NCBI GenBank assembly: GCA_963971425.1
Contig: OZ020521.1
Location: 9,875,519 to 9,939,518, forward strand
Direction: 5' to 3'
Length of the DNA: 64,000 nt
Source: Bryoerythrophyllum caledonicum
Lineage: Eukaryota > Streptophyta > Bryopsida > Pottiales > Pottiaceae
A model generated the notes under the pieces. The model did no database searches. It was not told the origin of the DNA and saw only the letters and a list, made by a program, of their open reading frames with translations. This document shows positions 1 through 64,000 of the stretch, piece by piece. The translations under genes and the position numbers were made by a program. The first letter of the stretch is position 1, and every line of letters begins with the position of its first letter.

Positions 1-30
1 TTGAGTCCTCGCCCTCACGTCTCCGCCCCT

Positions 31-525
31 AACGTCCCCGCCCCTTCCCCGCCTAAATTTGGAGTTAGAATGTTTGAATGGGCATACCTCACTCAAAAAA
101 AGCCCAAATTAAGCTTTTGCGGTGTGATTTGACATCCAAATTTTGCGTAGATGCCAACAAACATATCGCACGCTTGATTTGGACTATTTTTGAGTGAGAT
201 ATGGCCTCTCAAAGATCCTGATTCCAAAATTGGGCGGGGAGGGGCGGTGACGTCTCCGCCCCTACCATTTTGGGGCGGAGACGTCCCCGCCCATAACGTC
301 CCCGCCCCTTCCCCGCCTAAATTTGGAGTCTGAATGTTTCAATGGGCATAACTCACTCAAAAATAGCTCAAATGAAGCGTTTGAGGTGTGATTTGGCATC
401 TAAATTTTGCGTAGATGCCAAAAAACATATCACACGCTTAATTTGGACTATTTTTGAGTGAGATATGGCCGTTCAAAGATCCTGATTCCAAAATTGGGCG
501 GGGAGGGGCGGTGACGTCTCCGCCC
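31..525. repeat. two tandem foldback (inverted-repeat) units
   Basis: Two copies of a ~230-bp unit start at 31 and 295 (264-bp period). Each unit is an imperfect palindrome. The left arm (GC-rich ACGTCCCCGCCCC block, then an AATTTGGA block, then CTCACTCAAAAA) reappears as its reverse complement in the right arm (TTTTTGAGTGAG, then TTCCAAAATTGG, then a GGGGCGG block). No coding potential is seen. This is a foldback or MITE-like element that has been duplicated. Confidence 0.75.
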
Positions 526-744
526 CTACCATTCGGGGGCGGGGACGTCTCCGCCCTAGTGCCACGGTGGCGTGACACGTCCGTATGTGACGTGGCGATC
601 ACTGTAAAAATTTCTTACTTGCAAAAAGTTATTGGGCGCTCTTCGGGCAATCCGTCCGAACCGTCCGTCCGTGCCGTCCGGACCGCCTCTCCAGTTGTCC
701 TGTCCGATCACCTCAACGCGTCCGTTATGACAACCCTGCACCTG

Positions 745-1484
745 TCCCAACATATCGTGGTAGAAAATTGGACTGCAGTAGTTGTTGAGAGGTCATGGCG
801 GACTTCTGGTTTTGTTCAGATGATATCGAGGGGTGTGTAAAGGGAACAAAGAGAAAGTGGGTCATTGATTGGCCTGAAGTATCAGAAGTGTGGCCAGTTT
901 TAGCCAGTACAAACCTTAATTGAGAGGAGACTTTACTTCTACAACATGCAGGATTCCGATTACAAGAGCGTCCGTCATTGTCACCACGTCGCCTATTCAA
1001 TATGACCAATGTGTTTGAGGCAGCTGCATTTGATCAACCTCCACTAGCAAATCCAGATGTGTATCCAACAATGAGGAACAACAAAACCATTCGCAGAATT
1101 GCAAGTGCCCCAACACTTGAACAACGAAACAAGTAGGAGAGTGCTGCCAATGTTAAAGGAATGATATTGGGGGTGACAGTTCTTCCATTTCCGGGCTTAG
1201 GTGCAGTATTGATCCTTGAAACTGGAACAGAGGCTAACAAAAATATCTACCAAATTACTCTTGGTATGTTTCCATCATGCACATGCCCAGACTTCGTCAA
1301 CATGGTTGTTTCAGCGATTGGCGGTCGTCAGCAGTATGTAAACTGCAAGCATTTATATTATTTGTACAGGTTCTTCAGCAAAATGGATGTTCAAGAAGAC
1401 AAGTTTATTCATGCATCAAGTTACAGCTTCAATGAGATGAAGCAATTGCTTGTTCGAGCAGGGATCATTACTATAGTTGACTAG
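745..1484 (+). pseudogene. truncated SWIM-zinc-finger (Mutator-like) protein pseudogene
   Basis: The translation matches the C-terminal half of the minus-strand gene at 38914-42664. Shared blocks are CVKGTKRKW, a SPRRLF segment, and the SWIM finger with spacing CTC...CKH followed by HLYY and FIHAS...SFNE. The frame used from 795 is interrupted by TGA at 921-923 and TAG at 1134-1136, and similarity upstream of about 790 continues in another frame, so there is also a frameshift. The final 107-codon stretch (1161-1484) holds the intact CxC...CxH motif and ends at a normal stop in the same place as the longer homologue. SWIM fingers bind DNA or protein and are common at the C-terminus of Mutator-like transposases. 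Only the 3' part survives, so this copy cannot encode a transposase. Confidence 0.8.
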
Positions 1485-1489
1485 AGTTC

Positions 1490-2932
1490 ATTTCTTCCGA
1501 AAAATAAGTATTTATGTCATATCCTATAATATAGTTCCATATTCAAACAAGGATCAGTGACATATTAGACAAGGCAATTTTATTCTTTTTTAATTATATT
1601 TTTGTCGTTATATAATATATTATTGTTGTTTTAAGTGAAATATTTTGATCCATGTGGAATGGAGTATTTAAATGACCGTGGTTTATATGAGGTCGTGTGT
1701 ATTTTGTGAAAAAATTTCAATAATCATTATATGTATGCTATTCGAAGTCAGTAATTCCACAAAGCTTAGGGTCTGACATTACAATTACACTTTGTAAATT
1801 AAATGTTGATGTATCTTCAAGTGCTCTCTATTTTTGCTCAACAATATAATAATTAAGAATTCGAGGCTTAAAAAAAGGGAGCCATGGTCATAGGAGCTAT
1901 TTATTATTTTTTGGTCATAAGTATCGATTTTTTCTATAAATAATTTTTTTTTGCATTTTAATTGCAAATTATCCATTTTAAAAAAGAAAACTCCATTTCA
2001 AGGCTCTAGGCTCACATGTTGCTTGCTCACAGCTCGCAAGCTCGTAGCTCTAGGCTCACGCGCTAGCGTCGTTGGCTGCGCGCGTATGCGATCCGGCCGC
2101 GCGCGTTCGCGAGAGGGCTGCATGCTTACGTGATCTGAGCATGCGCGTACGCGAGGGGGCTACGCGCGTACGAGATGGGGCTGGTCGAGCGCATTCGAGC
2201 AGGGTCGGGCGCGCACATTTTTGGATCAAGCACCTACCTAGTGGAGAGAACTTGACATAAACTGATTTCAAAAATTCCATTTCCGACATGTAGAAATGCT
2301 AATGTCAAGTTCAATCAAGTTTACATGACGGGTCATCTAAACATCGAAACTAATTTGCAATATCCATGAATTCTATAAAAGTAAAAATTGCATAAATGGG
2401 TAGATTGGATTTGTATATGGCAATTATTATCTCTGATACGATATATTATAAAAAAATTGGCACTATTACAATTTTGTGAATTTGTTTGGTTGGCTCAAAT
2501 GATTTGACTTCTATCTTCCAGAAATCTATGAGCATATATTGAAAATTTGATTTACATACAAAAAATTTATAAACAATCCAATTTTTTTGAAATGTTCAAG
2601 GAAAGTAGTCAAACACTATAATGTTTAAAAACATCTTCTAAAAATGTTATTAACATAATACTTATACTTACTTAATGATTTTTTTTCAAGAGTTAGTACC
2701 TTCAATTAGCATGTGAAATGATTTGTATGGCAAACTTATACTCATATTAAGATATAGGATGGATAATTTGTATGGTAGAATGCCATCAATTATCATTTGG
2801 AAGGCCGTCGCAATTAGTTACATATAATATAATATTCAACCAAGAATAATAATGTTGCATTAATATTGGGGATTTTGTTACATCACAAATCATTTATTAT
2901 GCAAGTAAGTAACATGATTTTTATTGTTTAGT
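1490..2932. other. AT-rich spacer with a GC-rich degenerate repeat
   Basis: No gene is seen. Most of the stretch is AT-rich with no long ORF. Positions 2020-2225 differ sharply: a CG-rich, CpG-dense block built on recurring GCGCGTNNGCGA-like and GAGCATGCG-like words. On the minus strand it translates to a degenerate SRTR repeat, so the small ORFs there are repeat artefacts. Confidence 0.5.
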
Positions 2933-3132
2933 NNNNNNNNNNNNNNNNNNNNNNNNNNNNNNNNNNNNNNNNNNNNNNNNNNNNNNNNNNNNNNNNNNNN
3001 NNNNNNNNNNNNNNNNNNNNNNNNNNNNNNNNNNNNNNNNNNNNNNNNNNNNNNNNNNNNNNNNNNNNNNNNNNNNNNNNNNNNNNNNNNNNNNNNNNNN
3101 NNNNNNNNNNNNNNNNNNNNNNNNNNNNNNNN
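2933..3132. other. assembly gap (200 N)
   Basis: Exactly 200 unknown bases. The flanks differ in composition: AT-rich on the left, and on the right a G/C-rich CAGG/CGGG block followed by a run of T, A and C. Confidence 0.99.
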
Positions 3133-3488
3133 CAGGCAGGCGGGCGGGCGGCCTGGCCTCGCGCAGGCCTGCCTCAGGGGCGCAGGCCCAGATTTTTTTT
3201 AAAAAAAAAATTCCCCCCCCTCCCGTGCTCTCACCTCCATCCCTCTTCTCCCCTCCCGCGCCGTATCCTCCTGTCTACCAAACCCTAGCCGCACACATTT
3301 TCTCATCCTCACACCTCCCAAAACTTCCCTCCCCTCTCTCACATCTCCTATTCATTCCTCTCCCTCACAACTCTTCTCTCCCCACCCTCCGCCCTCACAA
3401 GCCCCTCTCTCACAATCCCACAAGTCTCTCACAACCTCTCCCTCCTCCAAACCCTCTCTCTCACACCCACAGCCACCCTCACAAACTA
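3133..3488. repeat. low-complexity pyrimidine-rich tract
   Basis: After a short CAGG/CGGG repeat, the plus strand from about 3210 to 3488 is almost entirely C, T and A with repeated CCTCTC, CACAA and CCTCC words. ORFs here are serine/proline/leucine-rich composition artefacts. No gene is supported. Confidence 0.6.
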
Positions 3489-3522
3489 CTACGAGGGGTG
3501 TGCGCGCGCACACCCCTCGTAG
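3489..3522. repeat. 34-bp perfect palindrome
   Basis: Positions 3489-3522 are an exact self-complementary sequence with 17-bp arms: CTACGAGGGGTGTGCGC, then its reverse complement. The centre is an alternating CGCGCG run. It lies at the edge of the pyrimidine-rich tract. Its role is unknown. Confidence 0.9.
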
Positions 3523-4019
3523 GACTTCCCAAAGGTGCCACACATTGATATCCGTATTGATACCCTGAATTTGAAAACCCTAATTCCAAACCCTAAGTAG
3601 ATACCTCGGGTGATAACCGGTTGTGGGGCCCAATAATTCATACCCTCGTGGAGATAACCTCGATATTGATACCCCAAGTACCCTTGACCAAAATGATGTA
3701 GAGAATATCTCAACCAAAAATCTTTAGAAATGCTTGTTTTAGTGCAATTTGCAAGGAAAAAAAATTAAAGTTTTTTTGGTAGTTTTAACCGTAGGATCTC
3801 AAAAATGACTTATTAAGTAATATACTCGCAAAATTTCATAAAGTTTTACCGCACGGATTGAAAGATTATTATGTTTGAAGTAGAGAAAAAGCTCATTTTC
3901 ATCCCTGCGTTTTATGGATCAGCAGTCTTTGACCTCAATTGGTGTCCAATTTTGGCATTTCAAAGGGTCTCAACAAATTACCATAATGTTCAGCATGATG
4001 TTAGTTTGCTATATACCAA

Positions 4020-4800
4020 TTTTTAGAGGTAGACAAGGAGTGTAGCATATTCAAAAAAATTGTTCAATGAGTGGAGGTTCAATAATTCTCAATTCACGTT
4101 ATAATTTTTTGTGAACTTGATATTGTTTTGAATGGGAATCCAAATGGTCAATAAGAAGGTTTACATCACATAATGCCGTAGGAAAAATCAAAAGTGAATC
4201 ATACGAAGATCTCAAAGATTTATGTAGAAAGGTAGAAGTTTTTTTGGTACCATGGCCGAAAATGTGTGACAATGTGTGAAAATAATTGACTTGGATTAAT
4301 ATGCTATTTCACCAATTTAGAACTAACAACATGATGAACACAATGGCATTGGATTTAGATCTTGTGTAGTGCAACACTTTTTAGAGGTAGACAATGAATG
4401 TAGCATATTCAAAAAAAATGTGCAATGAGTGGAGGTTCCAAAATTCTCAATTCACGTTCTATTTTTTTGTGTAATTGATATTGTTTTAAATGAGAATCCA
4501 AATGGTCAATAAGAAGTTTTACATCGCATAATGCTGTAGGCAAAATCAAAAGTGAATCGTACGAAGTTCTCAAAGTTTTATGTGGAGAGGTAGAAGTTTT
4601 CTCGTACTCTCCCCGAAAATGTGTGACAATGTGTGAAAATAATTGGCTTGGATTAGTATCTATTTCACCAAAGAATTAACAACATGCTTAACACGATGGT
4701 ATTGGATTTAGATCTTGTGTAGTGCAAAAGTTTTTAGAGGTAGACAAGGGGTGTTGCATGTTCAAAAATATTGTGCAATGAGTGGTGGTTCAAAAATTCT
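4020..4800 (+). repeat. tandem repeat, ~355-bp period, 2.2 copies
   Basis: The block starting TTAGAGGTAGACAA occurs at 4023, 4381 and 4734 (periods 358 and 353). It is followed each time by GTAGCAT or GTTGCAT and CAATGAGTGG. The first two copies are full length and clearly alike throughout, sharing AATGTGTGACAATGTGTG and GATTTAGATCTTGTGTAG. The third is cut off after about 70 bp, where the large ORF of member A begins. The segment just upstream (3787-3865), in reverse complement, shares a block with the TTAA-bounded elements at 17134 and 33735: ATCCGTGCGG, then GATCCTACGGTT. Confidence 0.8.
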
Positions 4801-4862
4801 TATTCCATACTAATAGTGACTATCGTTTTGTAATGATATACAGGTTTTTTGAGTGTTGCGTT

Positions 4863-7800
4863 ATGGCACCACCAAATATTGATAGAATCTGGGAGAGCCA
4901 CGGCTGGTGGATCGCAGAAGTGGATGAGTCGAGCGCCTTCTTATGGGTGACGGATAATCCCTTTGAGCTGGGGAAGCGTACATCGGCGTTGGGAAAGAGT
5001 TTTGGCAAAATCCAAGCAATCACTCTTCGACGTGATGATATGGTATACGTTACATGCGTAGTGGGTTCAGGTCAATCGGAGGTGAAGACTTCTCTTTCGA
5101 AGAAGTTGCTTTTGGCACCTGTCCCTTTGAATCTTCTTCAAAATCCAGGTCAGGTGAAATTCCTCAAATCCTTGCAGACGTTTTGGTTGAACATCTCTCT
5201 TGCGGTACGTACTGCTAGACACAACAACGTCTTAGCCTGTTTAGCGTTATCACCGGAGATGGTGCTGAAGGCTAAGAAGATTATGGAGGAACATATTAGA
5301 TATGAAGCATTTCGGGAGAGGGACCCATCACGTGCGACAACTCAAGCTCCACCAGCGGAACCAGAAGAAACAGAAGTTTATCGAATTCTTGCTGAGCCGT
5401 TGCAACTGGATTGGCGACCACTGGAGGAGGGGAGAAGAAGTGGAGGCCAATATCCCACCACAACTTCTGAGGTACAGACATTACCGAATCCTCCATTAAC
5501 GAGTAGACGCCCTACGAAGAGGCCACGGCGTGTTGACAGTGGTGTAGCTTCTGGTTCAAGAGAAGGCCCATCAAGTCTGGATCCAAGTGGGAGGAGGTTG
5601 ATTGCGAGAAGTATAAGATCGGGTGGCAGGATTCCTAAGTCGGGGCTCAGGACGCCTGATGGTCATCGTAGGGCCCCTATATCTACACCGGGAGATTTAG
5701 CTGATTTGTCAGCCATGGCGCCGGAGGAAGAAGATTTTCACAACCTTCCAGACAGTATACCAGAGGATTTTGAAGACAATGCGGAGATACCACAGGATCT
5801 TCCAATTCCAATGAATTTAAAAGCACCAGTGCCTACAACAGAGGAGATTGCGAAAGGATCAGTGTGGGGGAATTTTGTGTTTAAGGCACACATAGACCGC
5901 ATTGTCTCTATGGAGAATCCGGAAACCAACCACCGGGTTTTATCACAGAACAGGGTCATAGAAGTATTCAACCGCTTACGAGACCCAGAATCCGCGACTC
6001 GGGTGAGTAGATTGGTACTTCGACCGACCAGATACATCGTGCATACTACCACCGATGATGGTGTCGTTGAGAAGGAAGAGCTGCCATTTCCGTTGGTAGG
6101 TACCGCACGAGAGTTTGAGCGCATGTTCATTGCACACGGGAGTGCTTCTGCACAGGGTGCTATGGGATCCCAGTATTCTTGGCTTCAAGATCATATCATT
6201 TGGGAACCAGTGGATGGGCAACACATAGTAGCAGCTTGTAAGTTTGCACAGCAGCAGTGGAGAGATGGTACTATGCCTTTAAACGAGTATCTGGACACGT
6301 TTGAGCGGCGGGAGGCCTCTTTTGTGGTGTATGATGATCGTCGCTTTTACATTGAGAAGTCTGCGCGGATCAACGTGGCGGAGTTCCAGAGACATTCATA
6401 TTCTACCATGGAGGAGGATTTGAGGAAGATCCGTCAGATTTGGGATCTATACGGGAGGCCTGATAGCACACTACGTGCGGACGATGCACGCAGGGCTGTT
6501 GCTTTGGTGAGTGAGGCAAGTGCAGTGCATAAGTTGCCCAAGGGGGATGGAGTTGTCACGGTGAAGAGGTTGGCCAAAAATATGGAGGATCTGACCAATC
6601 ATGCATGGAATCCGAGCAATGACTGCTTCGAAGCTATCATTCAAGTATGCAAGGACTACGAAGACGGCATTCTCTTTTACAGCAAGGAGGAAGAGGACAA
6701 GTGGAAGGACATGGCGAGGAAGAAAGAGTTGGATCCAAATGTGGACGTACGACCAACAAGAAAGGAGATGACCGAGAATTGGTTGAGGCCGTTAGGTAGG
6801 GTTCCGATTCCATATTATCTTCGGTTGGCAAAGTCTGCTGCAGCGAAGCCGGTGACGGAGGATGGAGTAAGACCTCGTCAAGCATACTACTTCGACGGTG
6901 TAAAAGACAAGAATCCACATCCTCGTACGATTGCCGGTGTTTGTGACCGATATCAGAGACGAGAAGCTGTGATCAATTCCATCCGTTGGTTGATGGTGGA
7001 GAACAAGGAAAGTACACCTGATTCCATGGAGGAGTTCTTCCGTATCCGTGTAGGGAAGTATTTTCCGAGGAGTAACGCACAACTTGATACGTTTGGGAAG
7101 CTTTTGAATGCTACCACGAAGAAAGCTTGGACTGCTCCTATGCGGGGGAAGGTGTCTAAGTTGGAAGACATAGACTACCTCATTCCTCCTTCCATCAGGT
7201 TTCATTATGGTGACATTGCAGTAGGGGGGAATGGATACATTGAACTGTCCGTGGATGTGGGAGGACATGCTACTGCTAATTGGAAATGGCAGATGGAAGT
7301 AAAGAGGCCAGGCCAGAGCGACACAGAGAATCTTCTTCCGATTCGGTGTAGAAGAGGGTTATTCCGCACCGACTACATAGAGTTGGGGAAACCATGTTCG
7401 TGGGTGATTGATTGTCGACGTGGCGGTGGGAGGCATGGAGATGGTCATTGGGGAGACGCCCAATTATCCGCAGCTTTTGCACAGCTGTCATTATGGATGG
7501 CAAATATTGAACGATGGAACGTCATCTTCTTATTACCAGCGGCCGTGTATGCCAACGAAGACTTTTTCACGAAGGTGAAGCTTCCAGAGGGATGTACTAT
7601 GCGACGTGGATGTTGGGCATTTGATCCAAACTCGGTTAATCCCTATGCTCTCGATTTTACAGAGAATGGGCGTATGGAGCAAGTAGTACAACCGATTGGC
7701 GATGTTGTGATTTGTATGCAGCACCCTATGGGTACATCTCCTGGCCCGAACTATGTTTCTGGAGATGTTCCACTTCCTCTTGTTTTCTTGGATCACTGGA

Positions 7801-8828
7801 GTGAGGCACGCCAACCCTCTGAAGTTGATTCACTTGAGAGATCTTCTTCAGAGCTAGCAAGACTAGTGGGCTCATACTTGCCCCGTGGTTGGGATTTAGT
7901 GGCGTGTAACATATCTACGGCCATTCCCACGATCCTTGAAGGAGATTTCCAGGGATCTGAGGTTTTCATCATTGACGATTGTACAGACAGAGTTTCATTT
8001 CTGTACAATGAGTTGTCCGACAATTTTCAAGGACAACTGTTGGTCAGGACTGGTGGAACAAGTATTGGTTGCAACATCGTACCTGAGACCGAAGAGGCGG
8101 TTGGTAGAGTGAGGAATGAAGACGACAATGAGGATGGAGGTGGTTTACATGAGAGATTGCCACGTTCAGGTACCACTGAAGATTTCTCATCTCGCAGTTG
8201 TTCAGACGCCGATGAAGATGGAGTGAACCAGTCTCCTCCAGGAGAGAGGATTCCATCAACGCAGCGGGCGGTGGGAGATACTTCAGGGGAGACGTCTGCA
8301 ACACCTACAGAGATGATGCAAGATACTGGTGTAGTGGATGTTGGTTTGGCGGCAGGGGCAGGAGGGGGGCGTACATTTGATGGTCCTAGGTTGGAGATGG
8401 AGGAAGAAGAATTGGATTCATTGGAATTTTTTTCGATGCAGAGGAGGATTCCACAGCCTTCGATGCCTTCTCAATCACAGCCTGTATCGGAGACACAAGA
8501 GACGTTCGGAGGTACTCAGAGTGATACCGGACGAGGTTTGCCTTCTGTTCCAAGATCTAGCGTATCCGAGGACATCATTGCATTTCAGGGGGCCTTCTCG
8601 TTAGAGCGAGAGATGTCCTTCAATCGAGAGGATGGCTTTTTCTACAATGATGATAGGGTAAGGCATACGCGGGAGGGTGTTTCTGGCAATTACCGATACG
8701 TTGAGTGTGCGTCCATTGGCATCGAAGGTGTGGGAGATCGTCCAGTGGAGGATCATGAACTGTCCGCTATGGTAGGTAGCGCCATTGGACACGTGGAGGG
8801 AGTCGTTCCGCCAGAAGATGAGCTCTGA
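4863..8828 (+). CDS. ParB-like / degenerate DNA N6/N4-methyltransferase fusion protein (member A)
   Basis: Single uninterrupted reading frame of 1,321 codons. I start at ATG 4863 (protein MAPPNIDRIW) because the in-frame codons from 4782 lie in the tandem repeat, and a splice-acceptor-like ATATACAG precedes it. Residues ~180-320 are low complexity. Residues ~329-460 resemble a ParB/DGQHR fold: KAHIDRIV, then RLVLRP, then PVDGQHIVAA. Residues ~845-1045 fit the permuted N6/N4 methyltransferase order: SWVIDCRR where DPPY is expected, a strand WNVIFLLP, then a Rossmann-like segment RGWDLVACNISTAI with acidic FIIDD. The DPPY and glycine-rich motifs are eroded, so catalysis is doubtful. The C-terminus (~1060-1321) is acidic and low complexity. 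The same architecture occurs in the ten-exon gene at 44401. The lack of introns suggests a retrocopy or a transposon-borne gene. The long open frame shows it decayed little or is under selection. The domain assignment is by eye; the family is not one I can name. Confidence 0.6.
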   Translation: MAPPNIDRIWESHGWWIAEVDESSAFLWVTDNPFELGKRTSALGKSFGKIQAITLRRDDMVYVTCVVGSGQSEVKTSLSKKLLLAPVPLNLLQNPGQVKFLKSLQTFWLNISLAVRTARHNNVLACLALSPEMVLKAKKIMEEHIRYEAFRERDPSRATTQAPPAEPEETEVYRILAEPLQLDWRPLEEGRRSGGQYPTTTSEVQTLPNPPLTSRRPTKRPRRVDSGVASGSREGPSSLDPSGRRLIARSIRSGGRIPKSGLRTPDGHRRAPISTPGDLADLSAMAPEEEDFHNLPDSIPEDFEDNAEIPQDLPIPMNLKAPVPTTEEIAKGSVWGNFVFKAHIDRIVSMENPETNHRVLSQNRVIEVFNRLRDPESATRVSRLVLRPTRYIVHTTTDDGVVEKEELPFPLVGTAREFERMFIAHGSASAQGAMGSQYSWLQDHIIWEPVDGQHIVAACKFAQQQWRDGTMPLNEYLDTFERREASFVVYDDRRFYIEKSARINVAEFQRHSYSTMEEDLRKIRQIWDLYGRPDSTLRADDARRAVALVSEASAVHKLPKGDGVVTVKRLAKNMEDLTNHAWNPSNDCFEAIIQVCKDYEDGILFYSKEEEDKWKDMARKKELDPNVDVRPTRKEMTENWLRPLGRVPIPYYLRLAKSAAAKPVTEDGVRPRQAYYFDGVKDKNPHPRTIAGVCDRYQRREAVINSIRWLMVENKESTPDSMEEFFRIRVGKYFPRSNAQLDTFGKLLNATTKKAWTAPMRGKVSKLEDIDYLIPPSIRFHYGDIAVGGNGYIELSVDVGGHATANWKWQMEVKRPGQSDTENLLPIRCRRGLFRTDYIELGKPCSWVIDCRRGGGRHGDGHWGDAQLSAAFAQLSLWMANIERWNVIFLLPAAVYANEDFFTKVKLPEGCTMRRGCWAFDPNSVNPYALDFTENGRMEQVVQPIGDVVICMQHPMGTSPGPNYVSGDVPLPLVFLDHWSEARQPSEVDSLERSSSELARLVGSYLPRGWDLVACNISTAIPTILEGDFQGSEVFIIDDCTDRVSFLYNELSDNFQGQLLVRTGGTSIGCNIVPETEEAVGRVRNEDDNEDGGGLHERLPRSGTTEDFSSRSCSDADEDGVNQSPPGERIPSTQRAVGDTSGETSATPTEMMQDTGVVDVGLAAGAGGGRTFDGPRLEMEEEELDSLEFFSMQRRIPQPSMPSQSQPVSETQETFGGTQSDTGRGLPSVPRSSVSEDIIAFQGAFSLEREMSFNREDGFFYNDDRVRHTREGVSGNYRYVECASIGIEGVGDRPVEDHELSAMVGSAIGHVEGVVPPEDEL

Positions 8829-11317
8829 GCCTTGGAGCTATATACTATAGTAGAGCATGCACGCAGTTTAGGTGACAAGTACGTTAGTTTAATGCAGTTT
8901 GAGATGTGTCTATCGTTCGGTGGGTGGTATATATTTATATATTGGGTGGTCCATATGATATGTTTGATTTTAGAATTCCTCGGCAATAGTGTGGAATTGC
9001 TTGATTATGTATGTTTTTGCATTATAAAATACAGTGAGGTACTTTACACTGTCTTAGGAACTTGCATATATATTGTTGTATCTCTTACACATTGTATTTG
9101 TAGTGCACTACTCTAAAATCCTATAATAACTCATAACAAATTTATAATCTCTTTGGGCACATGATTATAATTTTGTAGCAGGATTTGTAAACTAGATTAG
9201 AAATCATATATTTTCTAAAAAAAGGTAGCAAATGTAAAAAATATATTACTAATATGAACATGAAGATGCCAAGGTATGACACGACAAACACCAAAAAAAT
9301 TTGACAAAAAACATACTAAACTTTTGCCAAATTCTGTTTTAAAAAAAAGTTATGAGCAAATAACTTGCGGCTTTCTACCAGCAACCAGTGCACTTGGCTA
9401 AGTGCATAATTGCTTAATTGCGTGTTAGTTATGTGTGGTAAGCGGAAGGAGCAGTTGTTTATGACAGAGAGTATTGATAAAGCAAGATTAGTGAGAAAAG
9501 GAAAGCGCTAAACAAAGACAGCTATTCCAGATTTGGTGAGTCTGTTTGTTGTTGCGTCAATCTGTGACCTCACAAATCTCAAAGATAGAAATGATGTCGT
9601 AAACTTGGTTGCGATGCTTGGTGAGTAAGTTGGAAATAGGCTTATGGAACTTGCATGAGGTCCAAATCTGTAAAGATGACAAAATCCTGACCTGGGAAGT
9701 AGACGACACTGGAATGAAGTCGTTCAGTATGCATGGAGAAAATGGGCTGGGTATTGTTGTGATCACTAAGATATGTGCGTGGTTGTGCATACAGAGATCA
9801 TCACCCATGTGCTCATCTGCATGAACGAGTGGACGTCTCGCGTCAGTTGTGTTTGTCAAACATTGTTTGCATTAGACCTGTAAGGTGAGATTCTGGAATG
9901 TGGTTGAACCAGGAGTAGAAGGGAATCGTAGGTGTTGAGTAATACACATAGGAGTCACTGGAAAAACCTCTATGTGGTGAGAGAGTGATTGTAAGTCATA
10001 ATCACACAAAGCAACAGGAAAACTCTGCTTGTATGTGTATATTCTTGAGATGCGGCTCACCGGTTTTGGAAGAAACGAACGAAGTGGAATTTTTTTGTAG
10101 ATGACGTTGTCAATTTTTACCATGAATGTGGAACCTTAGAAAGGCTGTCAAGAAAGATAGAGAGCATAATCTGGAAGCTTGTGTATGGTTCCAGACTTTG
10201 TTAACTTCAAACCCTAATCTTAAAAGTGAACGACACTGGATTATAAGCAGTCAATATGCATGGAAAAGATGAGTGGGTTATTGTTTGTGATCACTGAAAA
10301 TATGTGCGTATTGTGCATACAGAGATTAGTGCCCATGTGCTCATCTGCATGATCGAGTGGACGTCTGGCATCGGTTGTAGTAGTCAAGCATCGTTTGCGT
10401 CATCCCTGTAAGGTGAGAATAAAAAGCCATGCATGTTGTATCATTTCCAGTGCATTTGTTGTCTTGAGTGTTCAATGCGGGAAACTTGTGAGAATAATTA
10501 TAATCAAAAAAAAAAAACTGAATAGCCATAGGTAGAATATTGAACCCAGACGCAGGTAGACAGGTTGATACAATATCCAAGAACTTGCCATGCTATGTTG
10601 GGAACATCATTAATCATGTATGTGTTTCCAAGAGATTAGAGTGGTACACAATCTGTTGCATTTGCTAAGTAATGCAGAATTATCCACCAGCATCTACAGT
10701 AGCGAGCCCGATAGAAGTTGAGCATCTACAGGCATTAGGCATCCTCGTGAGCATTGTCTACTTCATCTCTGTAAGGTGAGAATAGTGGAGTGCGAGAGTT
10801 GTCGAGAGCAACCAGGAGATGACAACTTTACCGAATTCTAGTTTCACCTGAAAAAGAAAAAATTCATCTTACTAAGTTTTTGTAGTGTATGAGTATGTTG
10901 TAGTATTTGTATCATCTCCTTATCAACGTCTGTCTCTTAGAAGATACAGAGTGTTCAGACTCTCAGAGCGGTATGCAAGGATGCTGGTATCAACACACGC
11001 ATATCCCTTTTGTATAACGAAATTTATGCCTGATGAAAGTCATGATGTCCGCACCAAAGAACTCGCCGAGAGAGAAAGAGTAAAGACTAAACTCTGAAGC
11101 AAGAAGTTTGAGTGTTGGAGAATGAGATCCATGAATAAGTGAGAACTCATAAACATACGTCGTACAATAGAAAACCAGGGTTTGTCTATAGTTGTAGACT
11201 TGAATTTTTACATGGAGTCATGGAAAAATTAAAACTTTAAAAACAAACCTTGCCGAGAGCTGTGAGAGAGAAGCCAAAAGAAGAGTGTTAGAAGCAAGAA
11301 GAAGATTTTGAGAAAAA
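8829..11317. repeat. spacer with three related ~200-bp repeats
   Basis: No gene is supported. Two related blocks, about 9709-9905 and 10231-10432, share TATGCATGGA, TGTGCATACAGAGAT, CATGTGCTCATCTGCATGA and GAGTGGACGTCT. Both end in CTGTAAGGTGAGA. A third, weaker copy at about 10711-10790 ends in the same word (word starts: 9878, 10406, 10769). The rest is AT-rich with short ORFs only. Confidence 0.6.
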
Positions 11318-14300
11318 ATGATTCTCAGTAATGGTATTATGTCAAATGATCAAATTAATGAGATGTGTGCACCATTTTTGATGACAAGACAAACGGTAGA
11401 AATAGTGAATAAACCAACATCTGAGCGGTCGGTAGCACCTTCGCCGCTCATGGTCATACCAAAAGAGGTGGTAGATCCCAATCAGGTGAAGTTGGAAGAA
11501 GCTGGATTGTGGGAGTTCATCTGCAAGAAGTGGCCCATGGCGGATCCTGAGCGAACATTGGCATATTGGAGAGCTTCGAAGAAAGAATAACAGGATGAGT
11601 TCAAGATGGAGAACAAGATGGTGCACTTCAATCTGGAGGCAATTGCTCCCCACTTTCCAGGACTACCTAATTCAAGCTCCACCTTGATCAGTATATAGCA
11701 TCTAGGTAAAGCCGATTTCATGCAAGTTTTCGAAAATCCGAAGGGAGCGGCAGTAGCGGCAGGGTACATTATCAACCGTGCCAAGGATCATTGGATCGAT
11801 TGGTTGAGGTATGTGAACCAATGACTGCTAATGGCTCCGGAGGGGAAAAATATCATCACCGCTCCAGGTTTGGCAGCTGCATATCGGAGCTGGCATGGCG
11901 AACGACTCAACTGGCTGAAGATTGTGTTCAATCAGATCAAGCTAGAGATATCAAGGAAGAACACGAGGAACAGGTTGTTCTTTCACTGTGCAACATATCT
12001 CTCAGAGTTCTGCCCAGCTCTTACGTAGGGAGGTCCATCGAAGACACCGGAGATGCCAACGCGAAGAAGGACGCGAGTCTATGTGGAGGATGAGGAAGAA
12101 TGCGAGCTGGAGGAGACTCCGACATTGCCGGAAACGTCACGACGTCCGACACCTGAGCCCCATCCATGGGCATTGATGACTGTGAATCAAGAGAGGACCC
12201 CGGAGTACATAGTGCTACCAATCAAGGAGGATCAGCAGCCCTCTGAAGAGCCAATGCTTCACGAAGCATCACCCTAGACCAAGACGCCGTCAGGTTCGGC
12301 TAGAGCCTCTAGCGTTGTCCCGACAGGAAAGGAGAAGCCGAGTCTTGGTGACCTGATGGCGCGACTGGGAAGATTGGAGGAGTCCGGGAAGAAGGCGATG
12401 GAGTCTAACACGGCCTCCATAGTGAAGACTTCGGAGCAGGCAACCGAGATGGAGAGTCTGCAGAGAAAGATTGAAGCTTTGAAGAGCCAAGTGGTTGTAC
12501 ACGAGCAAGCGTTTTCTCTCAAGGATGCGGTGGAGAATCGAATGACAAGAGAACGCGCTGAGATGTTGGAGAAGGTGGCAGAGGTAGCAGCCAATGCCAC
12601 TCAGTGGAAGAAAAAATGGGAGGATTTTGCGGGTCAAGCAGCCCACTATGAGCAAACTCAAATGGAGGTGGGTCGCCTTACGAGGGAGGTCCATGAAGCT
12701 AACCAGAAGGTGAAGAACATCACCGAAATGCACAAGTATCAGAGAGAAAACGGTGAGAAGCTCACCGGAGAAAAAGATGCGTTAGTGCGCACACATGCAA
12801 AGAAATTGCATGAGTTGAGGTTAGATGGTCAAAGAGCTCAGCTGGTGGTACAGGCAGATCCTGTGACAGTAACCACGCTTGAGCGTAGTGTTCAAACTCT
12901 GACAGCGGCGAATACTCAGTTGATCTAGTAGTTCACCACTGAGTAAGCTTTGAGGTTGAAGCTACAGACTGCTCTATGGGAACAAGAATTGGACGCACCT
13001 TATCCCTATTCCCTGTTCAAAGCTTATGAACTGCAGAAGAGTACGTTTTTGCGTCTTACGGACTTAGCACCTAGAGTTAAGTTGAGTAACGATGAGTTTG
13101 AGCGTCTATGGAGAGGCGCAAAGCCCTTTGCTAACATGCAAAATCTTATGTGTGAGGTGTTAGCAAGAGTTGACCTTGATATGGAGAATCCAAATCAGTG
13201 TAACTTGTGGATTGGTGACTTAGGCACCCAAGTGCTCCTTTACTACATGACCTTAGAGGCTCAAATTAGTAACAAGAGAAAGGCGGAGCAGCCTGTGGAA
13301 CCATATCGACTTGTGAGGATTCCAGATTTTAGACCCCTCGTCACTCTTGAGAATTTTGAGGCTATTCCAGGATGGTAGAGGACATTGGAGAATCTTCTCC
13401 ATGAATTGGATAGCGAGCAGCTGCTATCTAACACCTTGATGCATGCCCGAGTGAGGGAAGAGATTGGCCAACGAGGAGAGATGACCATGGGTCACTATGT
13501 CTACGGCCAACAACGAGCGAAGCAACGCTTGCTGCAAGCACTGGAGGGAGCAAGGACTCACGTCATGGACACATACGACTTCAAGACTCAGGTGACGTTG
13601 AGTGCTCCTCCCTTGGATTATCAGTCGCCTGGTTGGATAGGTGCAGCAGCGCTAGTGGGAGGGTCCATTATGAAACAGAGATACCTTGGTAACTATGACA
13701 TTATGTTTGATGCCGTTGAGGAGAAACCTTTTCCCACCTGGCCTGCGCTTGAATGGATACTGGAGGACGTAGAACTTTCGGTGAAGGCTTGGAAGCCATG
13801 GGATCAGATGTATCCACGAGCTTCGATCAGTTGGACTCACGCAGTTCCCTTAGCAGTGGCTACAAATCCTCACATGTGCCCTCTTCATGGTCCAAGGAGA
13901 TACAAGTGGGCGCCGTGGGCGCGTTTGGATTCAGTTCCATACAATTGGCCCTTGGTGCCACGAACCTTTGCCACACGGCACGAGTGTGCAATCTCTTATC
14001 GTGCTTATTTGAAGCACACAAGTACCATATCGACCCTATTTGTTTCAGAGCAGCTGTGTTCTGCAACTTCCTTGCCTACGTATGCACGCAATACAAGGTG
14101 ACAGTGAATGTCAACAAGTATGATGAGGCGAAACCAGAGTTCCATATTTGGATCAAGCTTCAGCAGAAGCCCGCGCGTTGGTTGCGCATACTTGAAACCA
14201 TGGCTCTTACGCGGTTTCTCATTGGACCGAGCTCCATGTTCTCATTGGAGTTTTCTCCAAAGCAACAGCATCAGATTACTACCTGGTTAGCATACCAGAA

Positions 14301-14445
14301 GTCGCATGCAACTTACCTCATGATTGATGACGACGTGCGACGCAACTTGGATGGGATAGAGATGTAGAGCTACCTTCAGGATTTGGATTTAGCTGATGAA
14401 TACAAGCACAAGAAGCCGAAGATTGACACGCGCCGCAAACTTTGA
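11318..14445 (+). pseudogene. long coiled-coil / gag-like protein pseudogene with many in-frame stops
   Basis: One frame carries coding-like sequence for most of 3 kb but is broken by stops: TAA 11588, TAG 11696, TGA ~11821, TAG ~12026, TAG ~12275, two TAGs at 12926 and 12929, TAA ~12944 and TAG 13376. From about 13900 the coding signal moves to another frame (ending 14367), so there is also a frameshift. Visible parts: an N-terminal segment rich in W and basic residues (~11320-12025); an acidic/proline hinge (~12050-12280); a long heptad-like coiled coil (~12356-12925); and a globular C-terminal part with LDYQSPGW and VNKYDEAKPEFHIW. Neither reverse transcriptase nor transposase motifs are present. 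It looks like the structural (gag-like) ORF of a transposable element, but the family is not recognised. Confidence 0.55.
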
Positions 14446-16660
14446 GAAACTGTGCAAGTTTGAGAGACATACCGAAGTCTATCCTGGAGCGTGAAGTACG
14501 AAGACTGGACGAGGAACAGGGGATCATTCAAAGTGCGATGTCAGCTTAGTTAACAGAGGCTTTTATTGTTCAGCTGATATGGTAGTTTGGCCGCGTTAGA
14601 GTTTTGATTTTTATCATACTCGAACCTCAGACAGTGCAAGTTTTTATTTTATGATGATGCAACGGCAGATGCTAACTTGAACTGGAGATTTTAAGTGTTA
14701 CTCTATGTCATGAATATGAGTTCAGTTGGATGAACTTTGAAGTTGGAGTAATGATACAGACTGCAAAGAATGAATATGTTAAGAGCTGACTTGAAAGATA
14801 TTTTTGTACTAAGCCTTTGGAGTCATTGGCCGTACAGTGTTGAATGTGGACACAATTGGAAGGGTTGTAACTTGACGATACATGGGTGAGAGCAAATCGA
14901 TGTTGTGAGGTGCGTGGTGTCTGCAGATTCATGAGATAGAACAACGTGAATTACAACATGAATATGGACTGTAAAGAATGAACACATTATTAGAGATACC
15001 AAGTGTGCAGGTTGTTCACAAATTAACGTTAACTTATGTCTGTAAGAAGAGCTCACAACTCGTGATCCTACTGTTCTGAGCACCAAGCTGAAGATGACAT
15101 AAGGTGATCTATGAACCACACGTGGATATCAAAAATTCAGAACAACGTGCAAAGAAAAATGACGTCAATACAGACTGAAGTTATCGCGATATTTCCAATG
15201 TTGCTAATTTGATGAACTGGAGTTAACAAAGACTTCTAATTGACACTATCAAGATGCATGAAGCGAAATGTATGAAGTGAACATGTTATGTGGATCTAAA
15301 AGACAAATGAAAAAAAAAATTGTGCTACAACTGCACCTACATGTGTCTACCCTGTGTCTAAACTACACCAAGCGGAATGGAGCGGGTCTCTCAAGGTCAT
15401 TGTATACCCGGCACTAGCGCCGGAAGACTGCCACGGCAGTATCAACTGCGACTTGAGAAGACCAGGCCATCCATGCTTGTCACTGAAGGTAAACAATTTA
15501 CTCAGCCACTATATACTGGGTATCCTCAGCCTCACCAATCGATATGGGGTCTATCGTTGGCTGACTTCGAGGATGACCGCGCGACTACCTTATGGCCGTG
15601 TGAAGACACAGATCAACATCTGGAGCGTTCGATTAATACAAACTATGAGAAACATGACGATGAATTTTTCAAGTACAATACTGTGAACATCTACTATTTA
15701 GCAGCTATGTGATGTAGATTCGTGCTGGTGAGTGGGAGTCTTTGATTTTCTAGCGACAATGATGCTTGACTCAGAAGAATATGATGTTAAGGATATTTTG
15801 GTGGAAATTGATGTGGTATCAACGAGCGATGAGGTAGACCAGTTTTGTGCACACTCTTGTAGCAATATACACAAGGACATAATCGTGAAGTTTGATTATT
15901 GTATACTCTAAACTAAAGTGATACGTAAGCTTCCGATTCTACTAAGATTATGCAACATATGGACCGTGATAATTCGTACAACCTGAACCTATAAGTATGA
16001 GATTTAAGAGTATGTTTCCTAAAGATCTTCACAGGCATAGACAGAAAGGCTGTCTATATTGACGTGCATGGCTCCCAAGTTGTTGATAAGCGCAACAGTG
16101 GTTACGTGGTAACCAAGGTGAGTATGAAAATCTTGTTAAATACTAAGTATGGAGGTACAGAAATTTCGGAGTCACCTACCATGCAAAGTTCTCGCGATAT
16201 AGGTTGTTTTCTCAGCATCTGATTCCACCTATCTCGAGGCTTATCGCGGGTAACTTAATTCCAAGTGGCTCAACTGCGCGTGACTCACAGTTTTTAGTTA
16301 TACCGGGACCACCACTGAGACAAATTGAGTAAAAGATCAAAAGACGAGTTGCTCTGTATGAAGCTCAATGCGAATGGACAATTGACGTAGATCTACATGC
16401 AAGTAGGCCCGGATTAATGGCTGAATAAATTAAGAATCAAGTAATTTGGAGGATATGCATGATCATGTATGTCCTGCTCGCAAAGGAGACTCTACACGAT
16501 TTCAGTAATAGGCCCTGGACTTACCATGCCTGTTCCAAACATGAAGATTTCTTAAAAAGATTCTCTAAATATTCTATAATGATGCTCAAGAATATGCTCA
16601 TCAAAATGCAACCATTTAGTATGCTCTTAAAAGTATTATTGTAATTCTTATTCCATTCTA
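14446..16660. other. spacer, no gene recognised
   Basis: Only short ORFs are present. Sequence around 15350-15700 and 16030-16400 is less AT-rich than its surroundings and may be old transposon coding DNA, but no frame holds and no domain could be recognised. Confidence 0.4.
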
Positions 16661-17133
16661 TGAAAAAAAATAGAAGTTGCTAAACGTTTAGAAAAAGAAA
16701 AAAAAGAAAAAAGAAAATTAGTTGAAAGAGAAAAATAGTGAAAGGGAAAAATAAGAGAGAAAATTAAAAACTTGAGTAGTAACATGATAAGATGTGAGAA
16801 TGAGAATGATTAGTTTTAAGAGAGAACATGATAAATCTAATGAGAGATTGTTATGAAAAGGAAAAAATAAGAGAGAACATGATAATATTGAGAAATGGAA
16901 AAAATAAGAAAGAAAAGAGGTTAATATGTGAGTAATGTAGATAATACAATTAGTGGTGAAGTAATACACACACTACATAAATTGTATGATAGGATAGCTC
17001 ACATAATCTAGAAGAAATCGATAAATGTGGAAAGGAAATTAGTGACATAAAATTAGTAATTAGTGGTGAGGACACACACTACTAACATACTAATCTAGTG
17101 ATGTAAGGACTAATCAGTGCTGATTTTCCAAAC
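16661..17133. repeat. purine-rich AT tract (left part)
   Basis: The plus strand is dominated by A and G, with repeated GAAAAAAG, GAGAGAAAA and AACATGATAA words. The same composition resumes at 17949, so the TTAA-bounded element at 17134-17948 interrupts one purine-rich region. Confidence 0.55.
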
Positions 17134-17948
17134 TTAACCCCTAAAAGACCGATGTCCCCTCGGGGGACGTTTTGAGTTTGGGTAAGGTACCACGTTCTCA
17201 ATTCTAGGCATTATTTTCTGAGATTTTTTACTGGATAGCCAACTTTTGATTAGCTTTGCGTAGACACAAATTTCGTAGAATTCCGACTTACGGTTCAAAA
17301 GTTACAATTTATTTTCACGTACATATACAAATAGTGCAGCAGTTTAGTGTGACTTATCACAAATACTGTCACCAAACTTTAATAACTTCTAAATTCAATA
17401 GAAATTCGAGTTTTTGTCCATTTAAAAGACTGAAAATGTCCTCTTGGAAAGGAAATTGAGATCTTTGCATCTACCGTACGGATTTGTGAATTTCAAATAT
17501 TTGAGAAGGATATGATATATGCAAAATATAAAGTGTATTGTTGATTCTCGGCACATAGGTGCATTGCAGGATTTTTTAGGACATCTTCTACACCTCTTCT
17601 ACTTCTAAAATTTGGTGCACATATGCCTAACATGATCCTTTTCAAGTTAAGACAATAAAATCACGGCCCGTAGTGCAAAAACTTTCCATAGAAGGTGGTC
17701 GAAGTTTGTTGAAGGTGTATAGTATGACTTGAAAAGAGATTGTGTCACACTTCAAAGGCTAATATCTTTCAATCCGTGCGGTCAAACTTACCAAAAATTT
17801 CACCACACACTCTCATACAAGTCTAGTACAAGATCCTACGGTTAAGTTTTTAAAAAAATGATTTTGTATCGTTTTGTGTTGAATGCAGTGAAAATGGCAG
17901 TTTTGGAGTGTTTTTGAGGAAAAATTGCCTTGGTCCTTTAGGGGTTAA
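17134..17948. mobile_element. TTAA-bounded non-autonomous element (piggyBac-like), 815 bp
   Basis: Bounded by TTAA on both sides, with inverted ends: TTAACCCCTAAAAGACC on the left, and the reverse complement of the right end reads TTAACCCCTAAAGGACC. A TTAA target and CCC-starting termini are hallmarks of piggyBac-type transposons; no transposase is present. Inside, an ATCCGTGCGGTCAAA...GATCCTACGGTT block is shared with 33735-34680 and, inverted, with 3787-3865. Confidence 0.75.
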
Positions 17949-20240
17949 ATAAAAAATAAAAATAAAAGGGAAAATAAAATATGAAGAACATGTTTAAGTG
18001 ATACATGATGAATGAAAGTCTAGAAACTTTGGAAAAGTCTAAAGTATTAAAGAAGAAATGGAAAAATGAAAAAATAAAAGTTGATTGATAGAGACTTAAA
18101 GAAAAGTTTTTTTAATAAAAAAAAACAAAGTTGAAGCATGGAAAGCGAATAAAGACAATCAACAATTGTTAAAGAAGAAAGATAAATAAGAAGAAATGCT
18201 ATATGGAGCTTAAGAAGACTAAAAGAAAAAGAAAACGATAAAAAAGAAGACGAAGTGCAGAAGTCAAAGATTCAGAAACAAAGGTTTTTGAAGTCGAGGA
18301 GGACGTCTCCAATTTAAAGAAGAGGGCTATGTAGAGCCAAAATGATAAAGTTGTTAAATTTCAAAAAATTAGAGCTTAAAAGCTATAGAAACAACTTCAA
18401 AAGAATAAAGTAAAAGTAAAAGTAGAAGAAAAAATAAATAGAAATTACTAAAGTAAATAGAAAATAGAATTAGAAAGGTACGAAGAAAGGACATAACTCT
18501 TAATGATATGAAAAGGTTTTGAAATTAAACCAAAGAGGTGATAGGAAAAGTCATTAGGAAAAGTGGCACCTTTTCATAATTAGATGGTATAAGTGAATAG
18601 AAAGAGATAATGATTACACCACATTTGAAGAAAATTATGTGAGTCCTAGCTTGGATTGAAGCTAGTAAGAATTCTTACATGTGATTTGTAAGAAATTTGT
18701 TTGAAATATATTTAATTATTGAATTATGTGTAAGTCTACGAGTGGCTAGCTACATAATTGTAATTGTTGTGTGAAATTGTTCATGTGTAATAAGACACAT
18801 TAAGAAAGGAATTCAATTCAAAATTATGAATTGTGGAAGTTAAATGTGAAGGAGAATTGTAATGAGATTACAAAATTCACTAGAAAAGAATTTATAATAA
18901 ATAAATTAAATTTGTGAATTTTGGAAGTGAAATTGGTTAGAGTAGAAATTGAATATCTACAGTACCAATTTGTGAACAAATTGTAAAAAAATTAAAAATA
19001 AAATAAAATAAATATATAAACAAAAAATATGCAAGACAATTGATGCATAGAAGTGAATTAGAATTAATTGCAATCAAAAATAAAATTAATTCTAAATTGC
19101 ATATAATTAATTTCAATAAAAAATGCATTATGTATGTGATGAACTAATGTTTCTTTGAAGTTTGTGATTCAGAATCATTGGAATTGGAATTCATGAGAAT
19201 TGAAGTTTCAATTACAAATACAATATTAATTTGAGAATTAATAATTTTGATGATTAATGTTTGGTCAACACACGGTTGAGTTGATCACATAATGTGAAAT
19301 TACATTGACTTGTGAGTCAAGTAATTAAATTGTAAATTTTAGATCAAGAGTCTAATTGTGTTTAAAATTAATCTTTAAGACTAGCCAAGTAGTAGAATTG
19401 ATCAAGACTTATATTACAAGAATATCCTTAGAAAGTGTAATAGTATACGAAGGATAATGGTGTAGTAAATAATTTAGAATTAACAAAGGAAAAAAAGTTT
19501 GATATAAAGAAATATTCAAAGTATAGGAAGTCTAGTTAAAAGAGATAATAGTGCATCTAGTTAATTGAGACAAGAATTAGACTTAATACTTTGAACCTTT
19601 AAGAATAGTGTTAATTATTCTTTGTGTGTTGTTTGTACTTTAACTTGTGGTTTAAAGGTGTGATGACGAGAAGTATAAAGTGAAGACATAAGGAAGCTTG
19701 GAGCTCATCGCTAGAGGTTAGATTGTGATTTATTAACTTGAATTAATTAAGGAATTGGCAATGAGTACCAAATGGATAGCATCCATTTACCCATGAGGGT
19801 ATAGGTTAGAAGTCATTGGGCACTTCACAAAATAATGACAATGAGCAAGGCTCACGTCATACTTGCACATGCTTGTGGGTATAAGAATAAGAAGTAAAAA
19901 TCCTTAAGAGTGTAGATTATAGATACACTTTTACCTTCAAAACCTTAAAGCAAACAACAATTGACACATTTATTAGTGGAATTAGAGATAACTACCTAAG
20001 ACTAGATGCCAGATCATCCCCTAGAACGAACCTAGAGGTGGGTGTAGCCTGGGTGTTTTGTAAGTCCACCCAAGTTTCAAACCTTACAGAGACACATTAG
20101 ATGGTATAAACACCGGCACGTGCCAAGAGCATATGCACCTTCTGGCTCGAAAGGATTTAAACAAACTTGGCAATCATCTCCGTATTGCGTGAAGCTTGCT
20201 GGTGTTGGCTATAACTTGCTTGCTTCCACGTTTTTGCTTG
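17949..20240. other. AT-rich, purine-biased spacer
   Basis: Continuation of the purine-rich tract (to about 18500), then very AT-rich sequence with many AATTGAATT/GAATTAATT-like words and no ORF above about 60 codons. Nothing else is recognised. Confidence 0.5.
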
Positions 20241-20472
20241 GTTGAAGGGCATGAGAAGACATAGCCTCTTTGTGATCCCACCTCAACTTTGCCTAGTCAA
20301 TAGATCCACCATCACGTACTGGCAATTCACTTGGAAACATCTCATCGATGTTTGCCCAAGATGTGAGTCCAAAGTCACGGCGCGTATTTGTCGTCAGATA
20401 TTTGTTGTCAATCTTCTCGACCTCTATTGCCATTTGCCTTGCACAGTCAACATTCAAGATGCATGCCACCTT

Positions 20473-21240
20473 TCATTGATAGTATTGCTCGCCCACTGAT
20501 GCAATCCTTTTTCGAAGGATTTTGTTTGCACTGTGAAGCTGAACTAGTTCTGTGCTTGGATTAGGTGGGAAAAACAACAGAGAATCCTCGGTGCCGATGG
20601 AATCTACAAATGGTTGTGCTGCTACTGTGAGCGGCGGTAGAAAAACCGACGGACTATTAGCCAAGCGTTGACGTTGTGGTCTCCTCGGGGTCTCTAGCAA
20701 GCAACTAGTTATGTTGCCAACCAGATTGTCGAGAATTGTGTTGTCCACACCTCGAGCAACACCGTTAATATTAGCCTGGCTCGCAACAACTCAATGACGC
20801 AACTCTTCTATCTCAACTGCTTGCTTGGCGATAATATCACCCTTTTCACTCGATTGCAGCTTGAGGTTTTGAATCTCTTCTTGGAGACGTTGAATTATCT
20901 CATCCTTCAAGCTTATAGTGTCCAATAACTCCTGGTGAGCATCGACGGTCGTACTTCCGGACCCCGATGCTACATGCCTGGTGTTGGAAGTGGTGACTAC
21001 GACATCCATCATTGGCATTTCATCCATAATATGGATGGATTCTCCATCTCCAACATCCCCAAAGCGGACTATGGGTTCATCATCGCGAGCAGGATTTACG
21101 ATTGGTAAATCTTCTTGGCAACCTCCTTGAACCATCACAAGTGATGCTTGATGGAGCTTCACTCGTTGCCGCTTTTTTCGTGAAGCACGCCCCACTGCAG
21201 AACTTGATAAACGCCGACCTACACGTCCATCTGAGTCCGA
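20473..21240 (-). pseudogene. coiled-coil protein fragment, probably from a retroelement
   Basis: On the minus strand one frame reads from a serine/aspartate-rich stretch (about 21240) through a basic segment (RASRKKRQR), an acidic stretch and a coiled coil (DEIIQRLQEEIQNLKLQ, then AVEIEELRH). A TGA stop follows at 20791-20793, and the same frame continues to 20473 with a proline-rich segment and another short helix. The 5' end stops abruptly upstream of 21240. A purine-rich GAGC-type repeat (GAGCGGTGAGCAG, about 21415-21455) lies 5' of it, as at the remnant at 36785-38350. Function not recognised. Confidence 0.45.
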
Positions 21241-22318
21241 ATCAGATGATGAATATGACTCTACGGGAGGTCATCTCGGCCATCCGCTTTCTGTGGCCCT
21301 AGTGCTGTAAAAGGAAACCTTGGATGCTGCTCCTTAGGCACATCATAATGCATCCACACCCTCGGCATTTTCGGAGTTTTCCGCACAGTCCTCCAAGAGC
21401 GAAGCTATTTTGTGAGCAAGAAGCGGTGAGTGGTGAGCGGTGAGCAGAAAAATTAGGATTTTTGGCAAGATTTTTCTCAAAATACATGGATATTAGTTTC
21501 AATAATTTGCTGATGTACATTAAAATAAGAAATTTGACTATTTTGGGTTCATAATTTGGTCAGTATTGTGGAAAATGAATGAACCTATAACCGTGAAAAA
21601 GGAGATTGGTTAAAACTTTGGCCTCATGTTGTGGAAGAATATATGAGCTCATAACCGTCGAAATGAATATATTTGTAATCAGTTACAGACATAAGGAATG
21701 AAAGAAATTATATATTTCGCCCGAATATTCTTAAAATCATCCATGTTTTAAAGACTTAAAGACTATCTTTTTTTAACATTGTATCATCAAACACATAATT
21801 GTTCCAATATAAAGTTGAAGTTTGGCCATGTTGTTCCATCTCAGAAGGTAGAAATATGCAATGCTGGGAAGATTGCATATATGATGAACTTAACTTTTTG
21901 CTTACAATCTAATTCTCCCTTACCTCGATAGTATTAGAAGTGCAGACTAGAATTTGGGAACATATAGAATGAAATCAATGGTAGATACAAAAGAACTATT
22001 TATCTAATTAGGTTTAAATTAATTCATACATCATTTTTGGTTTTTTTATAAGAAGGATGATACTTTGTAAAAGAATATCGCTGATAATAATAATACAGTA
22101 GGAGAGACACATGTACAACAATATTACACGGTGGCCCTTTCAGTCTCACCACCATTTCTGTTATAAAAGGAATAAAAAGTATAGTAGAACTATTTGTCAC
22201 ACTGTTCTTACAGTGTGACAGTGTGGTAGCAGGTTTTCTAACACGCGTTTGATCTTGTTGTAGCTGAAACTAGGTGCGTGGATAAACTGATCTACTTTAG
22301 GAAGCAGATTACAAAGCC

Positions 22319-22744
22319 GGGTTTAGGGTTTAGGGTTTAGGGTTTAAGGTTTAGAAACTTGCCTAAAATGAAAAACTTTCTTCTAGGATTAAATGGGCCT
22401 TCAGGGGTTAAGTTGCCATGTTGTGACACTATTTAGACACTATTCACACATGCCAACTTAATGACCAATGAATTTATAAGTGATGTGATGACCAGCTACA
22501 CCTCCTCGCTGAAATCTAGGGAGGGTATAGAAGAGAGCGGTATTGGGTCGCCGGTGGGTTTTAGGTTATCCTACCTTATTACTACGCCCTCCACAATTCA
22601 CTTCTGGGTCGTCCCAGGGTTTAGGGTTTAAGCCCAGGTGAGATCACAGCTTCGTCTCGTAATGCGTTCATCTGTGGCCGTATTTGTTACGAACACTTTG
22701 TAGTGAAGGGATTTTGATGCAGGGTTTAGGGTTTAGGGTTTAAG
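22319..22744. promoter_or_regulatory. telo-box and site II-like motifs upstream of the EngA/Der gene
   Basis: Tandem TTTAGGG units lie at about 22319-22353, 22614-22630 and 22721-22744, and a TGGGCC element at 22394-22399. In plants, telo-boxes (AAACCCTA) together with TGGGCC/T site II elements mark promoters of ribosomal-protein and translation-related genes. The spacing of 100-500 bp before the EngA/Der coding region fits a promoter role. That link is inferred from position only. Confidence 0.5.
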
Positions 22745-23185
22745 GGTGTAAGACTCCTGTGAAAATTGCTACGAGTTTCCTTATAATTTCGTACAGTGCA
22801 GACTACGCTTGTGTTAAGCCAATGTCGCAAGTTTGGAGAGCAGCGCGTGCTGCTTCTTTGCAGTGGTTAGTTTACTTTTTCTCTTCTATGATCACAATGC
22901 TTCCTTACAATGAGTAATTTATGATATTATCTGCTAATTGACCCTGGCTATGATGTTGCATCAACTGAGGTGCGGTTAGAATGGCATTTCCAGGGCTTAA
23001 AGACAGAGAGAGAGGGTTTACAGTTGAGCATCCATGGATTGAAGTTGCCTGGAATTTTTATGATTCTGCTTCTTGTGTCAATTGATGTCTTTTTTCTTTT
23101 TAAAGGAAATGAGGAGAATTGGGTTGTGGAGGAGAGTTGGAGTGGATTTGAGGGAGAACGGAGAGCAAGTAGAGCGAAGAAGAAG

Positions 23186-26100
23186 ATGGGGAAGTTGAGT
23201 GCTGTGAGTGGCGCCGGGAAGCGGGCGGTGAAGCGGCTTCTGGAGCCTCCCATCGATACACTTTCCAAGGTTATGCTCGTTGGCAGACCCAATGTCGGAA
23301 AATCAGCATTGTTCAACAGGTATAGACGCCCATGCTCCTTTGGTTAGGAGGAACAAATTTAGCATTTTAGTATGGATCCATCTTTCATTCTTCGAAGCTT
23401 CCCGTTTGATTCATTTGTGCGTATTCTTGAACCCTTAAACTCTTAAATTCCTTAAAAAACCTTGGATTGGTTTAAGGGTACGAGCTCCTTGCAGCTTTCT
23501 GTATTTTTAGTATAATTCTTTGATTGACCTGAATTCAGCTTTTATTTATGCTTCTGGTGTAAATCTTTATGGTTGTAGCATTTATGGCCATCAGATTTGT
23601 TTGTCAAGTCCATAAGATTCCCCCTTCTTTGATTTATTTTAGTACTCTTTGCTCGCTCTAATAGTTATTAGATTTATAGAAGAGTCTGGTGGTCTTATCC
23701 TTCAATTCAGGCAATGGAAGCGAAAAGGGTGATCCTTAAACTCAAGTCTAAGTAGTTATAGTCCTCTTTGAGAGTGAGAAAGAGTTTGCAGGTTTTAGAT
23801 CGATTGAGAATTTTCTAGAGCTGATATTTAGTTCTTCACTAAGATATAAGAGGGGCATGTTTTTTAAACTTCGGCTGACTTTCTATTTCATGCAAAGTAA
23901 TTGGAGATGGTATAGAAGAGTCCCTTATGACATTGCAACAGATTCAAAGATGCATGATGTGATTGAGTATTTGACTTGCACGAGGACACTGCTTGGATGA
24001 ACGATAGGTTGACAAAGAGACGGGAGGCGCTTGTGTACAACACTCCAGACAGCCATGTCACACGCGACGTGCGAGAGGGCGTTGCGAAGCTGGGTGACAT
24101 GCGGTTCCGTGTCATGGACACGGCAGGCCTGGAGACAGATGCTGCGTCAGAGACCGTCCTGGCCCGGACTGCAGGCATCACAGCAACGGCTCTCCGGGAC
24201 TGCCAAATCGCTCTCTTCCTCATCGATGGCAGGTATGTGTATATATGTATATCCATCCAGAACCACCTCCAGGTTTACCCAGCCTTAGTTTTATTGAACA
24301 TAAGTAGTAATTTACTCACATGCATGTTGTGACAATTTCGAGTTCGAACTACATGGCTTGATCTAACGGGAATAATAGTGTTCTTTACGTGCTGAAGAAG
24401 TGAAGTTTGGCTTGCAGAGCTGGGGTTCAACCGCTGGATGCCGACGTGGGGAAGTGGCTTCGCAAGCTTGCGCCGAATGTGCGAGTGAAGGTCCTTCTTA
24501 ACAAGGCTGAAGGAATGCACGATGATGCAAGCGGCTCGCTGATGGCCGCCATGGGAGAGGCTCACAGTCTGGGGTTTGGAACCCCTGTGGCCGTTTCTGC
24601 AGAGTCCGGACAGGGTCTGGCGGATTTGTATGAAGATTTACGACCGTGGGTGGAAAGAGCTCAGGAAGAGATGTTAGCCAAGCGAGCAGGTAACAGTCGT
24701 GTTCTTTTTTTATACCAATTGTCACATTGGCCACTCCCTGTTATTTTAGTGGCCATATTGGTCAATTGTTTGTTTTCTGGGATTGACCAATTTATCCATC
24801 ATCGCTGCTATCGTACTTTGGTTTTGTAACTTGAATAACTCTTTTTGTGTTCAGCTGCAAAGTTACGGGAAGAAGATTATTCTGCTGTTCACGAGACTGA
24901 ACTGGAGCTTCGTGGAGATGAACGTGCTGGAAGTGGACCTGAGAACGAGATCGGTCTCAAAACAGTGGGAGACAACTTTGAAGAGGACATGAACTCACAT
25001 GAAATTGACGAATTGGAGACCAAGTTGAATTTGAAGGACGACGAAGAGAACGAGGTCTTGTTGAGTGAAGCCGAATTGAAGAAGGTGCCAATGCAATTGG
25101 CTATAGCCGGGCGTCCAAATGTTGGCAAGTCCACGCTTCTCAACTCACTGTTGCTCGAGGAACGCGTGCTAACTGGGCCGGAGCCTGGCCTGACTCGTGA
25201 TTCCATTCGAGTGGAATTTGAGTACCAAGGCCAGAAAATATTTCTTGTAAGTCTCAGTGCAATCTCCTTACTCTTTATGATCTGTTCCCGGTTCACAATT
25301 CATCCTATGTTCTTCGTTGATAGTGGTGTTTGGCAGGTTGACACTGCAGGGTGGATGCAAAGGTCAAAGTTGGCGGAGGGGCCTGCAGCTTTGAGTGCCA
25401 TGAATGCACGCCGCAACGTTCAACGAGCTCACGTTGTTGCACTTGTTCTGGATGCTCAAGAGGTATTACTACATCAATCACTTTTCAGAAAGCATTTAAT
25501 CCTCAGTATGGCCAGGGGTCACAGAAACTCAGTTGTTAGATTGGTTCATGAGCAGAGATATAACTGCCCGTGGTTACGCATCAGGAGTTCAGTCTATCCT
25601 TGTTGTCAATCGTTTTGTTGTTGACCCTAGGCAGTGGGATCTGAATCCAGATAGCACAAACTAAGAAGAGCATGCGGCACACAGAAGCAGCTCTTGCGCA
25701 GTGGGTGGTTCAAGAAGGTAGGGGCCTTGTTGTCATCGTCAACAAAATGGATCTGCTGGCTGGAAGTGATCAAGCCCGGCTTAGATCACTTGTCATGAAA
25801 GCTGTTCCAGAAGAAATCCAGAAACTCCTACCACAGGTGCAACCCACTCCTGTTCGCTCTTGTTTGTTGCTCTTTATGATTTTAGTGATTTTATGGATAT
25901 GTGGACCTTACCCTATGTCTATTTCAGATCACTGGAGTGCCAATAGTATTCGTCTCTGCCCTGGAGGGTAAGGGCCGGTCTGCTATAATGCGTCATGTCA
26001 ATGAAAGCTACAGATTGTGGTGTGTGCGGCTGCCAACTGCCAAACTTAATCGCTGGCTGCGTAAGGTGTGTAAAAGAACGATGCCTTGTGTCGGTTAAAC

Positions 26101-26623
26101 CTCTTTCCAGGACCTCTGTAAAGTATGACAAAGAGTTTTGACAACCTTCTTCAATTTAAATAATTAACATCAGCCCTTAATAGCCCTAAATATCTAAAAT
26201 CAACTCTAAGAGGGAAATAGGTGGCTGAGATCCATGGTACAACATTATTAAGAGTGAAGAAATAGCAGTATTTATTTCAAAAGTGGGTGTACCTTTGGGT
26301 GACTTTACAAATGATTCTATTTTACCTGATCTGATCGTTTGCATTATAACCCATGAAATATCTGTTTTAAAAAAAAAATGAATGGTTTGCAGGTGATGAG
26401 CCGGCACCCGAAAGGTGGGGAAGGACATGGGGCCAAAGTGAGGTACATGACGCAAGTAAAGGCTCGACCTCCAACGTTTGTAGTGTTTGTGAGTGGGCAA
26501 GGCAAGCTTGATGATACCGAGCTTCGGTTTCTGGCCTCTGCTCTTCGAGAAGACTTCGGCCTGGTCGGCGTTCCTATTCGTGTCTTTCAAAGGTCCAGTA
26601 AAGATCAGCGCACAGTTGAATAA
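23186..26623 (+). CDS. EngA: EngA/Der-type double GTPase (ribosome assembly, organellar)
   Basis: Eight exons join in one frame to 567 codons plus stop, every junction GT-AG: 23186-23319, 24008-24232, 24418-24689, 24855-25246, 25337-25462, 25651-25836, 25928-26065 and 26393-26623. First G domain: GRPNVGKSALFN, then HVTRD, DTAG, NKAE (variant of NKxD) and SAE. A charged linker precedes the second G domain: GRPNVGKSTLLN, GLTRDSI, DTAGW, NKMD, SALEG. A C-terminal KH-like domain ends with PPTFVVFVSG and a basic tail. Bacterial Der (about 490 residues) assists 50S ribosome maturation; plant nuclear copies act in chloroplasts or mitochondria. The N-terminus is unsettled. ATG 23186 is a conservative start, but the frame is open upstream to 22925. 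An ATG at 22822 (MSQVWRAARAASLQ, like a targeting peptide) next to a GTTAGT donor could be a first exon, though I found no convincing acceptor that keeps frame. Confidence 0.9.
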
Positions 26624-26805
26624 TGAATACTCACGAGTGCACAGAATCATGTTTTCCGATGAAGATCTAGTAAGTTCTACCTCTGATCTCTGTTATGTTC
26701 AAATAATCCTGGATACTGATTTCTGAAGATAAGCTTTTTCATACTCATTCCATATGGGAAAATTTTAGTAAAATGAGCATGAGACTCTCCTTTCGACAAG
26801 AAAGA

Positions 26806-28003
26806 TTAGAATGAATTGGATTGTTTGGATCGTGCTGTGAGGTTCCTTGTCACGATCCACTTGTGTGTCAATCCGCCCACCACAAACATCACCTTGTGCT
26901 GGGAATCAGTGACTTGTTTCAACTGAGTGTCGATCAATACGAGGATGTTCTCAATCGCAGGGTCGAAAATGGACTGCAATTCCTGTTGCGTCAACTCGAT
27001 TGTCGAGTAAGACGATCGGCGCGGGTACCCCGTTCCGCCTTGTACGCCTCCAACTTTGCAAGGAGGAGCTGGTTATGGAGGGTGATGTTCATCGTGTCTG
27101 TGCCATGGCCGAAGCCACACTTGATAACTTCCCATTCCTTGAGCAAGCGCCATCGATAGCGGTCTTCCTGAATCAGAAACACCCCTAGGTATCCTATTCT
27201 CTTCGACAAGAACTTCATGAAGGACTCGTCAACAGATGTCACTCCGTATGGGCCGATCGAAGGTGCCGTCACCTCTTCACCTTGAAGTTGCTTCCTGTCT
27301 GGATCACCTCTTGCACCACAACGTCCACCGTCTTGCCTCCGGCGTCCACCACCATAACCTTCTCCCTCGCATACAAGTTGGGCACAGTACCCAAGGTGTT
27401 GTCCGACATTAAAAGGTGGTGGCAGTGGAATGATGCGGCTTTTGGCTCCGCCAAAAGCATGATCGACGTCGTGGCTCCGTCACTGGACACAAGTCCTGCG
27501 CTCAGCATGCACGTCCGTATGTGCTGCTTTGCATTTTCATCCCAGACCAATGGAATGGACACGCACCATGGCACTGAGTCCCGGTCGAAACTCGGAACCT
27601 TTTTCTCTCAAGTCTCAATGGCTCTCAAGGCGAGCTCACCGATGAACTTCAAGTACTCCGTGATAATCCTCTTCACCGACAGGAGTTTTCGTCCTGCCCA
27701 CGATATGATCAGACCATTCAAGAACTTCATTAGGGAGGCCTTGCTCTTGAGCCCCGTGAGGTACAGTCCCTCCACAATTGCGAAGCCTGTGACAAGCCGC
27801 AAGGGTAGAATGTGGCCGCCAGAGTCTTTACAGCATGGTTTCTCCGGCCCGGCTACTTTCTCTCGTCTGATACAAGTACTTCCACGTGGTGTCCACTGGC
27901 CATAGTAGTATGGGTAGTCCTTGTTGACACACATCTGATCCACGTTTGACACTTTGGAGTCGGCAAAACCAGAATAAGTGCTGCCGATGCTACCAGTCAT
28001 TCA
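26806..28003 (-). pseudogene. HSPA12-like (Hsp70 superfamily) pseudogene
   Basis: Minus-strand translation follows the actin-like ATPase of HSPA12-type Hsp70 proteins: an N-terminal GSTYSGFA phosphate loop (near 27970), IPLVWDENAK, VVDAGGKTVD (phosphate 2, near 27340), a TAPSIGPYGVTSVDESF segment, and FVVGGLTHKWIV near the end (adenosine motif). It is broken by an in-frame TGA at 27608-27610, a frameshift near 27272, and another near 26994. The last ~150 residues of the family are missing. No introns are seen, so it may be a retrocopy. It lies tail-to-tail with EngA/Der. Confidence 0.8.
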
Positions 28004-28340
28004 ACATGTCGGCCTCTTCTCTTGAAAACAATTGGAGTACTAGATGAGTTGTTAGCTGCTCGCTCGGGTATTTTTACTGATAGCGCAGGCTTGACTTCTC
28101 CTGAAGCAACTGCACAGAGAGAAGTCATTAGAGAAATATCAATACTTCAACGGGTGTATGAATGCATCATCAGGATTGAAATGCACACATGAAGAAATGT
28201 GATATCATTTGGTCATTGAGTACCACTTGACTGACTATGGTAATCTAGAGGAGCATTTAGCCTACATGCATAAATGACCCAGTCTACAAATCATCAGCTG
28301 CTACAAAAAAAAAAAAAAAAAGAGATAGACTTACACAACA
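28004..28340. other. spacer, nothing recognised
   Basis: No conserved ORF. It contains a poly-A run at about 28304-28320. Confidence 0.4.
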
Positions 28341-28573
28341 TTAAGCCTTAACGTCACAAGATGCCACTAATGGCCATAGTATTCTACATGTATAGTGTTG
28401 TATTTAAACATGATAAGGTTGAGATATTGAAATGACCTCCAAATGAAAGATGTTGGGTGAAGAATCTAAAATCCAAAGGTGTAAGTCTAGCTAAAATTTA
28501 ATACATTTCATGTATTCTACATAGTAAAATATGTGCCTAAACAAACAATTCCGGACTGATGTTTAAGGGTTAA
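28341..28573. mobile_element. TTAA-bounded element, 233 bp
   Basis: Starts TTAAGCCTTAACG; the reverse complement of its right end reads TTAACCCTTAAAC. The interior (CATGATAAGGTTGAG, GAAATGACCTCCAAATGAAA, AATCCAAAGGT) is shared with 56800-57190, so both are copies of one repeat. The piggyBac-like label is tentative because the ends are only partly alike. Confidence 0.5.
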
Positions 28574-29569
28574 AAGCATGCATTTGAAGTGCCGCAATTC
28601 TGCACAAATATTGCAAAAGTCAAAACGTTTCACTTTTGAGAGTGCATTTTGCTCAAAACACACATTAGGATGACAAACGTAACCTCTTTGTATGTAAACT
28701 TACAAAGAGTGACATACACACTTATAACATGTACAATCCGGTGCTAAGTGGATTATATATATTACATAACCATTTGTAACATACAATATATAGTATGTAA
28801 CATACAGTATATAGTATGTACATATTAAACTATATATATACAAATTTACATATATAGTTTAATTTTTGGAGGAACATATCCTAGGACATATTTGGGACAG
28901 TTGTTTGATCACCACTGAGTTTGTCATATTTGTCACGGACAAGTACTGAAGGGAGTTGTTGGCAAGTGAGGTTGAGGGCAGTTTTTACTGCTCAGGAAAT
29001 CTCTATAATCAATCCCTACAGGACATTGGCTAAACAATCACAACTTATCCAAATTTGAATTGAACTTCCCACACTACCAACTAGCTACAGCTTGTGCTAG
29101 AGCAAGGGATGACCCCATTTCTTCGACCGGTCTCGGCCAAGGTCCCTCGACCTCACAAAGAGTATATCACTCTCAGCGCTTCTCGTCAATACCGTACTCG
29201 GGCGAAACTGTCCTCTCACCCTCGAGAGATAAAAGAGATTGATCTCCAGTTTGACACCGTACTGTTCTTTGATGATCGATCACTCTTGAAACACGAAGCA
29301 GACAAACTAAAACAAACTGATGTAAACATTTTGCAACAAGATACCAGCAGTTCAGAGTCAAAGTGCAAGATAGCCTCAAAGAATAATCTCAAATTTCAAG
29401 CTCATGCAGAGATCGGCCGGAGACTGTACACATAGCAAAACAAATGTACAATTATATTTACCTCCATGTCAAATACATTACAGAAAAATTGAAACCCTAA
29501 ATGCAAGAACACAGGGTGCTACCCGACTTCCACTGTATGTACAACTAAAAATCTCCATTCCCCATACTT

Positions 29570-29953
29570 TTAGATCACATGGGTGGTGTGCCTGCGCCTG
29601 CCAACGCCACCCAAGTTGTTCTTGATGCGGCGCAGGTAGAAAAGTGGGTTGATGTAGTTCACCCTGGCCCTGGTGCGGGCCCTCTGGTGCGCCACCGGGT
29701 GCGCCGCCCGGTTCTTCTGCCACCGCAGCCGCGCCAACGGGTTGTACCTGCACCACGTCAATCACCCCACATGACTTCAACATCACACCATCATCATGTC
29801 TGTTTCACAAACATCTATGGACGTGAAACTATGCATTGAGCTGCCGTGAAGCAGAGGCGGGCCCCCTCCTCACCTCTGCATGCGCCACCGCATGTTCCCT
29901 CGGGGGTGTGTGGCGGCGGCCACCTGAGCATCAGCGTGTCGCAAGGCGTCCAT
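29570..29953 (-). CDS. small two-exon basic protein of unknown function, copy 1
   Basis: Found by comparing three copies in the window. Exon 1 is 29953-29874 (ATG in a good context, 80 nt) with donor AG|GTGAGG. Exon 2 is 29747-29570 with acceptor GTGCAG. Joined length is 258 nt, 85 residues. The protein starts MDALRHADA, has ATHPRGNMRWRMQRYNPL across the junction, and a basic middle and tail with NYINPLFYLRRIKNNL, ending RRRHTTHVI. Exon length, splice sites and frame are the same in copy 2 (32050-32443), and most differences between copies in exon 1 keep or conserve the residue. Arginine content suggests nucleic-acid binding or an organellar role, but no known family was recognised. The DNA upstream to about 30600 is also shared with copy 3. 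Confidence 0.6.
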
Positions 29954-30664
29954 CACTCAAGCGCCCGAAATGCGCACTCACGAGATTCAACTTACTAAAG
30001 CTACCTCAATGTAAGCTACCACAATGCAAGCTGCCGGGGAGTAGAAGCTGCGCTGTTTGGAGATGGGATCGGAGAAGAGTCTGGTGCAAGATCGGGGTGT
30101 GGAAGTGATGATCGTTGGACTGCTGATGAAGAGCTCACTGGGAGCCTGCTTATGAGTTTCTGTTGGAGGTGGACTTTGCACACAGGTGTCAAGCACAGGA
30201 GGCATCGAGAGCTGCCATCACTGACACGTAGGTTGTGGCAAACCGGCCATTGTATGCCACGTTGCCGTGGGAGACCAGGTTGGGAAGTGGAATTATTAGA
30301 TTGATGCTCGTGAAGTGCACTGAGTGAAGAGAGATTCCCTCTGACGACGACGCCGACACCAGCTCACTAGATTCATTAGAATGAACCGCCTATAGTTTGA
30401 CACATGTTCAGCGTTGTGAGGTGCAAGTCTGGCGAGTGCGACGAGATTATCATCAACCAAAATCTGATTCCAAACTTCTGGCCAGAGACGTTGGACCACA
30501 GTACAGCTGAGATTCGAGCATTCCGGAAGTTCAGTTTTATTCATGAAGGATGAGTTTCGGTACACTAGAGATGGTCATTAGTGTAACCAGACTGATTGTG
30601 TTGAAAATGCTCTAACTTTCCCCTTGTGAAGAATTGTTTTACTGAGAGCACATGTCTATACTAC

Positions 30665-30887
30665 TTAACCCCTAAAGGACCAAAGTCTCCTTCGGGGGGA
30701 TTCCTTGATTTTTGGGCAGGTTCCTAAAATTCGAAAAAAAATCAATTTTCTCTGAAATTTGTAAGCTAGATTGCCTTTGATAAGAGCTTTGTGGACATGT
30801 TTTTATTTTATTTTTTGGATTTGTGGTTTGAAAGTTAGTTTCACTTATAGCTTTTGAGGGAAATTGTCAAGGAACTTTAGGGGTTAA
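30665..30887. mobile_element. TTAA-bounded element, 223 bp
   Basis: Left end TTAACCCCTAAAGGACC; the reverse complement of the right end reads TTAACCCCTAAAGTTCC. It shares its terminal design with the 815-bp element at 17134, including the CCTTCGGGGGG block after the left end. No coding capacity. Confidence 0.7.
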
Positions 30888-31298
30888 AGAGGGGGACCAT
30901 CATAAACATAGTTGGTGAAAATATTCATAAGAAGTAAAACTTTTAGCATTTACAAGCAATAGGCAAGAACGATGCTCGTGCATACGTTGACTAACTTGAT
31001 TTGAGAATTTTGGCATGTGCTACAACTCACGTCAAGTTGCTACGAAGTGCTTGAAATTGGCGTCACTATATGTTTGGCGTGACGAAATTTGTTAGTGGTG
31101 GGGACCCAATGAATGTCTTGCCGTTGATGTGCCTATTGGCATGTCCGGTGCATGTGCTCTAATGAGAGTATGAACGGAGGAAAAACTATTCGTAGCTAAT
31201 TGGCGATAGTCGAACAAAAAAATCTAATCAACCAGTTAAAGATTATATGATTTGCTAAAATTAAAATAGGAACAATACTACCTAGGTCTTGCATAGGT
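30888..31298. other. spacer, nothing recognised
   Basis: No ORF above 60 codons and no repeat identified. Confidence 0.4.
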
Positions 31299-31425
31299 TT
31301 AACCCTTTAGGACCAAGCTATAGCTATGGTAGATGGTTGAATCTGCAAAAGGAAGAGATTTTGAAGAACATCATCTAGTACACTTGTAGACTTTCCATTA
31401 GCCATGGCCAGCCTTCAAGAGTTAA
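31299..31425. mobile_element. TTAA-bounded element, 127 bp
   Basis: Left end TTAACCCTTTAGGACC, followed by CTATAGCTATGG. The reverse complement of the right end reads TTAACTCTTGAAGGCT, then CCATGGCTAATGG. A short member of the same terminal type. Confidence 0.55.
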
Positions 31426-32049
31426 ATTCCAAGTTAGAATCTTCAGCATGTCATCATTGAAATTCCGCAAGAAATTTCATACTACACGGGAATGGGCACC
31501 ATCGGCCTTGGAAAAAGTTCATAGGTGAGGTTTGTATAATGGCCGGATGAATGATAAACGGTGTGACAGGTTAATCGAACAAAGTACAGTCTACCGAACA
31601 GTTATATTGAGAAAACCCTGTTCCCTGCAATGAGGAAAATATTTGCGTATCGTAAATCCAATTCAGACTGCGAAAATTGCAATTATGTTGGAAGCGACTC
31701 GTAACCATTCATCTTAAATCATAACCATGGTGCTCATCTCTGCAGAATCACCTCATCAAAACCTGCCCACGACTGCCTTCATCGCTACGTCGTATCCGCA
31801 GAGGGACATCGTACACCTCATCATAAACCCATCCATACATTCAAACCATTGCTAAGAACCCACAAGAAAGACCATGTACAAAATAAAAGAATACAGTGGT
31901 ATCTTTATTTACAGCAGAATCAAACCCCTGGAAGGGTGTACTACAAAATCTGACACTCGCACCAAAACCCGCCCTTAAAACTCTGTACAATGAACCACCT
32001 CCAATCAAGGTGAAAAATCACATTCTGTGTACTCTCGCAAATAAACTCC

Positions 32050-32443
32050 TCAGATCACATGAGTGGTGTGCCTGCGCCTGCCCATGCCAACCAAGTTGTT
32101 CTTGATGCGGCGCAGGTAGAAAAGGGGGTTGATGTAGTTCACCCTCGCCCTGGTGCGGGCCCTCTGGTGCGCCACCGGGTGCGCCACCCGGTTCTTCTGC
32201 CACCGCAGCCGCGCCAACGGGTTGTACCTGCATCACCAAAACCAGGCCAGGCTCAACACTCAACAACATGACCTGCATTTCAGCAACACCTCTACTTCAA
32301 CTTGCAAAAATACCCGGCTCTACACATGAAGTGCAAGCAATGCAGGATGCGGTGAAGCCTCACCTCTGCATACGCCAGCGCATGTTCCCTCGAGGGTGAG
32401 TGGCGGCACCCACACGAGCGTCAGCATGCCTCACCGCGTCCAT
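32050..32443 (-). CDS. small two-exon basic protein of unknown function, copy 2
   Basis: Exon 1 is 32443-32364 (80 nt, GCCATGGAC start context) with donor AG|GTGAGG. Exon 2 is 32227-32050 with acceptor GATGCAG. The product is 85 residues, starting MDAVRHADARVGAATHPRG and ending RRRHTTHVI, the same length as copy 1. Intron length differs (136 nt here, 126 nt in copy 1) and intron sequence is not conserved, while both exons are. That contrast is the main evidence that this is a gene. It lies 2.1 kb from copy 1 in the same orientation. Confidence 0.65.
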
Positions 32444-32888
32444 GGCTATCAATCTGGATCCCAAAACTCACAGCTAATTCGTCTCCTTCACTCGATGAAG
32501 CCTTGGAAATCCGCAAAGGAGAAATCACAGAGCTTGATATCACTGAGAAATCTGAAGAACTATGCAGACAAGAAAGAGTACTGATCGATTGTGAAGTGCG
32601 GTCAAGATGAACACTCTGCCAACACGCATGGAGATATAAGCAATGAGATGCACTCGCAAAACCGTCACCGTACCTAAAAGCACCATCATCTAAGAGAGGT
32701 GTATAGTTGGGATGTAGATCTATGATACCAGTACATGAGGTCCTTTCTGGATCCGGTATCAGATTTGAATGGGTTCTAGTATTGGGAGGATGGCGGTGGC
32801 ATCGACAGGTGTCGTGCTCTATAATCACCGCCAGCACTTTAGAGTGCCAGGTCACACTATCTTAAGAATCATTGAGAACAGAAATGGA

Positions 32889-33165
32889 GGCCAGGGAGAA
32901 TTGACCCCTCGCTCGTCCTTACCCGTGGGGGCCACGAGGTGGTGGGCCAAACCTGGCCCCTATTTTGTTTTTGGATGGGGCCCTGTTTATAGAAAGATAA
33001 GGTCTACTTCCGTAAACAAAGACCGTAGGCCCCAAATTTGTTCAAAATTTTCTTTAAAAAGCCTTTGGACCCCCCTGAATTAGAGGGCCAGAAAAATGAC
33101 CCCATGCAATTAAGATATGGCCCACCTCGGATAAGGACGAGCAAGGGGGTCAATTCTCCTTGGCC
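32889..33165. mobile_element. Mutator-type MITE, 277 bp, 9-bp target duplication
   Basis: Terminal inverted repeats of about 45 bp: GGCCAGGGAGAATTGACCCC on the left; the reverse complement of the right end reads GGCCAAGGAGAATTGACCCC, and similarity continues through GCTCGTCCTTA. It is flanked by perfect direct repeats AGAAATGGA at 32880-32888 and 33166-33174. A 9-bp target duplication is the mark of Mutator-like elements. No coding capacity. A fragment with a similar end (CCCAGGGTGAACTGACCCC) lies at about 62619. Confidence 0.85.
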
Positions 33166-33238
33166 AGAAATGGATGGATCTTTCAAAATATCGCTGACCT
33201 CACCACCCTCCCTCAAATTGGAGGCATGTTGTACATAG

Positions 33239-33543
33239 TTAACCCTTTGAGGCTGATGAGGTATTTTGGCCAGAGAGATTCTACGATTTTTCTAGATCAT
33301 GCAGAATGACATCTACGCAGTAGATACATTTCAGCACAAAAATCTACTATTTCTCTTCATGGAAGTCACTATAAGTTGTTGATGCTCACACTGATTGTCG
33401 TGGTGATGGTCTCAATAGATGTCTATCTTCCTTCACCTGTAAGTCATGGTGTTTTTTTTTCTTTGAGGTAGCTTGTAGCTCTTGCTACAAAGGTTCTTGT
33501 GCCAAAACCAGCCATTTATGGTCGTTTGGCCTTACAAGGTTAA
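33239..33543. mobile_element. TTAA-bounded element, ~305 bp (family 2)
   Basis: Left end TTAACCCTTTGAGGCTGATG; the right end reads GGCCTTACAAGGTTAA. The interior (CATCTACGCA, TGGTCTCAATAGATG, CTTGTGCCAAAAC) matches the element at 56491-56784 throughout, so these are two copies of one MITE. The right TTAA (33540-33543) is also the left TTAA of the next element. Confidence 0.75.
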
Positions 33544-33738
33544 CCCCTAGAAGACCAAGGCATTTTAGAAGAATCTCTACTCCAAGATGTACTTACTAAA
33601 AATGTTACCATAAGATCTTCTATTAAAATTATATGCGATGATGTGGATTAAAAAAATAAATTTTGACCGTTCAGATTGATGGAAGTCAAAGTGAAAACAT
33701 TTGTCTCCCAAACAGGCACTTGGTCTTTTAGGGATTAA
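33540..33738. mobile_element. TTAA-bounded element, 199 bp
   Basis: Left end TTAACCCCTAGAAGACC; the reverse complement of the right end reads TTAATCCCTAAAAGACC. It shares TTAA boundaries with the elements on both sides. Confidence 0.75.
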
Positions 33739-34680
33739 CCCCTAAATGAAAAAAGTCCGAAGGTGGGCTTTTGCAAATCTTGGGCACGTTCTCATGGTTG
33801 CAATTTATATTTGAAATTCTTGAAGTTCTATACAGAGATGCAAGAAGACAAAAGGTACTTGGAAGTTGGGAGTATAATTTTTATTCTCATCAAACTTATA
33901 GAAAAGAAGTTATGCCATCTTATAGGAAAAAGTGTCGAGTGCGGGCACGTCCGGCATTTCCAAAAACTTTTGCTAGGACACTCTAGTAAATTTGAGATTT
34001 TCAGCACAAGCAGTTCATAATATTTCCTTTCATATTATCAAAAAAAATCTTGTCTTTAGTGGAAAAAATGCACTTTATCCCAAGTCAAAAAATTTCACAC
34101 ATTGTTAGGCAAGGAACCAAAGAAACTTCTTCTTTACCACACAAAACTTTGCTATCTTCATATTTTTCACTTTATGTTTTTTCTATTACAAGATGTGTTG
34201 TAAACCTTCTTAGTGACCGTTTGGATTATCCTTCTAAAACATATTTTGTTCCCAAAAAATAAAACGTAAATTGGTAGTTATTGAACCTGTACTACTTGCA
34301 CAATTTTTTTGAATATGTTACACCCCATCTCTTCCTCTAAAAATTGAAATACAAGGTGTTTATATCATGATCAACATGATGATATAAACTTTAGACCTTG
34401 TGTAGTATAAAAATTTGATACCAAGTGAAGTCAAAGCCTGCTGATCCGCACAATCCAAGGATGAAAATGAACCCTTTTTCTACTTCAAACACTGTAATCT
34501 TCCGATCCGTGCGGTCAAAGTCGTTGAAATTTTACGAGTATGTTATTTATTGAGTTTTTAATGAGATCCTACGGTTTAAACTAGAAATACGTTTTTTTGT
34601 TTCCTTCCTCACTCATTGCACAAGAATTAACAATTTTGAAGTGTTTTGGGTGTGAAATTGTCACGGAAATTTGGGGTTAA
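33735..34680. mobile_element. TTAA-bounded element, 946 bp
   Basis: Left end TTAACCCCTAAATG; the reverse complement of the right end reads TTAACCCCAAATTTCC. Near 34504-34576 it holds the ATCCGTGCGGTCAAA...GATCCTACGGTT block shared with 17134-17948. The ORFs inside (60-85 codons) are not conserved. It abuts the previous element at a shared TTAA. Confidence 0.65.
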
Positions 34681-36784
34681 CCAAAATTCCATTCCAAACT
34701 TACAGACCGAGACGAAGGCCACAGCACAGTTGAGATTTGACCTTTCCGTCATGAAGGTTCGATTCTAGCCCGTCATTATATCAACATGACATTGCTTCAA
34801 TGTCATTTGACTCTACTCAAGAACATTTTGCTCACAATCTTCTCTGCCATTGTCTTGGATGTACCATTCAAGGTGTAATGAGACAATAGAGTTTTTCTGA
34901 AAGTGGTTTCTAAAGAGGAAAGAGAGGATGTGAGACATGCCACATAAGGTGAGTTTTTTTTATGCACTAGAATAGATTGTCAAAAATCTTATACTCCCTT
35001 TTTCTACCCCACTCAAATGTACGAGTACTACACTTAAGATGACATTTAGTGTAGTGGTACAAATAGCGTATTTACCTAACAAGTAACTTTGTTAACAATT
35101 TGGCAATTAGAGTTAGTGGCCATTGTCATTTATAAATACCCCCAATCATCCACCTACCCTAGTACACTATTTGTAAAAAGGTTGACAATTAGTATTAGCC
35201 CCAAATCAACCACCTACCGGCCGCCATGCATTTATTCTCCCCTTCTCATCCTCAATCTCATCCCCTTATCTTCCCATTTCCATCTCTTGCATTCCTTGAA
35301 ATTTTTAGTTTGAGTGAGAAGGATATGCTAGAGGTTGTTAAGTCGTGAAGCATACTTTCCTTGAGAAGCATACTTGAGTGGTTCTAGGTTTAGGACTGTC
35401 AAGGCTCCATCTTCAGTTTTCAAACCTCATCCGGAGCCATTCATCTGACCACAATATTCTTTGAGACATGTTTGCACGGGGTTTTTTTTTCTAGGGCCTT
35501 TGTTTTCTCTATGGGTAGAGGTGTTGCAAGTTGTCGGGTCAGTATTCTTCTAGTTAGCACTTAATTGTCATTAAATACAACCAAAGTAAACTGCTCCAGT
35601 GTCGTTCTCACAGAGACCTATTATTTTCTTTTCTGAATGAACTACAAAAAAAACTAAACTACCAAACGTTACTCCATAGGTTAGCTTTCCTACTGATTCC
35701 TTTGCTCGACATCCGGATCCTTCCGGATTCTTGAGTTCTTACAATAGCTTCCGGAACTAATTTCCGGACAGCTGGAAGGGAGTTGTATTTATCTCTGCTC
35801 CTCCTCAGAGAGTCTTCCGGACGATTTAAACGAGTGGCCGGAAGGCCACTGATCATGTTTTGTGTAAGTGGCCGGATTCCCCACTGTCTTGTGACTTAAA
35901 GTGGCTAGACATCCACTCTCCCTACTTTGCTAACCGGTGGACAATTGTTGCTGCAGGACCCACGCTCTCACAACATCCGGATGGCCATCCGGATGCGATC
36001 AAGCAGAGGAAAATCCGGACCACAACGACATTTCGGTCGGTATTATAGTCGTTCTACTGAGTGAGCCTTACAGTTTGCAAGAGGATTTCCTTCTAGACAT
36101 ACACATCAGGTTTTTCCCTATTGTAGGGGGAGATTCAGGCCTGAACCGGAATCCAGGTTCACATGGATTGTGCCCTAGAGACCACCAGGCACACCTCTGC
36201 AATACGTCTTTTTTTTTCCTGGCTACCTTCGGACCCTGAAGAATGTGAGGGCTCTCTCTATTCTCTTCTCCAACTCTTCTGGGTGTTCTCTTAATGCAAG
36301 TCCCAACCGGGTACTTCAAATATAAACCCTTTAACACTCTCAACAAGAGAACTAGATCACCATACTCCAACTACAATGGATCCGTTCCTCACAAGAAAAC
36401 ACTCAATCACCACACGTTTGGGATAAACCACATAGTAATAGATTGAAAACGTTTTCAGCGAGAGAAACAATATGATGAACTTTCTAAAACTCATCTATAA
36501 AGTACTAAGTTTCCTAAATTTAAGTCTATCTTATCCGCAAGAAATCCGGAACATCTTATCCTAATAGCACAAAGGCCTTATCTCCAAAAATTCGGAAATC
36601 TGATCTCAGATCCAAAAATTATGGATCTCAGATCGAGATTTTTTACTCCTAACTGGTAAGGTAGTTGTAGAATTCCTTAGCCTAAGGTTTGGCAGCCAGG
36701 TGCAATCTTGAGCCCCATCGGTAATCGCTACAGACAATTAATCGCTAAGTAACTAACAATTTCTAACTTCAAGCCTAGACCTAA
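34681..36784. other. spacer: transposon-end fragment, then TCCGGA-rich sequence
   Basis: 34685-34760 resembles 30470-30560 (part of the small-gene duplication). 35025-35230 carries TTTAGTGTAGT and ACTACACTTAAG-like words shared with the element ends at 60520 and 62360. From about 35690 the hexamer TCCGGA is strikingly frequent, and this probably belongs to the retroelement remnant at 36785-38350 as non-coding flank. No gene recognised. Confidence 0.5.
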
Positions 36785-38350
36785 CTAGGAAGTCTTCTGG
36801 GCACCCTTATTCCGCCGGCTCCTACACCTAGAGGATTCGTCCACAACGACCCTTGCCTTCTTTGTCTTCTCCGGAGACGGTTCCGGTACCTGGCTCTTGC
36901 TTCCAGAAGCTGGAGTAGTCGGCTCCCGGTCGTCAGTGGGTGGCACTACTTGCGTCGCCTTCTCTGTTGTGCCGGCCGAGGTTCCCATTATGCCCTTGAC
37001 GTTGGAAGTCTCCTCCGGAAGACCCTTGGACAGTGGGGAGGTTGTCTTCCGGAGGGTGGAGGAGGGAGAGAAGGAAGGAAGCCGAAAAATTGGGGGAGTC
37101 TCTTGGAAGAGCGTTGTCGGGAGCGTGTCCTTCCAAGACTTGAGGGTCTTCGTGCTAGGCAGAGGGAGGTTATTCCAGCTCATTGGCGACGACGCATCGG
37201 GAGTACTCAGAATCTCCTTATCCTTCTCCTTCCCCTTCTCCTTTCCCTTCCCAGAAGCCCCCGATGCTCTACTCGATGGCCCGGCTTCATCTGGTGAGGA
37301 GCCGAGGTCGATTGGTGAGGTCGGCGCCACGGGTTCCTCCCAGACCACATTATTGACCAAGAGTTGCATCTCGCTCCAAGTCTTCTCCATCTTTCGACCG
37401 TGATCCATGAGGAACCGGATGATCTGTCCTCGATTCATCTTCCCTTCCTTTTCCAATCGTTTGTTGAAGAAGAGGCTCCGGTTGACCGTGTCAACTAGAA
37501 AAACTCAGCGCCTCCTAAATTTCTACGAGTGCTTGTGCCAATGCGGTGGCTCTGTCCTCCGCCTCCTTCTGGGTTGCTCGTGCTTCCGCTACTGCCGCTT
37601 TTGCCATTACCAACTTCTACTGAAGCTTTGCAAGCGCTTCGATCAAAGGGGCCTGTTGCTCTTCCAATACGCTAAACTGGGCTTGCACATGTTGGAGATC
37701 CTTCAACCGGGGAAGGATATCCTTCACCTCATCTACCTTTAGCTTGGTCAAGATATCGTTTACGAGCACCATACTATCCGCAATGAATTGGTTAAGCAGC
37801 GCGGTCCGCTAGGTCACGTGCTTAAGCAACTCCATAATATCTCCCCCCGGTCTTCCGTTGAGTATCGGAGGATCTGCCTTAAGTACTCGTTCCGATTGTG
37901 TGGAAGGGCCGGCAGACTCTAGACTAGCGGAGGTCGTCTCCAGCTGAGTCAATTGAGCTGCCCTTGGTTCTGCATCCTGTTGCACTAATCAACTTTGCTT
38001 CCGGGTTCGAGGGGTTTCGAACGGAGGCAACTCCGCTACTATGGGCTCGTCTTCAGAGTCGGTTTGTGGTCCGCCATACTTTTGAATGTTCAAAAATTCT
38101 TCATACCCATCTTGCTCCACCGGTGTCAACAACTCGTCTTTCACATAGAAGTGGGTCAGGTAAGACGGGAGCGGCGATCCGGTCTTCTTTGTCCGGTAGA
38201 GGCCCTTGACCAACCTCCCAGCAAGATTGTGCATCAGCGATGCCCAATCGATGGTGATCTTCCCTCGCATGGCCCCTAGGAAAGTGCACGCCCACTTGGA
38301 CACCAGCCTTTTGGGCTTCTCCGGATGGAATATCGAGTTTAGAAACCCTA
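36785..38350 (-). pseudogene. retroelement structural-protein remnant (plant transposon-protein type)
   Basis: Two minus-strand blocks. 38303-37989 encodes a segment with KITIDWASLMHNL, LVKGLYRTKK and LPSYLTHFYV, like the domain often annotated as 'putative plant transposon protein', then an acidic stretch. 37456-36785 (223 codons) starts MEKEGKMNRGQIIRFLMDHG, is rich in S, P, T, K and G, and ends in a basic tail (CRSRRNKGAQKTS). Between them (37460-37985) no single frame stays open. A GAGCAGGGA repeat lies just 5' (38398-38455). No enzyme domain is visible. Confidence 0.5.
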
Positions 38351-38913
38351 CGACTATCCGTGCCTAGAGATCACTAAGGTCGAGCGAAGCTAGTATGTGA
38401 GCGGGGAGCAAGGAGCAGGGAGCAGGGAGCAGGGAAAATGGAAGCAGAGAGCAGGAACTTGCAAAAATCTCTATTGGGATTTTAAAAATTCGGTTGTTAA
38501 AATATAAAAATCATGTAACTTATATTTCTTTAAAAATTAGCAAAAAGATGCCTATGACCGTGTACCACAGGGGGTCCTAAACCGCGAATAAAATATGGAT
38601 TTGCACATTCAGAGACGTTGAATCTGGTTTGAAAAAATTCAAAATTTCAAAAGTTTGAGGGGATTGGAATATATTATTCACTACTTTATTTTTTTACTCA
38701 ATTGGTGAAAAGATAAAATTATAAACTTGAATAAGTTGCACATAAGCTACGGAAGATTTCAATAAGTCGCACAGTCGCACATAAGCTACGAAAGATTTCA
38801 AAAACTTGGTAGTGGCCCTTTTCGTCGCACTCCATATTCAAATATAACCCAACAAACTTAATACACAATTTCAAACCCTACAGTATAAAGGAAACTACAA
38901 ATTACTTTCTACA
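38351..38913. repeat. GAGCAGGGA minirepeat and AT-rich spacer
   Basis: 38398-38455 is a run of GAGCAGGGA-like units. Related runs lie next to the remnants at 20473 and 49334. The rest is AT-rich, with two near-copies of GCACATAAGCTACG at about 38736-38790. Confidence 0.55.
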
Positions 38914-41900
38914 TCATGGTGATACGTGGCATAAAACCCCAGTTTCTAGAACACGCTTCACTTCATTGAAGCTAAAGCTCGGGGCATGCATAAACACATC
39001 AATTGCGGAATCCAAACTACAGATAACAGTAAAGATGTAGTAAAGATGCTTGCATTGGGTCCATTGTCCTCGTTTTCCTAAGGACTTTGTCAACATCTCT
39101 TTGAAGTATGGACATGAACAATCTGGAAATGAACCTACAGTGATCAGGTACTGTTGAGAATTGGGAACTATACCGGATTCTAGAGTAACGATGCATCCAA
39201 ATCCTGGATGAGGTACCATGGTCACTTGATGAATGCGACACTTGAGGGTGACAGCTGATGCACAATTGTTGAGATGTTTTGTTGTAGGAGCCCTCATATT
39301 CCTGCGAATACTCTTCCCAGATCTGATCTTAGGATATTCATCAGGGGAATCCATAGTGGAATGAAAACTCATATCAAGGGTAGGACCTTGACTACCAAAA
39401 AGTCGTCTTGGAGACATCGCAACACGCTGAGGTAGTTGAAAACCTGCATTCTCGAGTGCCAAAATTTCTTTCTTCGAAAGATTAGTTCCAAGTTTAACTG
39501 GCCAGACACTTGGAACATCAGGTTTCGAGAGGACCCACTTGCGTTTGGTGCCCTTCACACAACGCTCGATGTCGTCATTGCAGAAGAAGAATTGCATGCG
39601 CTCGACCTTGTTCTTCTTATAATTGTCCATCATTCCAACATAGGTAGGAGCAGGAGTGCTTTTGTTGTCTTGCACAATTCTTGCAATACACTTCCTCTTG
39701 GTAACTGCCTGTAATGCAAAACATGCTTTTGCAGAAGTCTTTGGCAATCTAGCAATGTGCCATTGCGACTTATTGCATACAGTCTCCTGAACGGCAGTAG
39801 TATGGCTTGAAAGAGATCTCAATGGAGATTGAATCACCTCTGTTGCCATGGGAACGGTTTCTTCTTCAGGTACGGAAGAAAGAAACTCCTCGTGAACATT
39901 ACTCATACTAGGTGCACCCGTACGAGCTCTGGATGTTCTGGTATTGATTCTTGGATAGGAATAGTTTACCTTGTCAGGCCGATGGGACTCGTGCTCGTCA
40001 CCTAAAGGCATGTCGGGCTTGCGTTTTTGACTACCAAATACTTCTTCTCCTTCCATGTGGGGATGACGAGTGCAAAATTCATCAGCTCCAGGCATTTTTG
40101 CTATTGCCTCGTTGAGAACCTTGGGGTTTCCAGAGCGACAGACAGAGCATTGGGCAACCCTTAATAGCAACTCCTCCTTTCCAGGCCCATTGCCTCCACG
40201 TTCCCCTTTAAGAAACTGATAATACTTCACCACTTGCATAAATGCCCTAACAAAGTCATCCACAGTGGCCACATACAAGTCATTTCTTCGATTTCCGGAC
40301 TGCTGGAGCCATTTGTTGTGGATTGTCTCTGCAAGATTGCATGAGGGCATCTCGGCAAGCTCAGCCTCATTAAGATTCTACACACATGCCATGGAATGAA
40401 GGAACAAAGGTGTTATTCAACAAATAACATGGAAATTGATGAGTACGAATATTTTGGCACATAAATGAATGGTTTCATAAAACATGTATATGGCTTTCGC
40501 TTACCAATTGCATAAAGCCACCCCACTAGCGGTATCGAAAATGCCAAAATGCTAGCCACAGCTCCAAAGGACTCAAGCTCTCCCCCGTTGCGGCACCTGA
40601 AGAATGCCACCATCCTACGATGGCGTGGTAGCGAGTTTCGGCCTCATTAAATGTTGTTGCATTCTTATATTGCTTGCAAAGCTGTCGATGTTGATCTTGG
40701 AGGTCAGCCTTGATGTCGGCCTTCGTATGCTTCTCAAGAGATTGGGTCCAATGGAAGAGGCATGTTCGTTCTTGATTGGCCATTGGGATGGATGCATCGC
40801 CACTTCCATAGATGACCCGCACTGCATTCCAATTTGCTTGCGCGCTATCAGCCATGAATCCTTTGAACTTAGGATCCGGTATGTCATGCCTAGCTGCTAC
40901 TGCATTTAGATTCTTCCAAAAAATGCATTGAGCAGCGGCATCCTCAGACTGCATATCACAAACCGCCACAGTCATAACCCTACACAAAGTTGAGTCGTAC
41001 ACATGGCAAGCCATCGTGGTCCACTGCTTTACACGCTTGACATGGTCAAACATCAACCATGCGTCTTCGAGGTCGCCGGTGGGCTGCATTCGTCTTACCA
41101 AGTCAACTCCACTTCCTGGCCCCACTTCAGACATCTTAAAGACAAATACCTTATCTGAATCAGATCCTTGGCCCGGAAATTTATTTTCCTGAATGAAAGC
41201 CCAATTGCTGCAACCCCTCAATTTTGTGATACTATCCATGATGCCATACCGCCGTAGGTACTTGAAACTTGTGACCTGATTTCGAATACTAGGTGAATTG
41301 ATGGACTTGCACATATCCAAAACAGGTACTAACTCCTCCAGGTTCAAGGTCTTCGACGGAACATCTTCAGGTCGTAGAAGAAGCTCTCCAAAAATATCTT
41401 TACTTGCCTCCAAAACAATTGCAGAGGTAGTAGCATTTGGGGTCCTTTCAACATGCTCCCCAAGAAGGGCATTGGTCCTCTCGATCAACTCCCTATAGTC
41501 ACCAACTTTGACAGGATGTCTATGAACCCCTAAATGCACACATGCGCGAGTCATAATTGAACTGCCAAACACATAGTATATTCTAGAATCGCAGCTAGCA
41601 AGGCAAGAAGGGGGTGTCTTACAAATCTTACAAACCAGTGATGAACCGTTCGGTGGAAGACAACCAACTCCAAACTTTGCCGAAGTCGAGCCCTCCCACT
41701 CCGTACTGTTGATGGAAGATGTTCGATGGACACGAGTCAAGTAGGCACAATTGCGGTTATTGCATTGGAGATGGCCCACGCAACTGGATGTGCGAAATGT
41801 CAGTCCCGCGTCATTCTTGATATGCGAGGTAATTGTCTTTGTCCAAGCGTGGCCGTCGTATCGCTTGTCCATTCCTGTCATCAACTTCGCTTGCGAGAGC

Positions 41901-42664
41901 ATTCCAGAGGCTTGGACGGGAGGTAATTCAAAAATGACATCCTCATTGAAATCAGGGGGTAGACTATGTACTCTTTGAATACAAACAGTACTATAGTCAA
42001 GCTTCTTGAGCATGTTTCTAGATCCTTTTCCATCACGTAACTGCTTTAGTGAGTCAATAATACTAACAGAGTCACTAAAGCTCGCAGGAGAAGATCCACT
42101 TCTACCCGAGATGCGATCAACCGATGAATCTGGCCTTGAGCAATCAACGATGGTACGCGACAAAGGAATCTTACGAGCAGGAGAATCAATATCGGAGTCA
42201 TCACTTATGATAGTGACAAAGTTAGAATCAAGCTCAACCTTTACTTCAGAGAGTATGGGAGCATTTGAACAATGAGGAGTACGATCCTCTGCGGATGGGT
42301 TCTCAGCAATGTAACTTACGCCATAGACTCTGAATCTACCTGGCTTAAGCAACCACTGCTTCTCATTATCAATATATGTATGATGCTGACCTAGCGTATG
42401 AGTAATGCGTCCAGAGGAACCATCAAACATTTCTTCGTCGAGATACAAAGAGTCTGCTTTCAAATGAAATCTCAGGCTCAATCGTGACGCAGAAATATGA
42501 GCAAATCCATCTTCAGAGAGAGGGATTGTGAAAGGCAAACTATCAAGAGAAGCGCGTATGACAGCCATAGTGTAGTGACACTCATCTATCTCCTTTGCGG
42601 CCATTCCGCCAGAGGTACTATCACACAATTGCAATCTGGAAAGGACTCTAGAAGTCAATGTCAA
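38914..42664 (-). CDS. Mutator-like transposase with GCM/FLYWCH-type and SWIM zinc fingers; one in-frame TAG
   Basis: Two exons, 42664-40505 and 40377-38914, joined by a GT(AAGC)-(TGT)AG intron in phase 0, giving about 1,206 codons. N-terminal part (~residues 1-240) is variable. At ~270-345 a Cys-rich DNA-binding segment, SCVGHLQCNNRNCAYL, resembles GCM/WRKY/FLYWCH fingers. A MULE-type catalytic region follows, with LMFDHV and, later, FMADSAQANWNAV and ERTCLFHWTQSL. The C-terminal SWIM finger is CSC...CKH, then HLYYIF. In exon 1 the frame meets TAG at 40526-40528, seven codons before the donor; reading continues WGGFMQL and then NLNEAEL in exon 2. The gene is therefore intact but for one nonsense codon, one base change from a CAG or TGG codon. 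ATG at 42601 (MAAKEIDEC) is an alternative start. It may be a transposon gene or a domesticated one. Its upstream region is shared with member B. Confidence 0.75.
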
Positions 42665-43313
42665 TGAATATATTTAGTGCCTATGAGAGGAAGTAAATCT
42701 GAAAGAGATCAAACGATTGAATTGACCACAAAGTAAATCAACAGCTGTGATGCAAGAGATTGATGAGGTGGCAAATCGTAAGCCAGTAATGAATATTATT
42801 GGTTCCTAAATCTGTAGTATAATAGGACTTGGTGACAAAGAATTGAAAGATATATATGAAATAGATCTCTGGGCCTGATTGGAGGTTAGTGAAGCAATTC
42901 TATTGGGATAATCGACAAGATTGACAGCTTTGCCAGTGCACTGAATGGTCAATAATAGACAAATAACTGAGACTGGACGCCGTCACCGATGTCAGTGATA
43001 GTCAAAATAGGATAGTACTCGTGTACAATATAGAGTGTATTGTTAGTCGAATTCCATTTTTGATGACTGTTAAAGCACGCTGAGTACATCTCATTAAATC
43101 AGTTACTGTGGCTCTGATGGTACCTTGCTACTCTAACCGTTGTAATTCTAAAGCTTATACATGGACAAACTCCCGATTCGGCTCGACTGGGAGAGACATA
43201 TTTATTAGATAAAAGTCCGATGCGTGCTTGCCTGGAATTGCGGTGAACCATATACACTTGACGAATCGCACGGCCTCTTCCTCTGGCGTTGATTCATTAT
43301 GATTTCATGAACC

Positions 43314-44208
43314 AGCGTCGGTACCGACGCTAAATATTTACCACCATTCGGCTGGAATATTTACGACACTAAAGTCGATCTTTCATTCAAAGTTTATCGT
43401 TGGTATGTGAGTTGAGGCCTATTCTTGAGCTGATTCGTCTGGAAGATGTTGTGAGAGTTGAATGCACTTCAACCATCCAGGGCGTTTAACCAACGTCGGC
43501 ACCGACGCACCTGCCCTCCGGATTTATTTCAGTGAGAAACTCCATAGATTTATCGCGTTTGATTCATTTGCTGTTTCATTGAATGAGTATATCTCTTTCT
43601 AAATATGATCATCTGGTTATTTAGTTAGCTATCTTATGATAATTAGTGAGCCTCATATGGGCTCGTCGGTACCGACGATCTTCCTTTGCAGATCTGAAAT
43701 AACCAAGAAATGAATCATGATTACAGAAAATGCTTTAGAGGGTCCAAGTTCTCATTAATGTCCCGTCAAGATGGTGATTCTGCTTTCTTTTATGAATATT
43801 TTGTTGAAATGAATTGATTGTAATAAGCACCACAATGATCGTCGGTGCCGACGTAGTCATTTTCTGTTTAGTTCATCACAGTAATGTTTGTTTGATTATC
43901 AAATTATACTTGATATATTGGTCCATATTAGCCTAGAATTATTGTACTTTGGTCGATCCCTTCCTTTGTGAGCGCGTTCCTGAGTAGATCCTGACTGCGA
44001 GTTGCCAACAAATCCCCCCGGAAGCTGTAGCAGGGGTGCCGTCCTCTCCTATGTGTGGCGACCATAGTTGACGCCGCTGCTGGCAACCGTGATGGTGCCT
44101 GGGCTTCCGCCGTGCTATGGGAGCCCGTTCTTCGAGGGGGCGCTGGAGTTCGTGATAATTGTGTAAAGAGTATACGGCCGCTCCCGGAGTAGCGTCGGTG
44201 CCGACGCT
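43314..44208. promoter_or_regulatory. five phased palindromes CGTCGG-YR-CCGACG between two divergent genes
   Basis: Sites: 43314-43331 (AGCGTCGGTACCGACGCT, perfect 18-bp palindrome), 43494-43507 (centre CA), 43663-43678 (perfect 16 bp), 43840-43853 (centre TG) and 44191-44208 (18 bp, centre TG). The 6-bp arms are identical in all five. Core starts are 178, 170, 176 and 353 bp apart. Sequence between the sites is not repeated. They fill the region between the start of the SWIM gene (42664, minus) and of member B (44401, plus). They look like binding sites for a dimeric DNA-binding protein. Confidence 0.75.
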
Positions 44209-44400
44209 ATTTTTTGGCAGCCCATGCATACCCATGAACTGTGTTTGGATTGAGAACATTTGGATTAATTTATATAGAGTTCTCAGATTGAGGTTGATTC
44301 TTGTCTGGTATTTGCCTTTGCTCTCGTCTCATTATATTGTCATCCTTTGTAGAATTGTGTTGCTTAGATACTAATTATGATATGACGCAAAATTCAGGTC

Positions 44401-47400
44401 ATGGACCCATCATCATCTCAACGGTCTACCCGATCACCCGAATTCTCTGGTGGCACAAGTTCACATCCGGACGCGGAGGTTTCGGTGGCGGATGAGGTGG
44501 ATTGTCAACTACATCTTAACGAAGATGAGCTTCGTCAACACCAAAGGGTAAATTGTATCTTTGCCATAGACAGCCTTCGCATTGCACCCAAGGCTTCCTC
44601 TCGCCTTGATGTGCCGTTGTGCAGGCTTGTGTACATGCCACTTGTCCGACCCACACTGGAGTCGGATATTAAGCGGTTGGAGGCTGAATTTACTCATGGA
44701 TATCGCCCAGGATCTACCGTGTTTTATGTTTCTCTTTCCAATGACCTCGGTGAGGAGTCCTTTGTCAGCGAGGAGGATAGAGGAAAATGGGGCCCATTAT
44801 GGAACGCAGCCAATGATCGCTTTGAGTCAAATCTTTTGGCTACTCCCCAGTTGAGCTTCTTGAGGAATCGTAAACTCTTCATATGTGATGGAAATCATCG
44901 GTTCAAGGCATGGATGGGATATATTGAAAGAATGCACAATGCTGATGTAAATTGGCACATCTCCGTGGATTGCATTTGTTTGGATATCAAAGGCAGTGTC
45001 GGATTGGCTCTTCATGCTATGCACGATATTAACAGGTGAACATCATTCACTGAGTCCTTGCAATATTCATTCGGTACTTGCATCCTGGATTCATTGTTTG
45101 ATTGTTGATTCTATTGTCCCTATGTAGAGCCACAGAAAACTCACACGTCAAGACCAACTTCGTGCACATACTCCATCGAATTAAGGCGATTGGAAGTCAA
45201 CCACTTGAATCATTCAAGGATTTGTTGACTACAGAGGATTATCACAAGTGCTTGGCTAATCCTGGGAGAGGGAAGTCATGGTATCCATTAACAGTCGATG
45301 TCTTCGTCTCTCTACTCTTTCGGGTCAGTATTTTCACTTTTATGTTTTTCGGTTGTAAATGTATGCATTTATTGGTAATTTCTTATATTCTTACATATAA
45401 ATTATATTTGATATGGAATTATACCATTTCAAACCTCTTTACCAATTGCTGTTGGACCTCAGCAAGAGATTGCTGATGCATCAGATGAAGCTGCTAGAGT
45501 GTACCACGAAAATACTCCTGTGGAACTTCGGATTGACTCTGAGATTACCACTTCAATGCGAGGTGCAGCAAAGGCAAAAATTCAGATGTACAAGGGTCAG
45601 TGGTCCAAATATTCGGCCGTTGCAAATCCAAAGCTTGGTGACCAATTCCTTGAAGAGGTAAAAATGATTCTTTAATATATTTGTTATTTCATCTGAAGTT
45701 ATATACCAACATAGAGTGATTATTCAAAATAATTTTTCTCCTTATAATTTCAGATTACAAAGCATTGGAGTTCGAATTCAAAGCCAGAGATGACTTTGGA
45801 TAAGTTACAGTTGCTTGCAACTTCCAATGTCCCATCCCATTTCAAAGTTCGATGGCTTCAGTGGTGGAATTCTAGCAATGCCATTAGGGAAGCTCTCCAC
45901 TTTCCTCATAAAGGATTCAGCGATAAGGAGTTAGACTCGTGGTTAAACAAGGCATCCTTTTGGGCCGGAGTAAGTTCTGTTTAGCAAATTTCTTAATTTT
46001 TATGAATTAAGTTCATCATATTTTGGAATCGGTTCGTTCATTAAATGCTTTCAACCCAAGTGAGTAAGTTAATGTTTCAAAATTTGATCATTGTAGCTTG
46101 AAGTCGCCGTATCTGAGGAGTTTGAGAGTGTACTTAAAGCCGACAAGCTGCCTCTGAAGTTGGACCTACCGGAGAGACCTCGATCTCCACAAGAGTATGT
46201 GGAAGCATCAAGGGTTAAACTTTGGGTGCATGCCTTTCCAACACTCTTAAGAAGCAAGACCACATTCTCAAGGTCAAAAGAATTTAAGAACCACAAGAAT
46301 ATTGACTTGGCTGTGAAGCGAGTTGTTTGGAGGTGAGTGGGGTATTTTAGTGATATCAATTACAAGTCATTGCCTTTAATTTATTTATCTAAATGTGTTT
46401 TTGCAACTTTCAGGTATTATATGAAGGAGCTCTTTGTTAAGGGTGCCCTTGAGAGACATCAGCTTCCATTGTTTCTTCAGACATGGATTGATAAAAATTC
46501 ATCGCATTGTATGTTCACTCCTACTCAGCTTCAATCGTGATCAATTTTGCATTTAAATGATGGATGTTGGTATCTCGATTGCACGAAGCCTTTTTGTCCA
46601 TCTAAGGAAGAAGCGGCAATGGCTTCTCATGACAAATCCGAGGTATCTGGAGTGGTTGGTGCCACCACTCAAACCACTGTTGACCTTAGTGATGAGGATA
46701 TGGACACCGCGGGCGGGAGTACATTATCTGGGAAGGAGCAGTTGAAGGTCCTTTCTAAACGCGCCAAGGACGCTGAGAGAGAAGATCAAAGGAAAAAGAA
46801 AGAAGCAAGGCGGGCTGTGGAGAAAGCTCAAAGGGCTGCCGAATTAGCTACTGCGAAGGCAAAGGAGGCAGAGGCAAAGGCGGTAGCTCTTGGCTCAGCA
46901 AGATCTGGCACTATAGGAGATAGCCCCTCAACTGTTGGTGTGAGTCCAACCTCCTCAGATTCTTTATCTCGTCTGCATTTGAAGCGAGATGCTACATTTG
47001 CAGGGCTTTCAATGTCACGGTTGGTTCAAGGTACTTCCCATGCACTTAAAGACATTGTGCAAGATACACAATTTGTCGATGAGTGCATTATTAATGCCTC
47101 GCTGCTGTCCATTGATGCACACCTTTCAAAGTTCAAGTCTTTTCCATCGGCATGGACAAACTTGCAGGCCTTCGTTGATAAGGTACTTTATTTTCATTAT
47201 TTCTGTTATATTTTTGTCCACTCATTAATTGATAGTCGATCTAATTTCTATTTTTATTCCAGCACATGCTTGATCGCCCTCGACATTTCTCAGGTCGCCC
47301 AGAGAAGACTTCTGGTGTTGATTTGATGGTTGTGGATATTCCGGAGAACTTGCCAGTTCCAAATATTTCCACGTCTATTCCAGCGTGGAATGTTTTGGAT

Positions 47401-48746
47401 GAAAGCTTTGTGGATTTGATTTTTGACTTTGCCAACAATCACATTCATGACGATGGCGGCTTACTTCTCTTTCATTCTGATGATCAAAGTCTGAACTCTA
47501 AGTTGAAGGGCTTTATGAAAGCTTATCATTTCAAGATTTTCAAGGAGTGGATGGGTGTCAATCGATTGCGTTTGACAAGTGCCAAGGATCCATCAAAAAC
47601 TGTAAGTACCCTAAGTTATACAGATATTTTAATTCTTCTATTTGGATTTTGAATGTTATTAGTCAGTTCGTTTTTTAATGTTTCTTTCTTTGCAGACACT
47701 TCGATTTTGCATCAAGTTGTTAGTTCGAAATATCCCGAACTCCGCACCGTCTTTGTTTTCTTTGAAACCAGTTGACGAGTTGGAGGCCGTTGGAATCGAC
47801 ATTGTGGCTGATGATGTGCTGCACAATTTCGTTACAAAAGACTCACAACTTATTCGGGACACTATTCCATGGAGAGGAGCACGGGAGAAGGACCCCATTC
47901 TTCTTCAGATGCTTATTGAAGCGAGTACTCATGTTGGAGACATTGTGCTGGATTGTACTGCTTCAACTGGTATGTTGTCATTTCGTTACATATTTTGATA
48001 TATAATCTTAGGTGTACTTGGGATATTTTATCTAATTCATTGAACTGGCATTTTTATTTACAGGTGCCTCCATTCATGCTTGTCGTAAGGCCGGTCGCCA
48101 TGTTGCGGCGTTGGAGGATGATGGAGAGATATTTAACTCTATTTTGCAGCCGCTTGTTGTCCAAAGGGTGAGCGACGGCTTGAAGAAGCAACGCATTCAT
48201 GCAGGGCAGACAAGTGTTGATGATGATGAGGAGATGATAGAGGAAGACGAGCCTATGATCGATATTGTTCCACGAAACCGATTCTGTGCGTAAGTCTTGC
48301 ATCTTGAATTTTAATTATTAGACTAACCATTTTTCATGTAATTTTTGTATATTATTCTGATCTTCATTTGGTTTTGTGAATTTTGTTTCAACAGCTCACG
48401 TGTGAGGACACCTAGAGATCGACAACGCATCCTTTCTGATCATTTGTTTTTGACTCCGGAGAAGTCGTTTCACTTACCAGTATATGCAGAGGCGTTGGCT
48501 CAAGCATCTTTATTGACCTCACCAACTTTTATCGCTCCATCTCGCTTCACTGGAGATCCTAGAGTACTAGAATTTATGGATGTGTCAGCTGTAGAAGATG
48601 TTCCGGTTCTACAGCCTTCTATTGTGAGTGGAGATGTGAGTTGTGATTACTCTTCGCAGTCTTCTACGAGTATTAGTTCATTATCTCCTCATGAATCTAT
48701 TACTGCTTTCGACGACGGCACTTCAACTTCATCTTCTTCTAGGTAG
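44401..48746 (+). CDS. ParB-like / degenerate DNA N6/N4-methyltransferase fusion protein (member B); one in-frame TGA
   Basis: Ten GT-AG exons: 44401-45035, 45128-45323, 45463-45657, 45754-45969, 46097-46332, 46414-47182, 47263-47601, 47696-47969, 48064-48289 and 48395-48746; 1,145 codons. ParB-like region (~residues 40-180): FAIDSLRI, then LFICDGNHRFKAW, the DGxHR motif. A long helical middle and a K/A/E-rich coiled coil (~580-660) follow. The methyltransferase-like domain (~768-990) has VDLMVVDIPENL where DPPY is expected, GGLLLF, REKDPILLQMLIEA and GDIVLDCTASTGASIHAC, then GRHVAALEDD. This is the motif order of the N4/N6 family (DPPY first, SAM loop last). DIPE replaces DPPY and the loop lacks one glycine, so catalysis is doubtful. 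The tail is S/T-rich. Exon 6 contains TGA at 46538-46540 (codon 535), one CpG transition from CGA; reading stays open after it. ParB-methyltransferase fusions are known from phages and bacteria. Transfer followed by intron gain is an inference. Confidence 0.65.
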
Positions 48747-49333
48747 TAATATCAATACACTATTTTGTGCTTGTCTAGTGACTTGACTTTCGCCAGTGAC
48801 TATACGGTGATGTACGTCATATATATATATTTATAACGTAGTAGTGAGACTACAAGGGCCACTACTTTGGTTTTACAGTTTCTTGTTGTCATCCTTCCAT
48901 TCTATTTAATAGGATTGCAATAGTTGAAATTTAGTGAGTACTACATAAGTATTTTCGCATATACTTTGACAATTTGCATGATTTAAGATCAACCGTGAAC
49001 AAACATCACTTAGTTTACTATTTAAAATAATTTAATTGTATAGACTAAATAAATACATGATTAGAACAAAATTTAGTAAAGTTGAAGCTGAATTGATGGT
49101 AGAGGATGGAATTAGAATTTCTGACTTTATCGATGTGTTTAATTGCATATATTTATTCTGCCAGAAATATGCATTCATATTTTAGAAACTGCACCCTAAA
49201 CTTAATTTTATTTTTGCAATATTCTTTTGTTATTTTCAAAAAACTCACCCTAAACCCACTTTCACGGTGATAGGACCTTGATCATCCATTTGGTGTTTAC
49301 TTCTACCTATTAGAATTCTTCCGGTTATAAAAA
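48747..49333. other. spacer, AT-rich
   Basis: 3' flank of member B. It includes a TATATATATAT tract near 48818. No gene is seen. Confidence 0.4.
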
Positions 49334-49819
49334 TTATGAATCCACGCTCCCTGCTCTTCTTTTCCCTGCTCCCTGCTCCCCGCTCTCTGCTCTAGGCTCA
49401 TGCGACAACTTTCCCCCGCTAAGGTCACTCATATTGAAGCCGTCGTTTGGATCATTGTGACGGTTGAACTCCCATTCAAGAAACTCGTCGTTTCTTTCCA
49501 GCACCTTCACCGCTCCATCCCGGAAGCCATACGTTTGCTTCCACTTTGCTGCTGTCCACCTCTCCGGATGTGCTCGAAGGCTACCATCATATTGATTGTC
49601 CAGCCCTCCGATCAACTTTATCACGAGACCTTCCTCCTTTGTGCCCCACGCCACCTCCATGAGTCCGGCGCACACTATTTCCTCCAGGAAATGATAAAAG
49701 ATCTGAACGTCCTTGTTTTCCATAGCGTATTCTGGAGTCACCCTCAGGATTGGTGGCCCTCCGGCTGTAGTATTCTTCACCTTCAGCCTTCTTCCGGCCT
49801 GCTCTGCACCTCCAGCCAT
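49334..49819 (-). pseudogene. retroelement structural-protein N-terminal remnant
   Basis: 161-codon minus-strand frame starting MAGGAEQAGRRLKVKNTT. It contains a compact segment (VQIFYHFLEEIVCAG, then VIKLIGGLDNQYDG, then WTAAKWKQTYGFRDG) and ends in translated GAGCAGGGA repeats (AESGEQGAGKRR). The same repeat and a TCCGGA-rich flank (50080-50310) link it to the remnant at 36785-38350, so it is probably the N-terminal part of the same element family. No homology beyond that is recognised. Confidence 0.45.
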
Positions 49820-49935
49820 GGATAACTTTCAACCTTTCTTCTCTCCGATCACACTTCCACGTATTGACCTCACAAAAGGACTCGCTACATGAAATACTTC
49901 TAGATGCTGAAAAGCAAATGAAAACCGAAGACAAC

Positions 49936-49990
<55 letters not shown>
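49936..49990. repeat. (GA)n microsatellite
   Basis: About 27 uninterrupted GA units. Confidence 0.95.
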
Positions 49991-49993
<3 letters not shown>

Positions 49994-50880
49994 GACAATG
50001 ACAAATGGTGAAGCTTCATTTTTCTGACCCCCTTTTATATAAGGCGCAACGTACGGTCACCCATAACTGTTGTCAGACTCATGATGACGTTTCCGGATTT
50101 TGGATATCTTCCGGAATACTCCAGACATTTTTAGGCTGTCCGGACCTCCGGTTACCGGAAAGGTGCTGAAGATAACGTCGGTTAACAATTCCGCTTTAGC
50201 ACATAATCCTTATTTCTTATTTCTACCTAGTTGTACTATTCTGCACTATTCTATTCATTAATTTTTATTTTTTTCACCTTCATTTACCGGATTTTAAGGT
50301 TACATCCGGAACCTTGTGGGAACGGATTTCCATAGGGGGGCTTATATTCCACCTGTATCGGGGGTGGGGCAACTTTCAACAAATCTGAATGGATTTTCCG
50401 CACCAATAAAACCTATCATTTGGTGGTCTTCTCGTCAGTCTGAAATAAACAATCAGCTGTTGGACTTCAGTTAACCCGCTATGTGCGCATCCGACTAGTC
50501 AAGACCCGCCCACCACACATGTAAGCATCTCATGAATGAACAAATATCATCCTTAGTTATATAGCCTAGTAGAAACCTGGGATGCTAATACCAACTTTCA
50601 TTGTAGCAAGGATGTCTCAAACAAACACCGTCCATGAACTTTGCAGCACGTCTCCACCATCCACACTCGCCAAAACGTGGTCGCTTGAATGATGGAAGAC
50701 GAGATCCTCCATGGCAATCGGGGCCTGTATAGCAGAACTATCAACGCGTTTCTAGAACATTTCATAGCACATCGTTCCACCAACCTCGTCCAAGCAGCAC
50801 GTTTGCGGGCACTGCGGTAAGGTGTGTATCACCTAGATTAGCGGCCATATTAGCTTTAAAAAAGAATTGTATTAAAATAC
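49991..50880. other. spacer with TCCGGA-rich stretch
   Basis: 50080-50310 holds several TCCGGA and CCGGA words, matching the composition of 35690-36050. No gene is seen. Confidence 0.45.
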
Positions 50881-50944
50881 CTACCCCTATGTGCCACTCA
50901 CCTTTACAGACCGGCCGATACTTTTGTAATTTTGAAAATCAAGG

Positions 50945-51277
50945 ATGCATCGAGAAAATTGTGGAAGACAAAAATACAAGTTCATTCAACAAAATGCTTG
51001 TCAAAATAACCCTTGTGGTGACGGTCAATTTTTTGGAAAACTTACTAATCCGGGTAAAAGGTTTTTACTTCAATTAGCAGCCAATTCACTTGAAGATGTT
51101 AATTGCTTGGTGGATTGCGATAGTATGACTTATGCTAGGAAATCCATGATTAGATGCAGATTAGCTTTAGGATTAGATGATATGTAGAATATTAACCAAT
51201 TATTTCTACATCTTCAAGATAGTATAGCAAAACACTGTCAATATTTTGAAGGTTTAGAAGTACAAAATTTGTCATAG
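50945..51277 (+). pseudogene. unrecognised ORF remnant
   Basis: One frame reads 80 codons (RENCGRQKYKFIQQNACQNN, then CGDGQFFGKLTNPGKRF), meets TAG at 51185-51187, and continues open for 29 more codons with similar composition to a second TAG. The cysteine and asparagine pattern suggests a real former protein segment. No family could be assigned. Confidence 0.35.
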
Positions 51278-51334
51278 GTAAATTAATGTGTACTTTTATT
51301 TTATTTAAAAATAAACTTGCAAAATTTTATTTTT

Positions 51335-51550
51335 GTATATTTGTAAAATTAATGTATATTTGATGTATATTTGTTGTATATTTGATGTAGGTTTGATGTG
51401 TATATGAAGAATATTTAATGAATATTTAATGTATATTTAATGTATATTTGAGGTATTTATTTTATGTATATTTAATGAATATTTGTATATTTAATGAAAC
51501 TTTAATTAATATTTGTGTATTTAATGAATTTTTAATGTATTCATAATCAT
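51335..51550. repeat. AT-rich minisatellite (TGTATATTTGA-like units)
   Basis: About 18 degenerate units of 10-13 bp built on GTATATTTGATGTATATTT and AATATTTAATG. Confidence 0.8.
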
Positions 51551-53689
51551 TACTTTGATCTCAAATGTACACATAATCATTTTTTAGGTTTCATACACTA
51601 AACGTCCACAACTAAAAAAACTTATGTTCCACTATTTCCTAGAATTGACCTTTAGTGTAGTAGTTGACATTTAGTATATAGTGTGTCACTACAACGATTG
51701 CAAACTTCACAATTAGTGTATGGATTTGCATTTAGTGTCCACTACACTAAATGTCATATTTGCATATTTGCATTTAGTGTAGTAGCAATCACTACTTGGG
51801 CCCTACTCCATGCAAACTAAAGCTCCTTCGTGGTATTCTAAGTTCCCAAAAATTTGACTGGTGGTTTTCTTACACCTTTCCCAAACCAAGTCATCACATG
51901 AATGTGGTCCAAGTTACTAACGTAAGAGCATAAGATTTGAGATGACATGTGGAGTCACCTCCCTTCCCTTTCTAGAAAACTCTAATGACACAAGGATAAT
52001 CAATTCAGAAAACACCATATCTACTATATTATGAGATTTCCACGATTGTGAAAGGTATATGCTTTTCGAAATATTGATTTTGATAGACATTTGCAGGTGC
52101 AAAGCATGGAGACAATGCATCCTGAATGCTATATTTCATTGCAAGGAACGACCAAATAAGCCAAATGTCACAAAAATTGATAACAAGAATAAAAGAGTAT
52201 TCTTTAAACTCAAGCTTTATTTAAAACTTCATGAAAGAAAATCACTTGCAGCAAGATCACTTATTTATTCCTATGCACAACACAATCGTACTATCACTAA
52301 TAAAATTGTCTGGGGAGTTTCCTCCATAAGCCGCTATACACGACTTCAAAAATGTCCTTTGACGTCGACGAGTCCATGTTGCACTATTCTCTTGCATTAG
52401 TGGACTATCTAGAAGACGCAACAACCCCCGCCTACGCATCTCATCAATGTTTGATTTGGGCAGCGAGTAACGGCGGGTAGGATCCAAAGGAGACAATTTG
52501 TTTCCAGCGGTATTCTCCGAGAGAATGCAAGGGCCGAGAGGTTTTGCTGAGGATTTTTGTACACAAGTGTCATATACAATCCAAACAAATACACTTTTAG
52601 GACGAACATTGCTACACGGCACACATGAAGTCAATAACATTAAGATCCAGCCAAGTGCACTTTAGATCAAATGGAGCCAAAATGCTAATAGATACATTCA
52701 TGAAGCACATTTACCATCCAGCCAAATATATATTAGCTCAAATGAAGCTAAATTGTATGAGTTTAATGCTGCTCGCCATCAATTTAAACTGCTTAAGCAA
52801 AGAACGACTCAACAGTGCATTAAAGAGGTGAGCATATAAACGCACCATTAGCAAGCATGAGTAAGGAGCATCCCTCAAAATGTCACATGGAATGTGCTTC
52901 ACGGGAGTACATTTCTCCGGATTCAAATGCGGAGATTCAGGAACAGAACAAGGCCAAAGTGGCGAAGGGGAATTGACCCTATCGGGCATTGGCTTTCAAC
53001 AACTTCCTCGTCCACTGCCATTGTTGAACAATCCATGGTTGATTGAGCTATTGCATCAGAGTGCAATAAAAACCTTTTACTCTGAAGGAAAAGAGCGTAC
53101 TCAACAAGGAATCCACCAACGCCCAACAATCATAGTCCTATAGTATTTGAACAAAAGTGACACCTACACACCCTCAGAACAATAGATGATGAATCAAATC
53201 ATTCAAAACGGTTGCACATTCCATCAACAATAGAATTCCAATCCGCAAATCAAAAACAATTGTTTGAAATATCTCCGCATATATTATCAAATAAATTATA
53301 TACAATATTCACAAAGAATGATACAACAATTATTACAAAATTAAGTTGCAGTCAACTGATACAGTTTAGCTTTATCCGACCTAAACTGTAATATAGATCT
53401 AAGTTTCTCTACGGTATTAACAGCGGAGATTCTTATAGGCTTCAATTGCATTCAAAATAATTGTGTATTAACCAATTTAGATATAAATACCGCATCCCAA
53501 AAAATGACCCCCTCAAACTTGCACATTACACACTACCCACGCCCATTCTAGATTCACTAATCTCATCCTTCAACATCCAACACTCGTATTTCTCATCCCC
53601 ATCACATGCTCCACCTAACTCACCAAATTCCACTCACAATTTGAAAGAGACAAATTTTTTGGCTCACTAAGAAATGCCTTTAACCTCAT
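51551..53689. other. spacer with transposon-end words; no gene recognised
   Basis: 51640-51800 has dense TTTAGTGTAGT / ACTACACTAAATG words like those at the ends of the 60520-62365 element, so a fragment of that family is likely. 52050-53150 has short ORFs on both strands with no conserved feature that I can name. Confidence 0.4.
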
Positions 53690-56485
53690 ATGGATTGGAA
53701 AGGGTATTTGACACCCCTACAATATAGAAGATATGCAACAAGCAATACATTGGGCAAGACTCGCAGCTAAAAATGATCCAAATTCTACTTCCACTATTAT
53801 CATCATATCAAACAATAACTGGTACCAAAACTTGAATCAACCTACACTTAGGTCCATTCCCAGACTCTCACATCATAGCTCTATTTGAAGCAAACTCAGT
53901 ACCATGTGTAGAATCCACCTTACTACCCGGGCTATTAAACAAACCTAGGCTTGAACCATCTATTATACAAATATCATGCATACACCATCAAAATATGAAT
54001 ATTGGTAGCATGGAACAACTTGCCCTATTAACCTCCACAACAAATAACCTCAACTTAAACCAAATATATACAAAAAAGCTCCACCTACACCTCCCCAAAT
54101 CCTAGAAAATTGTAACAAAAAATGGTCCCAACTTAGATATATCAACACAATGCAGCCCTACCTTTCTACACCACCCCCTTCTTCACATATCATGAACACA
54201 CCCCCTTACAAGTTGACCCCGCATGTACTTACTATACAGATTGTTCCTTCAAAGAACCAACAAAAGTCAGCCCGGGACATAGGCATAAAAAAAAGTTGAC
54301 TTTGGTATATACAACTTAATCAAAGGAATACAAATATCCAAAAGACTATGGACTTTAAAATATCCTCAGATAAAAAATGATGGCCCTCTATAAAACCCTC
54401 CAAATCATCACTACACAATATGCTAATAAACCCGCACACATCTTTATAGACTGTATAAACATATTGAATCTATTAAGCACACAAATAATACACCCCACCT
54501 TCCATAATAATCACCTCAACCAAGCCATACTAACATCTATGGTTTATAGGCTACAAAACCAATCACAAACTACAACCCTCTATAAAATTAGAGCAGAAGA
54601 AAGAAGAACATCGGTCCCCAGTAGGAGGCCCGGCGTGAATGAAATGTCTGTTCATACCACTCCTAAGATCGTGTCCACCAGACAAGGAATTAGTAGTATG
54701 GAACTACTTCCCCCTCTTGAGGATAGACACTATGTAGCAAGTAACAAAACATCCAAGAAATCGACCGAAACAAAGACAGACCGAGGTAGAGGGAGGAGAG
54801 CGGAAGAGTAGAGAAAGAGGGAGGACGGAAGTAGTTTTTTAAATGTAAGCATTTTAAGAAGTAAGAGGAGGTCTAAGGTGGGGGTGTGTGGGTAGAGGTG
54901 GGCGGGAGGAGGTTGGTTTTATGGGGTGTCTTGTATTGCAGGGAGGGCTTGGTTGTTTTCAAGTTTACGTTTTTGTAGTAGTATGGACATAGTGTGTTGT
55001 ATTGCAATGTTATTAATGTTTTTGAAGGTATTTTTGATTGGTGACATAGTTATTTTAAAACTTTCTTCGAGAGTTTTCAAAGATGGGATAAAGGTAGTGG
55101 CACGGGCGCCAGCTGTGATAAAATTAGAGCACATGTCAATATAGAAGGAAACGAATAAGCAAATAAACTAGCCAAAGAAGGACTAGGAAAATTCCATAGA
55201 AATGCCAAACATCCACATGAACACGTCCATGCTACCCCATACTACCTTCAAAGAGAAAGTTGGTCTTCTATAGAAGATACCTCGGACAAAGGCCCCATTA
55301 GATTTTTGGATGAATACCTCAAAAAACAAGATTTAAGTAACAACCTTGACCTGATATCAGAAAGTCTCCCTAACATAGACAAGTGGACTGGCAATAACAA
55401 CATTGATAACGAACTCTCTACAAATTTTTGGAAAAATCCCACAATTACAGATTCACAAATAACATGCCTTATCAAATTCCGTAGTGGACAATACATGGGA
55501 AATGCCCGCAAACAATTCTTTTTTCGAATAGAACGTTTTCCATCCATAACATGCCCAATATGCACCTGCACGGATCCGGACACATGGCTACACGTACTTC
55601 TCCAATGCCAAAACCATCACATACACTCCCAAATCGTCAAAAGACACAACTAAACGGTATGGGAAATCCAGAAACCAATTGTATCCTCAAACAAATCTTG
55701 ATGTTTTATATTTATGAACGCCAGAACCTTCAACAATAATCCACAAGAAAACACGGTCCCCACATGGCTACTTCCATGCACATGTGGAATCCAAAGATGC
55801 CATTGCAATGCCAAATTTAAACCAGACATACAATGTGTCAAAGAACTACCATATAAAGACCCCCCACCGGACCACATTAACACAAACCTTATTGTACAGC
55901 TTATTGAATTCAAATATTGCAATGATGGATTCTCTCGAGAAGCAATTGAAAACAAAATTAATAAATACCAACCACTTATTAATGACATTGCAACTCTTGG
56001 ATGGAAAGTTGACCCCCTTATTGTCATTGCCGCTAGAGCTAGAGCTACTACCTTTATCCCCTCTATGAAAAGCTTTGAAAAAACATTCAATATCTCCATT
56101 ACCCCAATTAAAAAGACATTCACAAAAATTAACACCATTGCTATGCAACATGCGATGTCCATTCTCCTACACAAACGAAAAACTGAAAATAACCAACCTC
56201 TCCCCGAACTAAATAGTACCCCCTTAAAAACCTCTCAAAGCACACAATTAACCTCCACAAGCCATGTCTTGGAACTAAGCCATGTGGCTCTTATTGGTCC
56301 ACAGTCCCTGGTTACTGGTTACTGATTATTGGTTACAGGTTACATGGTGTCTTCCCTTGAGAGGGAGGAGTAGTTCCATACTACTAAACCATTATCTGGT
56401 GGATATTGGTTCGGTGGTGAATCGAACAGACACTTTATTCACTCCGGTCCCCTCGTGAGGACCGGAGTTCTTCTTCTTCCTAGGC
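53690..56485 (+). mobile_element. degenerate LINE (non-LTR retrotransposon) with RNase H and 3' end
   Basis: The plus-strand coding remnant is broken by stops and shifts. An RNase H-like region at about 54230-54595 (YTDCSFKEP, then HIFIDCINILNLL) resumes at about 55118-55200 (KIRAHVNIEGNE, then LAKEG) after a nested insertion. Downstream is a Cys/His segment (CPICTCTDPDTWLHVLLQC, 55540-55620). The final ORF part at 55714-56325 holds ARATTFIPSMKSFE and MQHAMSILLHKRK. The 3' UTR (56320-56470) ends in TTCTTCTTC. That 3' block recurs at 54600-54735 (inverted) and 61390-61530, both next to TTC repeats, as expected for a LINE with a TTC tail. The reverse transcriptase part is lost or unrecognisable. 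Confidence 0.75.
54596..55117 (-). mobile_element. 5'-truncated LINE copy nested in the LINE above
   Basis: 522-bp minus-strand insertion flanked by the 14-bp direct repeat ATAAAATTAGAGCA (54582-54595 and 55118-55131). It splits the RNase H reading of the host LINE exactly at KIRA. Its own sequence is the last ORF segment (GARATTFIPSLKTLEESFK, then MSILLQKRK) plus the 3' UTR and a short TTC-type tail (GAAGAAAGAAGAA on the plus strand). Confidence 0.85.
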
Positions 56486-56490
56486 AAGGT

Positions 56491-56784
56491 TAACCCTTTC
56501 AAGCCAATGAGAGCCCAAGGTGAGCAAGAACTATGAGTGTTCTAGATTATGGAGAAAAACATCTACGCAAAGGGTACAATGTTCCATCTCAACCACTTCA
56601 CAGAAATCGTTATAGCTCGTTGATACTTGCACCAATTTTTGTGGTGACGGTCTCAATAGATGCCCATCTTGCTCCACCTCTATATCATAATTTAAATCTT
56701 TCATGGAGGTGGCATGTAGCATTTGCAATTGAGATTATCGTGCCAAAACAACCCAAAAATGGACATTAAGACTGAAAGGGTTAA
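56491..56784. mobile_element. TTAA-bounded element, 294 bp (family 2)
   Basis: Left end TTAACCCTTTCAAGCC; the reverse complement of the right end reads TTAACCCTTTCAGTCT. Its interior matches 33239-33543 (CATCTACGCA, GTGACGGTCTCAATAGATG, ATCGTGCCAAAAC). It starts about 10 bp after the LINE tail. Confidence 0.75.
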
Positions 56785-56799
56785 ATCATATCACGTAAT

Positions 56800-57190
56800 A
56801 TTAATCCTTGAAGGTTGGAGAAGCCACATTTGGGTTGCAACATGATGTTTTCTCTATATTTGACATATAAAGTGTACGAATTGATGTATACGATAGTCAC
56901 AAAAGTTAGTATTTGAGTTGAGCCCGATCCAATGGCACATGACAATTTTAATTTAGATCATTATTGCACATACAACATGCTTGAGAAGTTGTCATGTATT
57001 CTACAATGTGTATGGTGCCGTATTTGAGCATGATAAGGTTTGGATATTGAAATGACCTCCACATGAAAGATGTTAGTTGGAGAATCTTCAATCCAAAGGT
57101 CTTGCTAAATTTTAGAACATGTTTTGTACGGTAAGAGTAAAATACGTGACTGTATATATGGTCTCCCACTGACCTGTAAGGGTTCATCTC
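56800..57190. mobile_element. probable TTAA-type element related to 28341-28573
   Basis: Starts TTAATCCTTGAAGG and ends near CTGTAAGGGTTCA. Shares CATGATAAGG, GAAATGACCTCCA and AATCCAAAGGTC with 28341-28573. The right TTAA would be mutated to TTCA, so the boundary is tentative. Confidence 0.4.
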
Positions 57191-57650
57191 AACAGCTTTG
57201 TATCGTTTCAACGTGCCTGCGTGTAACTTCATCCAAAATAACCAGACCATGAAACTTATGGCGAGAGTGAGGGCCAAACCACACGAGAGGAAAGGCAGTG
57301 AGTTGGATGACTCACATTGGTTCAAATTAGCAAGTGGTTGCCACATGAGAGGAAGTAGGGGGTGGCAAGAATGACATGGAGCAACTTTGTAGCTTTGGAA
57401 TTTGCATTGGATGTTGCTTTGGAATCTACATGGCAATGACTTGGCACAATAATTGCCGTTGAAAACTACCAGGCACTAGTGCGTGGAAGTCCACAGGCAC
57501 TAGTGCCATGTTGGAGGAAAAGAATATTTTTCGTGCCACTAGTGCCATGTTGGAGGAAGTTGTGAAACTTCCTCCCCCTCCCGTGTGGTAAGGCCCTGAC
57601 CTACGTTACTCTGTACAACGAACCACCTCCAATAAAGGTGCACAATCACA
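57191..57650. other. spacer with GGCACTAGTGCC words
   Basis: 57470-57557 has three CACTAGTG palindromes, the last two inside a 22-bp repeated string (CACTAGTGCCATGTTGGAGG). 57605-57650 resembles 31985-32025, the 3' flank of small-gene copy 2. Confidence 0.5.
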
Positions 57651-58361
57651 TTAACCTATAAACGTCAAAGCACCAAGAAATTGGCTTCTTGGATGACATT
57701 GTTGGATGATAATCAACATAAACAACTATTTTTCATCCATTTTAAAAAAAGGAGAGTTCCTTGTATGTACAAGCTTAGATGATGATGAAAGTGGCCTCAT
57801 TGAGGTAATCATATTTTATTTAAGAAAGAAAATGCTTGTGACACGGATCTCTATACAGTGAAATTGAGAAACTTCTAGCTTTAGCTCTAGATTTGAATTC
57901 AAGCCATCAAAATGATATTTTTTGAATTTGAGTCCAACTAATGAAATGAAGCTAATAATGTCTAGTTTCCATACCATTTTAAAAATTAAAAAGTACCTAA
58001 AATTGAATAAGTTATTGCAATTTGAACTTGGACCTATAACCGTGGTTGTAAATTTAGCCGAACACAGTACTTTCATTTACACCACAAGTTTTGGCACTAT
58101 AATGTTCACCCTTGGTGAAAATTTTCAGAAGTTTTTAGCATAATTTGTATTTAATATGAAATTTTCACTTTTTCTTCAGAAAATCACAAATAAATTCAAA
58201 TTTCCACAGAAAAATCTGTGATTTTTGTAACGTAATGGAGACATATGATCTAAGCTCTGAAAAAAAAAATTCCTCTTATATTTGATGAGAAACTAGAGCA
58301 TACAGTTGATTGGAAATTTAGATTGATGCCGCGGTCATAGGCTCCGTCGTTTAAGGGTTAA
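57651..58361. mobile_element. TTAA-bounded element, 711 bp, inserted in the 3' flank of small-gene copy 3
   Basis: Left end TTAACCTATAAACGTC; the reverse complement of the right end reads TTAACCCTTAAACGAC. The flanks are contiguous in the paralogous site at about 31985-32060, where no element is present, so the insertion is directly shown. No coding capacity. Confidence 0.75.
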
Positions 58362-58737
58362 GTATACTCTGGCAAATAAACTCCTCCTCAGATCACATGA
58401 GTGGTGCCTGCGCCTGCCCATGCCAACCAAGTTGTTCTTAATACGGCGCAGGTAGAAAAGCGGGTTGATGTAGTTCACCCTCGCCCTGGTGCGGGCCCTC
58501 TGGTGCGCCACCGGGTGCTCCACGCGGTTCCTCTGCCACCGCAGCCGCGCCAACGGGTTGTACGCTGCAGGAAGGACTTTCGGGGACCCCGAAGCCTCTG
58601 GAAACCCCAAGTTGACTATGCAAGCTGCCGCGAAGCAGAGGCGGGTCTCCTACTCACCTCTGCATGCGCCACCGCATGTTCCCCCAAGGGTGAGTGGCGG
58701 CAGCCAGCGGAGCATCAGCGTGTCGCAAGGCGTCCAT
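58335..58737 (-). pseudogene. small two-exon protein, copy 3 (broken)
   Basis: Exon 1 (58737-58658, 80 nt, donor GTGAGT) is intact and reads MDALRHADAPLAAATHPWG. At the 3' splice site the sequence is GCAGCGTACAAC instead of GCAGGTACAAC, which shifts the exon 2 frame. Near the C-terminus a 2-bp loss (GGCACCACTC against GGCACACCACTC) replaces the RRRHTTHVI ending by a longer tail, and that readthrough runs into the TTAA element. The intron has been replaced by sequence that recurs inverted at 60184-60229. Upstream DNA to about 59160 matches copy 1. Confidence 0.7.
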
Positions 58738-59379
58738 CACTCCAGCGCCCGAGTGCGCACTCACGAGCTTCATCTTACTACAGCTTCCACAATGCAAGCT
58801 GCCGGGGAGTAGAATCTGCGCTGATTGGAGATACGATCTGAGAAGAGTCTGGTGCAAGATCTGGGTGTGGACGTGATGATCGTTGGACTGTTGATGAAGA
58901 GCTCACTGGAAGCCTGCTTGTGAGTTTCTGTTGGAGGTGGACTCTACACACAGGTGTGATGTGCAGGAGGGAGCAAGAGCCGCCATCACTGACACGCCAG
59001 TTGTGGCCGTCCGCACATCATATGCCACGTTGCCGTGGGAAACCAGGTTGGGAATTGACATTCCTGGATTGATGCTTGTGAAGTGCACTGAGTGAGGAAA
59101 GATTCCCTCCCCATGATGCTGGACCAGCTCTACAGATTCTGTGACACAAATCAAACCAAAATACAGCCCTACAGATTCAACAGAATGAACCGCGTGCAGT
59201 TGACTTATTTGATTTCTTTAAGAATGAAGCAGCCCGGGTAGCAGAGCAGCTACCGCAAACAACCACCGCAGATAAATTTATTATACCAATGAATGGCTCA
59301 CAGCTGAGTTATTCCCAGACTGCCAGCAACAAATTTAAACATAGATCTAGCTACCACCTAACCACACCGAAAAGCCTCC

Positions 59380-59868
59380 TTATATGGCGAGCGCAGCAAC
59401 CGCTCCAGCGACCGCCGCAACGAACGCCATCGCGGCCGACAACGACGCAGCTCCACTGGTCACAGGAGACTCAGGTCCAGGGGCAGCTCCAGGTCCAGAC
59501 GCAACAGGGGTAGTGGCAGGTCCAGACGCAGCAGGGGTAGTAGGCATCGGTGGCGGTGCGGAGGCAGGGCACTGTGATGTGTCAACATTGACGCCGCAGT
59601 CACGGGGCAGCGAGTCCACCCTGGTCCCATTCACAGTCGGGGTCGCGTCCATCTGCGTCACCAGCTGACACAGACACATCGGGCTCGACCCGTTCACGAT
59701 TTTAAGCCCGTCGCAGCAGACCTGACTGGGGGCCGCGTCCGGGCCGTTCACGTACGCAAGGCACGGTTGCAAAGAAGATATCGCCATGGAACAGTCCATC
59801 TGGGCAGTCGCCCCGGCGACCAACATCGCCATTACAACCAACACAATGCAACCCATCCTGGGCGCCAT
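59380..59868 (-). CDS. GPI-anchored non-specific lipid-transfer protein (LTPG type)
   Basis: 162 residues. Residues 1-22 are a signal peptide (hydrophobic core VLVVMAMLVAGATAQ). The mature part holds the complete eight-cysteine motif in order: C, C (QPC), CC (QVCC), CxC (MCLC), C (RDC) and C (SQC), the alpha-helical disulfide fold that binds lipids. A proline/alanine/serine-rich stretch (~105-140) and a hydrophobic C-terminal segment (AMAFVAAVAGAVAALAI) after small residues are the expected GPI-anchor signal. LTPGs sit on the outer plasma membrane and export cuticle or suberin lipids. The reading frame is intact and single-exon as read. Many family members have an intron near the GPI signal; none is needed here. 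Family typical of land plants. Start at 59868; Met5 is an alternative. Confidence 0.9.
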   Translation of the reverse strand: MAPRMGCIVLVVMAMLVAGATAQMDCSMAISSLQPCLAYVNGPDAAPSQVCCDGLKIVNGSSPMCLCQLVTQMDATPTVNGTRVDSLPRDCGVNVDTSQCPASAPPPMPTTPAASGPATTPVASGPGAAPGPESPVTSGAASLSAAMAFVAAVAGAVAALAI

Positions 59869-60519
59869 TCTGGCTGTCTAGAAACAACTATACTAGCAAG
59901 CTTGCAGCAACAATACTAGACCGCGTGCTCCGCAGGCTCTAAGAGAGAGGTGATCTTCCGGAGACAAGAGCAGATTTGGAATCCGCTGATGTCGCGGGGG
60001 GGAAGCCGAGTGAAGGTCGAAACGCGTGGAGTTTGAATCATATTCAGCATTGTGCAAATCTGGCGAAATTTTGGGAACCAAAAATAGATTCTGAACCATA
60101 GTTTCAATAAAACACGTTTCTGTTCGTATCTGAACATACAGAAACGTTCGTTTCATTCCCTATTTGAAACGGGAAGTCGACTTAGGGTTTCCAGAGCCTT
60201 CGGGGTCCCGAACATCCTTCCTGCTATCGCTTCGTGCATCCTGTTACGCCGTCCTGTGAGTATCTTGTGCAGATACCGCTACGTTAAACTTTCTCCTACT
60301 CTTCTCGTCCTTTCTTTGAAGGAGCTGTCCACCAAAATAGCGCCAGGGTTTCGAATATCCTGTTTGAGCTGCATTGGCTCTGGTCCAACGTCAGAAGATT
60401 CATTTCCAAAGTGTGTTGATTTATATGTCAATAATACCCCCAGAAATCAGAAATCGCTCTTGCAGAATATTGCAATCAGGAAGACTCCAGGTTAACCGCA
60501 CTCACTGAAAACAGTATCA
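59869..60519. other. 5' flank of the lipid-transfer gene
   Basis: Presumed promoter and leader side of the minus-strand gene. It contains an inverted repeat partner at 60184-60229 (see 58564-58610). No ORF of note. Confidence 0.4.
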
Positions 60520-60789
60520 ACACTACACTAAATATTACATTTAGTGTACTAACACAAATAGTGTAAATACTCTAGTACACTAATTGCAAAGGAGTTGGCA
60601 AATAGTGTACTAATTGGAAAGAAGTTGACAAATCATTTTAGCCGTCCATGACATTCATGGTACTATCAATCAACTTTTTTGTGCCGATAAAAAAAAAATG
60701 AACAAAAAATATACCCCCAATCAACCACTTACCGGTGGCCATGCCTTAACTTAATGAAATCAAAAAACAAATAGGCACCTCCAAAAGAC

Positions 60790-61190
60790 TTCTTTTTTCA
60801 AATGATTACTTTTTCAAAATGATATTTTTCTCAAAAGGTAACTTTTTTAGATGTATACTTTTTCAACATGTTACTTAATAAGAAGGTTACTTTTTCTAAA
60901 GGTTATTTTTCAAAATGATACTTTTTCAAAAGGTTACTTTTTCATATGATAACTTTTCAAAAGCTTTTCAAAATGTCACTTTTTCAAAAATAATATTTTC
61001 CAAAGGTTACGTTTTCTAAATGTTATTTTTTCAAATGTTTTCTTTTTCAAAAGATTACTTTTTCAAAAATTTCCTTTTCCAAATGTTTTCTTTTTCAAAA
61101 ATTTCCGATTTTATTGTTTTTGTTTTTCAAATCTTTCCTTTTTCAAACGATCCCTTTTCAAATAGTTTTTCTAAAAAAAATTCTTATTCC
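60790..61190. repeat. degenerate minisatellite (ACTTTTTCAAAAGGTT-like)
   Basis: About 20 imperfect units of 17-20 bp, built on ACTTTTTCAAAA plus GGTT or TGAT. Confidence 0.75.
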
Positions 61191-61354
61191 TTTTGAACCT
61201 CAATTTTAAATTTTCCAATCTCCTTCTTGCAAATGTTTTTATTTTTATTTCTGGATTGCAAAATTCACTTTTCTTTTGTATCTATGTTATATTTTTCCAA
61301 AAAATTCTCTCCAAATTGTTGTTTTCTCTCAATTGTTGGTGTTTCTAAATTGTT

Positions 61355-62036
61355 GTTATTCGTTGGTTGGTTGTTTTGCTTGGTTGGTTTTTGGCTACCC
61401 GTTACATAGTGTCTACCCTCGAAAGGGGGAAGTAGTTCCAGCTTACTAATTCCCTGTCCGGTGGGAATGGTCCTAGTAGTGGAACAAACATACACTTTAT
61501 TCACGCCGGTCCCCTATTCGGGAACCGGCCTTCTTCTTCTTCTTCTTCTTCTTCTTCTTCTTCTTCTTCTTCTTCTTCTTCTTCTTCTTCTTCTTCTTCT
61601 TCTTCTTCTTCTTCTTCTTCTTCTTCTTCTTCTTCTTCTTCTTCTTCTTCTTCTTCTTCTTCTTCTTCTTCTTCTTCTTCTTCTTCTTCTTCTTCTTCTT
61701 CTTCTTCTTCTTTCCTTCTTCTTCTTCTTCTTCTTCTTCTTCTTCTTCTTCTTCCTTCTTCTTCTTCTTCTTCTTCTTCTTCTTCTTCTTCTTCTTCTTC
61801 TTCTTCTTCTTCTTTCTTCTTCTTCTTCTTCTTCTTCTTCTTCTTCTTCTTCTCTTCTTCTTCTTCTTCTTCTTCTTCTTCTTCTTCTTCTTCTTCTTCT
61901 TCTTCTTCTTCTTCTTCTTCTTCTTTTCTTCTTCTTCTTCTTCTTCTTCTTCTTCTTCTTCTTCTTCTTCTTCTTCTTCTTCTTCTTCTTCTTCTTCTTC
62001 TTCTTCTTCTTCTTCTTCTTCTTCTTCTTCTTCTTC
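61355..62036 (+). mobile_element. LINE 3' end with expanded TTC tail
   Basis: 61385-61530 matches the LINE 3' block at 56320-56470 (CATAGTGTCT, GAAGTAGTTCCA, TTATTCACGCCGGTCCCC). It continues directly into a TTC tract. It is flanked by TTCTAAATTGTT at 61343-61354 and 62037-62048, a likely 12-bp target duplication. Confidence 0.75.
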
Positions 62037-62040
62037 TTCT
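61531..62040. repeat. (TTC)n microsatellite, ~510 bp
   Basis: Almost pure TTC/CTT units with a few one-base interruptions (near 61711, 61755, 61813, 61852, 61925). It gives long poly-Leu, poly-Phe or poly-Ser ORFs on one strand and poly-Glu/Arg on the other, all artefacts. Confidence 0.98.
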
Positions 62041-62365
62041 AAATTGTTCTTTTTTCAAAGTTGTTGATTTCTCTGTGTTTGTTTTTTTTCTCCAAATTGT
62101 TGTTTTTCCAATTTTTCTCTACAAGTTTTTATTTTTTATCTTCTTCACTTGTGATAGTCCCAAATATACAAATAATTCTCTTCTACTTTTGATACACTAA
62201 ATGACCACGAGTGGAATTGTTTTTATTCCAATCCTTACTAGAATTCCCAAATAGTGTAGTAGTTGGCATTTAATATTGAATTCTGCCCACTACACTAATT
62301 GCGTAGTTTGCAATTAGTGTACATGTTTGCATTTAGTGTTTAGTACACTAAATGCAATATTTAAT

Positions 62366-63558
62366 GTACTCTTGCAGCACAAGAGAAAACATCTCAATAC
62401 TCAAGGTACTGTTGAATGTATGCGTTCATATGTTTCATTCAATGGATGAACGTTTGTTTTTCTCTCCACTATAATTATGTAAGAAGTGAATGTATTATTC
62501 TAAGTATCCTTGAGTGAACAAGTGAGTTAACAAGTTGTAAACGGTAGAAAACAACAAGTTATGGATTGTCAGACTTCGCAAAATTCTTTGCAATTACTCA
62601 GGCTATTCTGGTGGTTTCTTGCCCAGGGTGAACTGACCCCCTCGTTTCCCCTCGTGAGATGAAAGGGGCAGTTTCCCGTGGAATAAATCATCCCTCCTAG
62701 CCAGCCAGGTGGTGAAACCTCAGCCGGCTATCATACAACCCTTCCCTCCTCCCGGCATGTGCCCTGGCCCATGCGCTCCTCTTGGCCGTCGTGACACATT
62801 TTTCTATAAAATACCCGTGACGGATATTGCCGCGACACATTTCTGTACGAAGTTCCCGTTACGGGTATTGCCTCCTGTGAAGCTTGTGTGTGTAGGAGCA
62901 CATGCAGGGTTTGTTTATGTACCTCTCCAAGTGTTCTCAAATGCTATCTTTTGTGTCCATCTGACACTAATATTGAATATATGGTTTTCTTTCAAAGTTT
63001 CCCATTTTGCATAGATTGATCCTTTGAGCTCATCTTTGTGCCTAGGTATGTTGTCATTGAAAACTACGGTTTGAATTTTAATTTTTTCAAGTTTCTTGAG
63101 TGATACATTTGTTTCTTCAATAAGTGATTCATTATAGTTTAGTATATGAGACATATTGCAATCAATCCATTTAGTGTGACTTAGGGTTTTAATGGCACAA
63201 TTTTATGCTTTTTTTTAGGGATCCGAACAAGTAGTTGCTTCAATTTTTCCATTTACATAATGTTGTATTTGGTGGTTTTAATCATGAAGGCTATTGATAT
63301 TCTAGGATACTCTCTTTCATTCTTTCTAGTGTTGTGATTAGGTCTTGTACTGCTTAGAGAGGTTTGAAGATGTAAGATTCTTATTTCATTCCTACTTATG
63401 TGTAGTTTTTTCCAGACCGTAAGATGGGCTTTATTCGGCTAATTACTTGTAGTTCTCGACCAGGACTACGAGGAAGTCCCTTGTGCGGAAAAGCCATGAC
63501 ATTGCAAGGTTGAGAATTGTAGCTTGGGTCCGTGGAAGAGTTGGCGACACTTGAATAA
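62366..63558. other. spacer
   Basis: 62619-62680 resembles one end of the Mutator-type MITE. 62787-62870 has two ~42-bp near-repeats (GACACATTT...CCCGT...GGATATTGCC / GGGTATTGCC). The rest has no recognised content. Confidence 0.4.
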
Positions 63559-64000
63559 TCATCTTTGTCATCGCCATCGCATGGAGCTCACGACGCAAAC
63601 ACTTGGTTGTCCGCGGAAGGTAGAACGACATTGCAACATCAACTCCCGCCGTATGAATGCAAGAATTATAACGAAGCCGTTCAAGAGACAACCGAAGGAG
63701 TTTTGAAAAAATTCCAAACGTGGACGAAGGCGACGGAGGTGTTATGGGCACAGGTGGAGATGGCGGCCACCATTGACCGTAATGCGTGGAAAAAACCTTC
63801 TATTGACATAGCAATGGAGAAGAAATATGTCACTCACGTCGGGGCAAAGAAAGAAGGAGTTGGAGAATTGGATGCGGCATGCCTTGACGCACTACCGCAC
63901 CATCCCAATTTTGCCAACAAGGTTACGGAGTTGAAGTTGGGCCGTGGCGCGGACGAGTTGGAGATTGCGCAATCAAAGGATCTTCACGGCATTTTCAACC
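63559..64000 (+). CDS. partial ORF running off the window, retroelement-like
   Basis: After a TAA at 63556 this frame is open for 147 codons to the window end. It reads like a folded basic protein (LKKFQTWTKATEVLW, AWKKPSIDIAMEKKY, DALPHHPNFANKV). In the same frame, codons before the TAA also look coding, so the real start may be upstream in a broken gene. No family recognised; a gag-like ORF is my best guess. Confidence 0.4.

Follow-up and report, generated by a model that had tools for sequence, protein, structure and literature searches.

Palindrome arrays upstream of accessory genes in a DNA-transposon family of Bryoerythrophyllum caledonicum, a candidate family-specific recognition tag

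Results

A palindrome array inside a DNA transposon

The window, i.e., the whole 64-kb stretch of DNA analysed here, contains two divergent genes with an array of five palindromes between them (Table 1): a two-exon gene on the minus strand, and an accessory gene on the plus strand that encodes a ParB-like and a methyltransferase-like part. The array lies, together with both genes, inside one DNA transposon of ~11 kb, as is evident from the inverted ends, the flanking duplication, the reading frame obtained by joining the flanks, and the recurrence of the ends across the genome. The divergent promoter setting described in an earlier sequence-only reading of this DNA stands, but that reading overlooked that the array and the two genes share a single transposon.

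Table 1 Features of the transposon and its palindrome array (positions in the window)
Feature	Position	Strand	Basis and remarks
Left target-site duplication CTAAGGTC	38374..38381	+	Same 8-mer at 49419-49426
Left terminal inverted repeat region	38382..38452	+	Inverted-repeat arms and genome-wide matches of the end
Transposase-like gene, exon 2	38914..40377	-	Spliced reading; CxCx19CxH SWIM-like finger by eye
Transposase-like gene, exon 1	40505..42664	-	Spliced reading; CxxH motif in RTCLFHW; in-frame TAG near 3' end
Palindrome 1 CGTCGGTACCGACG	43316..43329	.	With flanks, perfect 18-bp palindrome
Palindrome 2 CGTCGGCACCGACG	43494..43507	.	Motif scan
Palindrome 3 CGTCGGTACCGACG	43664..43677	.	With flanks, perfect 16-bp palindrome
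Palindrome 4 CGTCGGTGCCGACG	43840..43853	.	Motif scan
Palindrome 5 CGTCGGTGCCGACG	44193..44206	.	Start 208 bp before accessory-gene ATG
Accessory gene	44401..48746	+	Splice model: 10 exons, 1145 codons; in-frame TGA in exon 6
Accessory gene exon 1, N-terminal DGNHR (ParB-like) domain	44401-45035	+	Family alignment
Accessory gene exons 7-9, methyltransferase-like domain	47263-48289	+	PF01555 match under cut-off
Right terminal inverted repeat region	49346..49416	-	Inverted-repeat arms and genome-wide matches of the end
Right target-site duplication CTAAGGTC	49419..49426	+	Same 8-mer as at 38374

The inverted-repeat arms are 55 nt long (38398-38452 and 49346-49400) and 80% complementary. A genome-wide search with the first 71 nt of the element (from 38382) scored 40 matches, 39 of which begin at base 1, and a search with the last 80 nt likewise scored 40. 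Since 29 of these 40 right-end matches end two bases short of 49418, the target-site duplication is possibly 10 bp long and contains one mismatch (left from 38372, CACTAAGGTC; right from 49417, CGCTAAGGTC) instead of 8 identical base pairs; a second copy, on contig C2, is alignable up to 49418. Duplications of 8-11 bp are typical of Mutator-like elements (MULEs) and are also found for hAT and KDZ elements, and both versions of the duplication, read from the window copy alone, are within the MULE size range. Joining of the outer flanks, i.e., restoring the empty site, gives one minus-strand frame with a single TAG just past the junction, as expected if the element inserted into an older ORF. 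The two parts of this split ORF occupy 37989-38303 and 49427-49819 on the minus strand, with the TAG just past the insertion point, and the ORF may belong to a repeat itself.

The minus-strand gene is transposase-like as judged by eye; it has no significant Pfam match, and none to MULE or SWIM profiles. Because each of the two genes has one in-frame stop, the window copy is probably not autonomous now. Elsewhere in the window, an ORF at 24845-25624 with NVGKSTLLNSLL...TGPEPGLTRD resembles, by eye, an EngA/Der-type GTPase, in keeping with a host among plants or algae; an uninterrupted 1348-aa frame of unknown kind is found at 4782-8828, and a CTT repeat of ~170 copies (97% matching) at 61530-62040.

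An exact motif scan confirms the five occurrences of CGTCGGNNCCGACG, with invariant CGTCGG/CCGACG arms and the centres TA, CA, TA, TG and TG in order, and finds no further exact site elsewhere in the 64-kb window, which confines the array to 43316-44206. When up to two mismatches are allowed, the window yields 6 matches, compared with 0.39 on average and at most 3 in 100 shuffles; the count is thus far above chance. The description of five exact CGTCGG-YR-CCGACG sites confined to this region in the sequence-only reading is therefore borne out, as are the extension of two copies to palindromes of 16-18 bp (copy 3 and copy 1, respectively) and the start-to-start spacings of 178, 170, 176 and 353 bp, which we measured to be the same. 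The DNA between the sites shows no clear homology (identity 0.59 compared with 0.55 for shuffled sequence, three pairs). A sixth site in the 353-bp gap (353 = 2 x 176.5) was sought and rejected, the best candidate agreeing in ~9 of 14 letters by eye. This gap, between palindromes 4 and 5, differs in length among sister copies, and within it the stretch 43960-44190 has 59% G+C, compared with 39% before it, and may have been inserted later or captured. Among the array-bearing loci of subfamily A, 21 in number, the counterpart of palindrome 5 is located between -179 and -218.

The accessory protein

The DGNHR motif encoded by exon 1 is invariant in 26 of 26 aligned family members and recalls ParB boxes. 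The sequence-only reading designated the gene as ParB-like, and the label is weak: membership in the ParB family was sought with a Pfam scan of exon 1 in the 26 members and in the PDB, and neither gave a match. An AlphaFold single-sequence model had a pLDDT of 33.5 and was unusable. Exon 1 is under purifying selection, with dN/dS values of 0.33 among nine A loci (36 pairs) and 0.28 among five B loci (10 pairs); dS is saturated in A-B comparisons.

The C-terminal half of the protein matches PF01555 (N6_N4_Mtase) weakly (E = 5.4e-5), the 23.7 bits being below the Pfam cut-off of 26.7, and the best PDB match of this part is MboIIA (E = 0.023), the catalytic DPPY of which is aligned to DIPE in the window protein. 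Motif IV, which reads [DNS]PP[YFW] in active N4/N6 DNA methyltransferases, is also replaced in seven other loci (L035-L041), by DIPE, DMPD, DMLD or DCQE, and by DVPE in L076, a relative from another record (see below). Because the catalytic motif is replaced in every copy that was read, i.e., in the window, L035-L041 and L076, the methyltransferase-like domain is less likely to be an enzyme than a scaffold that reads DNA or senses SAM.

The VANC domains DUF1985 and DUF287 had no Pfam match in the window ORFs, in exon 1 of the 26 members or in the C-terminal half, most of exons 2-5 lying outside that scan. An Rfam search gave no match. A peptide pattern for viral relatives fitted 38 stretches, none of which was confirmed, and searches for phage and plasmid relatives returned five matches at E 2-8 in one case and none in the other.

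One palindrome type per subfamily

Relatives of exon 1 are abundant in the 437-Mb, 894-contig genome, with at least 150 scored among 1770 first-look candidates. To 62 of the regions upstream of exon 1, a motif-free search was applied that reports the most repeated 6-N2-6 palindrome within up to 1.9 kb. Three or more copies of one palindrome were present in 48 of the 62 regions; first-order Markov shuffles, 60 for each region, never gave more than two. The arms found were CGTCGG (30 labelled loci), CTTCGG, CCTCGG, TCTCGG, AGTCGG, CCTCGT, TGCCGT, TGCCGG and TGCCGA. The sequence-only reading, which had proposed a single array for one neighbouring protein, has to be widened in this respect, as it overlooked the other palindromes of the other subfamilies. 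The common core of these sites, YCG-N4-CGR, occurs 346 times in the 62 regions compared with 88 for YGC-N4-GCR.

The remaining 14 regions did not reach three copies. Two of them (L035, L036) have an array farther upstream, and L041/L042 are one broken, overlapping place with two sites. Two sites of the TGCCG- or CGCCGG-kind are present in each of L060, L062 and L066, and one in L063; in L054, three CTTCGGCGCCGAAG sites are found in the 2.7 kb upstream, L071 has CTTCGG-type sites as seen by eye, and in the decayed A copy L025 two sites are present, both imperfect. For L048, L067 and L069 no explanation was found.

The palindrome arms differ between the protein subfamilies and track the protein tree. 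The tree of exon-1 proteins comprises 59 of the 62 loci (L041 and L042, the one overlapping place, and L048 being omitted), and arm labels were assigned to it by hand from the palindrome searches. On the 50 labelled rows, the nine labels need 8 changes, as few as nine states allow; when the unlabelled rows are counted as a tenth state, this rises to 11 against a shuffled mean of 27.7, and none of 200 shuffles was as low. Near-copies inflate tests of this kind, and a tree thinned to 28 rows again needs eight changes. CCTCGT arms are found in two separate clades. Since array and protein share the same DNA, this concordance is silent on which protein of the element would read the sites, and the transposase could do so.

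Genome-wide counts and placement

Exact sites are strongly enriched relative to the same patterns read backwards: 211 against 46 for CGTCGGNNCCGACG, 300 against 0 for CCTCGGTACCGAGG, 173 against 4 for CTTCGGYRCCGAAG, 128 against 0 for TCTCGGATCCGAGA, 49 against 3 for CCTCGTYRACGAGG, and 36 against 0 for AGTCGGAGCCGACT (both strands, complete list). Placement relative to genes was assessed with 63 hand-picked gene rows on contigs C1-C3, classed by identity, and, for each pattern, the 50 sites listed first. Among the matches listed, 47 of 50 A-type sites are within 3.5 kb upstream of an A, B or C gene. The genome-wide scan that the sequence-only reading had proposed thus places the motif upstream of ParB-like genes of the same class, and its notion of a dimer-type site array in a divergent promoter region, with the neighbouring protein as candidate reader, is supported.

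Exclusivity between palindrome and gene class is incomplete. For D2, 13 of the 50 listed sites precede a listed gene, which in every case belongs to the matching class, and 37 precede none. The CTTCGG set was split by centre into 20 sites with TG, CA or TA and 30 with CG. Six of the 20 listed D1 sites (centre TG, CA or TA) are upstream of a gene of the matching class and 14 of none, and one D1 site is within 10.5 kb of a D2 gene; for CTTCGGCGCCGAAG, the 30 listed sites divide into 8 upstream of a class-G gene, 3 upstream of an A/B/C gene and 19 with no listed gene in that position.

The palindrome AGTCGGAGCCGACT was read from one locus, and 25 of its 33 other sites proved to be upstream of 11 other genes, all of them in the band of 57-63% identity to L045; the remaining 8 are upstream of no listed gene (64 of the 150 scored gene rows were used). 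All 25 gene-linked sites have the same orientation relative to the gene. Because the copies share descent, this recurrence is a test of the assignment of the palindrome and not of independent origin.

In six 9.9-kb loci, which span 4.4 kb upstream to 5.5 kb downstream of the exon-1 start and leave the far transposase end outside, 32 of 33 TCGG-NN-CCGA cores are upstream of exon 1. Measured from the exon-1 start, three D1/D2 elements have additional single sites at 9.0-9.6 kb on the upstream and 4.4-5.0 kb on the downstream side, which would fit a role at the element ends. Two inverted CTTCGG palindromes on contig C3 (G000, 8392769 and 8394112; L074 and L075) are 1.3 kb apart and alike in 25 of 27 bases, and may be the termini or arms of a related non-autonomous element.

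In one accessory-gene subfamily (places such as C1:9572898, C2:27747154 and C8:6019322), nine copies have equal score and identity to the query, and identity over the exon-1 query reaches 100% at six places, the query's own included, which suggests recent transposition.

Constraint on the arms and origin of the arrays

In the one subfamily in which conservation was measured, the arms are kept, unlike the adjacent DNA and the spacing. Relative to the window's own copy as reference, arm columns are 97.4% identical in 21 of the 22 subfamily-A loci (the decayed L025 was dropped), compared with 81.1% for other upstream columns and 86.7% for upstream columns within 30 bases of a site. In the same 21 copies, CpGs are kept at 94% compared with 65%. 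None of 5000 random window sets equalled this conservation.

Arrays with recognizable tandem units provide a view of how such sites may arise. Units of 115 bp (L058), 120 bp (L050), 201 bp (L040) and 116 bp (L057) have mean spacer identities of 0.92, 0.94, 0.86 and 0.80, respectively, and across these young arrays the units of 115-201 bp are 79-94% identical. The L058 array (1116-2279) has a palindrome every 115 bp in 11 copies and that of L050 (629-1122) one every 120 bp in 5 copies; both read as arrays caught young. Spacers in L053, L061, L056 and L038 are close to the shuffled level, like those of the window. Taken together, the sequences read as arrays born by tandem duplication in which all but the palindromes then decayed, an origin that is not demonstrable for the window's own units, given the spacer identities of its three pairs.

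The ~176-bp regularity is a property of the window copy and its nearest relatives, and not of the whole system. Random placement equals the evenness of the window in 10 of 200,000 trials, for a statistic picked after the spacing had been seen, and the closest copies, L006-L009, have window-like spacing. Six other subfamily-A copies are without this regularity (0.138-0.272 compared with 0.016 for the window), spacings in sister copies being, e.g., 117-170-177-245 and 191-170-177-592. The nucleosome-like spacing suggested in the sequence-only reading is therefore rejected as a function of the array, because sister copies differ in spacing.

A relative in a second record

A collection of genome contigs gave 14 pattern matches, of which one was confirmed as a relative, namely L076 (CADCWO010000058.1, bases 511-4691). 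This 4.2-kb sequence comes from a contig that had been assigned to the bin of an uncultured Synechococcales cyanobacterium, and the identities of its exon 1 to the 14 best-matching copies are 35-42%. Because the accessory-gene relative has introns, L076 is probably eukaryotic DNA that contaminates the cyanobacterial bin, presumably from a second organism. Its layout matches that of the window, with a palindrome array, TCTCGGATCCGAGA at 24, 130 and 346, upstream of the accessory-gene relative, the ATG of which is at 552.

Discussion

The arrays, their constrained arms and the agreement between arm type and protein subfamily form a pattern that a dimeric DNA-binding protein encoded by a transposable element, together with its own array, would produce. 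We assign a probability of about one half to the reading that the array tags a DNA transposon of autonomous type for family-specific recognition, with a protein of the element itself as candidate reader, and the best candidate for this reader is the neighbouring accessory protein. In the proposed mechanism, the accessory protein would bind each palindrome as a dimer, and the many bound sites would load it onto its own promoters, where it would keep related copies transcriptionally accessible. The route would probably be by opposing DNA methylation or silent chromatin, i.e., anti-silencing or self-activation of the kind exerted by VANC on VANDAL elements. New specificities would arise when site-bearing units duplicate in tandem and then diverge.

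A more specific version, to which we give somewhat less confidence than to the general one, is that a catalytically dead ParB/methyltransferase fusion reads palindromes centred on CpGs (YCG-N4-CGR, the outer and central letters being variable) and that protein and array constitute a self/non-self code, with nine or more branches in a single genome, in a large and diversified class of eukaryotic DNA transposons. Such a code would perhaps read or protect the methylation state of the two CpGs.

Bacterial ParB-parS systems have clustered palindromic sites near the gene for a DGNHR/ParB-type protein, and the layout seen here is alike in this respect. A parS-like partition role, raised in the sequence-only reading, is nevertheless not supported: there is no match to a ParB profile, no partition context was seen, and the sites are dispersed with a eukaryotic transposon over a 437-Mb genome. 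Fungal DNA transposons reportedly carry TET/JBP dioxygenase genes beside the transposase, and thus share with the present element a gene of DNA-modification type in that position, however, the fungal gene encodes a demethylating enzyme and the gene described here a degenerate methyltransferase-like protein. We know of no target arrays in the fungal elements.

The closest working analogue is VANC acting on VANDAL elements of Arabidopsis. According to passages of PMC5735166 and PMC10398659, VANC motifs are located in the non-coding DNA of the element, have multiplied as tandem repeats and vary from family to family, and methylation of VANDAL elements is lost through the action of VANC. Both systems have an accessory protein encoded by the element and a short motif repeated, often in tandem, in the element's own non-coding DNA, with the motif, and here putatively the protein specificity, differing among related families. 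The VANC21 motif YAGTATTAY is non-palindromic and arrayed in one orientation (PMC5735166, PMC10398659), whereas the sites described here are 14-bp palindromes with a shared CpG core. Furthermore, VANC contains DUF1985/DUF287 in place of the DGNHR and methyltransferase-like parts, and the anti-silencing shown for VANC in those passages is here a proposed role.

With respect to the protein, the nearest counterpart is Sola1-1_Ec32 of Ectocarpus, in which a ParB-like domain and an N4/N6-type methyltransferase are combined in one protein of 1104 residues encoded on the strand opposite to the transposase (PMC12477816); for green and red algae, the same source cites Iyer 2011 and Petroll 2025. The window gene encodes a putative counterpart of this domain pair at similar size (1145 codons) and is likewise opposite in strand to the transposase-like gene inside an element with terminal inverted repeats, as is the case for the algal accessory genes. 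The protein differs by the loss of motif IV, and the arrays and their family-specific code, which are visible here, are unmentioned in the relevant passages of PMC12477816. Because accessory genes with ParB and methyltransferase parts have already been reported in algal transposons, the type of protein is not new; the arrays and the code were not found described. Titles and abstract openings of the papers listed by literature searches on ParB-type accessory genes, methyltransferases and palindromes in transposons contained no description of target arrays for a ParB-methyltransferase transposon protein.

Among the other explanations, self-marking or autorepression is the best placed, but we consider it unlikely. 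The protein would bind its own array and repress its element, or methylate it (N4mC/N6mA), and thereby limit copy number. An array that overlaps both promoters suits an operator, and Sola1-1_Ec32 has the same combination of domains and opposite strands in the passages of PMC12477816. However, the replacement of DPPY in motif IV makes catalysis doubtful, and the six places that are 100% identical over the exon-1 query suggest spread and not restraint of copy number.

A role of the palindromes in transposition, in which they would serve the transposase or the accessory protein in synapsis or end recognition, is a weaker alternative still. En/Spm-like elements have subterminal motifs, and two observations point in this direction, namely the solitary sites that three D1/D2 elements carry at a distance from the internal array, upstream as well as downstream of exon 1, and the inverted pair 1.3 kb apart. 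The window's five sites, in contrast, are all internal to the element, none being in the terminal inverted repeats, and the cores in the six 9.9-kb loci are upstream of the accessory gene with one exception, within the limits of loci that exclude the far transposase end and of a palindrome search that covered only the upstream side of the 62 loci.

An origin of the array as binding sites for host transcription factors, acquired by the element to serve as its enhancer, is improbable. CpG-centred palindromes are common among transcription-factor targets, and the divergent promoter position would suit such sites, however, a host factor predicts one motif, and the arms vary by subfamily, are altered on both sides of the palindrome and match the protein tree. 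That the arrays are functionless remnants of tandem repeats, as the tandem structure of the young ones might suggest, is very improbable, given that the units of the window are unrecognizable and yet the arms are 97% conserved over 21 subfamily-A loci, with their CpGs kept.

If the reading of the array as a family-specific recognition tag is correct, these elements would represent a second, independently built case, after VANC, of transposon self-recognition by sequence, and the role of ParB-methyltransferase accessory genes in transposons would be explained. The family would furthermore provide a large natural set of protein-site pairs, with nine arm types on one tree and several hundred exact sites, from which the specificity code would be learnable from sequence, and its accessory proteins would be compact readers for CpG-bearing palindromes.
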